From contig NC_019962.1 of the NCBI RefSeq assembly GCF_000230735.2, forward strand, positions 930,001 to 994,000: DNA of 64,000 bases, in the 5' to 3' direction. A program made the translations under genes and the position numbers. The notes beneath the pieces were generated by a model. It searched no databases, had not been told where the DNA came from, and worked only from the letters and a program-made list of their open reading frames with translations. Numbering within the stretch: position 1 is the first letter of the stretch; every line of letters begins with the position of its first letter. This DNA comes from Natrinema pellirubrum DSM 15624. Lineage in GTDB: Archaea > Halobacteriota > Halobacteria > Halobacteriales > Natrialbaceae. This document shows positions 1-64,000 of the stretch, piece after piece.

Positions 1-556
1 GAGCGTCGTCACCCGGCCCGATATCGCGCCCGCGCAGGCCCCGCTGTACACGCTCGCGATCTCGGTTGCGACGGCGCGAGCGGCCCGCGAGGCGGGCGTC
101 GATGCTCGAATCAAGTGGCCCAATGACGTGGTCGTCCCGGTCGGCGACGACGGCGACTACCGGAAGCTTTCGGGGATTCTCACGGAGATGGAAGGCGAGA
201 CCGACCGCGTCGAGTGGGTCATCGTCGGGCCCGGCATCAACGCGAATATCGACGCCGACGCGCTGCCCGAGGGCGCGACCAGCATCCGTGAGGAGGCGGG
301 TGACGTCGACCGCCGGCGGTTCGTCCAGCGCCTGCTCGAGTCCTTCGACGACCACCGCAACGACCTCGAGGGGATCGTTCCCGCGTGGCGTGAACTGGCA
401 CTGACGCTCGGCCAGCGGGTGCGGGTGGACCGCCCCGCGGGCGAGATCGTCGGGGAGGCGGTCGACGTGACCGAGTCGGGCGCGCTCGTCGTCGAGACTG
501 ACGACGGGCGGGTGACGGTTTCGGTAGGCGACTGCGAACACCTCCGTCCGGTATAG
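1..556 (+). CDS. birA: Biotin--[acetyl-CoA-carboxylase] ligase (BirA), C-terminal part
   Basis: The 5' end lies outside the window; the visible reading frame begins at base 2. This is the C-terminal part of a biotin-protein ligase, which makes biotinyl-AMP and attaches biotin to a lysine of biotin-dependent carboxylases in the cytoplasm. The family signature KWPNDV is visible about 40 residues in, followed by a Lys-Leu-Ser-Gly-Ile-Leu strand and the segment around GPGINAN. The last ~50 residues fit the small SH3-like C-terminal domain (GEIVGEAVDVTESGALVVET). Whether an N-terminal DNA-binding helix-turn-helix exists cannot be seen. A biotin ECF transporter lies about 6.5 kb downstream on the same strand, so both belong to biotin use. 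Confidence 0.93.
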   Translation, partial: SVVTRPDIAPAQAPLYTLAISVATARAAREAGVDARIKWPNDVVVPVGDDGDYRKLSGILTEMEGETDRVEWVIVGPGINANIDADALPEGATSIREEAGDVDRRRFVQRLLESFDDHRNDLEGIVPAWRELALTLGQRVRVDRPAGEIVGEAVDVTESGALVVETDDGRVTVSVGDCEHLRPV

Positions 557-613
557 CGGTCTCGAGCGGCGGCGGGGGAAAAGCGACGACTGCAGCGACT
601 TTTGTCCCGATCC

Positions 614-1090
614 TCACTCGGCGGTGAGTCGCGGCTCCTCGGGCCGGTCCTCGAGATCGACGGGATCGACCTGTACTGTCAGGACCGGCACCGAGGCGCG
701 TCTGACGACCCGCTCCGTGACGCTACCGAGCAGCAGCCGGTCGATCCCCCCACGGCCGTGTGTCCCCATCACGATCAGATCGCAGGCCTCGGGCCCGGCC
801 TCGTCGACGATGACCTGGCTCGGTGACCCCTCCCGAATCGCTGTCTCGACGGTGACGTCGTCGGGCGCGAGTTCCGCGACCCGATCGACCGCCATTTGCC
901 CCTCGCCCCGAAGCGCGTCGCTGACGCCCTCGAGTGCGGTTTCCATCGGCAGCCCGCCGTAGCCGGCGGCGTTCACGACGTAGAGCGCACGGATCGTCGC
1001 GTTGTGCAGTTGTGCGAGGTCGAACGCGTACTCGAGGGCCCGTTCGACCTCCCGGGAGCCGTCGGTCGGGACGAGGATGCAGTCATACAT
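614..1090 (-). CDS. Universal stress protein (UspA family), ATP-binding type
   Basis: A 158-residue single-domain Usp protein, a soluble cytoplasmic nucleotide-binding fold. The N terminus MYDCILVPTDGS is the usual first strand and Asp of the family. Residues 109-123 carry the complete G-x2-G-x9-G-S ATP-binding motif (GTHGRGG...LLGS), so it should belong to the ATP-binding branch. The frame stays open upstream for another 180 codons, but the start was set at MYDC because family homology begins there and a TATA-like box lies 31-36 bases before it. It is divergent from the next gene. Substrate and signal are unknown, as for most haloarchaeal Usp paralogues. Confidence 0.9.
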   Translation of the reverse strand: MYDCILVPTDGSREVERALEYAFDLAQLHNATIRALYVVNAAGYGGLPMETALEGVSDALRGEGQMAVDRVAELAPDDVTVETAIREGSPSQVIVDEAGPEACDLIVMGTHGRGGIDRLLLGSVTERVVRRASVPVLTVQVDPVDLEDRPEEPRLTAE

Positions 1091-1120
1091 TATGCTATAT
1101 GGTGCCATACAACAGACCAC

Positions 1121-1126
1121 TATATG
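1121..1126 (-). promoter_or_regulatory. TATA-like box of the universal stress protein gene
   Basis: On the minus strand this AT-rich hexamer (CATATA) sits in otherwise GC-rich DNA. Its centre lies about 33 bases before the ATG at 1090. That spacing predicts a transcript with little or no 5' leader and supports the short start chosen for the Usp gene. This is a positional inference only. Confidence 0.5.
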
Positions 1127-1246
1127 AGTGTTTTTCTGACAGGAACGACCATCCGCCGAACTGACGGGTTCGCGACCGGCCGGTCCTGCCGTTCGCGGGC
1201 GAGAGGGAGGGAAACGCTGATACAGCGGCCGCGCCAACCGAGGGGC

Positions 1247-1714
1247 ATGAGCGACAACCCGTGGACGGACCGGATCGTCGGCGAGCGGATGACCGTCGAT
1301 CAGGAGTTTTCGGCGCGGATCGAGGAGTCGCAGTTCTCCAACCAGCAGTGGAGCCTGATTATGACCGCCACGGAGTTCGAGATCGAACACCCCGACGAGC
1401 CCGACCGAGCGCGGATCGTCGCCGACACCGACAAACTCGACGGCGTCATCCCCGAACTCGAGAACGTGCAGGCCGGCATGGGTGCGATGGCCGGCGGACC
1501 TGGCGGACCCGGGGGATCGGACTCGTCGGACGGTGGCATCGTCGACTCGATCATGGGCGCACTCGGTATGGGCGGGGACAGCGGCCCCTCGGAGGCCGAG
1601 CAGCGGAAAGCGGCCGAGCGGCTCACCCAAGAGTATGCGGACGAACTCCAGTCACACCTCGAGTCGAAGGGCCGTTGGGAGTCGGTTCGGGAGAGCGTCG
1701 CCGACGGGCGCTGA
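1247..1714 (+). CDS. Conserved haloarchaeal protein, DUF5799 family
   Basis: A 155-residue acidic protein that I recognise as a DUF5799-type haloarchaeal protein; its function is not known. The first ~85 residues form a compact, conserved-looking domain (DQEFSARIEESQFSNQQWSL). A Gly/Met-rich linker follows (GAMAGGPGGPGG, then MGALGMGGDSG), and the tail is a charged predicted helix. The frame is open further upstream, but MSDNPW is the likely start because acidic haloarchaeal composition begins there. It is divergent from the Usp gene. There are no transmembrane segments and no catalytic motif I can name. Confidence 0.8.
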   Translation: MSDNPWTDRIVGERMTVDQEFSARIEESQFSNQQWSLIMTATEFEIEHPDEPDRARIVADTDKLDGVIPELENVQAGMGAMAGGPGGPGGSDSSDGGIVDSIMGALGMGGDSGPSEAEQRKAAERLTQEYADELQSHLESKGRWESVRESVADGR

Positions 1715-1738
1715 GCCGACAATGCGGACACCGGTGAC

Positions 1739-1882
1739 TCAGTCACCGGCGTGAAACATCGTGTACTCGCTGGTCTCGTAGATGTTGATCAGTTCGGTCA
1801 CCAGCTCGTCGTAGGACTCGTCGTCGACCCGTAGTTCGTCCAGCCGTTCGATCGTTTCCGCCTCGAGTTCGACGGATGGCAT
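1739..1882 (-). CDS. Small antitoxin-like protein (DUF7557-like)
   Basis: A 47-residue protein, MPSVELEAETIERLDELR followed by a DDESYDELVTELINIY segment. The pattern is a short N-terminal strand, then a helix with conserved Leu and Arg, then the D-E-S-Y-D-E-L-V stretch. It resembles haloarchaeal VapB/ribbon-helix-helix-like small proteins (I recall these as DUF7557). No toxin gene lies beside it, so a toxin-antitoxin role is not supported. Its stop is 24 bases from the stop of the preceding gene, in convergent orientation. A longer in-frame extension exists, but its composition is not protein-like. Confidence 0.7.
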   Translation of the reverse strand: MPSVELEAETIERLDELRVDDESYDELVTELINIYETSEYTMFHAGD

Positions 1883-1973
1883 ACCCGGTCGTTCGCCGCC
1901 GATCGGCAAAAACGCCACGGGGGACCGGTTGTCTCCGGAGGCCGCAGTGGCGGTGCATTCGCTGCAAGCCACA

Positions 1974-1987
1974 GCACCTTTAGGTGC
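1974..1987 (+). promoter_or_regulatory. Palindrome centred on a TATA-like box
   Basis: The 14 bases GCACCTTTAGGTGC form a perfect 5-bp inverted repeat around TTTA. The centre is about 27 bases before the ATG of the following gene, exactly where a TATA box for a leaderless transcript is expected. A symmetric site overlapping the TATA box would suit a repressor operator. No regulator has been identified. Confidence 0.4.
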
Positions 1988-2006
1988 GGTTCCCGACCGT
2001 AGGAGT

Positions 2007-2297
2007 ATGACAGACGAAGTCGAGACGACGACCTTCTCGATCAGTTCCGAAGACGGCGCGACCGACGACGTGACGATTCCGTCGGGACTCGTCGACCTCG
2101 TCGCCGAGGGAGACCAGACCGACGTCGAGACGGTCGGCGACGTCATGCTGCTTTCCTTCGCCAGCCGCGCTCACCACATCGTCCATCACGGCGAGGACGC
2201 CGATCCGGAACTCGAGGCACAGGAGGAACGCGTAATGGACCTCTTCGAGGAGCGGTTCGGCGTCACGTTCGGCGAAGCGACCGGCCACCAGCACTGA
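2007..2297 (+). CDS. Conserved haloarchaeal protein of unknown function
   Basis: A 96-residue acidic protein starting MTDEVETTTFSISSEDGATD. The N-terminal half reads as two or three strands with the segment VTIPSGLVDLVAEGD. The C-terminal half is helical, with SFASRAHHIVHHGEDADPE and a final GHQH. The clustered His residues (R-A-H-H-I-V-H-H) could bind metal, but no known metal-site motif is complete. The start is supported by the TATA-like palindrome 27 bases upstream. I recognise it as a widespread haloarchaeal hypothetical protein only. Confidence 0.7.
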   Translation: MTDEVETTTFSISSEDGATDDVTIPSGLVDLVAEGDQTDVETVGDVMLLSFASRAHHIVHHGEDADPELEAQEERVMDLFEERFGVTFGEATGHQH

Positions 2298-2380
2298 CGG
2301 CACTCGCGGCACCGGCACTGTTCTCTCGATAGCTTACCGCGTAGCGGTCGAAACGCCCTCGAGAACGATGTGACCGGGCT

Positions 2381-5300
2381 CTATCCGGTAGTCTCGTTTC
2401 CGGCGTCTCCGGTCCCCTCACCGCCGAGGGCGGGTCCGTTAGCTGACGGTCCGTTCGTCTCGGATCTCGGCTCCTCAGCCGCCTCGATCACCACCGACGC
2501 CTCGTCGTCGTCGGTCGCGACCGTATGCGTCGACGTGCCCTCGGGTATCGGCGACGTGAACGGGATTTCGGCCGACTGGCCGCCCGCGAGCGTCACGGTC
2601 GCCTCGGCGAGCGGCCGCCCATCGACGCTGTAGGTCACCGTCTCCGTCCCCTCGAGATCCCCCCGGTTTTCGACGGTCGCGGTCACCGTCACCTGCTGGC
2701 CGGGCTCGCCGCTCGCGGGTGCGGCAAGATCGGTCACTGCGACCGTCGCCGGCGCACCGCTCTCCTCGACGGTCACAGTCCTCTCGGCGGTGTCGTTGTC
2801 GCTCGACACCGCGAGCGTGTACTCGCCGGGCTCGAGCGCCCCGGTTTCGGTGTCGAACGCGACCGACCGGCTCTCGCCGGCCTCGAGCGAGACCGATTCG
2901 GTGTCGACGACGGTCCCGTCGATCGCGAGCGCGACCTCTTGCGTGCCCGCCTCGCCGCCGACGTTCTCGATCTCGCTTTCGACCGCGATCTCCTGTCCCT
3001 GCTCGACCGGACTGGTGATCGACGCGATCGAGACACTGAACGCGGCGGGCACGGACGCCCGGATCTCCCCGGCGGGCGGCGTCGCGACGGTCACCGGCTC
3101 CTCGTAGCCGTGGTTCGTGAAATCGGCCTGCCAGACGAGCCGCTCGTTGTCGCTCTCGGGCGTCCACTCGACGGTGAACTCGTGTTCGCCGGGTTCGAAC
3201 CCGCTCGGGGGCTCGTCGGTAGTCGTCCCCTCGACGAACTCGCTGTTCGCCGCGACCGCCGCGTCGTTGGGGTTCTCGTAGCCGAACGTCACGTTGATCG
3301 CGTCCCCATCCGCCGTGGGCTCGGTCTCCTCGACCGACAACGACGGGAGTTCGGGCCGGGCCTCGTCGTCACAGGCCTCGAGGTCCGGGTTCGGATGATC
3401 GATCGACGCGAACGGGGCCGCCTCGGGCGAACTGATCCCGGAGATGTAGGTCCCGAAAGTGCCGTAGTCGGGAACCTCGACGGTCACCTCGTCGCCGTCG
3501 GCCGTGACGTTCCGTTCGTCGCCGATCTCGAAGACGATCGTCCCGTCGAAGGGGGCCTCGACGTTCTCGCCGGCGGTGACGAAGTCCTCGATGATGGTGT
3601 TTCCGAAGCCACCGGAGGTGTAAAAGCCCGTACTCGCCGCGACGGTATCGCCCGCCTCGAGGTCGGCCTCGACGACCGCCCGCGAACAGTTCGTGAACTC
3701 GACGTCGAAGTCGGGGACCGCCCCGTCGACGGTGTAGGCCACCTCGTCAGTCTCGATCGGCGTGCCGTCGTCGGCCGCGACGACCGACACCTCGAGCGTG
3801 GCGTTCGACTCCAGGGGCGGCTCGAGGGCGATTTCCCGCGGCCCGATCGTCTCGTTCGCCGCGAAGCGCTCGGTCTCCGCGAGTCGGCCCCCGTTCTCGT
3901 CGGCGACCGTCAGCACGTACTCGACCGAGGCGTTGGCCGAGGTGACTGTCAGCGTCTCCCCGTCACCAGTCTGGTCGGCCACCGAGAGGTTCGCCGTCGG
4001 CTCGCCCGGCTCGGGCTCGACGACCGTGTACTCGATCGAGTCGTTCGCCAGGACCGCGTCGTCGCTCACGGCCCGAACGGAGACATCAACGGTCGCGTTC
4101 GACTCCAGCGGCGGCTCGAGATCGATCGCCGTCTCCGCGACCGTCTCGTTGGCCTCGAACAGTTCGCTATCGACCCGCTCCCCGTCGTACTCGGCCGTCA
4201 CGACGTACGGCACCGTCGCGCTCGCCGCGTCGATTGCGAGGGACTCGCCCTCGCCGTCCTGGTCGTCGACCGACAGCGTCGCTTCGGGCTCGGTGGTGCC
4301 GTTCGCGACGGTGTACTCGATCGTCTCGTTCGCGAGCGTCGCGCTGTCTTCGCCGACGACCGCTACCGCGACGCTGGCGTTCTCCTCGAGGGGCGGCTCC
4401 AGCTCGAGCGTGTAGTTTGTCACGTTCTCACCGGCCGCGAACGGCTCGCTCCCGGCGGTTTCGTTGTCGTACACCGCATTCAGGCCGTAGGGAACGGAGG
4501 CGTTCGCCTCGTCGATTGTCAGCGTCGTCCCGTTGCCCGTCTGATCAGCGACCGACAGCGTCGCTGCTGGCTCGGCGGGCTCGTCGGCGACGGTCACGAA
4601 CGCGCCGTCGAGTACCGGCGCGCCGCCCGCGGAGACGTAGGGCACGTCCTCCTCGCCGTCGGAGTCGGCGTACTCGAACGCCTCGTCCCCGTCGGTGTCG
4701 TGGTGGACGACCGCGACGAGCGGGCCGCTCTCGTTCAGCGACTCCTCGAGGTCGACGGTCACGTTCTCGTGATCACCGGCCTCGAGGTAGCTCGAGACGC
4801 CGATGATCGCGTCGGGATCGGCGTCGACGGCGACGCCCTCGTAGACGGCGACGAACCCGCCCTCCGAGAGCGAGACATCGTCGATGGTGACCGCGTCCCC
4901 GTCGCTCTCTTGGTCGGAGAAATCGATCGATGCGGTTCCCTCGATCCGGTCGACCGTCTCGATGCGCTGCTCGACCTCTATCTCGACGTGCTGGCTGATC
5001 ACCGTGATGTCGGCGGTATCCTCCGAGACGGCGTAGGCGGTCGCATCGGCCGCGGCCTCCTGTGTTATCGTCTGGAGCTGCGTAATACTGATCCGCTGGG
5101 ACTGGACGACGCGAGCGGTCTCCGACGCGGCACTGCTGGCTGCCACCTGGATCTGCGTGATCGACGCGTCCTGTGCCTGAACGAGGGCCCCGCTGGCACC
5201 GCCGTACGCGAGCCGCTGGACCTGCGTCACGTCGACGAGTTGCGTCTGGCTCACTGTACCCTGACCCGCACCGAACGCGGCGGCCTGCACCTGTTCGATC

Positions 5301-6649
5301 GTCACCGCCTGGCGCTGCACGGCCGACGCGATCGCGCCCTCCGCGGCGCCGACGGCGGCGTACTGCACCTGCGTGACCGACACCGACTGGCGCTGAATCA
5401 GTACCCCGCCGGCGCTCCCGTCCGCGGCTGCCTGAATCTGCTCCACGCTGGCGTCCTGACTCCCCGAGATCGCACCCTTCGCAGCGCCGGAGGAGGCCTC
5501 CTGTACCTGCGTGATCGAGATCCGCTGGACCTGCTCGATCCGGGTCGACTGCACCTGCTTCAGCGATCCCCGACCCGCGCCCCGGGCCGCAGCCTGCGTT
5601 CCCTCGACCGACACCCGTTGTTTCTGGACGAGTGCGCCTTTCGCCGCGCCCGCCGCGGCCTTCTGGATCTGCTTGATCGTCACCCGCTGGCGCTGCTCGG
5701 CGTCGACGCGCTGGCCCCGTCGCGATTCGCTCCGCTGGTCCTGTCGCACGTCGACCGTCTGTCGCTGTGCGAGGGCGGCGGTCGTACTCCCCTCGAGCGC
5801 GCCGGCGGCGGCGCCGGCCGCGGCGTGCTGGACGTGGTCGAGGGTCACCCGCTGGCGTTGTTCGACCGAGACCGACTGGTACTGCGTCAGGACACCGTAG
5901 GCGGCCCCCTGTGCGGCCTCTTGGATCTTCGGCACCGCGCCGACGTCTTTCGCGCCCGCTTCGCTGGCCGCGCCGGCGGCCGCACCCCTAGTGGCCACCT
6001 GCAACTGCTCGACGCTGACGTGCTGACTCTGGGCGACCGCACCGTGTGCGGCCCCCCAGCTCGCGCTCTGGAGTTGGGTCGCGTTGGCCGACTGCGACTG
6101 CGAGAGTGCCCCGCCGGTCGCGCCGCCGACCCCGTACTGGATCTGCGTGACGTTGACTGACTGTTGCTGGAGCAACGTGCCGTGGACGGCCCCCGCCGTC
6201 GCCGCCTGTACCTGTTCGGCCTCGACGTTCTGGGACTGCGACACCGACTGGCGCGCACCCTCGAGCGCCGCCGCTCGCTGTGCCTGTGTCACCTCGATCC
6301 CCTGTGACTGGACGAGGGCGACTCCCTCGCTGACCCCCTCTTCGACGGCCTCCTCGCGATCGCTCTGGGCCGCCGCCGTGTTCGTCCCGCCCGCGTCCGT
6401 GTCGGTTTCCGTCTCCTCGGTCGCTCCGGGCGGCGGCAGCCGTATCGGATCGAACCCGTTTCCGCCCGCCGCGTCATTCCCGCTCTCGTTCTGAAACTGT
6501 GCCTGTGCCTCGGGACCGGGTGGCGACGTGGCGTCCGTCTCCGTTCCCGCGTCGTCCCCGACGATCCCCCCGAGCAGCGGCACGGCGACGACGCTGGCGA
6601 TCATCGCGGCAGCGATCACCACGACCGCGGCGATCCGGCGGCGGCTCAT
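2381..6649 (-). CDS. Large secreted surface protein: Gln-rich 23-residue repeats, DUF7282-type and CARDB-like domains
   Basis: A 1,422-residue exported protein. Residues 1-31 are a signal peptide or N-terminal anchor (MSRRRIAAVVVIAAAMIASV). A disordered acidic linker follows to about residue 100. Residues ~111-535 hold about fifteen repeats of roughly 23 residues with consensus A-L-x-Q-x-Q-x-V-x-V-x-Q-x-Q-x-A-A-x-G-A-A-x-G. Residues ~572-690 look like a DUF7282 domain. Three tandem ~100-residue beta domains follow (each starting ATLSVADQ or similar), then a domain with NCSRAVVEADLEAGDTV. Two CARDB-like modules lie near the C terminus. It ends in a low-complexity tail without a transmembrane helix or an evident PGF-type sorting signal. 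Many N-x-S/T sequons suggest glycosylation. Function is unknown; adhesion or matrix formation is a reasonable inference. Confidence 0.9.
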   Translation of the reverse strand: MSRRRIAAVVVIAAAMIASVVAVPLLGGIVGDDAGTETDATSPPGPEAQAQFQNESGNDAAGGNGFDPIRLPPPGATEETETDTDAGGTNTAAAQSDREEAVEEGVSEGVALVQSQGIEVTQAQRAAALEGARQSVSQSQNVEAEQVQAATAGAVHGTLLQQQSVNVTQIQYGVGGATGGALSQSQSANATQLQSASWGAAHGAVAQSQHVSVEQLQVATRGAAAGAASEAGAKDVGAVPKIQEAAQGAAYGVLTQYQSVSVEQRQRVTLDHVQHAAAGAAAGALEGSTTAALAQRQTVDVRQDQRSESRRGQRVDAEQRQRVTIKQIQKAAAGAAKGALVQKQRVSVEGTQAAARGAGRGSLKQVQSTRIEQVQRISITQVQEASSGAAKGAISGSQDASVEQIQAAADGSAGGVLIQRQSVSVTQVQYAAVGAAEGAIASAVQRQAVTIEQVQAAAFGAGQGTVSQTQLVDVTQVQRLAYGGASGALVQAQDASITQIQVAASSAASETARVVQSQRISITQLQTITQEAAADATAYAVSEDTADITVISQHVEIEVEQRIETVDRIEGTASIDFSDQESDGDAVTIDDVSLSEGGFVAVYEGVAVDADPDAIIGVSSYLEAGDHENVTVDLEESLNESGPLVAVVHHDTDGDEAFEYADSDGEEDVPYVSAGGAPVLDGAFVTVADEPAEPAATLSVADQTGNGTTLTIDEANASVPYGLNAVYDNETAGSEPFAAGENVTNYTLELEPPLEENASVAVAVVGEDSATLANETIEYTVANGTTEPEATLSVDDQDGEGESLAIDAASATVPYVVTAEYDGERVDSELFEANETVAETAIDLEPPLESNATVDVSVRAVSDDAVLANDSIEYTVVEPEPGEPTANLSVADQTGDGETLTVTSANASVEYVLTVADENGGRLAETERFAANETIGPREIALEPPLESNATLEVSVVAADDGTPIETDEVAYTVDGAVPDFDVEFTNCSRAVVEADLEAGDTVAASTGFYTSGGFGNTIIEDFVTAGENVEAPFDGTIVFEIGDERNVTADGDEVTVEVPDYGTFGTYISGISSPEAAPFASIDHPNPDLEACDDEARPELPSLSVEETEPTADGDAINVTFGYENPNDAAVAANSEFVEGTTTDEPPSGFEPGEHEFTVEWTPESDNERLVWQADFTNHGYEEPVTVATPPAGEIRASVPAAFSVSIASITSPVEQGQEIAVESEIENVGGEAGTQEVALAIDGTVVDTESVSLEAGESRSVAFDTETGALEPGEYTLAVSSDNDTAERTVTVEESGAPATVAVTDLAAPASGEPGQQVTVTATVENRGDLEGTETVTYSVDGRPLAEATVTLAGGQSAEIPFTSPIPEGTSTHTVATDDDEASVVIEAAEEPRSETNGPSANGPALGGEGTGDAGNETTG
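5045..6319 (-). repeat. Fifteen-fold Gln-rich 23-residue protein repeat (coding)
   Basis: These bases encode residues ~111-535 of the surface protein. A clean unit is ALSQSQSANATQLQ followed by SASWGAAHG. Most units keep two Q-x-Q pairs separated by an alternating V-x-V strand and then an A-A-x-G-A-A-x-G segment. Some units are extended (an Arg-rich stretch near residues 305-325, and a Lys/Ala insertion near 228-243). The units have diverged from each other, so the array is old rather than a recent DNA duplication. Confidence 0.88.
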
Positions 6650-7059
6650 CGGTTGCCCCCGCCGGTCGCCGCCGCCACAGTCACCGCCGCCGTCCCGTCA
6701 GCGATGCGTTCGGTTGCCCACCACCCGTTACGGCCCCGCTCGGCGCTCGCAGTACGGACTCCCATCCCACATCACGGGGTCGAAGCGAGCCATAAGCACG
6801 ACCGGTCGTTTCGGTTAGCACGGCGGGACAATTAGGGATTACCGCTCCCCGGTCCGCGAGAACCCACCGTAGGTAGCCTCTCTCATCGCTTTCTCCCACC
6901 TTGAGCGGTGTCCGGGACCGTCACGCGAACTGGAACGAAGCGCCCTGTTTCGGCCGGGCCGTCCCGGCTCGAACCGCCGCTCGAGCCGTTCTGTCACCGG
7001 CCTTACTGGAGGTTTCGGAAACCGAAGTATTGATCCGGGTTTACGAGAGAGCGGGGGGT
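6650..7059. other. Intergenic region between the surface protein gene and bioY
   Basis: About 410 bases without a convincing gene. Open frames here are short and lack acidic haloarchaeal composition. The part nearest bioY holds the 13-bp palindrome described separately. The remainder must carry the promoter of the minus-strand surface protein gene, but I see no clear TATA box for it. Confidence 0.5.
7011..7023 (+). promoter_or_regulatory. Palindrome upstream of the biotin transporter operon
   Basis: GGTTTCGGAAACC is a perfect 6-bp inverted repeat with one central base, 36 bases before the bioY ATG. Its place just upstream of where the promoter elements should lie fits an operator for a biotin-responsive regulator. 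The regulator is unknown; BirA-type or other repressors are possible. Confidence 0.4.
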
Positions 7060-7644
7060 ATGGCAACGGAACGGAATTCGGTCGAGTTAGTCGACGACGA
7101 CGCTGTCCGCTCGTTCGCGCGGGCGGCCGTCCTCGCGGCACTGATGGGGGCCGCGGCCGTGGTGGGATCGATCCCGATCCCGCTCTCGCCGGTCCCGATA
7201 TCGCTCGGAGTCCTCGTCGTCTACCTGATGGGGCTGTATCTCGGGCCGTACTGGGGGACGGTCTCGATCGGGCTCTACCTGACCGCCGGCACGATCGGAA
7301 TCCCGGTGTTCGCGAACGGGACCGCCGGAATCGGCGTTTTGATCGGTGAGACCGGCGGCTATCTCTGGGCCTATCCCCTCGCCGTGATACTGACCGGGCT
7401 CGCGGTCCACGGCACCGACGACCTCGCGGACCCCGCCGACACGTCGACGCCGGTCCTCGCCGCGGTGTTGCTCGCGGGGCTGATCGTCATCTACGGGCTT
7501 GGGACCGCGTGGCTCGGATACGTGCTGGAACTGGGCGCAGTCGAGGCGGTCCAGCTCGCCGTCGTCCCGTTCGTGCCGGGCGACCTGCTGAAGATCGTCG
7601 CCGCGATCGCGATCGTCAAGGCCGGCCGCATCGATCCGACGTGA
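7060..7644 (+). CDS. bioY: Biotin ECF transporter S component BioY
   Basis: A 194-residue integral membrane protein, the substrate-binding subunit of a biotin uptake system of the energy-coupling factor type. Six hydrophobic segments are visible, starting with LAALMGAAAVVGSIPI. The BioY signatures PISLGVLVVYLMG and GETGGYLWAYPLA are present, and the C terminus has VPFVPGDLLKIVAA. The frame is open upstream, but MATERNSVEL is the first start giving normal family length. It is followed 19 bases later by the ATPase gene and then by the T component, so the three form one transporter operon. A palindrome upstream may control it. Confidence 0.93.
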   Translation: MATERNSVELVDDDAVRSFARAAVLAALMGAAAVVGSIPIPLSPVPISLGVLVVYLMGLYLGPYWGTVSIGLYLTAGTIGIPVFANGTAGIGVLIGETGGYLWAYPLAVILTGLAVHGTDDLADPADTSTPVLAAVLLAGLIVIYGLGTAWLGYVLELGAVEAVQLAVVPFVPGDLLKIVAAIAIVKAGRIDPT

Positions 7645-7663
7645 CCGTCCGGAGGGCGAGCAG

Positions 7664-8368
7664 ATGATCGAGTTCCGGTCGGTCTCCTACGCGTTCGAGG
7701 ACGTGTCGGTCCTCGAGGACGTCTCGCTGACGATCGAGGACGGCGAGTTCGGCCTGCTGGCGGGAGCAAACGGCAGCGGGAAGACGACGCTATTGCGTCA
7801 CTGCAACGGCCTCCTGACGCCCGACGACGGCGAGGTACTGGTCGACGGCACGCCCGTTTCCGACGACCTGATCGCCGCGCGCTCGAGCGTCGGGATGGTC
7901 TTCCAACACCCCCGCGACCAGTTCGTCTCGGCGACCGTCGGCGCGGACGTCGCCTTCGGCCCCGAGAACCTCGGCCTCGAGCGAGCCGAGATCGATCGCC
8001 GCGTCGACGCCGCCCTCGAGGCGGTCAACATGGCGGGCCGGGCGGACGACCGGATCGATGCCCTCTCGGGTGGCGAGCAGTCCCGAGTCGCCATTGCGGG
8101 CGCGCTCGCGATGGACCCTTCCCACCTCGTCCTCGACGAACCCTTCACCGGTCTCGACGAGCCCGCACGCCGTTCGGTCCTCGAGCGACTCGCGGCCCTG
8201 TCGGCCGACGGCACTGGGGTCTTGCTCGCGACCCACGACCTGCGGGACGTGCTGGGACTGGCGGACCGGGTGATCGCGATGCAGGATGGACGGGTAGCCG
8301 TCGACGGCTCGCCCGACGACGCGCTCGAGGACCTCGCTGGTCTCGAGGTACGGGTGCCCGACCGGTGA
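7664..8368 (+). CDS. bioM: Biotin ECF transporter ATPase BioM
   Basis: A 234-residue cytoplasmic ABC-type ATPase that powers biotin uptake together with BioY and BioN. The Walker A motif GANGSGKTT is at residues 34-42, the Q-loop Gln is at ~81 (FQHPRDQF), the signature LSGGEQ is at 134-139 and Walker B LVLDEP is at 155-160, followed by the D-loop and a switch His (ATHDL). The insert PRDQF after the Q-loop is typical of ECF-type ATPases. A purine-rich GGAGGG lies 8 bases before the ATG, so translation here probably uses Shine-Dalgarno pairing as an internal operon gene. The closest alternative is CbiO/EcfA, but the BioY neighbour points to biotin. Confidence 0.93.
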   Translation: MIEFRSVSYAFEDVSVLEDVSLTIEDGEFGLLAGANGSGKTTLLRHCNGLLTPDDGEVLVDGTPVSDDLIAARSSVGMVFQHPRDQFVSATVGADVAFGPENLGLERAEIDRRVDAALEAVNMAGRADDRIDALSGGEQSRVAIAGALAMDPSHLVLDEPFTGLDEPARRSVLERLAALSADGTGVLLATHDLRDVLGLADRVIAMQDGRVAVDGSPDDALEDLAGLEVRVPDR

Positions 8369-8417
8369 TCACGATGACCGAACTGTTACTCCCACCACGC
8401 GCGTTCGGGGGCTGCCG

Positions 8418-9122
8418 ATGCTGACCTATGAACCGGACGAGACGCTGGCCCACCGGCTCGACCCACGGAGCAAGCTGGCGGTCCAGATCGGGTTCGCGGC
8501 GACTGCACTGGCCCATCCGACGCCTCGAGCGTTGCTGGTGCTATCGGTGGTGACCGTCGTCGTCCTGGCAGCGGCGCGTGTCTCGCTCCGCCGGACCGTC
8601 GCCGCCTACCGGTACGCGCTCGTGGTCCTCGCGATCGCGCCGGTGCTGGCCGGCGTCACGATCGGCTCCCCCTGGTTCGACCGCGCGGACGCCCTCACGT
8701 CGGGGCTGGCGAGTTATCGGGTCCTCCTCATCCTGCTGGTCAGCGCGGCGTACGTCCGATCGACGCCGGTCCGGGACTCGCGGGCGGCGATCCAGCGGAC
8801 GATTCCCGGCAAACCCGGGCAACTGCTCGGGATCGGGATCGCACTCGTCTTTCGGTTTCTTCCCGTCCTACAGGGCGATCTCCGCACGATCCGCGAGGCG
8901 ATGGCCGCCCGGCTCGGGACCGAACGCGGCACGGTCGACCGGATCAGCACGGTCGGCATGCTCGGACTGACACGGGCCTTCGACCGGGCCGACCGCCTCT
9001 CGCTCGCGCTCCGCGCACGGTGTTTCGCGTGGAACCCCACGCTGCCGCCCCTCGCCTTTTCCCGCCTCGACTACCCCGTCATCGCGTTCGCCCTCTGTCT
9101 CGCGCTGTCCGCATTCTACTGA
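8418..9122 (+). CDS. bioN: ECF transporter transmembrane T component BioN
   Basis: A 234-residue membrane protein linking the ATPase to the biotin-binding BioY subunit. It begins MLTYEPDETLAHRLDPRSKL, the typical EcfT/CbiQ opening with D-P-R-x-K. Hydrophobic segments follow (LAHPTPRALLVLSVVTVVVLA, ALVVLAIAPVLAGVTI, LLILLVSAAYV). The two Ala-Arg coupling motifs are recognisable as AMAARLG and ALRARCF near the C-terminal end. There are 49 bases between it and bioM. It is the last gene of the bioYMN operon; the DNA after it leads into an insertion sequence. Confidence 0.9.
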   Translation: MLTYEPDETLAHRLDPRSKLAVQIGFAATALAHPTPRALLVLSVVTVVVLAAARVSLRRTVAAYRYALVVLAIAPVLAGVTIGSPWFDRADALTSGLASYRVLLILLVSAAYVRSTPVRDSRAAIQRTIPGKPGQLLGIGIALVFRFLPVLQGDLRTIREAMAARLGTERGTVDRISTVGMLGLTRAFDRADRLSLALRARCFAWNPTLPPLAFSRLDYPVIAFALCLALSAFY

Positions 9123-9440
9123 TCCTCGCCCGTTCGCACCGTTCGAGACGGAGGATTTCCCGACTCGAGCCGTCGGTCGCGGTAAACACCGTCCTCGAGC
9201 CGCCCCGTTCTCCAGTGGCGGGTTCGGACCGTCTCGGTCCCCACGTTTCTGGGATGTAGAGCGTCTACAAACGAGCTTCGGAGGAACCAAATAAAATCCG
9301 AGTAGATATCTCTCGAATCCTATGTCGCAATCCTTGGTTCGCTAAGCAAGATGTGCTGAGCAGCGTTCAACACACGATTTAGGAGATAGAACGCGAGTCC
9401 TACGGCTTGCCGCAGGCGAGCGACACCGAGTGCTTTCCGC
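9123..9440. other. Intergenic region between bioN and the IS4-type transposase
   Basis: About 320 bases without a gene. It contains a perfect 15-bp palindrome TGTAGAGCGTCTACA at 9255-9269, which could be the end of the bioYMN transcript or mark host DNA just outside the insertion sequence. Composition becomes AT-richer from about 9287, probably the start of the mobile element. Confidence 0.45.
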
Positions 9441-11256
9441 TTAGCCACCTTGTCGGAGAGATTGACTGACCGCCCGGACGAATGTCCTGGCGGTCACGAC
9501 CGGCGGCGACCTGATCTCGCGGTCTGTTCCGAGCTTCACCAAGTAATCGGTAAGCCTCCAGAGATTGTACAACAATGCTGCGAACGTGAAGCTGAACAAC
9601 CGAACACGGTAGTCTTTTGAGGACGTCTTGGGAAGAAACGCTTTCACCGACTTGTACTGATTTTCGATATCCCAGCGTCGGCTGTAGCTGTTGGTGACGT
9701 GCATGATCTCCTCGGGAGCGACGTGATCACGGTTGGTCACGAACACGGCATAGCTTCCGTCAGCTTCCTCATCAGTCGCTGGTACGTACAGGAACTCTGC
9801 AGTGTGGTGGAGTTCGCCATCAATGGCGAACGGAACATCGTTCTTGACAGCGGCGTCAACTCCTTCTTTGCTCTTGATTTTCTTGATCGCCTCGTAATCG
9901 TCTTCATACTTCGGTACTGGCGTCAGGTACACAAGCCCGCGGTCGTGAATCGTTGCGTACACCTCGTTACTGTAGAATCCCCGGTCTAGGAGCACTTCGT
10001 CGAGATCGACGTACTGCTGGGCTGTGTCCAGCAGTACGTCAACTACATCCGCCTTCGAATCGGCTGGCGCATCTTCCGGTTCCCACGCAGAGCGTTCCTT
10101 GACTGGCTCGATACCCAGGATGATTGGGACATCGTTCCCGACGATCGTGATCGTCGCGAACGTATACCCGTGCTTGATTTCACCGTCTTCTTTGTACCCG
10201 CTGACCATCGGCGGATACTCTGCTTTCGGGATTTTCTCGTCCTTGTCGATCCACGGCCAGACGTGGTAGGGAACGTGTGTGAAGTCGACGGCCGCCACGA
10301 CGTGGCGGTCGTCGAAGGGATCCTCGTGACGAATCGTCTTGAGGATATTTTCGGTCGCCGCGTTGAACGAGGCCATCACAGCCTCTCGATACAGCTCAGT
10401 GAACGCGACGATATCCTCGATCTGCAACTCCTGAACGGAGCGCGTTACTTCCTCGTCGGATGGCGTCGCAAACTGCTTGATTACTCGGAGAAACGTCGAG
10501 TCGTCACAGATCTCGTTCTCTTCAAGGAACCACCCAGCTTCTCCCTCTGAATGAGCGCTCCCCTGCGTGAGGCACGCGTTGGAGAACAGATCAAGGATCT
10601 GTTCATCCTCATAGACCCTGTTGTCGGCTCTATCGGAGTCGAACTCGGCGAAGCCGTGTCGGCGAGCGAGTTCGACGACCTTACTCCCGTGCTCGCGCAC
10701 GTGTGCGCGAGACACTGTCGAATCGGATTTATCGTCGTTCGCTTCTTTTTCATCCAGGTTAATTGGAATGAGTGCCTCCGAAATAACGTCGTGATCACGG
10801 GCTTCACGAGCTATTCCCTTCGCAGCGGCCTCAAGCGTGGTCTTGGTTTGCTCGCTGAATTGGTTCCAAGCGTATGAGAGATTCTGCTGAGTCGGCACCC
10901 TGTTCAAACCTAGCTGTTTCAGCAGTGCTGGACGGTTCTCAAGCCGATCTGCGACCTCGCTTTGGGCGAGGTCGTAGATCGTCTGGTAGATGTAGACTCG
11001 TGCCATTGACTCGGTTCCGAACGAGACTTTGTGCTGTTGTCGAGTGTCTGTTAGTCCATCCACGGGAATCGAGACGTCTCCAAGTACACGCCAAAGATGA
11101 TCAGCTGTTTCACAGACTTTCTTGGCGTGGATGACGATCGCCCCCGCCAAAGCGGGGGCATCGTCATCAACTGCAGGAGTGATGTTAGATGCCATTAACA
11201 GTCAGTCCAGATACTGAAACCGAAGGAGAGACTCCCCATTAGGGCACCTCATTTGG
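9287..11256 (-). mobile_element. Insertion sequence with an IS4-type DDE transposase (ends approximate)
   Basis: The block is less GC-rich than the flanking host genes and holds one transposase gene. Its ends are not certain. A short inverted match CCAAAT/ATTTGG lies at 9287-9292 and 11251-11256, with weak similarity continuing inward, but I see no target-site duplication. The boundaries should be read as best guesses. Confidence 0.5.
9441..11195 (-). CDS. Transposase, IS4-type DDE
   Basis: A 584-residue transposase that cuts and joins its own element. The DDE residues are visible as D304 (AAVDFTHVPYH), D404 (LLDRGFYSN) and E511. The IS4 family signature Y-x2-R-x3-E-x6-K is complete at residues 504-518 (YSRRWDIENQYKSVK). 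The N-terminal ~300 residues are longer than in the common ~400-residue haloarchaeal IS4 transposases. No frameshift or internal stop is present, so it may be active. I cannot name the exact IS. Confidence 0.88.
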   Translation of the reverse strand: MASNITPAVDDDAPALAGAIVIHAKKVCETADHLWRVLGDVSIPVDGLTDTRQQHKVSFGTESMARVYIYQTIYDLAQSEVADRLENRPALLKQLGLNRVPTQQNLSYAWNQFSEQTKTTLEAAAKGIAREARDHDVISEALIPINLDEKEANDDKSDSTVSRAHVREHGSKVVELARRHGFAEFDSDRADNRVYEDEQILDLFSNACLTQGSAHSEGEAGWFLEENEICDDSTFLRVIKQFATPSDEEVTRSVQELQIEDIVAFTELYREAVMASFNAATENILKTIRHEDPFDDRHVVAAVDFTHVPYHVWPWIDKDEKIPKAEYPPMVSGYKEDGEIKHGYTFATITIVGNDVPIILGIEPVKERSAWEPEDAPADSKADVVDVLLDTAQQYVDLDEVLLDRGFYSNEVYATIHDRGLVYLTPVPKYEDDYEAIKKIKSKEGVDAAVKNDVPFAIDGELHHTAEFLYVPATDEEADGSYAVFVTNRDHVAPEEIMHVTNSYSRRWDIENQYKSVKAFLPKTSSKDYRVRLFSFTFAALLYNLWRLTDYLVKLGTDREIRSPPVVTARTFVRAVSQSLRQGG

Positions 11257-11300
11257 ACCCACGCCGAACGGTTATTTACGCGCCAAGAGCTACTTGGAGT

Positions 11301-11648
11301 ATGGCTCAAGATGGATCCCTTGTTGAATCGCTTCCAGACCGCCCACTCAAGGATACTGAGCGTGACTCACTCGAACGACACGAGAGCATCCAGTCAATAA
11401 TGCCTCAGACGACGAAATTTGATCCGGAACACGGGATGGTTATGGACACCGCGATGTTCATTGGCTACGACTGGGTGACAGCCGTGACCTACGAAGCAGG
11501 TCACGGCTGGAGGATTATCTACGAGAGCGGTATGGAAGATAACATCCTCTCAGATGGGTTTCTGCGAAGCGAAGAGCTCTACGAAGAGCATCCGATTCAG
11601 CAAGGAATGGACGCTATGAGCGCTGTTGCCTCGGAAGACGAAGAATAG
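11301..11648 (+). CDS. Hypothetical protein with possible leaderless start
   Basis: A 115-residue acidic protein of unknown function, beginning MAQDGSLVESLPDRPLKDTE. The central part is Trp/Tyr/Met-rich (MDTAMFIGYDWVTAVTYEAGHGWRIIYES) and suggests a small soluble alpha/beta domain. There are no membrane segments or named motifs. The start is supported by a TATA-like TTATTTA about 26 bases upstream; an earlier in-frame ATG lies before that box. A T-rich run after the stop (TTTCTTTTTC) may end transcription. It sits directly beside the insertion sequence. Confidence 0.7.
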   Translation: MAQDGSLVESLPDRPLKDTERDSLERHESIQSIMPQTTKFDPEHGMVMDTAMFIGYDWVTAVTYEAGHGWRIIYESGMEDNILSDGFLRSEELYEEHPIQQGMDAMSAVASEDEE

Positions 11649-11929
11649 TTTCTTTTTCAAACAGCTTCTCTGAGGACGATCGTAACGGGTGTCAGCTGTA
11701 TGGTGGTTTGTAGAATTTGAGATCCCGAAGTTGTGGGTCCCACCATCATCGATTTGATATCGCTATAATTGGTTTATCGTCGGTCGACAGTGGGGCACAG
11801 ATCCACCGACGGGCCGCTACCTGACCTCCCGGTCACCGACCACAGCCAGCACGTAATCCATCGGTAAGATCCCGTTACGATGATATTCACTGCTCTTAAC
11901 GAATACCCGCCGGCCCGCTCGAGACGGTA

Positions 11930-13216
11930 ATGCGCCGTCGTGATCTCCTGATCGCCGGACTCGGCAGTTGCGTCGCGGGGTGTCTCTCGCGTGAGTCGAC
12001 GAGTGGCCCCCGGAACGACTCGACGGGAATCGAACCGGACGGGAACGGACCGAGCGACGTCGACCCGGACGACGACCCCGCCGAAGACACGGCGTCCGAC
12101 GCCGTCGATCCGTCCCCGTTCGAGGACTTCGAAGACCTGTCGCCGTGGACCAGCGACGGCGGAACGCTGACCGCTGACGACGCGACCTACTACAGCGGGA
12201 CACAGGCCGCGCGGATCGATGTCCGACCGCGGGACAGGCGCGGCGCGATCCGCCGGACGTTCGCGGAACCGGTCGATCTGACCGGCAACGGCCTCTCGCT
12301 GGCGCTCCGCGCCACCGCGGACATCTACCCTCGGATTCAGCTGTTCGATACCGACGGCAACCGGCTCGACCTCCGCGCACCGGTTCGTGCGGGAGTGCCG
12401 TTCCAGTCGTATCCCTTCGGGATCGATCACGACGGTGGCTGCGATCGCTCGGCCGTCAGCGAACTCCGGATCCTCACCTATACGGGCGGCGGCGAGTCGC
12501 TGTCGCTCTGGTGTGACCACCTCGCGCGGACGCCCCGCCCCGACACTCCCGTCGTCCTCTTCCAGTTCGACGACGGCAGCGTCACCGACTACACCCAAGC
12601 GGCACCGATTCTCGAGTCACACGGCTACCCCGCGACGACGTTCGTCAATCCGGACGCCATCGGGGGACGCGACGCGCTCGACCTCGAACAGCTCGCGGAG
12701 TTACAGGCCGGCGGGTGGACGGTCGGGAGCCATGCGCACAGCCACGACTCCCTCTCGAGCCTCGAGCCGGCGATCCAGGAAGCACGCATTCGCGAGGGCA
12801 AACAGTGGCTCATCGATCACGGGTTCGAAGCCGGTGCCGAGTACTTCGCCTATCCATACAGCGACTACGACGCCACTACGCTCGAACTCGTCGACGAGTA
12901 TCATCGGCTCGGGTTCGCTGCGGGGTGGCCGGCGACCGGCCGGGTCCCCAACCGACTGCTGGCTCCGCGGCGCGGCGACCCCGACCCGGCCGAAGCCAGG
13001 CGGCTGCTCGATCTGACGATCCGGCACGACGGCGTCCTCACGCTGCTTTTTCACTCGATGTGGGACCTCGCCGACGCCGAGTACCACGTCGACGACTTCG
13101 AGGCGATCGTCGACTACGTTCACGAGAAAGAACGCAAGGGAGACCTCGAGGTGTGTTCAGTGGCGGAGTTCGAGTCGCGCCTGGTCGCTGCGGAGTCGCC
13201 CGCTCCCTACAGATAG
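11930..13216 (+). CDS. Tat-exported lipoprotein with a carbohydrate-binding-like region and polysaccharide deacetylase (NodB) domain
   Basis: A 428-residue exported protein. MRRRDLLIAGLGSCVAGC contains a twin-arginine signal and a lipobox with lipidated Cys18. An acidic linker runs to about residue 60. Residues ~65-200 resemble a jelly-roll carbohydrate-binding region. Residues ~205-420 are a NodB-type deacetylase domain: the metal Asp motif FDDG is at 213-216, the H-x3-H motif is H268 to H272 (SHAHSHD), and a catalytic-site-like strand YFAYPYSDYD follows. The family removes acetyl groups from N-acetylated surface polysaccharides on the outer face of the cell. Substrate here is unknown. Confidence 0.87.
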   Translation: MRRRDLLIAGLGSCVAGCLSRESTSGPRNDSTGIEPDGNGPSDVDPDDDPAEDTASDAVDPSPFEDFEDLSPWTSDGGTLTADDATYYSGTQAARIDVRPRDRRGAIRRTFAEPVDLTGNGLSLALRATADIYPRIQLFDTDGNRLDLRAPVRAGVPFQSYPFGIDHDGGCDRSAVSELRILTYTGGGESLSLWCDHLARTPRPDTPVVLFQFDDGSVTDYTQAAPILESHGYPATTFVNPDAIGGRDALDLEQLAELQAGGWTVGSHAHSHDSLSSLEPAIQEARIREGKQWLIDHGFEAGAEYFAYPYSDYDATTLELVDEYHRLGFAAGWPATGRVPNRLLAPRRGDPDPAEARRLLDLTIRHDGVLTLLFHSMWDLADAEYHVDDFEAIVDYVHEKERKGDLEVCSVAEFESRLVAAESPAPYR

Positions 13217-13473
13217 CCACGTCTCGGTCAGCGGGTCGCTCCGGACTCGTCCGACACGACGGGAGTCCGCCAGTTGCGTCGCTCGCTCCAAGCCGAACCG
13301 GCTATAGAGCCACTGAAAGTCACTGCACACCTGACCGCACGACAGCGTTGCGATCAGTGTGTGAATCGTTTCAGTGGTTCTATAGAGACGTGACTCACGG
13401 CGGCGCAGCCGCATCGTCGATTCGAATCCGACACGGCTCGCTTCGCTCCGCATGTGATGTTCGTCGCAGAAAG

Positions 13474-13547
13474 AGCCGGAGGAGGGATTTGAACCCTCGA
13501 CCTAATCCTTACGAAGGATTCGCTCTGCCAGTCTGAGCTACTCCGGC
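13474..13547 (-). tRNA. tRNA-Thr (anticodon CGT)
   Basis: On the minus strand a complete cloverleaf folds. The acceptor stem GCCGGAG pairs with CTCCGGC. The D arm is GCTC/GAGC, the anticodon stem AATCC/GGATT has loop TTCGTAA and anticodon CGT, and the T arm is GAGGG-TTCAAAT-CCCTC. The discriminator base is U. There is no intron and CCA is not encoded. It reads the Thr codon ACG. Confidence 0.95.
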
Positions 13548-13639
13548 GCGCACTCGGTTATAGGACCGATACCGATCATAAGGGTTGCGAATCGATCCGG
13601 TCATGGGAGAGAGTTACGCCCTCGAGCCCGTTATTCGAG

Positions 13640-14629
13640 TCACCGCTCGAGGCGGACGTCCAGACAGACGTTCAGCTCGTGGGGGGCATACGAGCGGACG
13701 GTGTGGCGGGTCTCGACGGTGACGTCGTACTCGGGTTCGGCGGCCGCGCGGATCGCCCGCTCACCCGGCCCGAACGGGTCGTCTTCGTGCTGGATGTCGT
13801 AGTAGTGGAGGGTGCAGTCGTCGCCCGCGAGGGTGACCGCCGCCTCGAGGAACTCGTCGGCGCTGTGGGGGAGGTTCATCACGAGGCGGTCGGCCCAGTC
13901 CGCGTACTCCGTCGCGACCTCACGAACGTCCTCGTTGATGGCGGTCACCCGCTCTTCGACCCCGTTCCGGGCGGCGTTCTCGCGGAGATACTCGATCGCG
14001 TCGGGATTGAGATCGACGCCGACACACGTCGCCCCGCGTTTAGCAAACGGGATCACGAAGGGGCCGACGCCGGCGAACATGTCGAACGCGCGCTCGCCGC
14101 TGCTCACCTGTTTTGCCACGCGGTGGCGCTCGGTCGCGAGTCGCGGCGAGAAGTAGACCTCGGCGAGATCAAGCAGGAACTCACAGCCGTACTCGCGGTG
14201 GACGACCTCGGTGTTCTCGCCCGCGAGCAGTTCCCAGTCCCGGACCCGCGTCTCTCCCTTGACCTTCGAGGCCTTGTTCAGCACCGTCTCGACGGGGAGA
14301 TCCGACTCGAGAACGGCATCAGCGATCGCCCGCGCGCGCTCAGGATCGTCCTCGTCGATGAGCGCGGCCCTCCCGAGCCGTTCGTAGGTGGGGTCGAACG
14401 CGAGCAGATCGGCGGGTGTCGTCTGCTGGTCGCGCTCGCTGACCGTTCGGGAGACGATCTCGCCGCCCTCGAGCAGGGCAGCGGTGGCGTCGGGGTCGGC
14501 GACGGGGATGTAGAGCCATCCGTCCTCGACGGCGATCTCGTAGTCGTCGTCGATCAGGTCCGCGTCGGCCAGCGCCGACCGCACCGCTTCCCCATCCTCG
14601 CGGGCGACGCGAGCGCACGGGACTTCCAT
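13640..14629 (-). CDS. tRNA (guanine(37)-N1)-methyltransferase, Trm5 family
   Basis: A 329-residue cytoplasmic methyltransferase, probably forming m1G37 beside the anticodon of tRNAs with S-adenosylmethionine as donor. The N-terminal ~120 residues are the tRNA-recognition part. The Trm5 linker motif HREYGCEFLLD is at ~144-154, followed by VYFSPRLATER. The SAM site is DMFAGVGPF (183-191) with the acidic end of the next strand in GVDLNPDA. The N-L-P-H motif is at 252-255. The frame is open further upstream, but MEVPCARV is the start that gives normal length. Some haloarchaeal paralogues act in wyosine synthesis instead, so the precise product is not certain. Confidence 0.87.
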   Translation of the reverse strand: MEVPCARVAREDGEAVRSALADADLIDDDYEIAVEDGWLYIPVADPDATAALLEGGEIVSRTVSERDQQTTPADLLAFDPTYERLGRAALIDEDDPERARAIADAVLESDLPVETVLNKASKVKGETRVRDWELLAGENTEVVHREYGCEFLLDLAEVYFSPRLATERHRVAKQVSSGERAFDMFAGVGPFVIPFAKRGATCVGVDLNPDAIEYLRENAARNGVEERVTAINEDVREVATEYADWADRLVMNLPHSADEFLEAAVTLAGDDCTLHYYDIQHEDDPFGPGERAIRAAAEPEYDVTVETRHTVRSYAPHELNVCLDVRLER

Positions 14630-14772
14630 ACTCGAACTGACCGGTGGGCCGCCGTAACGCTGACGTTTTCGCCGACGATCGACGAGGGGTGTCCATAAAT
14701 CAATAAACGATATATAGAATGTCGCGGTCATCGGGAACGTTTTCCGCTCGACACACGAACCGTTTCCCCGAG

Positions 14773-15189
14773 ATGGACGGAACGCGACTCACGACCGTCG
14801 AGACGGTCCACGAGAACCGGTCGTGGCTGTTTACTGTTCGCGATCAGTACGGCGAACCCGACGAGGCGATTCTGGTCCCCTGTGAAGAGGGGGTCGAGGC
14901 ATGGATCAATCGCTGTACGCACGAGGCACAGCGGCTCGACACGGGGCGCGGTGTGGCGATGCGTGACGGCCAACTCATCTGTCCGAAACACGGGTCCATG
15001 TTCGACAGCTGCTCAGGTTACTGCGACAACGGCGAGGCGGCCGACACGACCTTGCCCGCCGTCGACGTCACCGTCGAGGACGGCGTCGTCTATCTGACCG
15101 ATGACGGCTTCAGTTTCGCCTCCGAGGGCGAGATCGATGACGAAGACGAGGACGACGGCCCGTCGTCGACCTCGCATATCGGGTTCTGA
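14773..15189 (+). CDS. Rieske [2Fe-2S] domain protein
   Basis: A 138-residue small Rieske protein. Cluster ligands are visible as CTH (C-x-H) and, 19 residues later, CPKH (C-x2-H, in CPKHGSMFD), so one [2Fe-2S] cluster can be bound. The protein is soluble, with no transmembrane anchor, and ends in an acidic Asp/Glu/Ser-rich tail. Such stand-alone Rieske proteins act as ferredoxins for oxygenases or reductases; the partner is not visible here. The start MDGTRLTT was chosen over an earlier in-frame Met because the region before it lacks acidic composition. It is divergent from the Trm5 gene. Confidence 0.87.
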   Translation: MDGTRLTTVETVHENRSWLFTVRDQYGEPDEAILVPCEEGVEAWINRCTHEAQRLDTGRGVAMRDGQLICPKHGSMFDSCSGYCDNGEAADTTLPAVDVTVEDGVVYLTDDGFSFASEGEIDDEDEDDGPSSTSHIGF

Positions 15190-15261
15190 GCGGTTCGTGC
15201 CGGCAAACGACCGGAACGTCGTCTCGAAAACGTATTCCGCACGCTACGACTACGCCCTCGT

Positions 15262-16050
15262 ATGCTCACCTTCATCGGCCTCGGACTCTACGACGAGCGG
15301 TCGATCACCGTCGAGGGGCAGGAGGCCCTCCGGGCGGCCGAGCGCGTTTACGCCGAGTTCTACACCAGCGAACTGATCGGAACGACGATCGAAGACCTCG
15401 AGTCCCACCACGACATCGAGATCGAAGTCCGTGACCGAGCGGGCGTTGAACAACACCCCGAGGACATGCTCGAGGCAGCGGCGACCGAGGACGTGGCCTT
15501 CCTGACCGCGGGCGATACGATGATCTCGACGACCCACGTCGACCTGCGACTGCGGGCCCACGACCGCGGGATCGAGACGCAGGTTATCCACGGCGTCACG
15601 GCTCAGACGGCCACCAGCGCGTTGACCGGCCTCCAGAACTACCGGTTCGGGAAGGCGACGACGCTGCCCTTTCCCTACGCCCACGGTGCCGACGGCCTCC
15701 CCGCGAGCGTGACCGAAACGATCGACGCGAACCGTGCGGACGGGCTCCATACGGTCGTCTACCTCGATATCAAGATCGGCCACGAGCGAACCGACGAGGA
15801 CGAGTACATGACCGCCGATGTCGGCGCCGAGTTGCTCGCCGATGAATACCCCGATCTCGTGGGTGTCGTCGTCGCACGCGCAGGCAGCCCCGACCCGCTC
15901 GTCGAGGCCGGGACCATGACCGAACTCGCCGACCGGGAGTTCGGCGACCCGCTGCATCTGCTCGTCGTCCCCGGGGAGTGTCACTTGCTCGAGGCAGACG
16001 CGCTCGAGGAACTGGCCGGTGCCGACAGGGATTCACTCGATATCGCCTGA
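15262..16050 (+). CDS. dph5: Diphthine synthase
   Basis: A 262-residue tetrapyrrole-methylase-fold enzyme that methylates the modified His of elongation factor 2 during diphthamide synthesis, using S-adenosylmethionine. The N terminus MLTFIGLGLYDERSITVEG is characteristic. FLTAGDTMISTTHVDLRLRA contains the G-D-P-like SAM loop (here GDTM), and VIHGVTAQTATSALTGLQNYRFGK is a strong family match, as is VVYLDIKIG. Length is normal for archaeal Dph5. It follows the Rieske gene on the same strand. Confidence 0.95.
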   Translation: MLTFIGLGLYDERSITVEGQEALRAAERVYAEFYTSELIGTTIEDLESHHDIEIEVRDRAGVEQHPEDMLEAAATEDVAFLTAGDTMISTTHVDLRLRAHDRGIETQVIHGVTAQTATSALTGLQNYRFGKATTLPFPYAHGADGLPASVTETIDANRADGLHTVVYLDIKIGHERTDEDEYMTADVGAELLADEYPDLVGVVVARAGSPDPLVEAGTMTELADREFGDPLHLLVVPGECHLLEADALEELAGADRDSLDIA

Positions 16051-16109
16051 CTGCGACGACCGGGGACGGACGCCGGGGGATTTACGGTCGGTGCGGGTAA
16101 GGATGGCCC

Positions 16110-16946
16110 ATGAGCGGTCCGGCGGCCACGGACGATGGGCGCGACGCCGAGGAGTCGGCGGCCGGCGAGCGGGACGACCTCGATCGGGAGACACTCGAGT
16201 TGGCCCGTGAGGAACTCCGGTCGACGTTCGACTATCAGGTCGCACGCATCCAGGAGATCGACGAGAAGGCGATCGAGATCCTCAAGGCGAACCTCCTGTT
16301 GGTCGGGCTCGTCGTCACCGGCGGTTCGATCGTCGTCCAGACGACGATCGATATCGCGCCGTTCGTCAACGCCTTCACGATCGCCAGTGCGCTCCTGCTG
16401 TTGATTTCGACAGGACTCGCGGGCGTGACCTACACCGCCTCGAACCTCCGGGGCGGGATCGACGGCGACGCGGTCGAGGCCGCACTCGCGACGGCACGGG
16501 CCGATCCGGCCACCGACGCCGACCGGTTCGAGGTGCGACTGCTGCGCAGCTACGGCCGGTGGATCGAGTACAACGCCCGGGTGACCGCCGTCAACGACAT
16601 GTTCGCGACGATCACCGTCCTCATGGTAATCGCCGCGTTCGTCTACGCCGTCGCCGGGATTCCGGTCGGCGTCCTCGACCCGTCGGCGCTCGTCTCGGCG
16701 CTTGCCTTCCTCGTGCTGACGGCCGTTTTGCTGTGGCTCGGGGCGTTCGCGTACTACATGGACCATCTCGGTGCGAACGACGACAGTTGGGAGGGCACTT
16801 TCGACGGCGTCAGGATCTCGAAGGGCGTCACCCGCAAGCGCGGCCTCTCGACGCTGCGGACGATGCGCAGCGAGGGCGCGACCGACGAACGGGAGGAAGC
16901 GGCGGCCGAGGCCGACGCGATTTCGAAGCGGGACTCGAAGTCCTGA
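16110..16946 (+). CDS. Predicted membrane protein with four transmembrane segments
   Basis: A 278-residue protein of unknown function. An acidic N-terminal ~35 residues and an amphipathic helix precede FDYQVARIQEIDEKAIEILK. Hydrophobic segments follow at about 60-80, 88-108, 170-195 and 200-225, and the charged C-terminal tail should face the cytoplasm. The motif I-D-E-K-A-x-E-I-L-K-A-N just before the first hydrophobic pair resembles the start of PycTM/SLATT-type two-helix effector proteins. No nucleotide cyclase is nearby, so that resemblance is only suggestive. It follows dph5 by 59 bases on the same strand. Confidence 0.75.
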   Translation: MSGPAATDDGRDAEESAAGERDDLDRETLELAREELRSTFDYQVARIQEIDEKAIEILKANLLLVGLVVTGGSIVVQTTIDIAPFVNAFTIASALLLLISTGLAGVTYTASNLRGGIDGDAVEAALATARADPATDADRFEVRLLRSYGRWIEYNARVTAVNDMFATITVLMVIAAFVYAVAGIPVGVLDPSALVSALAFLVLTAVLLWLGAFAYYMDHLGANDDSWEGTFDGVRISKGVTRKRGLSTLRTMRSEGATDEREEAAAEADAISKRDSKS

Positions 16947-16967
16947 TCCCCTACCGCAGCCACGATC

Positions 16968-18053
16968 TCAGCCCCGAAGCACCGACTCGAGCCGATCGCC
17001 GAAGTCCCCCGGCACCTCGAGATGGGGTGCGTGGCCGGTGTTGCCGAAGACGATTTCCTCGAACTCGCCGCCGCGGTCGGCGTAGCGCTCGCAGACGGCA
17101 CGGGTCTGGTCGACCATCGGCTGGGGCGGGAAGACGTCCTCACCGGGCCAGTCGGGGAGTTCGCCCATTCGGCCGAGCGTCCCCAGATCGAACAGCGAGG
17201 CGTTCGAGACGATCTGATCGGAGTCGCCGCGGATCCACGTGATCGGCGGCTTCTCATCGGGATCGATCTCGGTGGTCGCCTCGAGGTCGCAGTACTTGGG
17301 CGAGATGGCGTTGTTCACCCCGGTTTCGCCGGGAGCGATGCCAGGCCAGTTGTCGCTGGGGTTCGACGAGCCGGGGTAGTTCCCGTCGCCGGTGGCAGTA
17401 TCGAGCATCCCGGTCAGATACGACTCCTCGCGCTCGGCGTCGAACTCGTGGGTCGGATCGACGTAGTAGGTCCGCAGGACCTTCCGCGGCGAGGTTTGGC
17501 CCTCGACACCACGGTCGCGGTCGGCGAGGCCGGCGACGAAGGCGTCGTTCCCGATCCCGCCGCCGGAGCCGGCGTAGTCGTCGAAACACGGCGTTCCCTC
17601 GACGTCTTTCGTCCCGCCGAAGCCGTACGGCGACAGCGGGTTGACGAGGACGAGGGCCGCGACCGCCTCGGGGTAGTCGATCGCGTACCGCATCGCGACC
17701 CCGCCGCCGTTGGACCAGCCGACGAGGACGACCGGCTCCGCGAGGTCGAGATCGCCCAGCAGCGCGTGCAGGTCCCGCTCGAAGTCGCCGAGCCCGTTCG
17801 TCGCGTCGACCGGTTTCGCCTCCGAGTCGCCGTATCCTCGCAGATCGGGTGCGATCGCCCGATGGCGACCGGGCAGGTCGGCCATCACGTCCTCGAAGAA
17901 CCGCGAGGAGGAGACGTTCCCGTGGACGAAGACGACCGTTTCGCCCCCGTCACCGGCCCGATCGGTAGCCCCCGACTCGAGGTAATGGGTCCCCAATCGC
18001 TCCGTTTCGACGAACCGTGAGTCGACCCCGGCGAGGGTGTCGTCTCGCAACAT
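16968..18053 (-). CDS. Alpha/beta hydrolase
   Basis: A 361-residue alpha/beta-hydrolase fold protein. The oxyanion strand motif HGNVSSSRFF is followed by the nucleophile elbow GWSNGGG. A cap region rich in Gly and acidic residues lies in the middle, and the catalytic His is in GNTGHAPHLE near the C terminus. The acid residue is probably the Asp in IRGDSDQIV. The substrate cannot be told; haloalkane dehalogenase-like, esterase and epoxide hydrolase-like enzymes share this fold. The start at MLRDDTLAG was preferred because a TATA-like TTATC lies about 28 bases upstream; an ATG 25 codons earlier is possible. Confidence 0.85.
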   Translation of the reverse strand: MLRDDTLAGVDSRFVETERLGTHYLESGATDRAGDGGETVVFVHGNVSSSRFFEDVMADLPGRHRAIAPDLRGYGDSEAKPVDATNGLGDFERDLHALLGDLDLAEPVVLVGWSNGGGVAMRYAIDYPEAVAALVLVNPLSPYGFGGTKDVEGTPCFDDYAGSGGGIGNDAFVAGLADRDRGVEGQTSPRKVLRTYYVDPTHEFDAEREESYLTGMLDTATGDGNYPGSSNPSDNWPGIAPGETGVNNAISPKYCDLEATTEIDPDEKPPITWIRGDSDQIVSNASLFDLGTLGRMGELPDWPGEDVFPPQPMVDQTRAVCERYADRGGEFEEIVFGNTGHAPHLEVPGDFGDRLESVLRG

Positions 18054-18206
18054 GGCCGCCGGTACCACGGCCCCCGTGATAACTCTCTGGCCGGAACGGG
18101 GTTCGAACTGCCGTCGCGGCGGGCTCATACGGGTTACTGTCAGTCAGTACCGGTGTCCCCACGCTCGTCCTGCGGGTACACCGGGAAACAGTGACAATAA
18201 TCCGTG

Positions 18207-19466
18207 TCAGTCGTCCGCCGTCACGCCGTCAGGGGACCGCCGGCCGGAGCGACGGCGAAGCGTCCCGCCGATGAGGGCGGCGACCGCGGCACAGGCGGCG
18301 ACGACGACGAACAGCACGGTCGGCGTCGATCGCGTCAGGACGAACCCGGCCAGTGACGAGCCGACCGCGCCGACGCCGAAGATCGCTGTATACGAGTAGC
18401 CAAAGGAGAGACCCCGCGCGTCGGCCGGCGTGTACGCCGAGATCGCCTCCTGATTGATCGGGGCGATCATGAACGTGAGAAAGCCGAGGGCACCCCCGAC
18501 GACCAGCAGCGGCGCGAGCCCCGCGTTCGTCGACGGGACGAACGCGAGCGCGACGGCGGCGAGGGCCGCGTAGCCGCCCAGCAACACCGTCTCGAGTCGC
18601 GCGCGGTCGACGAGTTTGCCCCCGACGTACTGACCGACGCCACCCACGAGCAAGAGCCCGGAGTAGACGTACTGGCTCGGCTCGAACGAGCGGCCGCCAA
18701 GCGCCACCGGGTCGAACAGCGACAGGTCCGCGAGGATCTCCGGCAGGAACGTAAACGTCGCCCGGTAGTAGACGCCGTAGAGGATCCCTGTCGCGAAGAC
18801 GAGGGTAAAACCGACGGTGAACAGCCGACGGGAACTGGCGACGAACGCCGCGAGGCTGCGGGGTTGCTCGCGCTCGGTCGCGGTGCCGTCCGCGTCTCGG
18901 GCCGCACTCCCGGCGGTCTCGTCGAACTCGAGTCGCCAGCCGACGGCCGCCGCGAGGACGACCGGCACCAACAGCAGGGCGGCGACGGTTCGCCAGCCGA
19001 CGAATGCCAGCATGACCGCGGCGAGCAAGGGCCCGGTCGCGACGCCGACGTTGCCCGCTGCGCCGTGATACGCGAAGGCGGTCCCCCGCGCTTTCGTCCC
19101 GCGACTGAGCAGCGCCAGCCCGGCCGGGTGATAGAGGCTCGCGGCGGCCCCCCACAGCAGCAATCCGACCGCCAGGACGGCGACGCTCGGAGCGACGGCG
19201 ACGAGCGCGAACGCCGCGCCCATACCGAGCAGGCAGGCGAGGATGAGTCGCTTGGAGCTGACCCGGTCCGCGAGCAGCCCGCTCGGGAGCGCGCCGACCC
19301 CGATCAGAGCGTAGCTTGCGCCGACGACGGTGCCGAGAAACGCCGCCGTCGTCGAGAACCGTTCGAGCCAGATCACCACGAAGATCGGAATTACCAGCTC
19401 GTAGGTGTGGAACATGGCGTGGCCGAGCATGGCAAAGGCCGTCACGGCCCGATCGTTCCGATCCAT
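18207..19466 (-). CDS. Major facilitator superfamily transporter
   Basis: A 419-residue membrane protein with about 12 hydrophobic segments in two halves, separated by a charged central loop containing RDADGTATEREQPRS. The motif between segments 2 and 3 is GLLADRVSSKR, a typical MFS motif A variant. The substrate is unknown. The C-terminal end is Arg-rich and cytoplasmic. It is on the same strand as leuB, 48 bases upstream of the leuB stop in map order, but its own promoter position and any link to the amino acid genes are not clear. Confidence 0.88.
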   Translation of the reverse strand: MDRNDRAVTAFAMLGHAMFHTYELVIPIFVVIWLERFSTTAAFLGTVVGASYALIGVGALPSGLLADRVSSKRLILACLLGMGAAFALVAVAPSVAVLAVGLLLWGAAASLYHPAGLALLSRGTKARGTAFAYHGAAGNVGVATGPLLAAVMLAFVGWRTVAALLLVPVVLAAAVGWRLEFDETAGSAARDADGTATEREQPRSLAAFVASSRRLFTVGFTLVFATGILYGVYYRATFTFLPEILADLSLFDPVALGGRSFEPSQYVYSGLLLVGGVGQYVGGKLVDRARLETVLLGGYAALAAVALAFVPSTNAGLAPLLVVGGALGFLTFMIAPINQEAISAYTPADARGLSFGYSYTAIFGVGAVGSSLAGFVLTRSTPTVLFVVVAACAAVAALIGGTLRRRSGRRSPDGVTADD

Positions 19467-19514
19467 GCGGTGTTGGGCGATCCCGTGCTACTAAAAAACG
19501 GCGAGTGACCCCCG

Positions 19515-20495
19515 TTACAGGCGATCGATGATCGCCGCAGTCACGTCCTCGGTCGAGGCGTCACCGCCCAGATCCGGCGTTCGCGGGCCGTCTTCAAGCG
19601 TCGCCTCGACGGCCGTGTGGACCCGGTCGCTCTCGTCGTCGTAGCCCAGATACTCGAGCAACATCGCCGCAGAGATGATCGTCGCTGCGGGGTTGGCGAC
19701 GCCCTCGCCGGCGATGTCGGGCGCGGTGCCGTGGACGGGTTCGAAGAGGGCGCGGTCGGGACCGATGTTGGCCGAGGGGAGCAAGCCGAGACCGCCGACC
19801 AGTCCCGCGGCGAGATCGGAGAGGACGTCGCCCGCGAGGTTCGGACAGACGACGACGTCGAACTGTTCGGGGTCGAGACAGACCCGCGTCGCGAAGGCGT
19901 CCATCAGCACCTGATCGGTCTCGACGCCGTTCTCATCGGCGACGCCTTTGACCGTATCGCGGAAGAGCCCGTCCGTCTCGCGCATGACGTTTGCCTTGTG
20001 GACGATCGAGAACCCGTCGTGGTCGTCGCCGGCGACGTAGTCACAGGCGAACTCGGCGAGGCGTTCCGACGCGGATTCCGTGACGACGCGGGTCAGCGTC
20101 GAGACGTCCTGTGTCAGTCGATCCTCGTGGCCCGCGTAGACGCCCTCGGTGTTCTCCCGGAGGAAGATCAGGTCCGTCTCGGGGCGGACGGCGTCGATGC
20201 CGGGATACGCCTTCGCCGGGCGGACGTTGACGAACGAATCGACTGCCTCCCGGAGCGGCAGAATAACGTCCGCGGCCGTGTCGCCGGCCGCACCGAACAG
20301 CGTCGCGTCGGCCGACGCCGCCAGGTCGTAGGTCTCCTGTGGCAGCGCCTCACCGGTCTCGTCTTTGACCGCGTCGCCGGCCTCGGCCTCGACGAACTCG
20401 AAGTCGGGCTTGAGTGCCTCGAGTACCTCGACGGCGGCCGGCGTCACTTCCTGTCCGATCCCATCGCCCGGGATGACGGCGATCTCGTGTGTCAT
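19515..20495 (-). CDS. leuB: 3-isopropylmalate dehydrogenase
   Basis: A 326-residue cytoplasmic beta-decarboxylating dehydrogenase that oxidises 3-isopropylmalate with NAD to the leucine precursor 2-oxoisocaproate. The N-terminal motif [11 protein letters not shown] is typical. [17 protein letters not shown] carries the substrate-loop region, and the C-terminal signature [23 protein letters not shown] is normal. Isocitrate dehydrogenase belongs to the same fold, but the neighbouring leuC and leuD point to leuB. The start is the ATG of [10 protein letters not shown]; an upstream TTG is unlikely. It is separated from leuD by an EamA transporter gene. Confidence 0.93.
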
Positions 20496-20587
20496 GCCCA
20501 ATCATCGTCGCGGGGCCGAAAAGAGGGTATCGATACCGGTATCATGCCACTCGCGGCTCGAGCCAACTGTCCCGACCCGCTTGCCAA

Positions 20588-21502
20588 TCAGGGGCTTCCG
20601 ACGCCCGTCGAGAACCCAACCGCGTCGGCGATCGCGCGCCGCTTGAGCAAGGCGAAGACGACTGCGACCAGTCCGAAGCCGGCGACGGTCAGTGCCCCGA
20701 TCTCCTCGCCCAGCAGGACGACGCTCGCGATCGTCGCGACGATCGGGACCAGATAGCCGATCAGCGCCGCCTCGAACGCGCCGTATTCCGCGAGGACGCG
20801 GAAGTAAATCATGAAGGCGATCGCGGTCGCGAAGACCCCGAGATAGAGCAGCGCGCCCATCGAGACGGGGCCGATCACATCGGTGCTGGGCAACTCGCCG
20901 ACCGCGAGGCTGACCGCGTGCAAGACGAGGCCGCCGACGAGCATCGACCAGCCGACCAGCGGCAGTTGCTCGAGCGTCGGGCCGGCCCGCTGGATCAACA
21001 CGCCGCCGAGCGCGACGCTACAGACCTGCCCGACGATGAGCAGCTTCGAGGCGGTGTCGCCGGCGAGCAGGTTGGCCGGATCGGGCTGGATCACGAGGCC
21101 GACGCCCAGAAAGCCGATCGCCGCACCGACGGCCCCGAGCGGCGAGAGTCGCTCGCCCAGTAGCGGAATGGCCCACAGCGCGGTGATGATCGGCACCAGC
21201 CCCTGTAAGATCGCAGCGACGCCGCTCGGCACCGTCTGCTGGCCCAGAAAGAGCAGGCCGTTGCCGGCGATGAGGAAGACGCCGCCGCCCGCGACCGCGA
21301 GCAGGTCGTTCCGTGCGGTCGGTCGCCACCGCTCGACCCGGATGACGGCCGCGGTCAACAACAGGACCGCCGCGATGTCGTACCGTGCGGCCGCAAAGAG
21401 CAGCGGCGGGAGATACTCGAGGCCGATCGAGATCGCCGGGAAGGAAAACCCCCAGAGAACGGCGAGTACCGCGAAAAGAGCGCCGTCTAGATATCGAGTC
21501 AT
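20588..21502 (-). CDS. EamA/DMT family transporter
   Basis: A 304-residue membrane protein with ten hydrophobic segments in two EamA repeats. The first is around FAVLAVLWGFSFPAISIGLEYLP and the second around SMGALLYLGVFATAIAFMIYF. Proteins of this family export or import metabolites, including amino acids in some bacteria; no substrate can be read from the sequence. It lies between leuD and leuB on the same strand, with a 174-base gap to leuD and 92 bases to leuB. A role in branched-chain amino acid movement is possible but only by location. Confidence 0.87.
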   Translation of the reverse strand: MTRYLDGALFAVLAVLWGFSFPAISIGLEYLPPLLFAAARYDIAAVLLLTAAVIRVERWRPTARNDLLAVAGGGVFLIAGNGLLFLGQQTVPSGVAAILQGLVPIITALWAIPLLGERLSPLGAVGAAIGFLGVGLVIQPDPANLLAGDTASKLLIVGQVCSVALGGVLIQRAGPTLEQLPLVGWSMLVGGLVLHAVSLAVGELPSTDVIGPVSMGALLYLGVFATAIAFMIYFRVLAEYGAFEAALIGYLVPIVATIASVVLLGEEIGALTVAGFGLVAVVFALLKRRAIADAVGFSTGVGSP

Positions 21503-21676
21503 ACCACGCCGTAGTCGGCTAGAGCCGAAATATCCCGCGATAGCGGCGATCCCCTGCCGCTTTCAGTGTGTCCTGTTTCGCAAACCGTGGACCGAGGCCG
21601 CGACGAACGGGACGACGCCGGTCGGAACAGTAGCCGAGAGTCGTGAAACGGCGGGAAAAACGACCCGAAAACGGCG

Positions 21677-22312
21677 TTATTCCGCTTCTGGGATCGCCGC
21701 GTCGTCGACGTAAGGCAGTTCGCGAGCCGTCTCGCGGACCGCACCGGCGTTTGACTTCATCAGCGCCGTCGTGTCCCAGACGCCCTCAACGAGGGCTTTG
21801 CGCTGGGCGTCGTCGACGGTGACGTCGATGGTCTCGTCGCCGTAGGTGACCTCTTCGGCCTCGATGTCGATGTCGATTTCGCCGTCGGGGTTCTCGTCGA
21901 CCCAGTCCTGGAGGTCCTCGATCGTCTCGCTGTCGGCCGTGACTGTCGGGATGCCGAGCGCAAGACAGTTGCCCGCGAAGATCTCGGCGAAGCTCTCGCC
22001 GATGATCGCGTCGATGCCCCAGCGCATCAGGGCCTGGGGTGCGTGTTCGCGGGAGGAGCCACAGCCGAAGTTGCTGTTGACGACCATCACCGAGGAGTCC
22101 TGATAACGGTCCTCGTTGAACGGGTGATCTTTCTGATTGTCGTCGTCATCGAACCGCAGATCGAAGAACGCGAACTCGCCCAGCCCGTCGAAGGTGACGA
22201 CCTTCATGAAGCGGGCGGGGATGATCTGGTCGGTGTCGATGTCGTTGCCCCGGATCGGGACGCCCGAGCCGGCGACGTAGTTCACTTCCGGAATTTCGAC
22301 CTCGTCGCTCAT
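21677..22312 (-). CDS. leuD: 3-isopropylmalate dehydratase small subunit
   Basis: A 211-residue swivelling-domain subunit that pairs with LeuC to isomerise 2- to 3-isopropylmalate, and possibly citramalate to methylmalate in isoleucine synthesis. NDIDTDQIIPARFMKVVTFDG and the NFGCGSSREHAPQAL motif are diagnostic. The start codon shares its A with the leuC stop (TAATG), so the two subunits are translationally coupled. The C-terminal extension beyond the usual domain is acidic and typical for haloarchaea. Confidence 0.95.
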   Translation of the reverse strand: MSDEVEIPEVNYVAGSGVPIRGNDIDTDQIIPARFMKVVTFDGLGEFAFFDLRFDDDDNQKDHPFNEDRYQDSSVMVVNSNFGCGSSREHAPQALMRWGIDAIIGESFAEIFAGNCLALGIPTVTADSETIEDLQDWVDENPDGEIDIDIEAEEVTYGDETIDVTVDDAQRKALVEGVWDTTALMKSNAGAVRETARELPYVDDAAIPEAE

Positions 22313-23736
22313 TATGCGGTCACCTCCGTCTCCGGCAGCTCGCGAACGTCGGTCACTTCACCAGTGATCGCCGCCGTTGCGACCATCTGCGGGTTCATCA
22401 GGACGGTCCGGCCGTCCTTCGAGCCCTGTCGGCCGACGAAGTTCCGGTTCGACGAGGAGGCACAGGCCTCGTCGCCCTCGAGCTGGTCCTCGTTCATGCC
22501 CAGACACATCGAACAGCCGGCGTTGCGCCACTCGAAGCCGGCCTCCTCGAAGGTGTCTTTGAGCCCTTCCTCCTCGGCGGCTTTCTGGACGCGCTGGCTG
22601 CCGGGGACGACCATCGCGCGGACGTCGTCGGCGACTTCCCGTCCCTCGACGATCCGGGCGGCGCGTCGCAGGTCCGGCAGGCGGGCGTTCGTACAGGAGC
22701 CGAGGAAGGCCACGTCGATGTTGTACCCCTCCATCGTCTCGCCGGGCGCGACGCGCATGTGTTCCTGCGCGCGTCGGGCGGTGTCCTGTTTCTCCGCGGG
22801 CAGCGATTCCGGCTCCGGGATCGGATCCGTGATGCCGATTCCCTGGCCGGGCGTGGTGCCCCAGGTGACGACCGGCTCGAGTTCGTTCGCATCGATGTGG
22901 ACGACGTCGTCGTAGTCGGCGTCCTCGTCGGAGCGGATCGACTCCCAGTAGGGTTTGAGTTCCTCGAAGCGCTCCGGATTCTCCTGGAAGTAGTCCGTCT
23001 CCTCGAGCCACTCGTAGGTGGTCTCGTCGGGGTTGACATAGCCCGCGCGAGCGCCGCCCTCGATGGACATGTTACAGATGGACATCCGCCCTTCCATGCC
23101 CAGGCTCTCGATGGCCTCGCCGGCGTACTCGTAGACGTAGCCGACGCCGCCCTCGGTACCGAGTCGGCGGATGATCTCGAGGATGATGTCCTTGGCTTCG
23201 ACACCCTCGCCGAGTTCGCCGTCGACCTGGATCTTGCGGACCTTCTGTTTCTCCATGGCGACGGTCCCCGTCGCGAGGACGTCGCGGATCTGGGAGGTCC
23301 CGATGCCGAACGCGAGCGCGCCGAAGGCACCGTGGGTCGAGGTGTGGGAGTCCCCACAGACGATCGTCTTGCCGGGCTGGGTCAGTCCCTGCTCCGGGCC
23401 GATGACGTGGACGATCCCCTGATCTCCCGTCGTCGGGTCCGAGAAGTCGATGCCGGCCTCGCGGACGTTTTCCTCGAGTTCGGCCATCATCTCCTCGGCC
23501 GCGTCCTCCTCGTAGGGGCGGGACTGGTCGGCCGTCGGGACGATGTGGTCGACCGTCGCGTGGGTCAGCTCGGGGTAGGCGACCTCGAGGTCGCGCTCGC
23601 GGAGCATCCCGAAGGCCTGCGGGCTCGTGACCTCGTGGATGAGGTGGAGCCCGACGAACAGCTGGTCCTGTCCGGTCGGCAGCGTGGTGACTTTGTGTCG
23701 ATCCCAGACCTTGTCGTACAGTGTGCCCTCGCTCAT
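22312..23736 (-). CDS. leuC: 3-isopropylmalate dehydratase large subunit
   Basis: A 474-residue aconitase-family subunit with a [4Fe-4S] cluster, acting with LeuD in leucine synthesis. Cluster Cys residues are visible in [11 protein letters not shown] and in [30 protein letters not shown] and [21 protein letters not shown] carry substrate-binding residues. It overlaps the preceding small gene by four bases (ATGA) and the following leuD by one base, so the three should be co-translated. Confidence 0.95.
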
Positions 23737-24011
23737 TCCTCGTCCTCTACGGGCTGTGTTCGGCCGCGCTCGAAGACGCGGTTCGCGTCCGCGGCGTCCC
23801 CTGGCGGCGTGTGGTCGACGTCGCGCATCGTCTCTTTCCTGTCGGTCCGTTCGTCGGCCTCGTCAGTGTCGGCGGGTTCGGTCGCATCGGGCGTCCCGCC
23901 GTCCGCTGCGACGATCGGGCCGCGGTTGAACAGGTGACCGGCCGTCTCCCCGGTGAAGGGGTTGGTGTGGCTGATCTCGGCTATCGTGTCCGTGTTGTCG
24001 TTTGCTGTCAT
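23733..24011 (-). CDS. Small acidic protein coupled to leuC, unknown function
   Basis: A 92-residue, probably largely disordered acidic protein. The N-terminal third has a sharply defined segment [20 protein letters not shown], then a stretch rich in Asp, Glu and Thr, then [23 protein letters not shown] recall similar proteins between ilvC and leuC in other haloarchaea, but none with a known function. Its stop overlaps the leuC start by four bases, and its start lies 10 bases after the ilvC stop, so it is locked into the operon. No catalytic or metal motif is present. Confidence 0.8.
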
Positions 24012-24021
24012 GGGTTTGCTC

Positions 24022-25068
24022 TCAGTCGTCCGCCTGCACCTGGACGGACTCGTCTTCGGTGTCTTCCTCTGCCCACGCGAACAGGTCGCGCAGTCGCTCG
24101 CCGACCTGTTCGATCTCGTGGTTCTTCTCGGCCTCCCGGAGCTGGTTGTAGCTCGGGCGACCGGCCTGGTTCTCGAGGATCCACTCGCGGGTGAACTCGC
24201 CGTTCTGGATCTCCTCGAGGGTCTCCTCCATGTTCTCGCGAACGTTCTCGTCGACGATGCGGTCGCCACGGGAGAGGCCGCCGTATTCGGCGGTGTCGGA
24301 CACGGAGTCCCACATCTCGGCGTGGCCACCTTCGTACATCAGGTCGACGATCAGTTTGAGTTCGTTGAGACACTCGAAGTAGGCGATCTCCGGCGAGTAG
24401 CCGGCGTCGACCAGCGTCTCGTAGCCGTGTTTGACCAGCGAGGTGACGCCGCCACAGAGGACGGCCTGCTCGCCGAAGAGGTCGGACTCGACCTCCTCCC
24501 GGAACGTCGTCTCGATGACGCCGGCGCGGGTACAGCCGATCCCTTTCGCGTACGCGAGGGCCCGTTCGTCCGCATCGCCCGTCGTGTCCTGATAGACCGC
24601 GAGCAGACCGGGCGTCCCCTCGTCGTTCTCGTAGTTGCGACGGACGAGGTGGCCCGGACTCTTGGGCGCGACCATCGTCACGTCGACGTCTTCGGGCGGC
24701 TCGATCTGGGCGTAGTGGATGTTCAGCCCGTGGGCGAACTGCAGCGTGTCGCCGGCCTCGAGGTTGGGTTCGATGGCGTTCTCGTAGACGTCCGCCTGAA
24801 CGGTGTCGGGCACGAGGACGGACACGTAGGAGGCCGCTGCGACCGCGTCGGCCGGCGTCTCGACCGTCAGCCCGTCGGCCTCGGCGGCCGAGCGCGAGGA
24901 CGAGCCCTCGCGGAGGCCGACGATCACGTCGACCCCGCTGTCGTGGAGGTTCAGCGCGTGGGCGTGGCCCTGGCTCCCGTAGCCCAGCACGGCCACGGTC
25001 TCGTCGTCGAGCGTCGATACGTCTGCATCATCGTCGTAGTAGATGTCGGTGGTGAAGTCGTCAGTCAT
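24022..25068 (-). CDS. ilvC: Ketol-acid reductoisomerase
   Basis: A 348-residue cytoplasmic enzyme that isomerises and reduces acetolactate or acetohydroxybutyrate with NAD(P)H in valine, leucine and isoleucine synthesis. The nucleotide-binding loop is [31 protein letters not shown] and [19 protein letters not shown] carry the Mg-binding acidic residues, and [13 protein letters not shown] is a class I signature. The start [16 protein letters not shown] overlaps the end of ilvN by eight bases. An acidic tail ([10 protein letters not shown]) ends the protein. Confidence 0.96.
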
Positions 25069-25720
25069 CGTCTGCTGTGTAGGGTTCGTCGTGGTTCGCC
25101 TCGTCGGCGGGCTGTGCCGTTGCACTGGCCGTCCCTGTCGGGTCGGTTCCGCGGGCCAGCGCCGTCGTCCCGGTCCGGGAGATCTCCCGGATCCCGAACT
25201 GACTGAACGTCTCGATCGCGGCCTCGATCTTCTGGCGCGCACCGGTGACCTCGACCGTCGCCGTCTCCGGGCTCGAGTCGACGGTCTTGCCGCCGTACAT
25301 CTCCGCGACGGCGGCGATCTGTGCGGGGTCGGCGGCGTCGACCTTGATCAGCGCGAGTTCCCGACGCATGGCGTCGGGCTCGAGTTCGCGCACCGCGATG
25401 ACCGGCACGAGCTTGCGCAGTTGCTTCTTGACCTGGTCGATGCCCGGATCCGGCTCCTCGACGACGATCGTCATTCGCGCGCGATCGTCGTCCTCGGTCG
25501 GCCCGACGGTGAGGCTCTCGATGTTGAACTGGCGCCGGGAGAACAGGCCCGAGACGTCCGAGAGGACGCCGGGCTCGTGTTCGACCAGCGCCGAGATGAC
25601 GGTCCGGCGGGGTTCGTGGGTCGCTTCGACCTCGGGGTCGATGCGGATGCCCTGCTTGTTGCGCCGTCCCGTGGGAGACGGTCGCTCTTCCGGTGGTGGG
25701 CCCTCGAGTCCCTTCTTCAT
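25061..25720 (-). CDS. ilvN: Acetolactate synthase small (regulatory) subunit
   Basis: A 219-residue regulatory subunit of acetolactate synthase. Residues ~40-115 form an ACT domain ([20 protein letters not shown]) expected to sense valine or other branched-chain amino acids. A second ALS_ss_C domain follows around [23 protein letters not shown]-terminal and C-terminal extensions are low-complexity. The start overlaps the ilvB stop by four bases (ATGA), so both subunits should be made in step. Confidence 0.94.
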
Positions 25721-27531
25721 AGTTGGTCCTCCGTGAGTGCGAACTGGCCGTTGTCGCCGCCGGAGGGCACCATCGGGTAGACGTTGGCGTCGGGATCGAT
25801 GTGGACGTCGATCACCGAGGGGCCATCGTACGCGATGGCGTCCGCGACGGTGTCGGCGACGTCGTCGTAGTCGTCGATCCGGTACCCCTGTGCGCCGAAG
25901 GCCTCGGCGAGCTTGTCGAACTCGGGCATCCAGCCGTAGTCCGAGGCGGCGTGTCGGCCCTCGAAGAAGGCGTCCTGCCACTGTCGGACCATCCCGATGT
26001 ACTCGTTGTTCAGCACGGCGACCGTGATATCGAGGTCCTCGCGGACCGCGACCGACAGTCCCTGCATCGTCATCAGGAACGAGCCATCGCCGTCGATACA
26101 GACGACGTCTTGGTCGTCGTCGGCCGCCAGTCGTGCGCCGATCGCCGACGGCAGGCCATAGCCCATCGCACCGAGCCCGTGACTCGAGACCCAGGTGCGG
26201 GGTTCGGTGTAGGTCCAGTACTGGCAGGCCCACATCTGGTGTTGGCCGACGCCGGTGGTGACGATGGTGTCGTCGTCGGTGGCCTCGTCCAGGGCCTCGA
26301 CGACGAACTCCGGCTGGACCGGCTTGTCCTTCGGCGCGTCGTAAGCCATCGAGTAGTCGGACTTCCACTGCTGGCACTGAGCGCGCCACTTCTTGGCTTC
26401 CGGCGAGTCGTCGACCGCCTCGCCTAGCTGCTCGACGACGGTTTCGGCGTCGCCGATCAGCGGGTAGTCCGCGTGGATGTTCTTCGAGATCTCCGCGGGA
26501 TCGATGTCGACGTGGATGACCTCCGCCTCGGGCGCGAAGGTCTCGATGCCGCCGGTCAGGCGGTCGTCGAACCGGGTGCCGATCCCGATCAGGGTATCAC
26601 AGTGGGTGATCGCCATGTTGGCGTAGCCGGTGCCGTGCATCCCCGCCATCTCGAGGGATAGCTCGTGGTCTTCGGGGAAGGCACCGATGCCGGGCATCGT
26701 GGTGATGACCGGGATCTCGTGTTCGATCGCGAACTCGCGGCAGGCCTCACTGGCTTCGCCCTTGATGACGCCCCCGCCCAGCAGGAGGGCGGGCCGATCG
26801 GAGTTCTCGATCCGTTCCGCGGCGGCCGCGACGATCTCCTCGTCGGCCCGCTCTTGAACGTCGTAGGTGTCGGGCACTTTCGGTTCGTCGGGCTCGCGGT
26901 CGGTTTCGCCGTTGGTGACGTCTTTCGGCAGGTCGACCAGGGTCGGCCCCGGCCGGCCCTCACGGGCCAGTGCGAAGGCCTCGCTGACGTCGTTTCCGAC
27001 GGTATCGGAGCCGCTCGCGAAGGTGTTGTCCTTCGTGATCGGCGTCGTGACGCCGGTCGTGTCGGTCTCTTGGAAGGCGTCGTTGCCGACGAACTCCGTC
27101 GGGACCTGTCCGGTCAGCGCAAGCATCGGGTCCGAATCCATGTCGGCGTCGGCGATGCCGGTCACGAGATTGGTCGCGCCCGGCCCCGACGTGGCCAGAC
27201 AGACGCCCGGCTCGCCCGAGACGATGCCGTAGGCGTCGGCCGCGTGGGCCGCGCCCTGCTCGTGGGCCATCGTCACGTGGTAGATATCGGAGTCGTACAG
27301 CGCGTCGTAGACGGGCATGATCGCCCCGCCCTGTACGCCGAAGGCGTACTCGACGCCCGCGTTCTCCAACGCGCGGACGACGGCCTCGGCACCCGAGGTG
27401 ACGGGGTCGGTCGTCGTCTCGGTGCCGGCCGCCGGTTCCTCGGTGGCCGCATCGGGCGCGGCGCTGTCGGTGATCTGCTCGTCGTCCTGTTCTTCGTCGG
27501 TCGGTGTGACCTTTGCTGCGCGTTCGCTCAT
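25717..27531 (-). CDS. ilvB: Acetolactate synthase large (catalytic) subunit
   Basis: A 604-residue thiamine-diphosphate enzyme that joins pyruvate with pyruvate or 2-oxobutyrate, the first common step of branched-chain amino acid synthesis. An acidic ~45-residue haloarchaeal extension precedes the catalytic core. The TPP-activating Glu is in MAHEQGAAHAADAYG, the FAD-region motif GIGTRFDDRLTG is present, and the TPP-Mg motif GDGSFLM continues to VLNNEYIGMVRQWQ. It heads the ilvBNC-leuCD run. The intergenic DNA upstream holds TATA-like sequences about 115-140 bases before the start, implying a long 5' leader. Confidence 0.95.
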   Translation of the reverse strand: MSERAAKVTPTDEEQDDEQITDSAAPDAATEEPAAGTETTTDPVTSGAEAVVRALENAGVEYAFGVQGGAIMPVYDALYDSDIYHVTMAHEQGAAHAADAYGIVSGEPGVCLATSGPGATNLVTGIADADMDSDPMLALTGQVPTEFVGNDAFQETDTTGVTTPITKDNTFASGSDTVGNDVSEAFALAREGRPGPTLVDLPKDVTNGETDREPDEPKVPDTYDVQERADEEIVAAAAERIENSDRPALLLGGGVIKGEASEACREFAIEHEIPVITTMPGIGAFPEDHELSLEMAGMHGTGYANMAITHCDTLIGIGTRFDDRLTGGIETFAPEAEVIHVDIDPAEISKNIHADYPLIGDAETVVEQLGEAVDDSPEAKKWRAQCQQWKSDYSMAYDAPKDKPVQPEFVVEALDEATDDDTIVTTGVGQHQMWACQYWTYTEPRTWVSSHGLGAMGYGLPSAIGARLAADDDQDVVCIDGDGSFLMTMQGLSVAVREDLDITVAVLNNEYIGMVRQWQDAFFEGRHAASDYGWMPEFDKLAEAFGAQGYRIDDYDDVADTVADAIAYDGPSVIDVHIDPDANVYPMVPSGGDNGQFALTEDQL

Positions 27532-27654
27532 CGGTTGTCTCCCGCCGTTTGCTGGCGATCGAGTGGTGTACGGTAGTGTGTCATCTGGTGGGTGGCTGAT
27601 CGCTCGAAGAACGATGCGGCGAATTCGGGTCTGAAGCGACGAAGTACTATATGA

Positions 27655-27670
27655 GGGGCTATACTGCCCC
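27655..27670 (-). promoter_or_regulatory. Palindrome around a TATA-like sequence upstream of ilvB
   Basis: On the minus strand GGGGC-AGTATA-GCCCC is a perfect 5-bp inverted repeat around an AT-rich core. A second TATA-like CATATAGTA lies just downstream at 27645-27653. Either would place the transcript start roughly 90-105 bases before the ilvB ATG. A symmetric element here could bind a branched-chain amino acid regulator of the Lrp type. That is inference. Confidence 0.4.
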
Positions 27671-27848
27671 TACAATACGAATCGAACCGAACGCGCTGCT
27701 GTCGACCGCGTTGGCGGACATCGACAGGGAAGCGCGGACCGTCATTACTGTCTACGTAGCTCCCTCGAGGGACATAACCCTTACGAGTGTGCCCGATCGA
27801 ACGCGACAGCCGCTGCTCGCGGCGGGTGGCAAACGGGGAGGACATCGC

Positions 27849-29105
27849 TCAGATCCGCACCTCCTCCTCGTTCCGGCGCTCGACGCCGGCCTCTTCGGCG
27901 AAGCGCTCTAAGTCGTCGACAGTGACTCGGCGCTTCTCGGCCCCGTAGTCCTTGACGCGGCGGGTGACCGCCTTGACCTGCTCGTCGGTGGGCTCGAAGC
28001 CGCGCTCGACGAGTCGCTCTCGGACCGAGTGGGTCCCGGTGTGTTTCCCCATGACCAGTCGGCGCTCGGCACCGACCATCTCGGGGGTCATGACGCCGGG
28101 TTCGAAGGTGTCGGAGTTCTCGATGACGCCGGCGGCGTGGATACCGCTCTCGTGGGAGAAGGCGTTGGCACCGACGACGGGCTTGTTGCCCGGCGTGTCC
28201 ATCCCGCTTTTCTCCTCGACGACGCTCGAGAGTTCGGTGATGCGCGTCGTGTCGATCCCGGTGTCGCACTGGTAGAGCGACTCGATGGCCATCACGTACT
28301 CCTCGTAGGCGGCGTTGCCGGCCCGCTCGCCGATCGAGTTGACCGAGACCTGCGCCTGTGCCGCGCCGGCTTCGATGCCGGCCAGCGCGTTGGCGGTGGC
28401 CAGCCCGAAGTCGTCGTGGGTGTGGACGTCGACCCGTGCGTCCGTGTGGGCACAGACCTTCTCGATCATGGCCCGGAATCGGGTCGGCGTCGCGACCCCG
28501 CAGGTGTCGGGGATGTTGATCCAGTCGGTGCCTGCCTCGGTGACCGCTTCGATCACGTCGATCAGGTACTCCTCGTCGGTCCGGGTCGCATCCATCGGCG
28601 AGAACATGCAGGTCGCGCCTGCCTCTTTGATGCGTTCGACCGACTCGACTGCGCGCTGTACGACTTCCTCCCGGGTGGCATGCATCGAGTCCTCGATCTG
28701 GACGTCGCTGGTGGAGACGAACGTATGCACCATCTCGACGCCGGAATCGAGGGCCGCTTCGATGTCACCGTCGACGACGCGGGCTAAGCCACAGGTCGTC
28801 GAACTGGTTGCCGAAGCGATATCACGAACGGCTTCGAACTCCGCGTCGGAGTTGACGGGGAACCCGGCTTCGATGACGTGGGTTCCCATCTCGTCCAAGA
28901 TGGACGCGATCTGCCGTTTGTCGTCGTAGGAAAACGATGTGCCGGGCGACTGTTCGCCGTCCCGGAGGGTCGTATCGAAGACACGTGCTGACTCTATTTC
29001 GTCAGTGGAATCTAACGTGCCCTGGAAGAACTCGACCCCCCTGACTGTTGTCAGAGGATGGGCTGTCTTGTGAAGACATTGTATCTCAACCCGAGGTGCG
29101 ACCAT
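27849..29105 (-). CDS. leuA: 2-isopropylmalate synthase or (R)-citramalate synthase, LeuA family
   Basis: A DRE-TIM metallolyase that condenses acetyl-CoA with 2-oxoisovalerate (leucine) or pyruvate (isoleucine). RVFDTTLRDGEQSPG is the active-site signature and VDVHTHDDFGLATANAL carries the metal His pair. SVNSIGERAGNAAYEEYVMA and FSHESGIHAAGV are family motifs. The regulatory dimer domain of bacterial LeuA is absent, so the two activities cannot be told apart. The listed start is the first ATG of the open frame, but a TATA-like box touches it, so it is probably not in the transcript. A better start at 29079 (MSSQDSPSSDNSQG) is one base out of frame at a G6 tract at 29036-29041; see findings. 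A separate promoter from ilvB is indicated by a 317-base gap. Confidence 0.9.
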   Translation of the reverse strand: MVAPRVEIQCLHKTAHPLTTVRGVEFFQGTLDSTDEIESARVFDTTLRDGEQSPGTSFSYDDKRQIASILDEMGTHVIEAGFPVNSDAEFEAVRDIASATSSTTCGLARVVDGDIEAALDSGVEMVHTFVSTSDVQIEDSMHATREEVVQRAVESVERIKEAGATCMFSPMDATRTDEEYLIDVIEAVTEAGTDWINIPDTCGVATPTRFRAMIEKVCAHTDARVDVHTHDDFGLATANALAGIEAGAAQAQVSVNSIGERAGNAAYEEYVMAIESLYQCDTGIDTTRITELSSVVEEKSGMDTPGNKPVVGANAFSHESGIHAAGVIENSDTFEPGVMTPEMVGAERRLVMGKHTGTHSVRERLVERGFEPTDEQVKAVTRRVKDYGAEKRRVTVDDLERFAEEAGVERRNEEEVRI

Positions 29106-29106
29106 G

Positions 29107-29115
29107 TATATAAAA
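29107..29115 (-). promoter_or_regulatory. TATA-like box of leuA
   Basis: On the minus strand TTTTATATA stands out in GC-rich DNA. Its centre is about 32 bases before the ATG at 29079 and only a few bases before the ATG at 29105. Haloarchaeal transcripts usually start about 25-27 bases after the TATA centre, so this box predicts a transcript starting near 29085. Confidence 0.55.
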
Positions 29116-29516
29116 CTACCGCTGCGGGCGGAGCCGTCGGCGGGCTGAACGTTCTCGATCGATCGTGAAGAACCGAAAAATCGCATGACGGCTGCGGCAT
29201 ATTATCGACATATATGACCTAGTACAGTATGTGGTATTCCGTCCGATCGGCCCGAACGAACCGCGATCGCCCCCGTTTCGTAGCCGATCGGGGCCGGTTC
29301 GTCGCTCGCAAGCGCTGGCGCGCGCTCCGCGGTGAACGTTCGGGCAGCCAGTATCGTGTTCATCCCCGAACGTTAGATGTAAGCCCACAACAGCCGTAAT
29401 AAGTGTGTGATCGTCCACTTCTATCCGACTCGTCGGGTGATCCTCGAGGGCGGTCGTCGTGGCGGGCAGACGCGCGGATGAACACTTTATACCCTCTTGT
29501 GGTAGGGACCGGCGGC
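29116..29516. other. Divergent intergenic region between leuA and the ferritin-like gene
   Basis: About 400 bases without a supported gene. It is moderately AT-rich near 29190-29240. On the right it ends with a TATA-like TTTATAC at 29486-29492, 28 bases before the ferritin-like start. I see no RNA gene or repeat in it. Confidence 0.5.
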
Positions 29517-29972
29517 ATGACGACCGACGAGATCACCGACCTGCTGACCGGCGCGTACATCGACGAACTCGAGACCGTAATGAACTACCAGACCAACGCG
29601 ATCGTCCTCGATGGCATCCACGCCGAGGAGGTCAAGACGAGCCTCGAGGAGGACATTCAGGAGGAACTCGACCACGCCAGAATACTCGGCGAGCGGCTGA
29701 AACAGCTCGACGAGTCGCCGCCGGGTTCGGAGTCGTTCGAGGCCAACCAGCACAGCCTCCAGCCCCCCGAAGATACGACCGACGTCCAGTCGGTCATCGA
29801 GGGGGTCCTCGAGGCAGAGGAAGACGCCATCGAGACCTACCGGTCGCTGATCGAGGCCGCGACCGAGGCCAACGATCCCGTTACGGAGGACGTAGCGGTG
29901 ACGATCCTCGCCGACGAGGAGGCCCACCGGACGGAGTTTCGCGGGTTCCAGAAGGAGTTCCCGATGGACTGA
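29517..29972 (+). CDS. Ferritin-like diiron domain protein
   Basis: A 151-residue four-helix protein of the ferritin-like superfamily. The first helix pair has Glu in AYIDELETVMNYQ and the E-x2-H motif in EELDHARIL. The second pair has VLEAEEDAIETYRSLIEAA and DEEAHRTEFRGF. Together these give two E and E-x2-H sets for a dinuclear metal site. Iron storage, Dps-like protection or an oxidase role cannot be separated. The start MTTDEITDLL has a TATA-like box 28 bases upstream, so the transcript is probably leaderless. It is divergent from leuA. Confidence 0.85.
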   Translation: MTTDEITDLLTGAYIDELETVMNYQTNAIVLDGIHAEEVKTSLEEDIQEELDHARILGERLKQLDESPPGSESFEANQHSLQPPEDTTDVQSVIEGVLEAEEDAIETYRSLIEAATEANDPVTEDVAVTILADEEAHRTEFRGFQKEFPMD

Positions 29973-30063
29973 TAGGCCTATCCGTTCGCCTCCGCGCGCG
30001 AACTGCCAGAGGACGGAATCAATCCCCGATATTTTCTCCACTAGCGCGTATAGATATAGCAGT

Positions 30064-30273
30064 ATGAGTGAGATATACGACCGTCTCGACAGTTGGCTAG
30101 AACAGCGCTCCCGTGGTCAATCCGCCGTTTTTGTCGGTGTGTTGTCCGCTCTCGGGTATGCCGTCCTTGCCACAGTGCTACGGATCGAGCCGTCACCGAT
30201 CGCTGCAGGTCTCTCTCTGGGGATCATGATGACGATAGTGACGTATCTGTTCACCTTTGCTCACAAGGAGTAG
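30064..30273 (+). CDS. Small two-helix membrane protein
   Basis: A 69-residue protein with a charged N terminus (MSEIYDRLDSWLEQRSRGQS), then two hydrophobic segments (AVFVGVLSALGYAVLATVL and PIAAGLSLGIMMTIVTYLFTF) and a short charged end (AHKE). Both termini should be on the same side of the membrane. The function is unknown. An AT-rich stretch 25-35 bases before the ATG could be its promoter. Confidence 0.6.
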   Translation: MSEIYDRLDSWLEQRSRGQSAVFVGVLSALGYAVLATVLRIEPSPIAAGLSLGIMMTIVTYLFTFAHKE

Positions 30274-30508
30274 GGATCCGAGAAGTGCCACCGTGAACAC
30301 CACGTACTCGGTCAACTCCCCAGCAATAGACTCGGAAAGGAGGCGATCGGGATCGTCAGTCCGAAGTTGGCGGCCAATCTCGTCACAGCGGGCCTTAGAC
30401 AGACGACGACTTCCGTCGCGTGATCACGTGAGAGTTCTTGCTCTCTCGAACGACAGCGCAAACGGTTGGGGGCGAACGTTTTTCTCGTCGCGCTGCCATC
30501 CACGGCGC

Positions 30509-30799
30509 ATGAGCGATTTCGACCTCGACCTCCGGACCGTCGAGGAACACATCGACGACGAACTCGAGATCGAGGGCAGCATCGTACTGGGCGTCCTCGA
30601 TGGGGAAACCCCGGCCGAGGAGTGGCTCGAGACGATCTCGAAGGGGAACGTCCTCGTGTTGAACGTCGAGGGCGATGTCAACGAGTTGGCCGCGGGGTTC
30701 GCGCGGGATGTCAGGGAGGAAGGTGGTAACCTGGTTCACTTCCGGGGGTTCCTGCTGGTGACGCCGCCGGGCGTGGACGTGAGTACCGAGCGACTCTGA
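30509..30799 (+). CDS. Conserved haloarchaeal protein, DUF5779-like
   Basis: A 96-residue acidic protein beginning MSDFDLDLRTVEEHIDDELE. The body reads as a small alpha/beta domain: SIVLGVLDGETPAEEWLETI, NVLVLNVEGDVNELAAGFARDV, and LVHFRGFLLVTPPGVDV. I recognise it as a DUF5779-type haloarchaeal protein with no assigned function. It ends 32 bases before the stop of the convergent VOC gene. Confidence 0.8.
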   Translation: MSDFDLDLRTVEEHIDDELEIEGSIVLGVLDGETPAEEWLETISKGNVLVLNVEGDVNELAAGFARDVREEGGNLVHFRGFLLVTPPGVDVSTERL

Positions 30800-30830
30800 G
30801 ACTGTTCTCGAGACCACGTGGCCGGCCCAC

Positions 30831-31517
30831 TCAGCCGCTGGTGAACGTCAGGACGTGCCCGTCCGGATCCCGGACCACGACCTCGTCAGCCGCCTCGCGC
30901 TCGAGCGAGCCGATCCGATCCCGGACGGCGGCGAGTGCCGCGGCCGGCTCGTCGGTCTCGAACCCGAGGTCGACGTGGACACCGCCGCGGGCGTCGGCGA
31001 GGCCGAGGTGGGGTTCCCACAGTTCCAGCGCCATCGGACCCTGCAGCCGCACACGCTTGCGGTCGTCGCCCTCGTCGACCGTTTCGAAGCCCAGGGCCTC
31101 GTAGAACCGGTGGGCGCGCTCGAGGTCGCGGACCTCGAGGACGACCTCGAAGAGCCCGTCGATGCCCGGCCCAGCCACGTCCTGTTGCCCGAGTTCGACG
31201 CAGTTGCCGTCGGGATCGTACAGATACAGCGATCGAGCGGGCCCGAACTGCGCTTCCTCGAGGTCGTAGCCCTCGCTCAGTCGCTCCCACCAGTCGTCGT
31301 ACTCGGCGTCGGGAATCGAGAGCGCGAAGTGGGTATGGAGCCCGCCCCGCGGAATCCCGTCGGGCCGGCGACAGACGAGATCGGTGTCGCCGGCCGCGAA
31401 GACGACCTCGCGGGGGCCGCGCTCGCACACCGTCAGTCCCAGTGCTTTCTCGTAGAACGCCGCTGCCGGCTCGAGGTACTTGGCCTCGAGCGCCAGCCAG
31501 GCCAGCCCGGAGAGCAT
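30831..31517 (-). CDS. VOC family (glyoxalase/extradiol dioxygenase-like) protein
   Basis: A 228-residue protein with two tandem vicinal-oxygen-chelate modules, residues ~1-110 and ~115-228. Candidate metal ligands are His in GLHTHFALS and Glu in DPDGNCVELG; the second module has GGVHVDLGF and the strand DPDGHVLTFTSG. The two-module arrangement recalls catechol 2,3-dioxygenase-like proteins, but the substrate is unknown. The start MLSGLAWLALEAKYLEPA was chosen because the fold begins there; an in-frame start nine codons earlier is possible. Confidence 0.85.
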   Translation of the reverse strand: MLSGLAWLALEAKYLEPAAAFYEKALGLTVCERGPREVVFAAGDTDLVCRRPDGIPRGGLHTHFALSIPDAEYDDWWERLSEGYDLEEAQFGPARSLYLYDPDGNCVELGQQDVAGPGIDGLFEVVLEVRDLERAHRFYEALGFETVDEGDDRKRVRLQGPMALELWEPHLGLADARGGVHVDLGFETDEPAAALAAVRDRIGSLEREAADEVVVRDPDGHVLTFTSG

Positions 31518-31640
31518 GGCCGACCGTACGGGCGACGGGCGCATAGAAGCCTCGCCGTGTTGCGCTTGGCCGTCGACAACGACGGCCGCGTGAGACGGAG
31601 TTTACCGACGTTTATGCGTCGGTGGCCCATAACACACGAC

Positions 31641-32324
31641 ATGGGTTTTCGCGCCGACGAACGAGCAACGGAGTTCCGAGAGATCGATCGATTCGACGGC
31701 GGTGTCGGGTGGATCGCCCACCCCGACGAACGGATGCAGCGGGCCAGTCACGCCCTCGAGATCGACGGTGAGGTCTGGGTGATCGATCCGGTCGACGCCG
31801 AGGGGCTCGACGATCTGTTGGCCGAGTTCGGCGACGTGGCCGGCGTCGTCGTCGGACTCGACCGACACAAACGCGACGCCGCGACGATCGCGAACCGCCA
31901 CGACGTTCCGGTTTACCTCCCGGAGTGGTTCAACGGCGTCACCGGCGACATCGACGCCGCGGTCGCTCGGTTCGACGACGAACTCTCCGACACCGGGCTC
32001 CGGGCGATCACCGTCGTCGACAACCGCTTCTGGCAGGAGGTGGCCCTCTATAATCCGACCGACGGAACGCTCATGGTCCCCGAGTCGGTCGGATCCGTCG
32101 ACTACTTCCTGACCGGCGACGAGACGCTCGGCGTCCATCCGGCCCTGCGACTGAAACCGCCCCGGTCGGCGCTTCGCGGTGTCGCTCCCGAACGCGTTCT
32201 CGTCGGCCACGGTGCCGGCGTAATGGAGAACGCGGCGGCCGTCCTCGAGGCTGCGCTCTCGAGATCGCGAAAACGGGCCCCGCGGCTGTACGCGGGGACC
32301 GCCTGGGAGATGCTGCCGTTCTGA
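31641..32324 (+). CDS. Metallo-beta-lactamase-fold-like protein lacking the metal motif
   Basis: A 227-residue protein. GEVWVIDPVDAEGLDDLL, then VAGVVVGLDRHKRDAATIANRHDVPVYLPEW, then a late PERVLVGHGAGVMENAA follow the order of a metallo-beta-lactamase fold. The usual H-x-H-x-D-H metal motif is replaced by D-R-H-K-R-D, so classical two-zinc catalysis is not expected. It may have a different metal site or a binding role. A Tyr/Trp-rich loop around DNRFWQEVALYNP lies before the C-terminal part. It is divergent from the VOC gene. Confidence 0.78.
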   Translation: MGFRADERATEFREIDRFDGGVGWIAHPDERMQRASHALEIDGEVWVIDPVDAEGLDDLLAEFGDVAGVVVGLDRHKRDAATIANRHDVPVYLPEWFNGVTGDIDAAVARFDDELSDTGLRAITVVDNRFWQEVALYNPTDGTLMVPESVGSVDYFLTGDETLGVHPALRLKPPRSALRGVAPERVLVGHGAGVMENAAAVLEAALSRSRKRAPRLYAGTAWEMLPF

Positions 32325-32377
32325 ACGAGGGTCACGTCGGGGAATACATCTAACTAGCAGCACCCCATAGGACGCCT

Positions 32378-32800
32378 GTGGTCTACGTCACTCGCGGTCT
32401 CGTCGACGTCCTGCTGGATCTGGCCAGCGATGCGGACCCCGACGAGCTGACGACCGGCGTCTCGGTCTCGCCGGCCGGCGACCTCGAGGGTGCGGCCGAC
32501 CTCCCGCCGGAGACGCCGGTCTTTACCGACTTCTTCCTGCCGGACCCCGGCAACGCCGTCAACGCCGTGTTCGGCGTGAACCTGTCGACGCCCGCCCGCC
32601 AGACACAGGGGCAGTTCGTCTCCCATCCCGTCGGCGAACTCGCAGTGACCCGCCGCGACGACCTCGCGGAAATCGTCTTCGTGGCCGTCCCGCCGTGGCA
32701 GCCCGACGAGAACTCGTTCGCGGCGTTCGACCGCAGCGGCCGCCGCAAACCCCTCGAGATCGTCGACGCCACGCCGCCGGGGAAGTCACTGACGGACTGA
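32378..32800 (+). CDS. Conserved hypothetical protein with GTG start
   Basis: A 140-residue protein, probably starting at GTG (MVYVTRGLVDVLLDLASDAD). There are no earlier suitable starts after the preceding stop. It reads as a compact beta-rich domain with VSVSPAGDLEGA, PVFTDFFLPDPGNAVNAVFGVN and VSHPVGELAVTRRDD, followed by AEIVFVAVPPW and a basic tail. I recognise no family with a defined function. It lies 53 bases after the preceding gene on the same strand and could be transcribed with it. Confidence 0.72.
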   Translation: MVYVTRGLVDVLLDLASDADPDELTTGVSVSPAGDLEGAADLPPETPVFTDFFLPDPGNAVNAVFGVNLSTPARQTQGQFVSHPVGELAVTRRDDLAEIVFVAVPPWQPDENSFAAFDRSGRRKPLEIVDATPPGKSLTD

Positions 32801-32869
32801 CACACGCGGTCGGGTCGAGCGGCGTCGACACCAGCGGGCGGAAAAACGAAGCGACGGGTGGCTCGAGCA

Positions 32870-33001
32870 TCAGATCCCGGTCGTGACCGGCAACTCGCCG
32901 TCATCGATGATTCGGTCGATGATGCGACTCGGACTCCGATCGCGCCCTTTGTCGTCGGGCTCGTCGGTATCCTCGGATGGGAAGTTCGGAACGTGTGGCA
33001 T
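32870..33001 (-). CDS. Small acidic protein, 43 residues
   Basis: A 43-codon frame on the minus strand, beginning MPHVPNFPSEDTDEPDDKG and ending in IIDDGELPVTTGI. Its composition is acidic and protein-like for a haloarchaeon, with a final short helix or strand. No family is recognised. It fills the otherwise empty space between a plus-strand gene and the ribbon-helix-helix gene. Translation is not proven; the alternative is a chance frame. Confidence 0.45.
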   Translation of the reverse strand: MPHVPNFPSEDTDEPDDKGRDRSPSRIIDRIIDDGELPVTTGI

Positions 33002-33127
33002 CGGTCTCCCTCCAGTCGACGCTAGCGCCCTCGAGCGGCAAAAATGCTACCCCGCCGTCGCCGGATCGAAGCGGCTCCGACCCGGCCGGACGATCCACAC
33101 GAAACGGTGCGACCGGGAAGCCACGGT

Positions 33128-33337
33128 CTACTCGAGGTAGCCGAGTCCGCGGAGCTGTTCGGTGATCTCTTCGAACTCCGCTTCGGTGAGTTCGCCCTCC
33201 TTCTGGTGTTGGATCACGATGCTACGAAGCAGGAACCGGACGAGGTCGCTCGTACTCTGAAAGCTCGTGCCTTCGATGGTGTCTTCGACGCGGTCCGCGA
33301 GGTCCTTCGGGATCGACACAGTGGTGTATTCGGTCAT
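33128..33337 (-). CDS. Ribbon-helix-helix (CopG-type) regulator
   Basis: A 69-residue protein. MTEYTTVSIPKDLADRVEDT is the classical ribbon-helix-helix opening: a strand that inserts into the DNA major groove, then helix 1. FQSTSDLVRFLLRSIVIQHQ is helix 2. The acidic C-terminal extension (ELTEAEFEEITEQLRGLG) forms another helix. Such proteins act as dimers binding operator DNA, often regulating their own gene. No toxin or partner gene is adjacent. Its target is unknown. Confidence 0.82.
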   Translation of the reverse strand: MTEYTTVSIPKDLADRVEDTIEGTSFQSTSDLVRFLLRSIVIQHQKEGELTEAEFEEITEQLRGLGYLE

Positions 33338-33486
33338 ACGCCATACTCCGTCGCGGTCCTCAAAGGCGTGTCGACGGGCGACGCTCGTCGGTGACTCGTC
33401 TCGTGGTCGTTTCCGGCCGATCGCCGTCGACCTCGACCGTCTCCACAGCCATTTTTATATCCGGCTCCGTATCGAGAGGTACAGGT

Positions 33487-33816
33487 ATGGGAGTCCGGCC
33501 ACCATCGAGCGGCGACGACGAGGAACCCGACAGCATCGAGTTCGGCATCGCGGCCGTCGACGCCCGCCTCACGGACGCCGAGTTGCGCTTTCCGGCCACG
33601 AAAGACGACGTCAACGCGGCACTCGGCCACGAGCGCATTCCCTACGACGTCCACGGTAACGACGTGGCGCTGTCCGAGATGCTCGAGCGGGTTCCGGCCC
33701 GACAGTTCGAGTCCCGGCAGGAACTGTTGAACGCGCTCCACGAGCCTTTCGAGGAGTATCGGCGGAACCGTTCGGGTGGGGTCGTCGCACAGGTCCGTTC
33801 ACTGTTGCCTTTCTGA
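33487..33816 (+). CDS. Conserved haloarchaeal protein, DUF5789-like
   Basis: A 109-residue acidic protein. The central ~80 residues have the pattern DAELRFPATKDDVNAALGHERIPYD, then LSEMLERVPARQFESRQELLNAL, as in DUF5789-type small haloarchaeal proteins. Their function is not known. The start MGVRPPSSGDDEEPDS follows an AT-rich stretch (TTTTTATAT, about 25-35 bases upstream), which supports a leaderless transcript. It is convergent with aglJ. Confidence 0.78.
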   Translation: MGVRPPSSGDDEEPDSIEFGIAAVDARLTDAELRFPATKDDVNAALGHERIPYDVHGNDVALSEMLERVPARQFESRQELLNALHEPFEEYRRNRSGGVVAQVRSLLPF

Positions 33817-33910
33817 ACGAGTTGCTCGAACCGTTGCGGTGCGTTATCGACCACGAGAGCGATAGCCGGGAGCGTCTCGACGCCCGTCAACGACGCCGCT
33901 CGAACGGCTG

Positions 33911-34918
33911 TTACTCCTCGGGCTCGTCTCGAGCGATCCGCTCGAGACGGCGACGTTGCTCGCGGTGCAGCGTCACGAGCATGTCCGAGAGGACGCCGAA
34001 CATGAGCAGTTGCACGCCGAGGATGATCGCGGCCGCCGAGACCAGTGCGATGACCTCGTGGCTCTGCTGGTACTGGATCCACTCCCAGAGGACGTACATC
34101 GCGATGAGGCCGCCGGAGACGATGCCGGTGACGCCGAGGCTCCCGAAGTAAAACAGCGGGTTGTTCGTCTTGGCGAGCGAGTACAGCGCGAGCAGGATAG
34201 TGCCGCCGTCTTTGACCGGGTGAAGGTTGGTTTCGGACTCCTCGGGACGGGCACTGTAACTGATCGGAACGACGGTCGTTTCGATCCCGTGTTTGACACA
34301 CTCGACGGCGAGTTCGGTCTCGATCGTAAAGCCGTCCGAGTCGAGCGACAGGCGCTCGAAGGAGTCGACGGTAAAGGCTCGGTACCCCGAGAGAATGTCC
34401 TCGTAGTTCGCGCCGTGGACGAACCCGAACGCGCGGTTTATCACGCGGTTGCCGAACCCGTTCAGCGCCCGCATCGCGTCGTCGTCCATGTCTGCGAATC
34501 GGTTACCGATGACGTGTTCGTAGCCCCGGGAGAGCGGTTCGATCATCCGGTCGGCGTCGGCCGGATCGTAGGTCCCGTCGCCGTCGAGCATCAACACGTA
34601 CGGAACCGTGATGTATTCGAGGGCCTCGCGGACGGCCTGGCCCTTTCCGCTGCCCGACTGGACGATCACCTCGGCACCGTGATCACGGGCGATCTCGCGA
34701 GTCTCGTCGCTCGAGTCGCCGTCGATGACGACGACGTTCGTGTATCCCTCGTCGTAAAAGCCCTCGATCACGTCGCCGATCGTGGCGGCCTCGTTGAGCG
34801 TGGGAATGAGGATACAGACCTCGTCGGGGGCGATCTCGCGGGAGTCGTCGGTCATCGCGACGATCCCCCCGCCGTCCGGCTGGAGGGCCGAACCCGAACG
34901 TACCACGTCATCCTCCAT
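33911..34918 (-). CDS. aglJ: Dolichyl-phosphate hexosyltransferase AglJ (GT2)
   Basis: A 335-residue membrane-associated glycosyltransferase that adds the first sugar to dolichyl phosphate in haloarchaeal N-glycosylation (established for Haloferax AglJ). The GT2 domain is opened by ILIPTLNEAATIGDVIEGF and has the D-x-D motif in MLDGDGTYDP. Two hydrophobic segments at the C terminus (around FGSLGVTGIVSGGLIAMYVL and VIALVSAAAIILGVQLLMF) anchor it. The first in-frame ATG is used; an ATG at 34855 would remove 21 residues before the conserved part. It is the first core gene on the left side of the agl region, followed by aglM and aglF. Confidence 0.9.
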   Translation of the reverse strand: MEDDVVRSGSALQPDGGGIVAMTDDSREIAPDEVCILIPTLNEAATIGDVIEGFYDEGYTNVVVIDGDSSDETREIARDHGAEVIVQSGSGKGQAVREALEYITVPYVLMLDGDGTYDPADADRMIEPLSRGYEHVIGNRFADMDDDAMRALNGFGNRVINRAFGFVHGANYEDILSGYRAFTVDSFERLSLDSDGFTIETELAVECVKHGIETTVVPISYSARPEESETNLHPVKDGGTILLALYSLAKTNNPLFYFGSLGVTGIVSGGLIAMYVLWEWIQYQQSHEVIALVSAAAIILGVQLLMFGVLSDMLVTLHREQRRRLERIARDEPEE

Positions 34919-35149
34919 CGGTGACTACTCCCCGGCGTAACTGCAAAAGGTTGCTGATTGATCACTGGCGGGCTTTTAACTGATCCCAGCGCCGTGGCGA
35001 CTCGTGTAACGGCGACGGGCGATTCGACTGCGATCGGGGCGCTGTTCGATCGGTGGGCGGCCCTGCTCTCGCTCGGGCGATTATCGCCGACGCGAGCATT
35101 ACGGGGACGGAACAGCTGCTGACTGATGCCCAGTCCCGTGATCAGCGGG

Positions 35150-36439
35150 CTACCAGGTCAGCCCTTCGTAGACCTCGAGTGCGTCCTCGTCGACATCGAT
35201 CCGGCGGCCGTCGACCAGGACCTTGCGGGCCATTCCGTCGAACGAGAGATCGTCGAACTCGGGCCAGTCGGTCGCGACGACCGCGCCGTCCGCGTCTGCA
35301 AGCGCGCCTTCTGCCGAGTCGGCGTACTCGATGTCGGGGTAGTCGGGCCGAACGTTTTCGATCGCGACGGGATCGTAGGCGACGACGTCCGCGCCGCGCG
35401 CCGTCAGGGCGTCGATCACGTCCAGCGCACGGGACTTGCGTATGTCGTCGGTGCCAGGCTTGAACGCCAGTCCGAGTACCGCGATGCGGGCACCCTCGAG
35501 GGGGACGTGATCCGCGAGGAGGGCGACGAGTCGCCGTGGTTGTCCGTCGTTGACTGCGACGGTCGCATCGAGCAGTTCCGGCTCGTATCCCTGTTCGCGG
35601 GCACCGGCCCGCAGGGCGTTGACGTCCTTCGGGAAACAGGAGCCGCCCCAGCCCAGACCGGAGCGCATGAACCGTTCGGAGATCCGATCATCGAGCCCGA
35701 CCGCCTCGAGTACTTCGTAGGCGTCCGCACCGTAGGCCTTGGCGACGTTGCCCAGTTCGTTGACCAGCGAGACCTTCGACGCGAGGAAAGCGTTGTTCGC
35801 GTACTTGATGAGTTCGGCCTCACGGATGTCGGTCTCGACCAGATCGGTCCCGTCGCGCTCGAGAATGGGGGAGTACAGCTCGCGGAGGATAGCCGCCGTT
35901 TCGTCGCTCGCCGTACCGAAGACGACCTTGTCCGGCTCGAGGAAGTCCTGTACCGCGGTTCCCATCCGAAGGAACTCGGGGTTCATCGCGACCTCGATCC
36001 CCTCGCCGATGGGGGTGCCGGACTCGGCCTCGAGGATCGGTGCGACGACGTCTTCGGTGGTCCCGGGTAGGACCGTACTCTTGACAACCACGAGGTGGTC
36101 GTCGTCTTTGCCCGCCAGGGCGCGGCCGAGCGACTCCGCCCCGGCCTCCATGATCGCGAGATCGAGACTGCCGTCGTCGGCCTGAGGCGTCGGGAGACAG
36201 AGGAAGGTGACGTCCGTTTCGCGGACTGCGTCGTAGTTGGTCGTCGCGCGGAGGCGGGTGCCGGCGTGGTCGGCGATCCGCTCGGCGAGCCCGGACTCGT
36301 GGATCGGTGCCTCGCCAGCGTTTATCGTGGCGACGATGTCCTCGTCAACCTCGATGTTGATTACGTCGTGACCGAGATCCGCGAGACAGGCGGCGACGGT
36401 CGTACCGACGTAGCCGCTGCCGACGATAGAGACGTGCAT
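35150..36439 (-). CDS. aglM: UDP-glucose 6-dehydrogenase AglM
   Basis: A 429-residue cytoplasmic enzyme that oxidises UDP-glucose to UDP-glucuronate with NAD. The N-terminal dinucleotide fold starts MHVSIVGSGYVGTTVAACLA. The catalytic Cys is in GLGWGGSCFPKDVNAL. IKYANNAFLASKVSLVNELG and VLGLAFKPGTDDIRKS are family signatures. In Haloferax AglM supplies hexuronic acids for N-glycans; here the product could also feed the decarboxylase-like enzyme further along. It is flanked by aglJ and an aglF-like gene on the same strand. Confidence 0.94.
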   Translation of the reverse strand: MHVSIVGSGYVGTTVAACLADLGHDVINIEVDEDIVATINAGEAPIHESGLAERIADHAGTRLRATTNYDAVRETDVTFLCLPTPQADDGSLDLAIMEAGAESLGRALAGKDDDHLVVVKSTVLPGTTEDVVAPILEAESGTPIGEGIEVAMNPEFLRMGTAVQDFLEPDKVVFGTASDETAAILRELYSPILERDGTDLVETDIREAELIKYANNAFLASKVSLVNELGNVAKAYGADAYEVLEAVGLDDRISERFMRSGLGWGGSCFPKDVNALRAGAREQGYEPELLDATVAVNDGQPRRLVALLADHVPLEGARIAVLGLAFKPGTDDIRKSRALDVIDALTARGADVVAYDPVAIENVRPDYPDIEYADSAEGALADADGAVVATDWPEFDDLSFDGMARKVLVDGRRIDVDEDALEVYEGLTW

Positions 36440-36514
36440 GAACGGAGTGTCGAGCAGTATCGATTAGTGGTTTTGGGTTCGAGACGACGGTCGATCGATC
36501 GTTCGGTCGTCCCG

Positions 36515-37246
36515 TTACTGGTCGTCTTCGTCCTCGGGTTCGGCGAGTCGTTTTTCTGCTCTCTCTCGATCCTCCGGATAGCCGACGTCGATACGCCAGC
36601 CGTCCATCCGGATCGCATCGATCGTCCGTCCCGACTGGATGAGCAAGTCGATCGCGTCCGGTAGCTCGTACTCGCCGCGGTCGGAGGGCTGGACGAGATG
36701 GCAGGCGTGGAATATCTCCGGCGTGAACGTGTAGAACCCCGTCATGACGAGGTTCGACGGCGGGTCATCCGGTTTCTCCGTTACCTCGACGATCTCGCCG
36801 TACTCGTTGGTATCGAGGACGCCGTAGCGGGAGGCCTCGTCGTACGGGACCTCTTCGACGAGGAAGGCGGCATCGGCCCGTTCCTCCCGTTGGCGGTTGA
36901 TCACGTCCCCGAGGTTCGCCCGGAAAACGTTGTCTCCGAGCATGAGCATGAAGTCGTCGTCGACGTGGGGTTCCGCCTGCAGGATGGCGTGAGCGAGTCC
37001 GAGTTGCTCGCGCTGGTGGGCGTACGTGATCGGAACGCCGCGGTACTCGTCGCCGTAGCGCTCGATGATCTTCTCTTTCATGTAGCCGACGACGAGGACG
37101 AACTCGGTCGCACCGATCTCGATGAGGTTGTCCATGACGTCCTCGATGAGGGGGGTTCCGTCAACCTCGACGAGAACCTTCGGCTTGTCTTCGGTAAGCG
37201 GCCGGAGGCGGGTTCCTTTACCTGCAGCTAAGATAACTGCTTGCAT
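36515..37246 (-). CDS. aglF: Glucose-1-phosphate uridylyltransferase, AglF-like
   Basis: A 243-residue cytoplasmic sugar-nucleotide synthase that joins UTP and glucose-1-phosphate. MQAVILAAGKGTRLRPLTED is the nucleotidyltransferase signature with Arg and Lys for the triphosphate. The metal-binding Asp is in MLMLGDNVF, and VTEKPDDPPSNLVMTGFYTF is the usual sugar-binding region. It supplies UDP-glucose to the neighbouring aglM product. A thymidylyltransferase function cannot be excluded from sequence alone. After it the composition becomes AT-richer. Confidence 0.88.
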   Translation of the reverse strand: MQAVILAAGKGTRLRPLTEDKPKVLVEVDGTPLIEDVMDNLIEIGATEFVLVVGYMKEKIIERYGDEYRGVPITYAHQREQLGLAHAILQAEPHVDDDFMLMLGDNVFRANLGDVINRQREERADAAFLVEEVPYDEASRYGVLDTNEYGEIVEVTEKPDDPPSNLVMTGFYTFTPEIFHACHLVQPSDRGEYELPDAIDLLIQSGRTIDAIRMDGWRIDVGYPEDRERAEKRLAEPEDEDDQ

Positions 37247-37752
37247 GTCAGGTATAGTTCAACCCGCTGGTCATATATCTTCGGGAACGCCTCATGTAAG
37301 GTTACGTATTGTCCTCGACGGGCAGGTGAACGGCTAAGCGAAGAATTGCCACGTACTCTCGTCCAAAACTCCCGTGAGATCGCGGGCGGTAGTGAAGGCT
37401 ACGCTCGATGATGAGGACGACGGTCATCAGGAGTGTGGTACCGAGCCGGTAAATGAGTTCATCGACCGATATCTCGAGGTTGACGAGTCGTCGGGATACG
37501 CGGCACACTGGCTTGACGCGCGCGGTTGGGATGGTGTACCCACTACATCTCTCGAGTCGCAAGGGTGCGAGTGTGCGGAATACGGTGGTATCGGCATCGC
37601 TATCGGTCCAGATGAGGCGTACAGGACGACATATCGGATCGGATGTTGATATCCCTCGTATGGTTCGGTATGTGATCGTCACCTGAACCTCTTCTCTATA
37701 CCACTGGCTGTACTCTGGCGAGCAGTATCTCGGACGAGTGACTTGAAGTGGC
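37247..37752. other. Gap at the left edge of the accessory glycosylation island
   Basis: About 500 bases without a convincing gene. A minus-strand open frame of about 174 codons crosses it (37302-37826), but its Arg/Cys-rich, acid-poor composition is not haloarchaeal and it overlaps the flippase gene. It may be a decayed gene or plain intergenic DNA. Composition drops toward AT compared with the aglF gene. Confidence 0.45.
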
Positions 37753-39204
37753 TCATGTCGAGATAATCGGCAGTTTGACGGGCAAGTTGCGATCGATGGT
37801 TGCGCGAAACTGCGCGGAAATCGCAAACAGAACTAGGAAGTACACGGTCGCACCAAGGCCAGTCAGGGCGACGACAGTGGCGGCGTTGTGGCCCAGGAGA
37901 CGATAGGTATTCTCGATCCACAATATGCCGTAGACAACGGCCCCCATCAGGAGCGCAGCAATCCACTGGCGGGCGATTTCGCGATACGGGGTTGCGAAGT
38001 TGATGAGGGTCTTGAGCATATAGTAGGCGACCACGAGGCTGATGGTGACCGAGAGCGCCGTCGCGACTGCGGCACCGATCCATCCGTAGACATAAACGAG
38101 GACGACGTTGAGTGCGAGGTTGGCGACAATGAAGAGGGCATTGATGCGAAAGGAGAGATCCGGTCGATCGATAGCGTTGAGGGTGGTGAGGATTTGGTTC
38201 TGATAGGCGTAAAAGAGGGCTGCAACGATCAAAATGAGAAGCACTCTGGTCCCTTGGGTGAACTCATCACCATAGATCCGAAGGAGGCGTTCATCGAGCA
38301 GCATACCCCCAACGAAGCCGGGTATTAGCACGAATCCAGTATAAGAGAGTACGTCCTCGACAAGCCTAGCGACCTCTTGTGGATCGTGTTGAGCGGAAAG
38401 TTCACTCATTTCCGGAAAGACAGTAGCGCCCATGGAACTGCTGAAAAGAATGAGAAACATGGCTATATTCCATGCGATCGAATAAATCCCAATCAATGCA
38501 GACGGGACGAAAAATCCCAGCACTATAACGTCAGTGTAATTGAACATCCTCGACTGAAGCCCACCAAGCCAAGCGTACTTGGCGTAGTCGAATAAGCTCT
38601 GAAAGTGCCGTTTTCGTGGAACAGAGATTGCGTCTATATTTCTGATTATAACCAACCCACCAATCGTGAAAACGAGCAGGTAGCCAGCCGCATAACCGAG
38701 GAATAGTCCCGTGAGTCCTAATCCAGCAGCCACCGCACTGATCTGGAGCACGGCTCTACTACTGGTTCGCACTGGGGAGAGGATTCCCTGTAGATGGACA
38801 AGGTGGAGTCCCTGCAAAACCGATGAGATAATCGACCAAGAGAGTGTAACGAAAAGAAGTAAGAAAATGTAGACTGTAGATGTATGACCGATGTAGCTAT
38901 TAACATATGGACGAAAGATAAGTAGACCGATAGTGAGTATCACGAACAATATCCCGACAAAGAGGATACCAGCCACAGCGTACTGTTCTCTTTCTTCGCC
39001 CTCACTGACCCGTTTCGTGACTGCTTCTGACACTCCAACCTTCCCGGCGATCGCTAACCATGAAACGACGCCGAGAACAAGATAGTACGTTCCCAGTGGG
39101 TCCGCACCGAGTAGTCTCGCAAAATAAATGGTCGCGATGAAGCCGAGAATTGATGTTACTACTCGCGATAGGAAATAAATTATCGAAGTCTGGCCGATTT
39201 TCAT
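37753..39204 (-). CDS. Oligosaccharide flippase, Wzx/MATE-like
   Basis: A 483-residue membrane protein with about 14 hydrophobic segments. The opening IIYFLSRVVTSILGFIATIYFARLLG is typical of polysaccharide flippases of the MVF superfamily. Such proteins move lipid-linked oligosaccharides across the membrane; in Haloferax AglR is proposed for a similar task with dolichyl-phosphate mannose. Codon use and composition are AT-richer than in aglJ, aglM and aglF, suggesting transfer. A 36-base gap separates it from the decarboxylase-like gene upstream in transcription. Confidence 0.87.
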   Translation of the reverse strand: MKIGQTSIIYFLSRVVTSILGFIATIYFARLLGADPLGTYYLVLGVVSWLAIAGKVGVSEAVTKRVSEGEEREQYAVAGILFVGILFVILTIGLLIFRPYVNSYIGHTSTVYIFLLLFVTLSWSIISSVLQGLHLVHLQGILSPVRTSSRAVLQISAVAAGLGLTGLFLGYAAGYLLVFTIGGLVIIRNIDAISVPRKRHFQSLFDYAKYAWLGGLQSRMFNYTDVIVLGFFVPSALIGIYSIAWNIAMFLILFSSSMGATVFPEMSELSAQHDPQEVARLVEDVLSYTGFVLIPGFVGGMLLDERLLRIYGDEFTQGTRVLLILIVAALFYAYQNQILTTLNAIDRPDLSFRINALFIVANLALNVVLVYVYGWIGAAVATALSVTISLVVAYYMLKTLINFATPYREIARQWIAALLMGAVVYGILWIENTYRLLGHNAATVVALTGLGATVYFLVLFAISAQFRATIDRNLPVKLPIIST

Positions 39205-39240
39205 AAATATTGTATCTTATTTGGGATTACGAATAGGGTG

Positions 39241-40176
39241 TTACTCTCCGAGATCGTCTATAGTCTTCTGAAGCCCTTCCTGTATATCAATTGTAGGATC
39301 CCAGTCAAAAAGGCGTTCTGCCTTGCTCACATCTGGCTTTCTTTGTGTTGGATCGTCTTCGGGAAGTGGTTCGTATGTGATTCCGCTATCTGAATCACAT
39401 ATCTGTAATACAGTTTCGGCCAAAGCCTGTATACTGATCTCGTTTTGTCCTCCGAGGTTCACGACGTCCCCTTTCATTCCACCACCATTCATTACTTTCA
39501 GTATACCATCAACCATATCGTCTACATAGCAGAACGTTCTGGTCTGATTCCCGTCTCCGTATATCGTGAGATCTTCCCCCTGTAGGGCTTGTGAAAGAAA
39601 TGTCGGAACGACTCGACCGTCATCAGGACGCATTCGCGGCCCATACGTATTGAATATCCTTACCGTTCGAACATCCACGTCGTATTCGTTATGATATGCC
39701 ACCGTTAGCGTCTCACCGAACCGTTTGGATTCGTCGTAGCAACCTCTCGGACCACGGATATTGACGTTACCATTGTATGTCTCGGGTTGCGGATGGACCT
39801 CGGGATCGCCGTACACTTCGCTCGTACTCGCGAACAACATTTTCGCGTCATGTTCAACTGCATGCTCGAGGAGATGCTTTGTCCCTTGCGTGTTCGTGAG
39901 TGCGATCTGTACGGGGAACTCTGTGAAATCTGCGGGAGAGGCTCGAGACGCTAAATGATAAATCCGATCTGCTGGTGGGAGTTCTGGCAATTTTCGAATA
40001 TCTGCCTCAATTATCCGAAATCGGTTGTGATCCCGAATCTGACTTACGTTGCTATCTTGGCCACTGCCAAAATTATCTACACAAATCACTTCTTGCCCTG
40101 ACGCAAGTAATTCTTCACAGAGATGGCTCCCTAGGAATCCTGCCCCGCCTGTGACGATCGTAGTCACTTCAGACAT
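39241..40176 (-). CDS. NAD-dependent epimerase/dehydratase, UDP-glucuronate decarboxylase-like
   Basis: A 311-residue short-chain dehydrogenase-type enzyme. The Rossmann motif is [16 protein letters not shown]. The catalytic Tyr and Lys are in [12 protein letters not shown], a form typical of UDP-glucuronic acid decarboxylases (UDP-xylose synthases). [19 protein letters not shown] and [13 protein letters not shown] are also typical. It could use the UDP-glucuronate made by AglM. A dTDP-glucose dehydratase or another epimerase is possible but less likely. The start [10 protein letters not shown] was chosen because the fold begins there; the frame extends 26 codons upstream. Confidence 0.85.
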
Positions 40177-40507
40177 TGAGTGGAAGTTTCTTGCCGAGAG
40201 TAAAACCGTAACGGTGATCTTCTGATATTCCCCTCCCAAAATGGAGTCTGACAATAATGTTTGTTTTATTCATTATTTTATATAAACTATTAACCAAAGC
40301 ATAAAAATCCATTCAATGATTCATAGATGGAATCGGTTAATGGGCTACAAATATAATAAAAGTATATAATAATTATCGGATTAGTACCTGATATTATATA
40401 TTAAATATGTCTCTAATCGTAGTCTGAATGCCGAAGTTGTACTTTAGCATGACCTCAATGGGGTGAGTCGGAAAACCTAATCAGCGATCGTCATCAATGA
40501 ACAACAC
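40177..40507. other. AT-rich intergenic region inside the island
   Basis: About 330 bases, strongly AT-rich, with long A/T runs around 40255-40400. I see no gene, RNA or clear repeat. It probably holds the promoter of the decarboxylase-like gene (reading to the left) and the end of the sulfatase-like gene's transcript. Confidence 0.45.
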
Positions 40508-41956
40508 TTATTTCATATACCCCATCTGTTCAAGATGCTCCATCGTACTATCTGAGAGTTCTTCGTTACCCGTTTTCTTCCTTTTTAGATCCCCATGGTG
40601 GCTGGTTATAATATCTCGATATCTTTTGATGTCGCTAGAATCACCAGCGAATTTTTCTTGCTCGGGATACCAGATGAGCTTTTCATCAGAAGAAGCATAG
40701 AGAACGAATTGCTTCTTTGGTGGGAGATCAGACTTCGAAATATCAAGGGTATCTACTGCTTCCCAGAGATGATCAATCGGTTCGGAATTATAATAGGTGT
40801 ATGCAAACTGTCGTTCTTCTTTCAGTAAATTTATACTATTTGTTTCGGGGAATTGCGTATCTGAAAGACTGAGAATAGTAGCATAAAGGTCAATCAATGA
40901 TACTGGTTGCTTAATTCTACCTGTTGGTAGATTTCCTGTTGGATCACGAATTAACAAGGGAACACGAATCAGTGAGTTAGCCACCGAAAAGTGGTGTCCA
41001 AAAGTTCCGTCTTCACGAAAATTATCTCCGTGATCTCCAAAGACGATCAATACTGTATTCTCCCACTTCCCCTCTTCCTGGAGTGCCTTGACTAATTGTT
41101 TGAGAAGATCATCGCAATATCGTATACCACCACGATAGAGATTTCTAAACATTTCAACTTCGCTTTCTGGGACATCCGTCTGTCCAAGAATAGATTTGAT
41201 TCTATTGATCCGATTTCCATAGATCTTCCACTGCCATATTGCGCCGTTCTTTGATAGAGCCCAATCCCCCTGATCAGTGAACATTTGATGGTAAGGTGCC
41301 GGTGGAGTGTATGTCCAATGAGCCTCATTGAGATGAAGGAACCAACAAAACGGAGCTGATATGTCTTGAAGCGCCTCCGTCGCTTCTGATATCGTCTTAG
41401 CACCACCAGAGCAAAACTCGATGTCACTTGAGTTACGAGACCACTCTCGATATAGCTTCCACCTGAAATGATGTTGCTTAACGTATTTCCACTGGTCGTC
41501 AAGGTATCGCAAGAGTTCCTTGCTATTTGAGGAGTACTTTTCTACGCTCTCCGCAATACGAACTTTCAGTGGATCGGAAGTATCTGTATCGTCTCCATTT
41601 TCTCCGTTTTCTAACCTCTCAAAGCCCCGAAGAATACCTGCAGTATTGAGCCAACCATTTCGGAAAAACGCTGTCGTGGAATATCCGTTCTTGGTGAGTA
41701 GTTCTGGAAACGTCGGATGATCTCCCAGTACATTTCCTTCTGCAAGAATCCCGTGTTCAGGTGGATAAAGGCCTGAAAAAACAGAAGTATGTACCGGAAG
41801 AGTCCATGTAGAAGGGGTGATTGCGTTCTCATATACAGTGGATTCGTCTGTAAGTGATTCTAAAAAAGGTGTTGTAGGTTTTGAATCGTCAAGAAAAGAA
41901 CAGAAGTCGGCTCGGAGACTATCGATTGAGACGCAGACGATATTCGGTGGTTCCAT
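40508..41956 (-). CDS. Sulfatase-like protein (alkaline phosphatase superfamily)
   Basis: A 482-residue enzyme-like protein. NIVCVSIDSLRAD carries the first metal Asp and ITPSTWTLPVHTSVFSG the putative nucleophile region. VFGDHGDNFREDGTFGHHF carries the second metal set (D-H plus H). The fold covers sulfatases, phosphoglycerol transferases and phosphoethanolamine transferases. The classical sulfatase C/S-x-P-x-R motif is not present, so the reaction is uncertain. There is no signal peptide; the protein is probably cytoplasmic. The C-terminal EHLEQMGYMK resembles a tail often seen in haloarchaeal members. Composition is AT-rich, as for its neighbours. Confidence 0.83.
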   Translation of the reverse strand: MEPPNIVCVSIDSLRADFCSFLDDSKPTTPFLESLTDESTVYENAITPSTWTLPVHTSVFSGLYPPEHGILAEGNVLGDHPTFPELLTKNGYSTTAFFRNGWLNTAGILRGFERLENGENGDDTDTSDPLKVRIAESVEKYSSNSKELLRYLDDQWKYVKQHHFRWKLYREWSRNSSDIEFCSGGAKTISEATEALQDISAPFCWFLHLNEAHWTYTPPAPYHQMFTDQGDWALSKNGAIWQWKIYGNRINRIKSILGQTDVPESEVEMFRNLYRGGIRYCDDLLKQLVKALQEEGKWENTVLIVFGDHGDNFREDGTFGHHFSVANSLIRVPLLIRDPTGNLPTGRIKQPVSLIDLYATILSLSDTQFPETNSINLLKEERQFAYTYYNSEPIDHLWEAVDTLDISKSDLPPKKQFVLYASSDEKLIWYPEQEKFAGDSSDIKRYRDIITSHHGDLKRKKTGNEELSDSTMEHLEQMGYMK

Positions 41957-42033
41957 ATCTGGTCTCTAAGAGATGTCTTATAATGAACTTTCGGTCTCAT
42001 CAGGCACTGGTTGACCGATACGGCCTGCCCCTT

Positions 42034-43275
42034 TCATACTTTATTTAATAATTTTTTCAGCTTTTCCGTATTCACATGGATATCTCGGTGAACCGTTTCC
42101 ACATCCATACAAGCATATGTATGATTCAGTGGCTGAGAAATAGTATAGAAAAGACCAGGATTTATACTCGAAGTTTTTGGCCCTAATAGCTCGATCACAG
42201 TGGCATCAGAAGCAAACAGCATATTAATTAGTCCTGCACCATGTGCTCCGATGATTATTTCTGCATTAGAAAACAACCTTATTTGCTCCGCTAGAGAATA
42301 TTCTGAAAGAATATATTTTTCAAAGTCATACTCTGAGAGGGTGGCCATAACCTCCTGTTCATTAAGAGTCCGTCGAGCGGTTGCATCTTCGCGCGAAATA
42401 TAGATACGAGGCCTATCTTTTTCTCTTGTATTGTTTGGTGTATTTTCCCCGATCCGATCTAATATCCACTTGAAGTTCTTCTTCGACATAATTGGGGGCC
42501 GGTTCCCAGTTTCTGAAGATGCTTCTGACCGATATCGAGAAAGAATATATCGGTCTGCGTGAACTGGTTTTCCAGGCCACTCAACGATATTATAGTCTCC
42601 AAATCCAAGTAACTCGAGAGAATCTCGTAACCACTCGGGGGGATCCGCTGGGATCATTAGTGTGACTTCGTCCGCCCCTGGATAGTGTTGTAACCCTTCT
42701 AAGCGAGGGAGATAGTTACCAAACCAGTGATAGTAATTTTTGTCATACGGTCCGACTAAAGACAGGAGCGTATCAAACTCTTTCTTTTTTTGGAAGGCAC
42801 TTCGTCCACTTGGTGTAATTCCATTCGTCCCAGCCGATAGTAACCCGATCAGTATGTTTTTAGATGACAGTCCGGTTTCTGGTAAATATCCATATTCACA
42901 GACTGGAATACCATAAGACGAGATAATGGTCGTATTTTCTATTTCGTATACGGCTGGAGGTTTCGTTTGGACGCTCTTTGGATAGTTTTTCCGAAAAGCT
43001 TGTGCATAGTCTTCAGGCGTTTCTGGGAGAATCGGTAGGTCTAACTTGTACGTTTCAACCCCTTCATATTGATTAAAAAATTTAGTGCTAGAAGCCCCGG
43101 ATAATTTCTCTTCAGGCACCCTTTCCTCTTCTATTTTGTCTTCAAAAACCCATGATATTTTCCGATTTAATATATACCTGGTAGCACTTGACAGGGTAGA
43201 AGAGAAACCCGCCTGATGTATGCTTCGCTTTATCCTCGGCCAGTGTTCAAGCATACTAATCCGTTCCACTTCCAT
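42034..43275 (-). CDS. GT61 (DUF563) family glycosyltransferase
   Basis: A 413-residue glycosyltransferase-like protein. The C-terminal half has the GT61 signature: LSEYSLAEQIRLFSNAEI followed by IIGAHGAGLINMLFASDATVIELLGP. A pattern of Trp/Tyr and charged segments around DKNYYHWFGNYLPRLEGL marks the N-terminal donor-site region. The family includes xylosyl-, glucosaminyl- and other transferases. In this island it probably adds a sugar to a surface glycan, and with the decarboxylase-like gene nearby xylose is an attractive but unproven donor sugar. Composition is AT-rich. Confidence 0.83.
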   Translation of the reverse strand: MEVERISMLEHWPRIKRSIHQAGFSSTLSSATRYILNRKISWVFEDKIEEERVPEEKLSGASSTKFFNQYEGVETYKLDLPILPETPEDYAQAFRKNYPKSVQTKPPAVYEIENTTIISSYGIPVCEYGYLPETGLSSKNILIGLLSAGTNGITPSGRSAFQKKKEFDTLLSLVGPYDKNYYHWFGNYLPRLEGLQHYPGADEVTLMIPADPPEWLRDSLELLGFGDYNIVEWPGKPVHADRYILSRYRSEASSETGNRPPIMSKKNFKWILDRIGENTPNNTREKDRPRIYISREDATARRTLNEQEVMATLSEYDFEKYILSEYSLAEQIRLFSNAEIIIGAHGAGLINMLFASDATVIELLGPKTSSINPGLFYTISQPLNHTYACMDVETVHRDIHVNTEKLKKLLNKV

Positions 43276-44277
43276 ATTTGAGTGTATTCTGGTTCCTTAT
43301 CGGAGATCGACTGAAACGGCACGTCTAGTGAGCGCTTCCGCTGGTATCTCTCTGTTGAGTAATTAGTGGGGTCACTGTTTGTGTAGTCCTATCAAGATTC
43401 AAGCAACTCTCTACTACTCCCTGGCTATTCACTCTGAATTATGGCAACTATCAACGGTTCTTTGGAGTGAAAATCACTTTTGTCAGGTTTTGATTAATGC
43501 AGTTGAGTTGACTGTCCAACGTTGAGCAAGCGAAGAACCACGTTTCTCCCGAAGAGGGAACCAGTTGCGTGAAGCCGGACGGTGAACCCTCCGAAGTTCG
43601 GCGTGGAAGAACCGATGCGGTCCCGACAGTCCGGTTCCGGGTCTCCTCTCCCTGTCCGAAACAGCGGACGAAAGCCTTCTCTGAGGGCCATCGACGGTTC
43701 GCCGATTTTTCCACGGTGACGAGCGACAGGATCGAGAGGCGTGCTTGCTACGTTAGTACTCTGAAGCCAACTTACGCGAGGCAGTTCTATCCGTCGCCGA
43801 CCTGGAGTTGAGTCGCAATAATCCAACTGCACCACACATCCCGGTGAGTCGTAGTCATGACTGACATCTTCGAGTACTGGGAGCGAGCCATGGTCTAAGA
43901 TATCCCGATCGGCATCGTTCAGCAGGTTGTCTGTGACTAATGTGGCTGAACGATCGCGTCGAAATCCTGGGCGATGTCGATGGAAGGTGATCGGTTTTGT
44001 CATCGCTCGTGGTGACTGCTATGCGTACGGCGAACCGTGGTCCGAGACGGACCGTAACTGTTGGCTCGTTAATATCTGACTCACCTCGTCGTACGACGCC
44101 AACATGCGGTCGGAACTCGAGCTGTCGGATGCAAAGATTACCGCTTGGAGTTCGGGGTAAGAATTCTACGTTGCTTTATTAAATTCTAATAGGTTCGCTC
44201 CAGAATACCAGTTGATTGTCCAATTCTGGTTTCGAAGAGAAATAAACCTACGGCGAGCCTGGCGAGTTGACAAAAAC
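43276..44277. other. One-kilobase stretch with gene debris
   Basis: No intact gene is supported. A minus-strand frame at 43494-44003 has a short protein-like part, VTDNLLNDADRDILDHGSLP and VLEDVSHDYDSPGCVVQLDY, then a non-acidic continuation. This looks like a fragment of a former gene joined to unrelated DNA. The DNA between 43480 and 43820 is GC-richer than its surroundings and may be a relic of a mobile element. The right end meets the intact insertion sequence. Confidence 0.5.
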
Positions 44278-44293
44278 GAGGGTGTCATAGAAC
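44278..44293 (+). repeat. Left terminal inverted repeat of the IS5-like element
   Basis: GAGGGTGTCATAGAAC, exactly complementary to 45331-45346. It follows the direct repeat AAAAAC. Confidence 0.92.
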
Positions 44294-44298
44294 TCTTG

Positions 44299-45291
44299 TC
44301 ACACCGTGATGATCGTGCTTCCCGGATTATCTCCTCGTTCGTAGTTGGTGATCGCAATAACGAGACGCAGACACAACGACAGGAACACTTGTGCTCGTGC
44401 ATGGACGCGGCCTCGGGCGTGGACGTGCCCGAGGCCGCAGTCCTTGACTGCGTCGTTAGTTCGTTCGACGCCTGTCCGGCGGTTGTACGTCTCATCTAAC
44501 GTCGATTGCTTCAACTTCACGTCCTTGCTGTGTTCTTTGATACGGTCTTCGACCCTGTACTCTATGTCCAGTGGATCGTCGGTGTTGCGTGCGTTGTACG
44601 GGGCGATTGGCACGACTCCTGCGGTCAGCAGGTAGTCGTGCCAATCGAGTGTGTCATAGGCGCTGTCTCCAAGCATCCAGATCGGAGTGTCGACGGCGAG
44701 CGCGTCACGCGTGACGCGCATCGCCGTCTCTTCTGGCGCTTGTTTGCTCTCGGTGAATTCCGCTGCAATCGGGATCTTTGAACCAGTCGAAACGATCGTG
44801 CAGCCGTAGCCGTAGTAGTACTCTTCAGCCGTTGGATCGTAGCATTTCGACGCGTCTTGATCGGCTGGCATCGTTCTCACGTCTGTCGAATCAATCGAGT
44901 AGGTCAAGTCGAGCAGGCCCCGCAAGGCGGCCTGCTCGACGAGGTGGTCGAAAATCTCGTCGATGACGTGTTCGAGATCGGTGAGGAAACGATCGACCGC
45001 GTCTCTCGACGGCGGTCGATCGAAGCCACAGCTGAGCCAGACGACTGTGTTGTTCAGTTCTCGCGCAACCGGACGAATGCCGTAGATATCCTTGTAGTAG
45101 CAGTGCAGAAACCCACGCATCATCTCGGGTGGTTCGTGGTCTCGTGTTCGCCCCGTCTCCGCCGGGGCGAACACGTCGAATTCTTCGAGAAACTCGAAGG
45201 AGAGATGCTCGAACAGCGCTAGCGTCTCCGTCTCCACGGCATTGAAGAACGTCTCTACCGTAGGATTATCTTGCAGGGTCGCTGGGCTCAT
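44299..45291 (-). CDS. Transposase, IS5-like DDE
   Basis: A 330-residue transposase with intact frame. Acidic catalytic residues are recognisable in LTYSIDSTDVRTMP (first Asp), WMLGDSAYDTLDW (second Asp) and YNRRTGVERTNDAVK (Glu with the R-x3-E arrangement). KCYDPTAEEYYYGYGCTIVST and PIAPYNARNTDDP are typical of this haloarchaeal group. The N-terminal part includes RGFLHCYYKDIYGIRPVARE. The start MSPATLQDNPTVETFF gives full family length. The element appears able to move. Confidence 0.9.
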   Translation of the reverse strand: MSPATLQDNPTVETFFNAVETETLALFEHLSFEFLEEFDVFAPAETGRTRDHEPPEMMRGFLHCYYKDIYGIRPVARELNNTVVWLSCGFDRPPSRDAVDRFLTDLEHVIDEIFDHLVEQAALRGLLDLTYSIDSTDVRTMPADQDASKCYDPTAEEYYYGYGCTIVSTGSKIPIAAEFTESKQAPEETAMRVTRDALAVDTPIWMLGDSAYDTLDWHDYLLTAGVVPIAPYNARNTDDPLDIEYRVEDRIKEHSKDVKLKQSTLDETYNRRTGVERTNDAVKDCGLGHVHARGRVHARAQVFLSLCLRLVIAITNYERGDNPGSTIITV

Positions 45292-45330
45292 ACCACCTCA
45301 GCGTTCACCCTGCTCTCTGGTATGAGAACT

Positions 45331-45346
45331 GTTCTATGACACCCTC
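45331..45346 (-). repeat. Right terminal inverted repeat of the IS5-like element
   Basis: GTTCTATGACACCCTC on the plus strand, complementary to 44278-44293, followed by the direct repeat AAAAAC. Confidence 0.92.
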
Positions 45347-45873
45347 AAAAACGTCATTGGTTCATTGATTATCTTATTTTCACGATATCTATATCTAACT
45401 ATATATTTATTCCAATATAAAGGTTTATTTATTTATATAAATACATATCTATACGATAGAGATGATACGATATAGCGTAGCAAGCTTGCAGGTGTCTGCC
45501 CGTTAGATGAGTGGTGACGGTTCGCGGAGTGCAACGTGATTCAGTGATACATCGGTAGCGGTTGTACTAGTGTGGCAATCGTGGCCGGTTTTCCGTGACC
45601 GTTGGACAACGAACTTCCCCGATATCGAAGGTGTTTGAAAGCAGTGATCTGGACAGTTGGAACGAAATGTTATCTTTATCGGTCAATGCGGTGTCCGCTC
45701 ACGCCACACGATTCCAATTGTTACTACGCTGAGTCGTACGACTTTTGATATAGACCAATTAGCATCCTCTTTTTCAGGCTCAACTGAGCATTCCCTTTCT
45801 CAAACCGCGCTAACTAAATGATACAGCCGAGGAAATATTGTGATTGTTTTTGCTATTGTTCCACTATCTTACT
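45347..45873. other. AT-rich intergenic region after the IS element
   Basis: About 530 bases without a supported gene. The first part (45360-45480) is strongly AT-rich with TATA-like runs. The middle (45490-45720) is more GC-rich and may be old gene debris. I find no RNA gene and no clear repeat. Confidence 0.45.
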
Positions 45874-47082
45874 CTAGCTAGGGATGATCGATAGTTGCTC
45901 CGGATCAAGTTTGATATTCTGATGACGAGGGGGAGTATCTTTTTCTCTAGTAGACTCCCCTAATATTGCGTTATATCCGAGTCCAAGTGATTGTGCCAGT
46001 AAGAAGTACGTCGGGACAAACTGGTCTCCAAAAATTTCTGTGAGTGAGCATTGTGAAGAAAAGATCAAATTGATGAGTCCTGCACCATGTACACCGACTA
46101 CTTGATCTGCCTGCGAAAACAGCGAAACTTGTTCTTGGAACGTTAAATCTGTCAACTCATATGATACGAATCCCCGATCGCGAAGATGATTGAGGATTTC
46201 ATCTCTATTCTCGAGTTCTCGCCGATTGGCGTCACCGCGTGATATGAACACCTTTGATGGGTATTCTGCCTTTGGTATTTCAAGGCATTTCTCAGCTTCT
46301 TTACGAAGCCACTCACATGCTATAGGAGAGAGAATTTTATGATCCATAGTCCTGTTATTTGTCAGCTTCTCTCCTCGACGATTTGATGGTATCACTAGCC
46401 GTCGTATTCTCAACTCATCTTCCGGATTCCAAAATACGAGATCGTTATCATATCCAAACAGTCTCAGGGATTCAATCATCCAAGAGGGAGAGTTTTTAGG
46501 CAGGAGAATTTTCGGCTCTCTCCCTGTTATCTGACTATATTTCTCTATACCCTGTATTTTCGTTATATAATTATGTACCCATACAAAATAGTTCACAGAC
46601 TCATTCTCTGTTCTTACTGTGGATGTGAATGGAACGACCGTATTATGATCATAGCGATTGTTTTCTTCGTTCAGTTTATTTTTGATGCTCTTAACGAGTA
46701 ACTTTCTAAGCGATATCCGCCAAACTAGTTCGTATTTAACCGATTTATCAGAGTCTAGAATAGGCTGATAATTTTCTGTTGTACAGATGCCTGACCCGTT
46801 CAATACTCGACCCCCTCTGATTTCTGCTATAAATGGTTGTTTAAAATGATGTGAGTCACCATATGTATAATGGTCTGAAAATTCATCCGCTGAACTCACG
46901 CAGACTGTTTCTGGTGAAGAAAACGTATACACGCTGTCTGCACGGTTCCGCAATTCTTCACGGGTTAGGATCGCTTTATCAGAGATGCTCCCAAGAAGAG
47001 TGTTGTAGTAGTCTTCTACGACTGAGTGAACACCCGCCTTTTTTGAAATACTCTCTATATGCTTTTTATAAATCCCTTTCAT
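45874..47082 (-). CDS. GT61 (DUF563) family glycosyltransferase
   Basis: A 402-residue relative of the GT61 protein on the other side of the insertion sequence. The signature is seen as LTFQEQVSLFSQADQVVGVH, directly followed by GAGLINLIFSSQCSLTEIFG. VFISRGDANRRELENRDEIL parallels the ISREDATARRTLNEQEV of the other copy, so both share an ancestor but have diverged widely. It starts one base after the stop of the alkaline-phosphatase-like gene, showing an operon pair. Composition is AT-rich. The acceptor sugar is unknown. Confidence 0.83.
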   Translation of the reverse strand: MKGIYKKHIESISKKAGVHSVVEDYYNTLLGSISDKAILTREELRNRADSVYTFSSPETVCVSSADEFSDHYTYGDSHHFKQPFIAEIRGGRVLNGSGICTTENYQPILDSDKSVKYELVWRISLRKLLVKSIKNKLNEENNRYDHNTVVPFTSTVRTENESVNYFVWVHNYITKIQGIEKYSQITGREPKILLPKNSPSWMIESLRLFGYDNDLVFWNPEDELRIRRLVIPSNRRGEKLTNNRTMDHKILSPIACEWLRKEAEKCLEIPKAEYPSKVFISRGDANRRELENRDEILNHLRDRGFVSYELTDLTFQEQVSLFSQADQVVGVHGAGLINLIFSSQCSLTEIFGDQFVPTYFLLAQSLGLGYNAILGESTREKDTPPRHQNIKLDPEQLSIIPS

Positions 47083-47083
47083 A

Positions 47084-48037
47084 CTATGATAGGTATCCTA
47101 GATCTTTGAGTCGTTGTTCCGGTGTCGAACTTGTTTTCGTTTCCGGTTTTTCAACCTCCGATTCGCCAGTATCCGTAGCTTCTGTAGTTGTCCAAGGTAC
47201 TTTTCTCACATTCGGATGTGGAAACGCCGCAGGATGAGTGTACATACCCCACTCTCCGAACAGTTCACCATGGTCTGCCGTGATCGCGACCCGTGAAGCA
47301 TCTATGTTTTCGAGTAATCGCTCAACAGAATCAAGTACCTCCCGTAGGTTCTCTAGGTATGCATCGTATATCTCTTGAACGGTTATCTCACCCTCTTTGA
47401 GGCTGTCGAATGGTGCCTTATGTATTTCTGGGAGAGATGCTCCCTCACGTTCGTGTATATATGGTTCGTGCGGTTGCATATAGTGGATAATCGTTCGAGA
47501 TGAGTCGCGATTCCGGCCGGTATAGATCGCGGCATCGGTGACTTCTTCGGGAAGCGGTGTCGTACCGATGTCTCCCCCTGTTGTCCCAACCACGGGAAGA
47601 TAGGTGTTAAAATCAGAGTCGCGTGGCAGGTCCCGTTCAAGCAAGCTATCTAGAAATCGCTGATCATGCCACCACGAGCCCTTTGTAATCGTCCAATACT
47701 TCCAGTCTGGCTCCTGCTCAAACATCTGACTTATCCACCCATTTCCACTTATTAGAGACACGTCTGACACATCCCTATCAGCAAATGTGTGTAGATACCA
47801 CTCCTTCGAGGTTGATCCAACAGAGGTCATTGATTCTACTCCATCTAAAAAATCATATTCCTCAGAAACGGTCTGTAGCGCATCAACTCGACAAGCATCC
47901 AGTACAATTAATACATCCCATTCTCGTTCGAAGACATTTTCCCCAAATTGGATATGGTTTTGGAATTTGAGGGCGGGGTACATATATAACCCGTATAGGA
48001 ACTTCCCAAAAGATTCTCCCCGGCTAAATTGCCACAT
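47084..48037 (-). CDS. Sulfatase-like/alkaline phosphatase superfamily protein
   Basis: A 317-residue protein starting at MWQFSRGESFGKFLYGLYMY. DVLIVLDACRVDALQTV carries the first metal Asp with Cys next to it, and RVAITADHGELFGEWGMYTH the second metal set. Residues between them include TIIHYMQPHEPYIHE. The C terminus EQRLKDLGYLS is like other haloarchaeal members. An ATG 33 codons earlier (48136) is possible, but a TATA-like ATTATAAATTA falls inside that extension. The reaction is uncertain: sulfatase, phosphodiesterase or transfer of a charged group to a glycan. It is followed at once by the GT61 gene. Confidence 0.8.
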   Translation of the reverse strand: MWQFSRGESFGKFLYGLYMYPALKFQNHIQFGENVFEREWDVLIVLDACRVDALQTVSEEYDFLDGVESMTSVGSTSKEWYLHTFADRDVSDVSLISGNGWISQMFEQEPDWKYWTITKGSWWHDQRFLDSLLERDLPRDSDFNTYLPVVGTTGGDIGTTPLPEEVTDAAIYTGRNRDSSRTIIHYMQPHEPYIHEREGASLPEIHKAPFDSLKEGEITVQEIYDAYLENLREVLDSVERLLENIDASRVAITADHGELFGEWGMYTHPAAFPHPNVRKVPWTTTEATDTGESEVEKPETKTSSTPEQRLKDLGYLS

Positions 48038-48532
48038 AGAGAGGCGTTGACCTGAAGTACGTTTATGTTCTTCGGTTTGGTGTTTAGTAGTGACATATTG
48101 GAATTCCGCATAAATCCATAATTTATAATCTTGCATTTACTATCCTATATAATTAATTCACTTTTATGACAAATGTAATATATAAGGACCACACTGAAAG
48201 ACGGGCTATAAGACTTTCAGCGTCTTCAGGGAATATCAACTTCAACAATTGTATCGACTAATCTAAGAGGATGGCTCCTGTGCGAATCTGAGTACGTAGG
48301 GTACTTGGTCACACTGGGAGGGAGATGTTAATCGGGGATCGCTCTTTGTCAACTGCAGTAAGGCGTGAGTTCTAGGAGTTCAATCACGAGATCAATCGTA
48401 TGCATCCAAGGGGCCACATCATCTCGTAGGCAGAGATATCCGTTACAGACATCGGATCGTACGGAGTTTGAAGCGTCACAGATGCCGCCAGAAAAAAATT
48501 TCTTCGAACAGGCCAAGCGCTCGCTATAACAG
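48038..48532. other. Region at the right edge of the AT-rich island
   Basis: About 490 bases without a supported complete gene. It begins with AT-rich DNA holding the probable promoter of the sulfatase-like gene and a 7-bp inverted repeat CTGAAAG/CTTTCAG at 48194-48200 and 48214-48220. The part after 48250 is mixed in composition and may be gene debris leading to the broken methyltransferase. Confidence 0.45.
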
Positions 48533-49404
48533 GTGAGGACGGAGCGTCAGGTACTTGTAGCAAAGCTAGGTTATAAAGTAACTATGGCCCTCCTACATCG
48601 GGAATATCGGCTGTTCCGCTTAGAAGGCATGGGAGCGGTCACCAACGAAACTCGAAAGAAATTCGCCAGCCGTTTCGGTTCAACTTGTCAACTGATAAAA
48701 CCCGAGTGCAATCGGTATACGATCGATAATGCAAGCACCGGGTTTGACATGTCCAGTCGCCACCTGGACCGACACGACTTCGTTGATGACATCCGCTCCG
48801 AACGATTACTTATCGAACGCGTCTTATCGATCGTCGAGGCGGACAATGTATTCTACAACATCGGTGCGAATATCGGCATCTACTCCTGTCTAGTCGGCAG
48901 CCAGTTGAGTTCGGGGCGCGTCATCGCCTTTGAACCCACGTCGGACGCCTACGACGGTCTCTATCGGAACATCGACCGAAACGATGTCCGGTTGAGACCT
49001 TTAACGTCGCACTGTCGGACGCCAACGGCACGAGCCGGATGGCTGTGGAGGGACAGACGGGGCACTAATTCACTGACGAGGGTGATGGGACCATCGAGAT
49101 CGAGACGCGACGCGGCGACGACCTCGTCAACGAACGCGGTCTCTCGCCGCCGAACGTCTGCAAAATCGATATCGGGGGAGCCGAATATCTCGAACCCGAG
49201 GGGCTTCGCGAGACGCTCAGCGATCCGGCCTGTTGTCGTATCTTCTGTGAGATACACACGGAGAAGATACGAGAGATCGGGGGCAGTGCTAAGGAGGCGG
49301 AAACGCTCCTTCAGGAGTTGGGCTTTGAACTCGAGTACCTCGGCGACCGCCGCGCGAACTATTTCGTTGAGGCAAGCCAACCGAACACAGATGAGGGGCA
49401 ATGA
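48533..49404 (+). pseudogene. FkbM-type methyltransferase, broken by frameshift and stop
   Basis: The first part reads an intact SAM-binding region: NVFYNIGANIGIYSCLVGSQ, then GRVIAFEPTSDAYDGLYRNI. Near base 48990 the frame shifts: the continuation VETFNVALSDANGTSRMAVE is in another frame. That frame then meets a TAA stop at about 49068 before continuing with GTIEIETRRGDDLVNERG and CKIDIGGAEYLEPEGLRETL to a TGA at 49402-49404. The FkbM motif K-I-D-V-E-G-A-E has lost its first Glu (K-I-D-I-G-G-A-E). Three defects make a functional product unlikely. The start at GTG is uncertain. Its stop abuts the next glycosyltransferase start, a relic of an operon that presumably methylated a glycan. Confidence 0.85.
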
Positions 49405-50535
49405 ATGACACGACTTGCCCTCGTCACCCCACGATACCCGCCGACCCACGCCGGCGGCGGCGAGATCAGCGCTCGCTTGCTCGCCGAACAACTCCACGCT
49501 CGAGACGCCGTCGACGAAGTCGTCGTCTACTCGTTCGACGGCAAATCGACGGAGACGGTTGGAGGGGTTCCGGTCTTCCGGCTCGCGGACGTTCCCCAGT
49601 ATCCCTACAGCCTGCCGAACGAGATCGCCTACCGGAAGCTCAGGGCGGTCGGGCCGGACCCCGACGTAATTCACGCGTACAACATGCACCTCCATCCTGC
49701 CGTGGGACGGCTCTCCGCGGCGCTCGACGTTCCCGCGGTGGCGACGCTGAACGCGTACCCACTCGTCGACTGGGCCGAGGTGAACGTGACCCCCTCGTTC
49801 AAGCGTCGACTGTACGAGCGGACGCTGTTGCGTCTCGAACGGCCCCGCCTGCTGGATCAGCTGCAAAACATCGACCTGTTCCTGCCACTCAGCAGTGCCG
49901 TCGAGCAAGTCTACCGAAACAACGGCCTCGACAGCGCCAATTACGAGGTAATCCCGAACATGCTCGATCCGTCGTTTTCCGTCCCGGACGATGGCTCCGA
50001 AGAGACCGACCGGGTCCGGTTACTGTACGTCGGCTATCTTCGGGACACGAAAGGCGTTCGGTATCTGATCGATGCGATGGACCAGCTCCCCGAGCAGGTC
50101 GAACTGACGGTCGTCGGCGACGGCCCGGAGCGGGACGCCCTGACGGAGCGGGCCGCGGGTACCGCCGCGGCCGACAGAATCGAGTTCACCGGTTCGGTCC
50201 CCTATGAGAAAGTCACACGGGCGTACGCTGACGCGGACGTGTTCGTCCACCCCGGCGTCTGGCCGGAGCCGTTCGGCAGGACGATCCTCGAGGCGATGCA
50301 GGCCGGGTTGCCCGTCGTCGCAACCGATATCGGCGGCCCGGCCGACACCATCCCGCAGTCGGAACTGCTGGCGACGCCCGGTGATCCGGCGAGCCTGAGC
50401 GAGAGCATCGAATACGCCGCTGCAAACCGCGACCGGATCGGCCGGGAGAATCGCCAGTTCGTCGACGACCGGTATCACCCCGACGTCGTCGTGCCGCAGT
50501 TTCATGAGGTCTACGAGCGAGTCCTGCGTGACTGA
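49405..50535 (+). CDS. Glycosyltransferase family 4 protein
   Basis: A 376-residue GT-B fold glycosyltransferase. The N-terminal glycine-rich loop is PPTHAGGGEISARLLAEQLH, typical of GT4 acceptor-binding domains. The C-terminal donor-binding domain has VRLLYVGYLRDTKGVRYLI and the E-x7-E region WPEPFGRTILEAMQAGLPVV. It is probably cytoplasmic and membrane-associated and acts on a dolichol-linked glycan. Its ATG lies immediately after the stop of the broken methyltransferase. Composition is back to GC-rich, unlike the preceding island. Confidence 0.88.
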   Translation: MTRLALVTPRYPPTHAGGGEISARLLAEQLHARDAVDEVVVYSFDGKSTETVGGVPVFRLADVPQYPYSLPNEIAYRKLRAVGPDPDVIHAYNMHLHPAVGRLSAALDVPAVATLNAYPLVDWAEVNVTPSFKRRLYERTLLRLERPRLLDQLQNIDLFLPLSSAVEQVYRNNGLDSANYEVIPNMLDPSFSVPDDGSEETDRVRLLYVGYLRDTKGVRYLIDAMDQLPEQVELTVVGDGPERDALTERAAGTAAADRIEFTGSVPYEKVTRAYADADVFVHPGVWPEPFGRTILEAMQAGLPVVATDIGGPADTIPQSELLATPGDPASLSESIEYAAANRDRIGRENRQFVDDRYHPDVVVPQFHEVYERVLRD

Positions 50536-50608
50536 CGACGAACGGCCGCCCCCGCAGCCACCGATCAACCCGTGAAGGATATGGCCGTCGGTTTAGAAGA
50601 CGGGTGTA

Positions 50609-51775
50609 ATGATCGATTTCGGACCTGGCGGCCGAGGACTGGCGGTCGCACACTGGGGCGAACACGCCAACGGTGGCGGTGATCGCCTCGCCTGGGAACT
50701 CGCCCGCGTCTTCGAGGACGCACCCTTTTACGTCGGCTGGCGCGACGAGTCGATCGAGCCGACCGACATCGAGGCCGAACAGCTCATCCGGGGCCGATTA
50801 CTGAACCATGCCCTCGAGCGGGGCGGGCTGGCGCGACAGCTCGCGCATCTCGTGGGATGGCAGCTCGCCGAGCCGCTCCGGGAGTACGACGTCCTCGTCA
50901 CGAGCGGAAACGAGCCGCTGTTTTACGTCGCTCCGACCGAGCAGACCTGGGTCGCCTACATCCATCACACGAACCGCAGACAGTCCGACCAGATCACTGA
51001 GGTCGAATCCGCTCGGTTCCCCCGGCTCCGACTGCTCCTTCATTACGCGATCCGGGTCCTGTTCGACCACAACACCCACCGTCCCGATCGCTACGTCGTC
51101 AACTCCGAACTCGTCAAGCGCCGCCTCGAGCGCTACTGGGGTGTGCCGAGCGAGAAAATCAGCGTCGTCTATCCGCCCGTCGATACCCACGAGTACGATC
51201 CGGACGACGAGGAGACCGGCGAGTACTACGCGACTCTCTCTCGGTTGGACTGGCACAAGGACGTCGACGGGATCGTCAGAGCGTTCAACGACCTCGAGAG
51301 TCGATTGCTCGTTGCCGGCGACGGTCCCGAACGCGAGCGCCTCGAGCGATTGGCCGGCGACAACATCGAGTTTCTCGGTTACGTCGACGAGGCCGAGAAA
51401 CGACGTCTGCTGTCGGGCGCGAAGGCCTTCGTGTTCAACGGCCGCGACGAAGACTTCGGGATCGCCCCGGTCGAAGCGCTGGCGGCCGGCACGCCGCTGC
51501 TCGGCGTCGAGGAAGGAATGACACAGTTCCAGGTCGTCGACGGGAGGAACGGCTACTGTCACACGCGAGCTGGCGAAGCCGGGCCCTCGCTGGCCGAGAC
51601 GATTCGCCGGTTCGAGACGGAGGGGGTCGAGTGGTCGCCGGCTGAGATTGCCGCCTTCGCCGACCGGTTCTCCGTGGATGCGTTCCACGAGGGGATGCGG
51701 GAGGCAGTCGATACCGCGGTTGCGAGCGCCGCTATCACGCCCGATTGGTACGAGTCGTACGAAACCGGCGATTGA
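50609..51775 (+). CDS. Glycosyltransferase family 4 protein
   Basis: A 388-residue GT-B glycosyltransferase. AVAHWGEHANGGGDRLAWEL is the N-terminal glycine-rich loop. The donor half has YATLSRLDWHKDVDGIVRAF, LLVAGDGPERERLERLAG and EDFGIAPVEALAAGTPLLGV with the two conserved Glu residues. It follows the other GT4 gene by 73 bases on the same strand and probably adds another sugar to the same glycan. Donor and linkage are unknown. It is convergent with the GT2 gene. Confidence 0.88.
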   Translation: MIDFGPGGRGLAVAHWGEHANGGGDRLAWELARVFEDAPFYVGWRDESIEPTDIEAEQLIRGRLLNHALERGGLARQLAHLVGWQLAEPLREYDVLVTSGNEPLFYVAPTEQTWVAYIHHTNRRQSDQITEVESARFPRLRLLLHYAIRVLFDHNTHRPDRYVVNSELVKRRLERYWGVPSEKISVVYPPVDTHEYDPDDEETGEYYATLSRLDWHKDVDGIVRAFNDLESRLLVAGDGPERERLERLAGDNIEFLGYVDEAEKRRLLSGAKAFVFNGRDEDFGIAPVEALAAGTPLLGVEEGMTQFQVVDGRNGYCHTRAGEAGPSLAETIRRFETEGVEWSPAEIAAFADRFSVDAFHEGMREAVDTAVASAAITPDWYESYETGD

Positions 51776-51790
51776 GTCGACTGCAGGTAG

Positions 51791-52750
51791 TCACGCGCCG
51801 CTCGGCGCGTCACGCTCGGCGGTCAGTTCCGCCCGATCCACTTCCGCAAGTCCATACAGGTAGCCGAAGCCGACCGCAGCGGTGAATACGAAGATCGTAA
51901 TAAGCTGTTTGACCTTCGCACTCGACGGGCGTCGCAAGAGGTCGGATAGCCGATCCGGAACGAACTCGAGCATGAGCTGTTGCAGGTACTCGTTTTTGTC
52001 GCCTTTCGCCTCGGGTAACAGCAGGTCCATGATCCGTTTCGAGTAGCCCTGCCAGAAGGCTCGGAACACGAGCCACTGGAAGTCGCCCCGATAATCGAAC
52101 AGTTTGTGATGGACGACGGCGTCGGTGTTGTAGATCACGCCCTTGCCGTACGCGTTCGCCATCCGGATACAGACCGGCGCTTCGTGGGCCTGGATGTGGC
52201 GGTCGCCTTTCCGGCCCGTATTTTCGTCGTAGCCGCCGACGGCGAGAAAGACGTCCCGCCGGTAGGAGATGTTCGAACCGTAGGTGTTGCGAAGTTCCTC
52301 CATGTGATCGCCCATTCCGCGCTCGTCACAGCCGACAAGCCAGTAGAACTCCGCGGGGAAGAAGTCGGGTTTTTCGGTCACCCAGTCGGAGGCGACGTGG
52401 CCGCCGACCGCGATGGCGTCGGTCTCGGCGTAGACTCGAGCCAATTCCGCGACCCAGTCCTCTTCGGCGACGGCGTCGTCATCGATGAACGCGACCACGT
52501 CGCCGGTCGCGATCTCGGCTCCGCGGGTCCGGCTGTAGGAGATGCCGTGATTCTCGTCGTTACAGTGGAGGACGACGTCCTCGAGGTCCCCGTAGTCATC
52601 TCTCACGCGGTCGAAGACCGGCTCGTTGCCGTCGACGACGAGGACGATCTCGAGGGGGTCGTAGGTCTGTGCGAGGACGCTGTCGACGCACTCCGAGAAG
52701 ACGTCGTACCGGTCCATCGCGTACGTACAGATGACGACGGAGACCTTCAT
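51791..52750 (-). CDS. GT2 glycosyltransferase, AglG-like
   Basis: A 319-residue GT2 family enzyme. VSVVICTYAMDRYDVFSECV opens the domain. The D-x-D-type motif is in FIDDDAVAEEDWVAEL, and a base-like region is EAPVCIRMANAYGKGVIYNT. One hydrophobic stretch near the C terminus (LITIFVFTAAVGFGYLYGL) anchors it. It resembles haloarchaeal AglG, a glucuronosyltransferase adding the second sugar of the dolichol-linked glycan, which fits AglM in the same region, but AglE/AglI-like roles cannot be excluded. It is divergent from aglB. Confidence 0.83.
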   Translation of the reverse strand: MKVSVVICTYAMDRYDVFSECVDSVLAQTYDPLEIVLVVDGNEPVFDRVRDDYGDLEDVVLHCNDENHGISYSRTRGAEIATGDVVAFIDDDAVAEEDWVAELARVYAETDAIAVGGHVASDWVTEKPDFFPAEFYWLVGCDERGMGDHMEELRNTYGSNISYRRDVFLAVGGYDENTGRKGDRHIQAHEAPVCIRMANAYGKGVIYNTDAVVHHKLFDYRGDFQWLVFRAFWQGYSKRIMDLLLPEAKGDKNEYLQQLMLEFVPDRLSDLLRRPSSAKVKQLITIFVFTAAVGFGYLYGLAEVDRAELTAERDAPSGA

Positions 52751-52923
52751 CGGGACTCGATTTCGGAGACGCGAGAATAAGCCTTTTCCTTCAGTGACCC
52801 GCTCGGCGGAGGAACGGTCCGAAAACCGGAGTATCGTCCATCCGACTCCGTCGTTAGACGGGGTATCAAACGGCGACGCGTATATGACAAGGCTTATTCT
52901 TGGCTTGGGTCTGGTGGAACCTA

Positions 52924-55863
52924 ATGAGTATGGACACCGAACACGTCGATGAAGGAGCAGAAACCTCCACCCTCGAGGCGTGGCGAGACTGGTATCATAT
53001 CCCCATCGTCGGGGTCGTGATGCTGTTTATGGTCTGGGTCCGAACCCAGATGTACGACCGGTTCGTCACGGACGGCGGACAGCCCGCGCTGTCCGGTATC
53101 GACTCGTGGTATCACTGGCGAACGATCAACTGGACTGCCGAAAACTACCCGCACACGATGCCCTACGAGGTCTGGACCGGGTTCCCGTCCGGCAACTACG
53201 TGGGCCAGTTCGGGACGCTGTTCGACCAACTCATCGTCACGGTAGCGATGATCGTCGGCCTCGGTGATCCGTCACCCGAGACCCTGTATACGGTTTCGCT
53301 GCTTGCGGTTCCGGTCATGGCCGCGCTCGTCGCGATCCCGGTCTTCTACGCCGGGCGGCGACTCGGCGGGACGATCGGCGGCATCGTTTCGATTCTCGTC
53401 CTCGCGCTCGCTCCCGGGACCTTCCTTCGGCGCTCGTTGGTGGGGCAGCTCGACCACCACGTCGGCGAGGTGCTGTTCATGGCGATCGCAGTCCTGGCGA
53501 TGATGGTCGCGTTGCGCGTGGCCGAACGGGACAAGCCGATCTACGAACTCGTCGTCGACCGCGACTGGGACACCCTCCGGTCCCCACTCGTCTACAGCAC
53601 ACTCGCGGGGATTGCGATGACCTTGTATATCTGGGTCTGGCCGTCGGCGGTTCTTCTGATCGGGATCTTCGGCCTCTTCTTTACCGTACAGCTCTGTGTC
53701 GATTATCTCCGGGGCGTTTCGCCCGACCACGTCGCCTTCGTCGGGGCAGTAAGCCTTGGCGTCACGGGGCTGTTGTCGATCCTGTTGATCGAACGGCCCG
53801 GCAGTACGGGGTCGACGTCGTTAGGCCTCCTCCAGCCACTCGCCGCTTTCCTCGTGGCCGCCGGCTGCGTGTTCATGGCGTGGCTCGCCCGTGAGTGGAA
53901 CAACCGTGATCTCGAGCGCCAGTACTACCCCGTCGCCATCGCCGGCCTCCTCGGTGTGATCGGAGTGGGGGCGTGGCTCGTCCTGCCCGGCCTGTTCGAT
54001 ACGATCGTCGGCAACGCGGTGCGCCGGGTTCTCCCGATCGGCGGGACGGCAACGGACCTCACGATCGGTGAGGCCAAGCCACCGGATCAGTTCCTCTCTC
54101 ACGTCTTCGACGAGTTCGGTGCCGCGTTCTACACGATGGTCGCGGGGCTCGTGTTGCTCGTCGTGCGGCCACTTCTCGGCCGCGAGTATCGCGCCGAGTA
54201 TACGCTGGTGATCGTCTGGTCGCTGTTCCTGACCAGTATGGCGGCCACACAGCTTCGGTTTGCGTACTACCTCGTTCTCGCTGTCGCGGTCGTTAACGCC
54301 GCGTTCGTCGCGGACGTGGTTCGGCTGTTCGATCTCGATATCAGGGGCGGCATCGAATCGCTCAGGTCGATCGAGACCTATCAGGTGGTCGTCGTCATCC
54401 TCGTGGTCTTGTTACTGTTTGCGCCGTTGTTACCGCCGCTGGCATCGGGAACGGCCTGGGGGAACGCCGAGGGCGCTCAACCGCACCCCGACGCGATGGC
54501 CTGGGAGGAGTCCAACGAGTGGCTCGCGGAGAACACGCCGGCACCGGGTAACTACGGCGGTTCGAACAACGCCGATAAGCTCGACTACTACGGGAGCTAC
54601 ACCCCAGAGGACGGTGATTACGAGTATCCCGACGGGGCCTACGGCGTCATGTCGTGGTGGGACTACGGCCACCTGATAACGACCCAGGGCGAACGGATCC
54701 CCCATTCGAACCCGTTCCAGCAGAACGCGCGGTCGTCTTCCGAGTTCCTGACTGCCCAGTCCGAGGCGGAAGCGGAACTGATCCTCGATGGGATCGCCGC
54801 CGGTGAACCCGTCGTGAATCGATCGACCGAGGAACTCGAGGGAGCCGTCGGCAACGACTCTCAGGAGGGCGAAGGGATACGATACGTGATGATCGACGAC
54901 CAGATGGCCGGCGGGAAGTTCAGTGCGATCACGGCGTGGTCCGGGCCCGATTACAGCGCGTACGTTCAGAGCGAACAGTTCCAAGCTGGAAACAGCTCGA
55001 TCCAGCTTCCGAGCGGGAACGAGGTCTACGAGAACACGACGACCGCGTCGCTGTATCGGCAGGACGCGGCCGGCATGGAACACTATCGGCTGGTCCACGA
55101 GAGCGACGACTACGCGATCGTCGGCGGGATGCAGGTGGGCAATCAGCGACTCCCCCACTACTCCCTGCCGATTAGCCGGTACAACCGGGCGACCGGACAG
55201 GACCTCGACACCGGCTGGAGCAACCAGACGGCAGCGATTCAGCAACAGCTCGCACAGGCCCGAAGCAGCGACCAGGTGTATCAGCAACTCGGCGTTCCGA
55301 TGTGGGACGCCCACGTCGAGTCGAGAGTCAAGACCTACGAACGCGTCGCGGGCGCGACGATCACCGGTAGCGTCGACGCCGAGTCGATCGACGCCGACAA
55401 CGCCACGGCCGTAGTCAGCGTCCCGCTCGAGACCGGCACCGGACGGACGTTCTCCTACAGACAGACCGCCGACGTGGACGCGGACGGCAGCTTCGAGGTG
55501 ACCGTCCCGTACGCGACGAACGACGAACTCGGCGTCGAGGACGGCTACACCGACAGCAGCGTCGAGGCGCTGGGCAACTACACCGTTCGAGCGATCGCGC
55601 CGTCCGGCAACGAGACCGTCCAGTACGGCGGCGAAACGACGGTTCCGGAGCCGGCCGTCGTCGACGGCGAGTCGGTCGATGTCTCCCTCGAGGAGATCGA
55701 GACCGACACGGGCAACGAGAGCAACGAAACCGCTGGGAACGAAACCGCTGGCGACGGAACGGACGACGGCGAATCGACCGACGACGGCACGACTGACGAC
55801 GGATCGACGGACAACGAGACGTCGGCGGCCGTCGCGCCGATCGCCGCCGAGCCGGCGACCTGA
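52924..55863 (+). CDS. aglB: Dolichyl-phosphooligosaccharide-protein glycotransferase AglB
   Basis: A 979-residue membrane oligosaccharyltransferase that moves the glycan from dolichyl phosphate to Asn in N-x-S/T sites on the outer face. The first catalytic Asp is D60 (SGIDSWYHWR). About 13 hydrophobic segments occupy residues ~25-520. The hallmark WWDYG motif is at 578-582, followed by an extracellular beta-rich region. The last ~55 residues are low-complexity Thr/Asp/Gly with four N-x-S/T sequons of their own. The start MSMDTEHVDE has a TATA-like TTATTCT about 28 bases upstream, so it is probably leaderless. A DUF368 gene follows closely. Confidence 0.96.
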   Translation: MSMDTEHVDEGAETSTLEAWRDWYHIPIVGVVMLFMVWVRTQMYDRFVTDGGQPALSGIDSWYHWRTINWTAENYPHTMPYEVWTGFPSGNYVGQFGTLFDQLIVTVAMIVGLGDPSPETLYTVSLLAVPVMAALVAIPVFYAGRRLGGTIGGIVSILVLALAPGTFLRRSLVGQLDHHVGEVLFMAIAVLAMMVALRVAERDKPIYELVVDRDWDTLRSPLVYSTLAGIAMTLYIWVWPSAVLLIGIFGLFFTVQLCVDYLRGVSPDHVAFVGAVSLGVTGLLSILLIERPGSTGSTSLGLLQPLAAFLVAAGCVFMAWLAREWNNRDLERQYYPVAIAGLLGVIGVGAWLVLPGLFDTIVGNAVRRVLPIGGTATDLTIGEAKPPDQFLSHVFDEFGAAFYTMVAGLVLLVVRPLLGREYRAEYTLVIVWSLFLTSMAATQLRFAYYLVLAVAVVNAAFVADVVRLFDLDIRGGIESLRSIETYQVVVVILVVLLLFAPLLPPLASGTAWGNAEGAQPHPDAMAWEESNEWLAENTPAPGNYGGSNNADKLDYYGSYTPEDGDYEYPDGAYGVMSWWDYGHLITTQGERIPHSNPFQQNARSSSEFLTAQSEAEAELILDGIAAGEPVVNRSTEELEGAVGNDSQEGEGIRYVMIDDQMAGGKFSAITAWSGPDYSAYVQSEQFQAGNSSIQLPSGNEVYENTTTASLYRQDAAGMEHYRLVHESDDYAIVGGMQVGNQRLPHYSLPISRYNRATGQDLDTGWSNQTAAIQQQLAQARSSDQVYQQLGVPMWDAHVESRVKTYERVAGATITGSVDAESIDADNATAVVSVPLETGTGRTFSYRQTADVDADGSFEVTVPYATNDELGVEDGYTDSSVEALGNYTVRAIAPSGNETVQYGGETTVPEPAVVDGESVDVSLEEIETDTGNESNETAGNETAGDGTDDGESTDDGTTDDGSTDNETSAAVAPIAAEPAT

Positions 55864-55929
55864 TCGGACGGTCGCCGATCGGAGCTGCCGGGAAGAAGGC
55901 TTTTGCGAGATCCGCCCCAAACATCGACG

Positions 55930-56871
55930 ATGCGGGAGCTTTTCGCCGTCTACTTGAAGGGGTTCTCCATGGGATCTGCCGACGTCGTCCCCGGCGTTTC
56001 GGGCGCGACGATCGCACTGATTCTCGGGATCTACGATCGGTTGATTCGGGCGATCACGACGATCGATCCCCGAACGTTTCGATCGGCGTGGCGGCTCCAC
56101 GATCCAGCCCAGCGGGCGGCCCTACGAGCCGAACTCGAGCGGATCGACGCCGGCTTTCTGGCGGCGCTCGGACTGGGGATCGCGACGGCGATCGTGGTGT
56201 TGTCGCGGGTATTACACACTGCGGTAACCGAGTATCCGGTGCCGACCTACGGTTTTTTCTTCGGACTGATCGGTGCGTCGGCGATCGTGTTGTACGGCGA
56301 GATCAGCCGCTGGACCGGCCGGCGACTCGCCGTCTCGATCGCGGGGATCGCGATCGCCGCCGCGATCACGGGTGTGACTGCGACCGGCGTCTCACACGGG
56401 CCGGTGATGGTCGTCCTCGCGGGCGCGATCGCGGTCTGTGCGATGATCCTCCCGGGGATCTCCGGGGCCTTCTTCCTGCTGCTACTGGGTCAGTACGAGT
56501 TCATGACTGCATCGCTGACCGCGTTCGTCGACGGCCTGCTCGGGCTGGCCGGCGGCGGGACCGCCGGGTCGGTCGTCGAGTCGGGGACCGTCGTCGCGCT
56601 GTACTTGCTCGGGACGGTGATCGGCCTGTTTACGATGGCACACGTCGTTCGACGCGCGCTCGAGTCCTACCGGGCAGCGACGCTTGCTTTTCTGGTGAGT
56701 TTGATGGTCGGGGCGTTGCGCCTGCCGGCGACCGAGATAGCGACCAACGTCGGCTCGGAACCGACCGCGACACTGCCGATTGCGGTGGCGGCGGGGGCCG
56801 TCGGCGTCGTCGCCGTTCTGCTGGCGAACCGATACACAAGCGGACTCGAGTACGACGACCCTGCCGGCTAG
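55930..56871 (+). CDS. DUF368 polyprenyl-phosphate translocase-like membrane protein
   Basis: A 313-residue membrane protein with about eight to ten hydrophobic segments. The opening YLKGFSMGSADVVPGVSGAT is the DUF368 signature, repeated in weaker form as AMILPGISGAFFLLLLGQYE, showing two inverted or repeated halves. Bacterial DUF368 proteins (PopT) have been shown to recycle undecaprenyl phosphate across the membrane. Haloarchaea use dolichyl phosphate. The gene begins 66 bases after aglB on the same strand, so a role in returning dolichyl phosphate after glycan transfer is an attractive inference. Confidence 0.9.
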   Translation: MRELFAVYLKGFSMGSADVVPGVSGATIALILGIYDRLIRAITTIDPRTFRSAWRLHDPAQRAALRAELERIDAGFLAALGLGIATAIVVLSRVLHTAVTEYPVPTYGFFFGLIGASAIVLYGEISRWTGRRLAVSIAGIAIAAAITGVTATGVSHGPVMVVLAGAIAVCAMILPGISGAFFLLLLGQYEFMTASLTAFVDGLLGLAGGGTAGSVVESGTVVALYLLGTVIGLFTMAHVVRRALESYRAATLAFLVSLMVGALRLPATEIATNVGSEPTATLPIAVAAGAVGVVAVLLANRYTSGLEYDDPAG

Positions 56872-56879
56872 CGCGTCGA

Positions 56880-58040
56880 TCAGTTGCCGTCGGCCGTCGT
56901 CAGCGCGCGGAACGCGATCGTCGGAAACCGCGGCTCGACCGTACTCGGCCGGCGACCGCTGCCGCCCGACCGTACCGCCACGGGCATTCGTTCGACGACG
57001 CCCCGGTCCGCGAGTTCGTACAGGAACCGCTCGACGGTCCCGGCGGTCAGCGACGACCGGTCGGCGATGGCGGCCGCGATCTCGTCGATCGGCCGGTCGT
57101 CCGGCTCGAGGGCGACCAGTGCCGACAGCACACGCTGGCGGGTTTCCGAAAGTGCCAGCGCCCGGCCGACGTGGACGCCGTCGTCGGGGACGGCCGCACG
57201 GGCCCGTTCGAGGTGGGGCCGCTCGATCCGATCGGCGTCGTCCTCGCTGGCGAGGACGGCCGCACCGAACAGCGCCGCAAGGGCGTCGTGGGCGTTCCCG
57301 TCGGCCCAGGCTGCGAGGTCGCGGACGGCGTCGTGATCGAGCGCGCCCGCGGCGAGCCCCGTCGAGACGCGATCGGTGATCACGTCGACGAGTTCGTGAT
57401 CCCGGTAGGCCGGGACGGTGACGGTCGCTCCCTCGTGACCGGCCGGTTCGGACGCCCCGACCGCGACGACAGTGACTCGCTCTGTGACGGGCGCAAGCAG
57501 CTCGCGGGCCCGGTCCGGGCCGAGGGCCTCGGACTCATCGTGGTGGTCGACTGCGACGACCGCGCGCCGATCGCCGCGAGTCAGCCGCTCGCGAAGCCGG
57601 TCACGCAGGTCGTCGGTCCCGACGCCGCTCTCGGGGACCCGCTCGCTCGAGAGCCCCGACAGCACCGCGCGATAGAACGCGAAGGGGCTCCCGACCCGGC
57701 GGCCGTCGACGGTGACGAACCAGGTCGCCGGGCCGGTGGTTCCGCCGCGGGTCGTCGTCTCGATCGCACGGCTCGAGCCGCCGAACCCCTCGTTCATGGC
57801 GTCGAACAGTGCCGTCGTAATCGCCGACGTCCCGGAGCCGGGCGGCCCGACGACGGCGACCGGGGGCGGCAACTCGCCGTCGAAGACCGGCTCGAGGGCG
57901 TCCAGCAACTGCTCGAGGACCGGGCCCCGGCCGATCGGCTCCGGCCGGTGGACGACCGGGCTGAGCGCGTTGCGGTCGACGACGAGCCGTCTTCCCTCCC
58001 GGGCCGACCGCCGTCTGGCGATCCGTTCCTGCAGGTCCAT
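56880..58040 (-). CDS. Orc1/Cdc6-like protein with a degenerate Walker A motif
   Basis: A 386-residue AAA+ protein in the arrangement of archaeal Orc1/Cdc6: an N-terminal ATPase-like part (residues ~30-230), a lid region and a C-terminal winged-helix region (ETRQRVLSALVALEPDD, then a basic wing with RSGGSGRRPSTVEPRF). The phosphate loop reads GPPGSGTS at 65-72, with Thr in place of the catalytic Lys. A Walker-B-like strand AVVAVDHHDESE remains. ATP hydrolysis is therefore doubtful. Its ATG overlaps the glpC stop by one base, an unusual neighbour for a replication-type protein. Possible roles are DNA binding or a regulator; the true replication origin protein is probably elsewhere. Confidence 0.75.
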   Translation of the reverse strand: MDLQERIARRRSAREGRRLVVDRNALSPVVHRPEPIGRGPVLEQLLDALEPVFDGELPPPVAVVGPPGSGTSAITTALFDAMNEGFGGSSRAIETTTRGGTTGPATWFVTVDGRRVGSPFAFYRAVLSGLSSERVPESGVGTDDLRDRLRERLTRGDRRAVVAVDHHDESEALGPDRARELLAPVTERVTVVAVGASEPAGHEGATVTVPAYRDHELVDVITDRVSTGLAAGALDHDAVRDLAAWADGNAHDALAALFGAAVLASEDDADRIERPHLERARAAVPDDGVHVGRALALSETRQRVLSALVALEPDDRPIDEIAAAIADRSSLTAGTVERFLYELADRGVVERMPVAVRSGGSGRRPSTVEPRFPTIAFRALTTADGN

Positions 58041-59380
58041 TACTCCGCGCGTGCCCCCGTCGCGTTCGCGCCCGTCCCGTCCCCGACGAGCGCCGCAGCC
58101 AGCACCTCGAGGGTGTGGGTGATCTCGTAGCCGGTGCCGTGTTCCATCTGCATCGAGCAGGTCGGACACTCCGTCAACCCTGCTTCCGCGTCGGCCTCGT
58201 CCATGTGGTCGAACATCTCCGCGCCGATCTCCATGGAGGTTTCGTAGTTCTCCTCCTTCCAGCCGTAGGTGCCGGAGATGCCCGAACAGGAGTCGCCGAC
58301 GTCGTGGGCCTCGACGCCGTCGATAGCGGCGAGCAGTTCGACCGTCTGGCCGTCGAGTCCCTGATTGCGGGCGTGACACGGTGCGTGGTAGGCGAAGTCG
58401 TCGAACTCCTCGCCGACCGACGTTCCCTCGAGTTCGGCCTCGAGGTCCTCGTGGACCCGCAGGTATTCGACGGCGTCCCAGGTGTTTGCGGCGACGGCCT
58501 CGGTGTCCTCGAAATCGAACAGTTCGGGATACTCCTGGCGCAGCGACATCGAACACGAGCTACAGGAGGCGACGATGTCGGCCCCCTCGTCGATCGCTGC
58601 GGCGAGTTCCCGGACGTTCGTCTCGGCAGCGCGACGGGCGTCCTCGAGCATGCCATTGGCGAACATCGGGGTCCCCGAACAGTCCTGGTCGGGGACCATG
58701 ATCTCGTAGCCGAAGTGTTCGTAGACGCGGACGAGCGCCTTCGCGACCTCGGGGGTGTTGTAGTTCGAGTAACAGCCGTGGAAGTACGCGATACGCTTCT
58801 CGGGGTTCTCGACCTGTGCGCCGCCCCGTGCGGTCCACCACTCGCGGAAGGTCTCGGTCGCGAAGGAGGGGAAGTCCCGCTCGCTCGTGATGCCGAGCAG
58901 CTTTTCGCCGAGCCACTGGGTCGCCGAGAGTCCGGTCACGAAGTTCGCCGTCCGGGGGAACATGGCTCCCAGTGGGGCAAGTCGGCGGTAGTTCGCGAGC
59001 ATCCGGTTGCGCCAGTACTCCCGGGAGAGTTTGCTCATGTTCTCCTCGACGTACTCGGCGCGGGCGGTGTTGTGCATCTGCGAGAGCGGCACGTCCGATG
59101 GACAGGCGCTGTCACACCGCATGCAGTTCGAACACTTCATCACCGACTCGTCGATGTCGTGATCGTCCTGTCGTTTGAGCCGCCACTGCTCGGGTCCCTG
59201 GAACTTCGGACCGGGGAACTCGTCGTCGACCTCGGCGACCGGACACTCGGTATCGCAGGTCGAACACTTGTAGCAGTCGTCGGCCCCCGGTCGAAGGTCG
59301 GTTTCGCCGGCCTCCGGAAAGACCTCGATCGGTTCGAACTCGTCGCTACTGTCGTCGGTCGGTCGTTCTGCGTCGCTCAT
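58040..59380 (-). CDS. glpC: Anaerobic glycerol-3-phosphate dehydrogenase subunit C
   Basis: A 446-residue iron-sulfur subunit that anchors GlpA and GlpB to the membrane and passes electrons to quinone. Two ferredoxin-like clusters are ligated by CYKCSTCDTECP and CSNCMRCDSACP near the N terminus. Two Cys-rich heterodisulfide-reductase-like domains follow, with SCSSCSMSLRQEYP, HAPCHARNQG, DSCSGISGTYGWKEENYE and CPTCSMQMEHG. The second CCG-type motif reads C-S-G, a variation from C-C-G. Start MSDAERPTDD. It is preceded by glpB with a 40-base gap and overlaps the Orc-like gene by one base. Confidence 0.94.
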   Translation of the reverse strand: MSDAERPTDDSSDEFEPIEVFPEAGETDLRPGADDCYKCSTCDTECPVAEVDDEFPGPKFQGPEQWRLKRQDDHDIDESVMKCSNCMRCDSACPSDVPLSQMHNTARAEYVEENMSKLSREYWRNRMLANYRRLAPLGAMFPRTANFVTGLSATQWLGEKLLGITSERDFPSFATETFREWWTARGGAQVENPEKRIAYFHGCYSNYNTPEVAKALVRVYEHFGYEIMVPDQDCSGTPMFANGMLEDARRAAETNVRELAAAIDEGADIVASCSSCSMSLRQEYPELFDFEDTEAVAANTWDAVEYLRVHEDLEAELEGTSVGEEFDDFAYHAPCHARNQGLDGQTVELLAAIDGVEAHDVGDSCSGISGTYGWKEENYETSMEIGAEMFDHMDEADAEAGLTECPTCSMQMEHGTGYEITHTLEVLAAALVGDGTGANATGARAE

Positions 59381-59420
59381 TGGATCACCTGAATGGGTCG
59401 TCCGAAATCCGTCGTCTCGT

Positions 59421-60725
59421 TCATCGACACCCCTCCGCGGCGCGCCGGCCCGCGACGTAGCCCGTCGCGAGCGAGACGCCACTGCCGGACTTCTCGGCCG
59501 CGAAGTCGTAGCCACCGAGTACCGCGCCGGCCGCACGGAGGTTCGCGAACTCGAGGGCGTCGTCCGAATCGAGCGGGCGGAGATCGCGGTCGACCGGCAG
59601 GCCGAAGCGGGCGTAGGGCTGGTCATCAAAGACGTCGTCGACGAACCAGTCGTACCGGTCGGCGGGGTGGGGGACGTGACAGTCGAAGACCGGCTCTTCG
59701 ACGCGCTCTCGGTCCGACTGCACGCCCTTCCCCACGAGCCCGCCGGTCGCGAGAATGTACTGGTCGGCGGTGTGGGGGATCTCGCTCCCGTTGCGGTCGA
59801 CGGTGACGCGGTCGATCCGCGCGGGGTCGCTCGAGCCCGTCCCGTCGGCCGCGGTCTCGTAGTCGACGACCGGAACCCCCGTCGTCACGCGGACGCCAGC
59901 GTCTTCGAGCGCATCGAACAGCAGGTCCTCGAGGCGCAGCCCGGGCAGGCTCGGCGGTCCCATCGGAATCTCGAAGACGTCGACGCCGAGCCGGTCGGCG
60001 AGGTCGGCTCGGACCGCGTCGGCGCTGTCGTCGCCGAGGATCGCCGGGAAGCCGACGCGGGATTCGCCCTCGAGATGGGGTCGGACCGTCTCGGCCAGCG
60101 CCGCGCGCGCGGTGGACTCGCCGGCCGCCGTCTCGACGGGTTCGTCGCGGTCGAGCAGGTGGGCATAGCGCGTGACTTTCGCGTCGTCGCGCTCGATACC
60201 CGGAAAACGGACTGTGACTCCGCGGGCGTCGAAGGGGACCCCGGCAGCCTCGAGATGGGCCGCCGCCAGCGGGGCCTCGAAGTCCGGCAGCGTGCCGAAG
60301 CCGACCAGCAGGGCGTCGCGGTCATCGCTCGCCAGCCCGGCGGCGGTCGCGGCTGGGTACCGCGCGGTCGGTTTGACCGTCCCGCCGTGGGTCGGCACGA
60401 GCGCGTTCGAGTCGGTGTGTGCGCCCGCGTAGGCCTCGCCCGCGATCCCGTCGAAGAAGGCGAGGGCGTCGCGGACCGCCTCGGTTCCGACTCGTTCGTA
60501 GGGATGGCCCTCAGGGAGCGTCTCGAGGGCGGCGAACGGGTCCGCGAGCGGTCCCTCGCCCGTCGGCGTGTACCCAAGTACGTCGATCAGGCCGCTGGCG
60601 TGACGGAGCGTACTCTCCTTGTGGGAGACGAGCCGAACCCGGACGTCCCGCTCGGCCGCGGCCAGTGCGGCGGTCACGCCGGCCAGCCCGCCGCCGACGA
60701 CGAGGACGTCGTCCTCGATAGCCAT
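59421..60725 (-). CDS. glpB: Anaerobic glycerol-3-phosphate dehydrogenase subunit B
   Basis: A 434-residue FAD-binding subunit of the membrane glycerol-3-phosphate dehydrogenase. The dinucleotide motif is VLVVGGGLAGVTAALAAAER. It ends in the usual FAD-interacting segment LRAAGAVLGGYDFAAEKSGS, followed by GVSLATGYVAGRRAA. TADQYILATGGLVGKGV is a family match. It begins directly after the glpA stop with no gap, so it is co-translated with glpA and glpC in the order A-B-C. Confidence 0.93.
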   Translation of the reverse strand: MAIEDDVLVVGGGLAGVTAALAAAERDVRVRLVSHKESTLRHASGLIDVLGYTPTGEGPLADPFAALETLPEGHPYERVGTEAVRDALAFFDGIAGEAYAGAHTDSNALVPTHGGTVKPTARYPAATAAGLASDDRDALLVGFGTLPDFEAPLAAAHLEAAGVPFDARGVTVRFPGIERDDAKVTRYAHLLDRDEPVETAAGESTARAALAETVRPHLEGESRVGFPAILGDDSADAVRADLADRLGVDVFEIPMGPPSLPGLRLEDLLFDALEDAGVRVTTGVPVVDYETAADGTGSSDPARIDRVTVDRNGSEIPHTADQYILATGGLVGKGVQSDRERVEEPVFDCHVPHPADRYDWFVDDVFDDQPYARFGLPVDRDLRPLDSDDALEFANLRAAGAVLGGYDFAAEKSGSGVSLATGYVAGRRAAEGCR

Positions 60726-62426
60726 TCAGTCGTCCCCCCGGGACTCGATCCCTCGAGCCACGCCGTCGTCGAACGCCGCGAACTCGACGTCCTCGCTCGC
60801 GCTCGCGGGGTCGCGATCGCGGTTCATCGTCGTCGCGTGCAGGGCGTAGTTGAGCATCGCCTGCGAGAGCTGTTCGCCCCACAGGGCGTGGCGCTGCCCT
60901 TTCCAGCGCTCGGCGAAGAGTTCGTCGAGCGCCGCCCGGACCGTCGCCTCGTCGTACTCGGGGTGGAGTTCGTGGGCCATGTTCTGACAGCAGAAGCCGC
61001 CCTGGCAGTTCCCCATCGAGGCCCGCGTCCGGATACGGACGGCGTTCAGGTCCGCGCCCGACCCCTCGATCGCGTCGCGGACCTCCGCGCGGGTCACGCC
61101 CTCACACTGGCAGATCACCGGGTTCGGCTCGTCGGTTTCGAGGACCTCGCTCGCCCGACTCCCCAGCCGTTGCTTGCTCCGGCGGGCCACCGGCGAGCGC
61201 AGCCCGAAGTCGTCCATCCCCGCCTCGAGCCGTGCGAGGTTCTCGCTGCCGGGCAGGGGTTCGTCGGCGGTCGAACACGAGGCTGTAACGCCCAGTTGCT
61301 CGCAGACGTGGTCGGCGATCTCCTCGGCCATCGCCCGGTACGTGGTGAACTTGCCGCCGACGATGCTTGACATACCGGCGACGCCGTCGCGGTCGGCGTG
61401 ATCGAGCAGGAAGAAATCGCGCGTGATGTCGGTCGGATCCTGTGTGCCGGTTCCCGGCGGCTCGTAGAGCGGGCGAACGCCCCAGAACGAGCGGATGGTC
61501 CGTGATTCGGCGAGGATCGGCACCAGTTCCGAGAGCGTGTCGATCATCGCCTCGACCTCCCACTGTTCCTCGGGGTAGTCGTCCGGATCCGCGACTTCCT
61601 CGTCGGTCGTCCCCAGGATCGCGGTCGTCTCGTGTGGGACGATGATGTCGGCGTCACCCTTCGGCCGACAGCGGTTGATGACGGTGTCGACCTGCCGGAC
61701 GTTCATGATCGTCATGACGCCCTTGGAGGGGCGGACCTCGATCTCGAGGTCGGCCATCGCGCCGATCTGGCCCGCCCACGCGCCGGTCGCGTTGACGACG
61801 TACTCGGCGGTGATCTCCTCAGTGGTCCCGGCCGCGGCGTCGGTCCGCTTGCCGGGCCCGGCACCGTGGCGGACTTCGACCCCGTAGACGTCGTCGCCCT
61901 CTCGCAGGAGGTCGATCACCTCGGCGTGCGTTTCGATCCGCGCGCCGTGGGCCTCGGCGTCGATCGCGTTCGCGACACAGAGCCGGAACGGGTCGACCGC
62001 GCCGTCGGGCACCTCGATCGCCCGTTCGACGTCCTCGGCGAGGTAGGGTTCGATCTCGCGGGCCTCCCGCCCCGAGAGGACCCGTGCCGGAATCCCGCAG
62101 TCGCGACAGCCCTCGAGTTTTGCCCGGAAGTAGTCGTCCGAGTCCTCGGGTCGCTGGACGAACAGGCCGCCGGTCTCCTCGACACAGTGCCCGGCGATCT
62201 CCCGGAGCGTTTCGTTCTCCTCGATACATTCGGTCGCGCTGGCCTGATCGGAGACGGCATAGCGGCCGCCGCTGTGTAACAGGCCGTGCATCCGACCGGT
62301 GGTTCCGTCCGTGAGGGTCCCCCGTTCGACGAGCGTGACCTCGAGACCGCGGGTCGCCAGATCGCGGGCGATCCCACAGCCGGTCGAGCCGCCGCCGAGG
62401 ACGAGGACCTCGGTGTCCCGTGCCAT
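60726..62426 (-). CDS. glpA: Glycerol-3-phosphate dehydrogenase subunit A
   Basis: A 566-residue flavoprotein that oxidises glycerol-3-phosphate to dihydroxyacetone phosphate. [20 protein letters not shown] is the FAD loop, and [20 protein letters not shown] is the catalytic region of GlpD/GlpA enzymes. The C-terminal part has a BFD-like [2Fe-2S] domain with [14 protein letters not shown] and [12 protein letters not shown]. The TATA-like GATAAAATAAAG about 30-40 bases upstream on the minus strand is its likely promoter. It heads the glpABC operon and is divergent from glpK, so both should respond to glycerol. Confidence 0.95.
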
Positions 62427-62666
62427 TCGTTCACCGGACCTACGGTCACCTCACTCTTTATTTTATCGCCGCCGAGCCAACACTCGTAACTCACTTTTGC
62501 CACACCGTCACTGACGGCGATTTGGCGGCGAACCTCCCGTCTCGATCTACCTATTCCCCATCGTTCGTGAAATCGTTGGTAACATTTATAACGATCGTCG
62601 GTGTCGTTTACTGGTATCACGCGACCGGCAGTAAACGAATCGCGTGGCGGTACGAGGTGACTACCA
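62427..62666. promoter_or_regulatory. Divergent glpA-glpK promoter region
   Basis: About 240 bases between the glpA and glpK starts. It holds a TATA-like TTTATTTTATC for glpA near 62457-62467 and a TATA-like ATTTATA at 62584-62590 for glpK. Two palindromes are present: CCGTCACTGACGG at 62505-62517 and the longer spaced repeat at 62604-62638. The layout fits shared control of glycerol uptake and oxidation. Confidence 0.65.
62604..62638 (+). promoter_or_regulatory. Candidate operator: spaced 10-bp inverted repeat before glpK
   Basis: TCGTTTACTG (62604-62613) and its exact complement CAGTAAACGA (62629-62638) flank 15 bases. The glpK TATA-like box lies about 14-20 bases upstream, so the expected transcript start falls within the repeat. 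Such a site would suit a repressor responding to glycerol or glycerol-3-phosphate. Confidence 0.5.
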
Positions 62667-64000
62667 GTGACAGACACAACGTACGTCGGAGCGGTCGACC
62701 AGGGAACGACCGGGACCCGGTTTATCGTGTTCGATCACGAGGGTCAGGTCGTCGCGAACGCCTACGAGACACACGAACAGATCTACCCCGAGCCCGGCTG
62801 GGTCGAACACGACCCGATGGAGATCTGGGAGAACACCAAGGCCGTGATCCAGCAGGCGCTCGGACAGGCGGGAATCTCCCCGTCCCAGCTCGCAGCCATT
62901 GGCGTGACCAACCAGCGGGAGACGACGGTTCTCTGGGACGCCGACAGCGGGAAACCGGTCCACAACGCCATCGTCTGGCAGGACCGCCGAACCACCGATC
63001 GCGTCGAGGCCCTCGAGGAGGAGGGAAAAGTCGAGGCGATCCGCGAGAAGACCGGCCTCGAGGCCGACGCCTACTTCTCGGCGACGAAGGCCGAATGGCT
63101 GCTCGATAACGCCGATCCGATCAAACTCGAGCGCGCCCGGCCCGAGGACATCCGCGACCGGGCGGAGAAAGGCGACGTGTTGTTCGGGACGATCGACACG
63201 TGGTTGATCTACAACCTGACCGGGAACCACGTCACCGAGGTCACGAACGCCTCGCGGACGATGTTGTACGACATCCACGACCTCGAATGGGACGACGACC
63301 TGCTCGAGGAGTTCTCGATCCCCGAGGCGATGTTGCCCGAGGTCCGGCCCTCCAGCGACGACGACACCTACGGCACGACCGACCCCGACGGGTTCCTCGA
63401 GGCCGAGGTGCCGGTCGCGGGCGCGCTGGGCGACCAGCAGGCCGCGCTGTTCGGCCAGACCTGTTTCGACGCCGGCGACGCCAAGAACACCTACGGCACC
63501 GGCTCCTTCTTCCTGATGAACACCGGTGACGAGGCCGTCGAGAGCGACCACGGGCTGCTGACGACGATCGGGTTCCAGCGCTCGGGCGAACCGGTCCAGT
63601 ACGCACTCGAGGGCTCGATCTTCGTCACCGGCGCGGCCATCGAGTGGCTCGAGGACATGACGCTGATCGAGGACCCCGCCGAGACGGCGGAACTGGCCCG
63701 CAGCGTCGACTCAACGGACGGCGTCTACGTCGTCCCCGCCTTTACCGGGCTGGGCGCACCCCACTGGGACCAACGGGCCCGCGGCACCATCGTCGGGATG
63801 ACCCGTGGCACCCGGAAAGAACACGTCGTTCGCGCGACGCTCGAGTCGATCGCCTACCAGACTCGCGACGTCGCCGAGGCGATGGAGGCCGACTCGGGCA
63901 TCGAGATGCGATCGCTGAAGGTCGACGGCGGCGCGGTCAAGAACAACTACCTCTGTCAACTCCAGTCCGATATCATCGGCTCGGAGATCGTCCGCCCCGT
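62667..64000 (+). CDS. glpK: Glycerol kinase (3' end outside window)
   Basis: At least 444 residues of a FGGY-family kinase that phosphorylates glycerol with ATP in the cytoplasm. The first phosphate motif is GAVDQGTTGTRFIVFDHEG. NQRETTVLWDADSGKPVHN and AIVWQDRRT are glycerol-site signatures, and GALGDQQAALFGQTCFDAGD and NTYGTGSFFLMNTGD belong to the ATP-binding half. The start is GTG (MTDTTYVGAV); no ATG gives the right frame. The gene runs off the window, with roughly 60-70 residues missing. It is divergent from glpABC. Confidence 0.95.
   Translation, partial: MTDTTYVGAVDQGTTGTRFIVFDHEGQVVANAYETHEQIYPEPGWVEHDPMEIWENTKAVIQQALGQAGISPSQLAAIGVTNQRETTVLWDADSGKPVHNAIVWQDRRTTDRVEALEEEGKVEAIREKTGLEADAYFSATKAEWLLDNADPIKLERARPEDIRDRAEKGDVLFGTIDTWLIYNLTGNHVTEVTNASRTMLYDIHDLEWDDDLLEEFSIPEAMLPEVRPSSDDDTYGTTDPDGFLEAEVPVAGALGDQQAALFGQTCFDAGDAKNTYGTGSFFLMNTGDEAVESDHGLLTTIGFQRSGEPVQYALEGSIFVTGAAIEWLEDMTLIEDPAETAELARSVDSTDGVYVVPAFTGLGAPHWDQRARGTIVGMTRGTRKEHVVRATLESIAYQTRDVAEAMEADSGIEMRSLKVDGGAVKNNYLCQLQSDIIGSEIVRP

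Follow-up and report, generated by a model that had tools for sequence, protein, structure and literature searches.

The window analysed here, a 64,000-nucleotide stretch of the Natrinema pellirubrum DSM 15624 genome, carries near its start a gene for a putative exported protein with a glutamine-rich repeat array towards its N-terminus. The layout of the gene, in window coordinates, is as follows.

2381..6649, (-) strand: whole gene, putative exported protein of 1422 aa (open reading frame; ortholog at the same site in Natrialbaceae)
6569..6649, (-) strand: hydrophobic segment at the N-terminus, aa 1-27, either a signal peptide or a signal anchor (Kyte-Doolittle scan)
6353..6568, (-) strand: low-complexity, fast-evolving spacer, aa 28-99 (highest dN of all regions in five more distant pairs)
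5015..6352, (-) strand: array of 15-17 repeat units, each about 23 aa long, aa 100-545 (autocorrelation, regular expression, HMM, conservation, AlphaFold2)
5072-6316, (-) strand: HMM units of the array, aa 112-526 (repeat HMM)
5510..5566, (-) strand: 31-residue unit with an extra octad Q-x-Q-x-x-x-I-x, aa 362-380 (core spacing)
4592..4933, (-) strand: DUF7282 domain, aa 573-686 (Pfam PF23951, E = 1.3e-38)
3731..4570, (-) strand: three tandem domains of ~95 aa rich in Asn-glycosylation sequons, aa 694-973 (self-alignment, sequons)
2792..3037, (-) strand: CARDB (Ig-like) domain at aa 1205-1286; another copy lies downstream (Pfam PF07705, matching in two stretches, E = 1.7e-12)

Repeat structure of the array

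The units follow the consensus L-x-Q-x-Q-x-V-[STND]-V-x-Q-[IVL]-Q-x-A-A-x-G-A-A-x-G-A, and A, Q, V and G make up more than half of the array residues. Over aa 100-545 the identity autocorrelation peaked at lag 23 (0.234 vs. 0.111 in shuffles, z = 9.2), with smaller peaks at lags 46, 54, 2, 8 and 49. A strict regular expression located 15 Q-x-Q-x5-Q-x-Q cores in the protein, and a repeat HMM recognized 17 full or partial units. The Gln-rich repeat described in an initial annotation of this DNA is therefore real, and the interval given there, 5045-6319, is correct. The period of about 23 residues proposed in the same annotation holds as the main autocorrelation peak but is not strict: core-to-core spacing equals 23 in 359 of 550 cases among relatives, and spacings of 25 (+2), 26 (+3) and 31 (+8) recur. 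In the +3 variant the insertion is placed after the second Gly of the unit, the +8 variant contains one whole additional Q-x-Q-x-V-x-V-x octad, and the array of the window is itself irregularly spaced at aa 228-320. Tandem Repeats Finder detected no DNA-level tandem array within the repeat region; the units are thus old and kept by selection, and recent tandem duplication is ruled out.

Several other features were noted in the window. The sequon-rich triplet at 3731-4570, between DUF7282 and CARDB, has no Pfam model of its own. A low-GC island at 36500-49400 (about 39-55% vs. 65-70%) looks like an acquired surface-glycan cluster; judged by eye from translations, its genes include a sugar nucleotidyltransferase, a flippase-like protein, an NAD-dependent epimerase, two sulfatase-like and two glycosyltransferase-like proteins. 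Transposase-like open reading frames lie at 9441-11195 and 44299-45291, the former with a 99% identical copy in Natrinema hispanicum (locus L064). Short 15/30-base DNA tandem repeats at 55723-55816 encode an acidic, Thr-rich stretch.

Distribution, constraint and domain partners

The array matched 103 of 125 Natrialbaceae genomes and 26 of the 29 genera. The majority of these matches span the whole array collinearly, unit by unit, at 58-91% identity, and a minority are shorter paralogs of lower identity; the closest named relative is that of Natrinema thermotolerans (91%). At the level of the order, 87 of 293 sampled genomes matched, belonging to five families, and in a phylum-wide sample of 393 genomes the matches were confined to members of the same order. 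A scan of 84,980 species, which rests on two short peptide patterns and could miss remote relatives elsewhere, returned 52 loci, all from Halobacteria (Natrialbaceae genera, Haladaptatus, Halorussus, Halosimplex and Halorarius). The haloarchaeal character of the repeat was thus borne out in every search, none of which found relatives outside Halobacteria. Copies also occur on Halobaculum and Halomicrococcus plasmids. A phage or plasmid origin was considered and rejected: there was no match in phage records or viral contigs, and the only plasmid matches were two from haloarchaea.

At almost all Natrialbaceae loci the gene has the bioY/ECF transporter genes on one side and an unchanging set of small genes on the other; members from other families have lost this neighbourhood. 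The array stays constant among members and its C-terminal partners vary, with different domains in the four other Halobacteria families. Natrialbaceae combine it with DUF7282 and CARDB, Halorussus with DUF7282, Halosimplex with a NosD-like beta-helix, Halorarius with TSP3, CAP and a lectin-like domain plus a hydrophobic tail at the C-terminus, and Haladaptatus with Thr-rich tails. One relative of 227 residues (L120) consists of little beyond the repeats. Two paralogs from Natrinema-family genomes (L108 in G052, L109 in G008) have a few N-terminal repeats and a Lys-rich linker, which is unusual in haloarchaea, and carry three isolated QSQSVDVSQSQ modules in Gly/Ser-rich sequence without the Ala/Gly half. 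A search of 195 genomes for isolated QSQS modules returned mainly the same repeat family.

In a Kyte-Doolittle scan the sole hydrophobic stretch of the window protein is N-terminal, and such a single stretch is shared by nearly all relatives. Five relatives (L108, L109, L113, L114 and L120) have twin-Arg starts, signals whose normal cargo is folded proteins. We infer from the N-terminal sequence that the protein is exported and belongs to the haloarchaeal cell surface, as the initial annotation had proposed.

Between orthologs dN/dS is about 0.17-0.30 for the array and about 0.27-0.58 for the C-terminal part, and among the more distant pairs no region exceeds the spacer (aa 36-99) in dN. Judged by these ratios, the array is under purifying selection and more strongly constrained than the rest of the protein. 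The paired Gln residues pointed out earlier are conserved and include positions invariant across relatives. Some repeats additionally fix residues at positions that vary elsewhere in the array:

6182..6184, (-) strand: His156 at the normally variable repeat position 21 (present in 100% of the 29 sequences from Natrialbaceae and 91% of the 11 from elsewhere)
6044..6058, (-) strand: Trp198-His202 at the normally variable positions 17 and 21 (conservation in 40 sequences)
5897..5920, (-) strand: EAAQGAAY, aa 244-251, a near-invariant unit (fixed E/Q and aromatic residue at variable positions)

His202 is invariant in 40 of 40 sequences; Trp198 is invariant in Natrialbaceae and mostly Tyr in other families. 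By helix (see below), His156 falls on the second, Trp198 and His202 on the fourth, and Glu244, Gln247 and Tyr251 on the sixth. Because some repeats fix residues where others vary, also across families, the N-terminal half of the array may contain a site for a partner or ligand.

Neither Pfam nor NCBIfam has a model for the array, and a profile search to E <= 10 found no sequence relative in the PDB. The C-terminal part shares its domains with haloarchaeal modular surface proteins containing DUF7282 (PF23951) and CARDB (PF07705), but the N-terminal array sets the protein apart from these. Our literature search yielded no paper on DUF7282 and none on Gln-rich haloarchaeal surface repeats, in agreement with the earlier remark that no function had been described. 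We conclude that the repeat defines an uncatalogued family of haloarchaeal surface repeats, one that is ancient and under strong constraint.

Predicted fold and competing readings

Two AlphaFold2 jobs were run. For aa 91-575 of the window protein (40 sequences), the best model (pLDDT 85.2, pTM 0.85) contains a single helix of ~16 residues in each repeat and lacks strands of three residues or longer; four of the five models were poor, with pLDDT of 52, 49, 47 and 30 for the others. For a distant Haladaptatus member (26 sequences) the model scores were mediocre (63, 60, 40, 34 and 32). The same helices were predicted over the first ~290 residues, with block means mostly 70-95 for residues 1-260, and confidence was lost after residue ~290, near the strand-like segment IVQIQTINIVQIQVV. 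Tandem units of packed helices, a feature of alpha-solenoids, are predicted in two relatives, with one helix per unit.

Sequence statistics agree with the helices in part. Position 8 is S, T, N or D in 85% of units, compared with 27-34% at positions 4, 6 and 10, and looks like a helix N-cap; Val/Ala at position 7 and Ile/Val/Leu at position 12, which is strictly hydrophobic, match the pattern of a capping box plus hydrophobic staple. The variable positions 10, 14, 17, 21 and 2 fall along a single stripe when placed on a helix, and with the +3 insertions after Gly22 the predicted helix is longer by about a turn. A 100-degree periodicity of the helix window was not significant (p = 0.24), but a period-2 alternation runs through positions 1-13 (permutation p = 0.003). 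Residues 1-13 have propensities of 1.17 for strand and 1.09 for helix, residues 14-23 of 0.87 and 1.08, respectively. The Ala/Gly half is very probably helical. The Q-x-Q-x-V part is very probably extended, being a linker in the AlphaFold models and possibly a short strand.

The relative orientation of the units was approached in several ways. Partial matches to up-down helical bundles suggest that consecutive helices may run antiparallel. Covariation between neighbouring repeats, with scores inflated by orthology, showed no clear pattern favouring parallel or antiparallel stacking, and an odd/even alternation of repeats, taken as a sign of a two-layer helical stack, was rejected after permutation (combined p = 0.08 over whole units and 0.30 over the helix). 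Neighbouring repeats avoid matching charges at position 10 (10 observed against a null of 44, sd 7.6), as do repeats three apart, and repeats two apart favour them; since the sequences are not independent, this pattern is only a hint at odd/even inequivalence. N-glycosylation at position 8 was also considered and rejected (p = 1.0 in other families, 0.16 overall); within Natrialbaceae orthologs, whose sequences are not independent, N8 was associated with S/T10 (p = 2e-4).

With both models the best structural match was to designed flat helical repeats (FD15, PDB 8ugc; DHR), which share the regular stacked helices. The likeness is a general one only, as the Z scores of 8.9 and 10.0 fall short of the ~13 that helical repeats reach by chance and the rmsd is 9.1-9.5 Å; unlike these designs, the array is predicted to have one helix per unit instead of a hairpin and is rich in Gln. 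Foldseek TM-scores against the query were at most 0.22, and no solved structure was a convincing match. The fold searches brought up TAL effectors, designed helical repeats, AmtB fragments and DXR helical domains, none of them above the chance level for helical repeats. The array had no Pfam match to a named helical family (HEAT, TPR, ankyrin or others) at E <= 5, and its profile matched no PDB chain at E <= 10. As far as sequence and models indicate, the array resembles alpha-solenoid repeats in kind and matches no named family.

The initial annotation suggested a possible amyloid-like beta-solenoid with a curli-like spacing. In the rival reading built on it, a curli-like beta-solenoid or cross-beta fibre, the Q-x-Q-x-V-x-V-x-Q-x-Q half would form strands stacked with Gln ladders, and the protein would polymerise into amyloid-like matrix fibres. 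The attractions of this reading are the period-2 alternation of residues 1-13, the palindromic QxQxVxVxQxQ core, the exact 8-residue insertions that preserve the alternation, and the isolated QSQSVDVSQSQ modules of L108 and L109. Moreover, Congo red and thioflavin T stain the biofilms of Haloferax volcanii, although the amyloid protein is putative and its gene only suggested (PMC4180959), and conserved Asn/Gln side-chain networks stabilize both CsgA and FapC (PMC12822426). Against this reading, both AlphaFold2 jobs returned helices and no strands, despite the fact that AlphaFold2 models did serve to build a curli fibril model (PMC12822426). The period-4 AAxGAAxGA half is ill-suited to a strand, and the twin-Arg signals of several relatives may point to export of a folded protein. 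The array resembles CsgA (Curlin_rpt, PF07012) in being presumably exported, in its unit length (about 20-23 residues across the two), in its conserved Gln and in its proposed surface role. It differs in having no sequence match, a predicted helical fold and an Ala/Gly segment where curli has Asn/Gly turns, and in that CsgA is a small free subunit and the array consists of 15-20 units fused to other domains. No curlin repeat was found in the array (no Pfam family at E <= 5) or in the genome (PF07012 at E <= 1, with the E. coli control detected). The best PF03783 match in the genome, a 90-aa frame with E = 0.23, lies below the cut-off for CsgG, which is a weak test of the mechanism because haloarchaea are not expected to have an outer-membrane channel. 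Membership in the curli system was rejected on the combined grounds of curlin repeat, CsgG and predicted fold. The archaeal sheath proteins SH of Methanospirillum (PMC10593813) and MspA (PMC6242892), reportedly amyloid-like and extracellular, offer a precedent by description. The curli-like proposal is not supported: the best models are all-helical, position 8 looks like an N-cap, and no curlin repeat or credible CsgG was found. A confident helix in place of strands, which would speak against it, is seen in the best model (pLDDT 85), but the other models are poor and residues 1-13 do alternate. An amyloid structure is unlikely but still alive.

Similarly improbable is a mixed beta-alpha solenoid, comparable to LRR proteins in architecture only, with residues 1-13 as a parallel strand and residues 14-23 as a short helix on the other face. 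It fits the strand and helix propensities of the two segments and explains both periodicities. However, neither AlphaFold2 job predicted it, and the strictly hydrophobic position 12 between Gln 11 and Gln 13 suits a helix better than an exposed strand face; no LRR model was among the Pfam matches of the array at E <= 5. We regard as equally doubtful a surface polymer with a new fold, in which a Gln-ladder strand and a Gly/Ala-zipped helix, neutral for assembly in saturating salt, would make the protein the missing amyloid-like or scaffold component of the haloarchaeal biofilm matrix. A disordered or coiled-coil low-complexity linker without specific fold, suggested by the biased composition (A, Q, V, G) and the low confidence of several AlphaFold models, is very improbable given that each repeat retains its own residues over 65-90% identity, that many Gln, Gly and His are invariant, that dN/dS is lower in the array than in the rest of the protein, and that a heptad pattern is absent.

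A candidate scaffold of the haloarchaeal surface

The reading we prefer, at a probability of roughly 0.47, is that the array forms a Gly/Ala-zipped helical rod on the cell surface that bears variable outer domains; it is probably a helical scaffold. On this reading, a secreted protein would carry the array as a rigid domain of helical repeats at the end closest to the cell. Each 23-residue unit would consist of a ~16-residue helix (from position 9 to positions 1-2) with its S/T/N/D cap at position 8, followed by the extended Q-x-Q-x-V linker. The Ala and Gly of AAxGAAxGA would permit very close packing of adjacent helices, and the invariant Gln at both helix ends could bond across to adjacent repeats. 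Stacked in this way, the units may build a rod or plate that keeps the outer domains (Ig-like, DUF7282, lectin, beta-helix or Thr-rich stalk) off the membrane.

Charge sets the array apart from the remainder of the protein. Among 67 homologs, it contains 7.6% D+E, 6.0% K+R and 17.9% Gln, in contrast to 25.6% D+E and 1.6% K+R in the sequence that follows. An exported domain of neutral charge is unusual in haloarchaea, and the array may owe its stability to packing, to association with itself or to contacts with the surface layer. The contrast between a charge-neutral array and a very acidic remainder hints at association with itself or with the surface; at near-zero net charge in saturating salt, the proposed rod could attach in either manner.

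The uncatalogued family is near-universal in Natrialbaceae at one fixed locus and common to at least five families of Halobacteria. Dye staining suggests a putative amyloid in haloarchaeal biofilm, the genetic basis of which is not established (PMC4180959). The array is a candidate for a structural role in the cell surface or biofilm matrix of haloarchaea. As a Gln-rich, neutral domain that departs from the acidic rule for exported haloarchaeal proteins, it may provide a handle on protein assembly at saturating salt.
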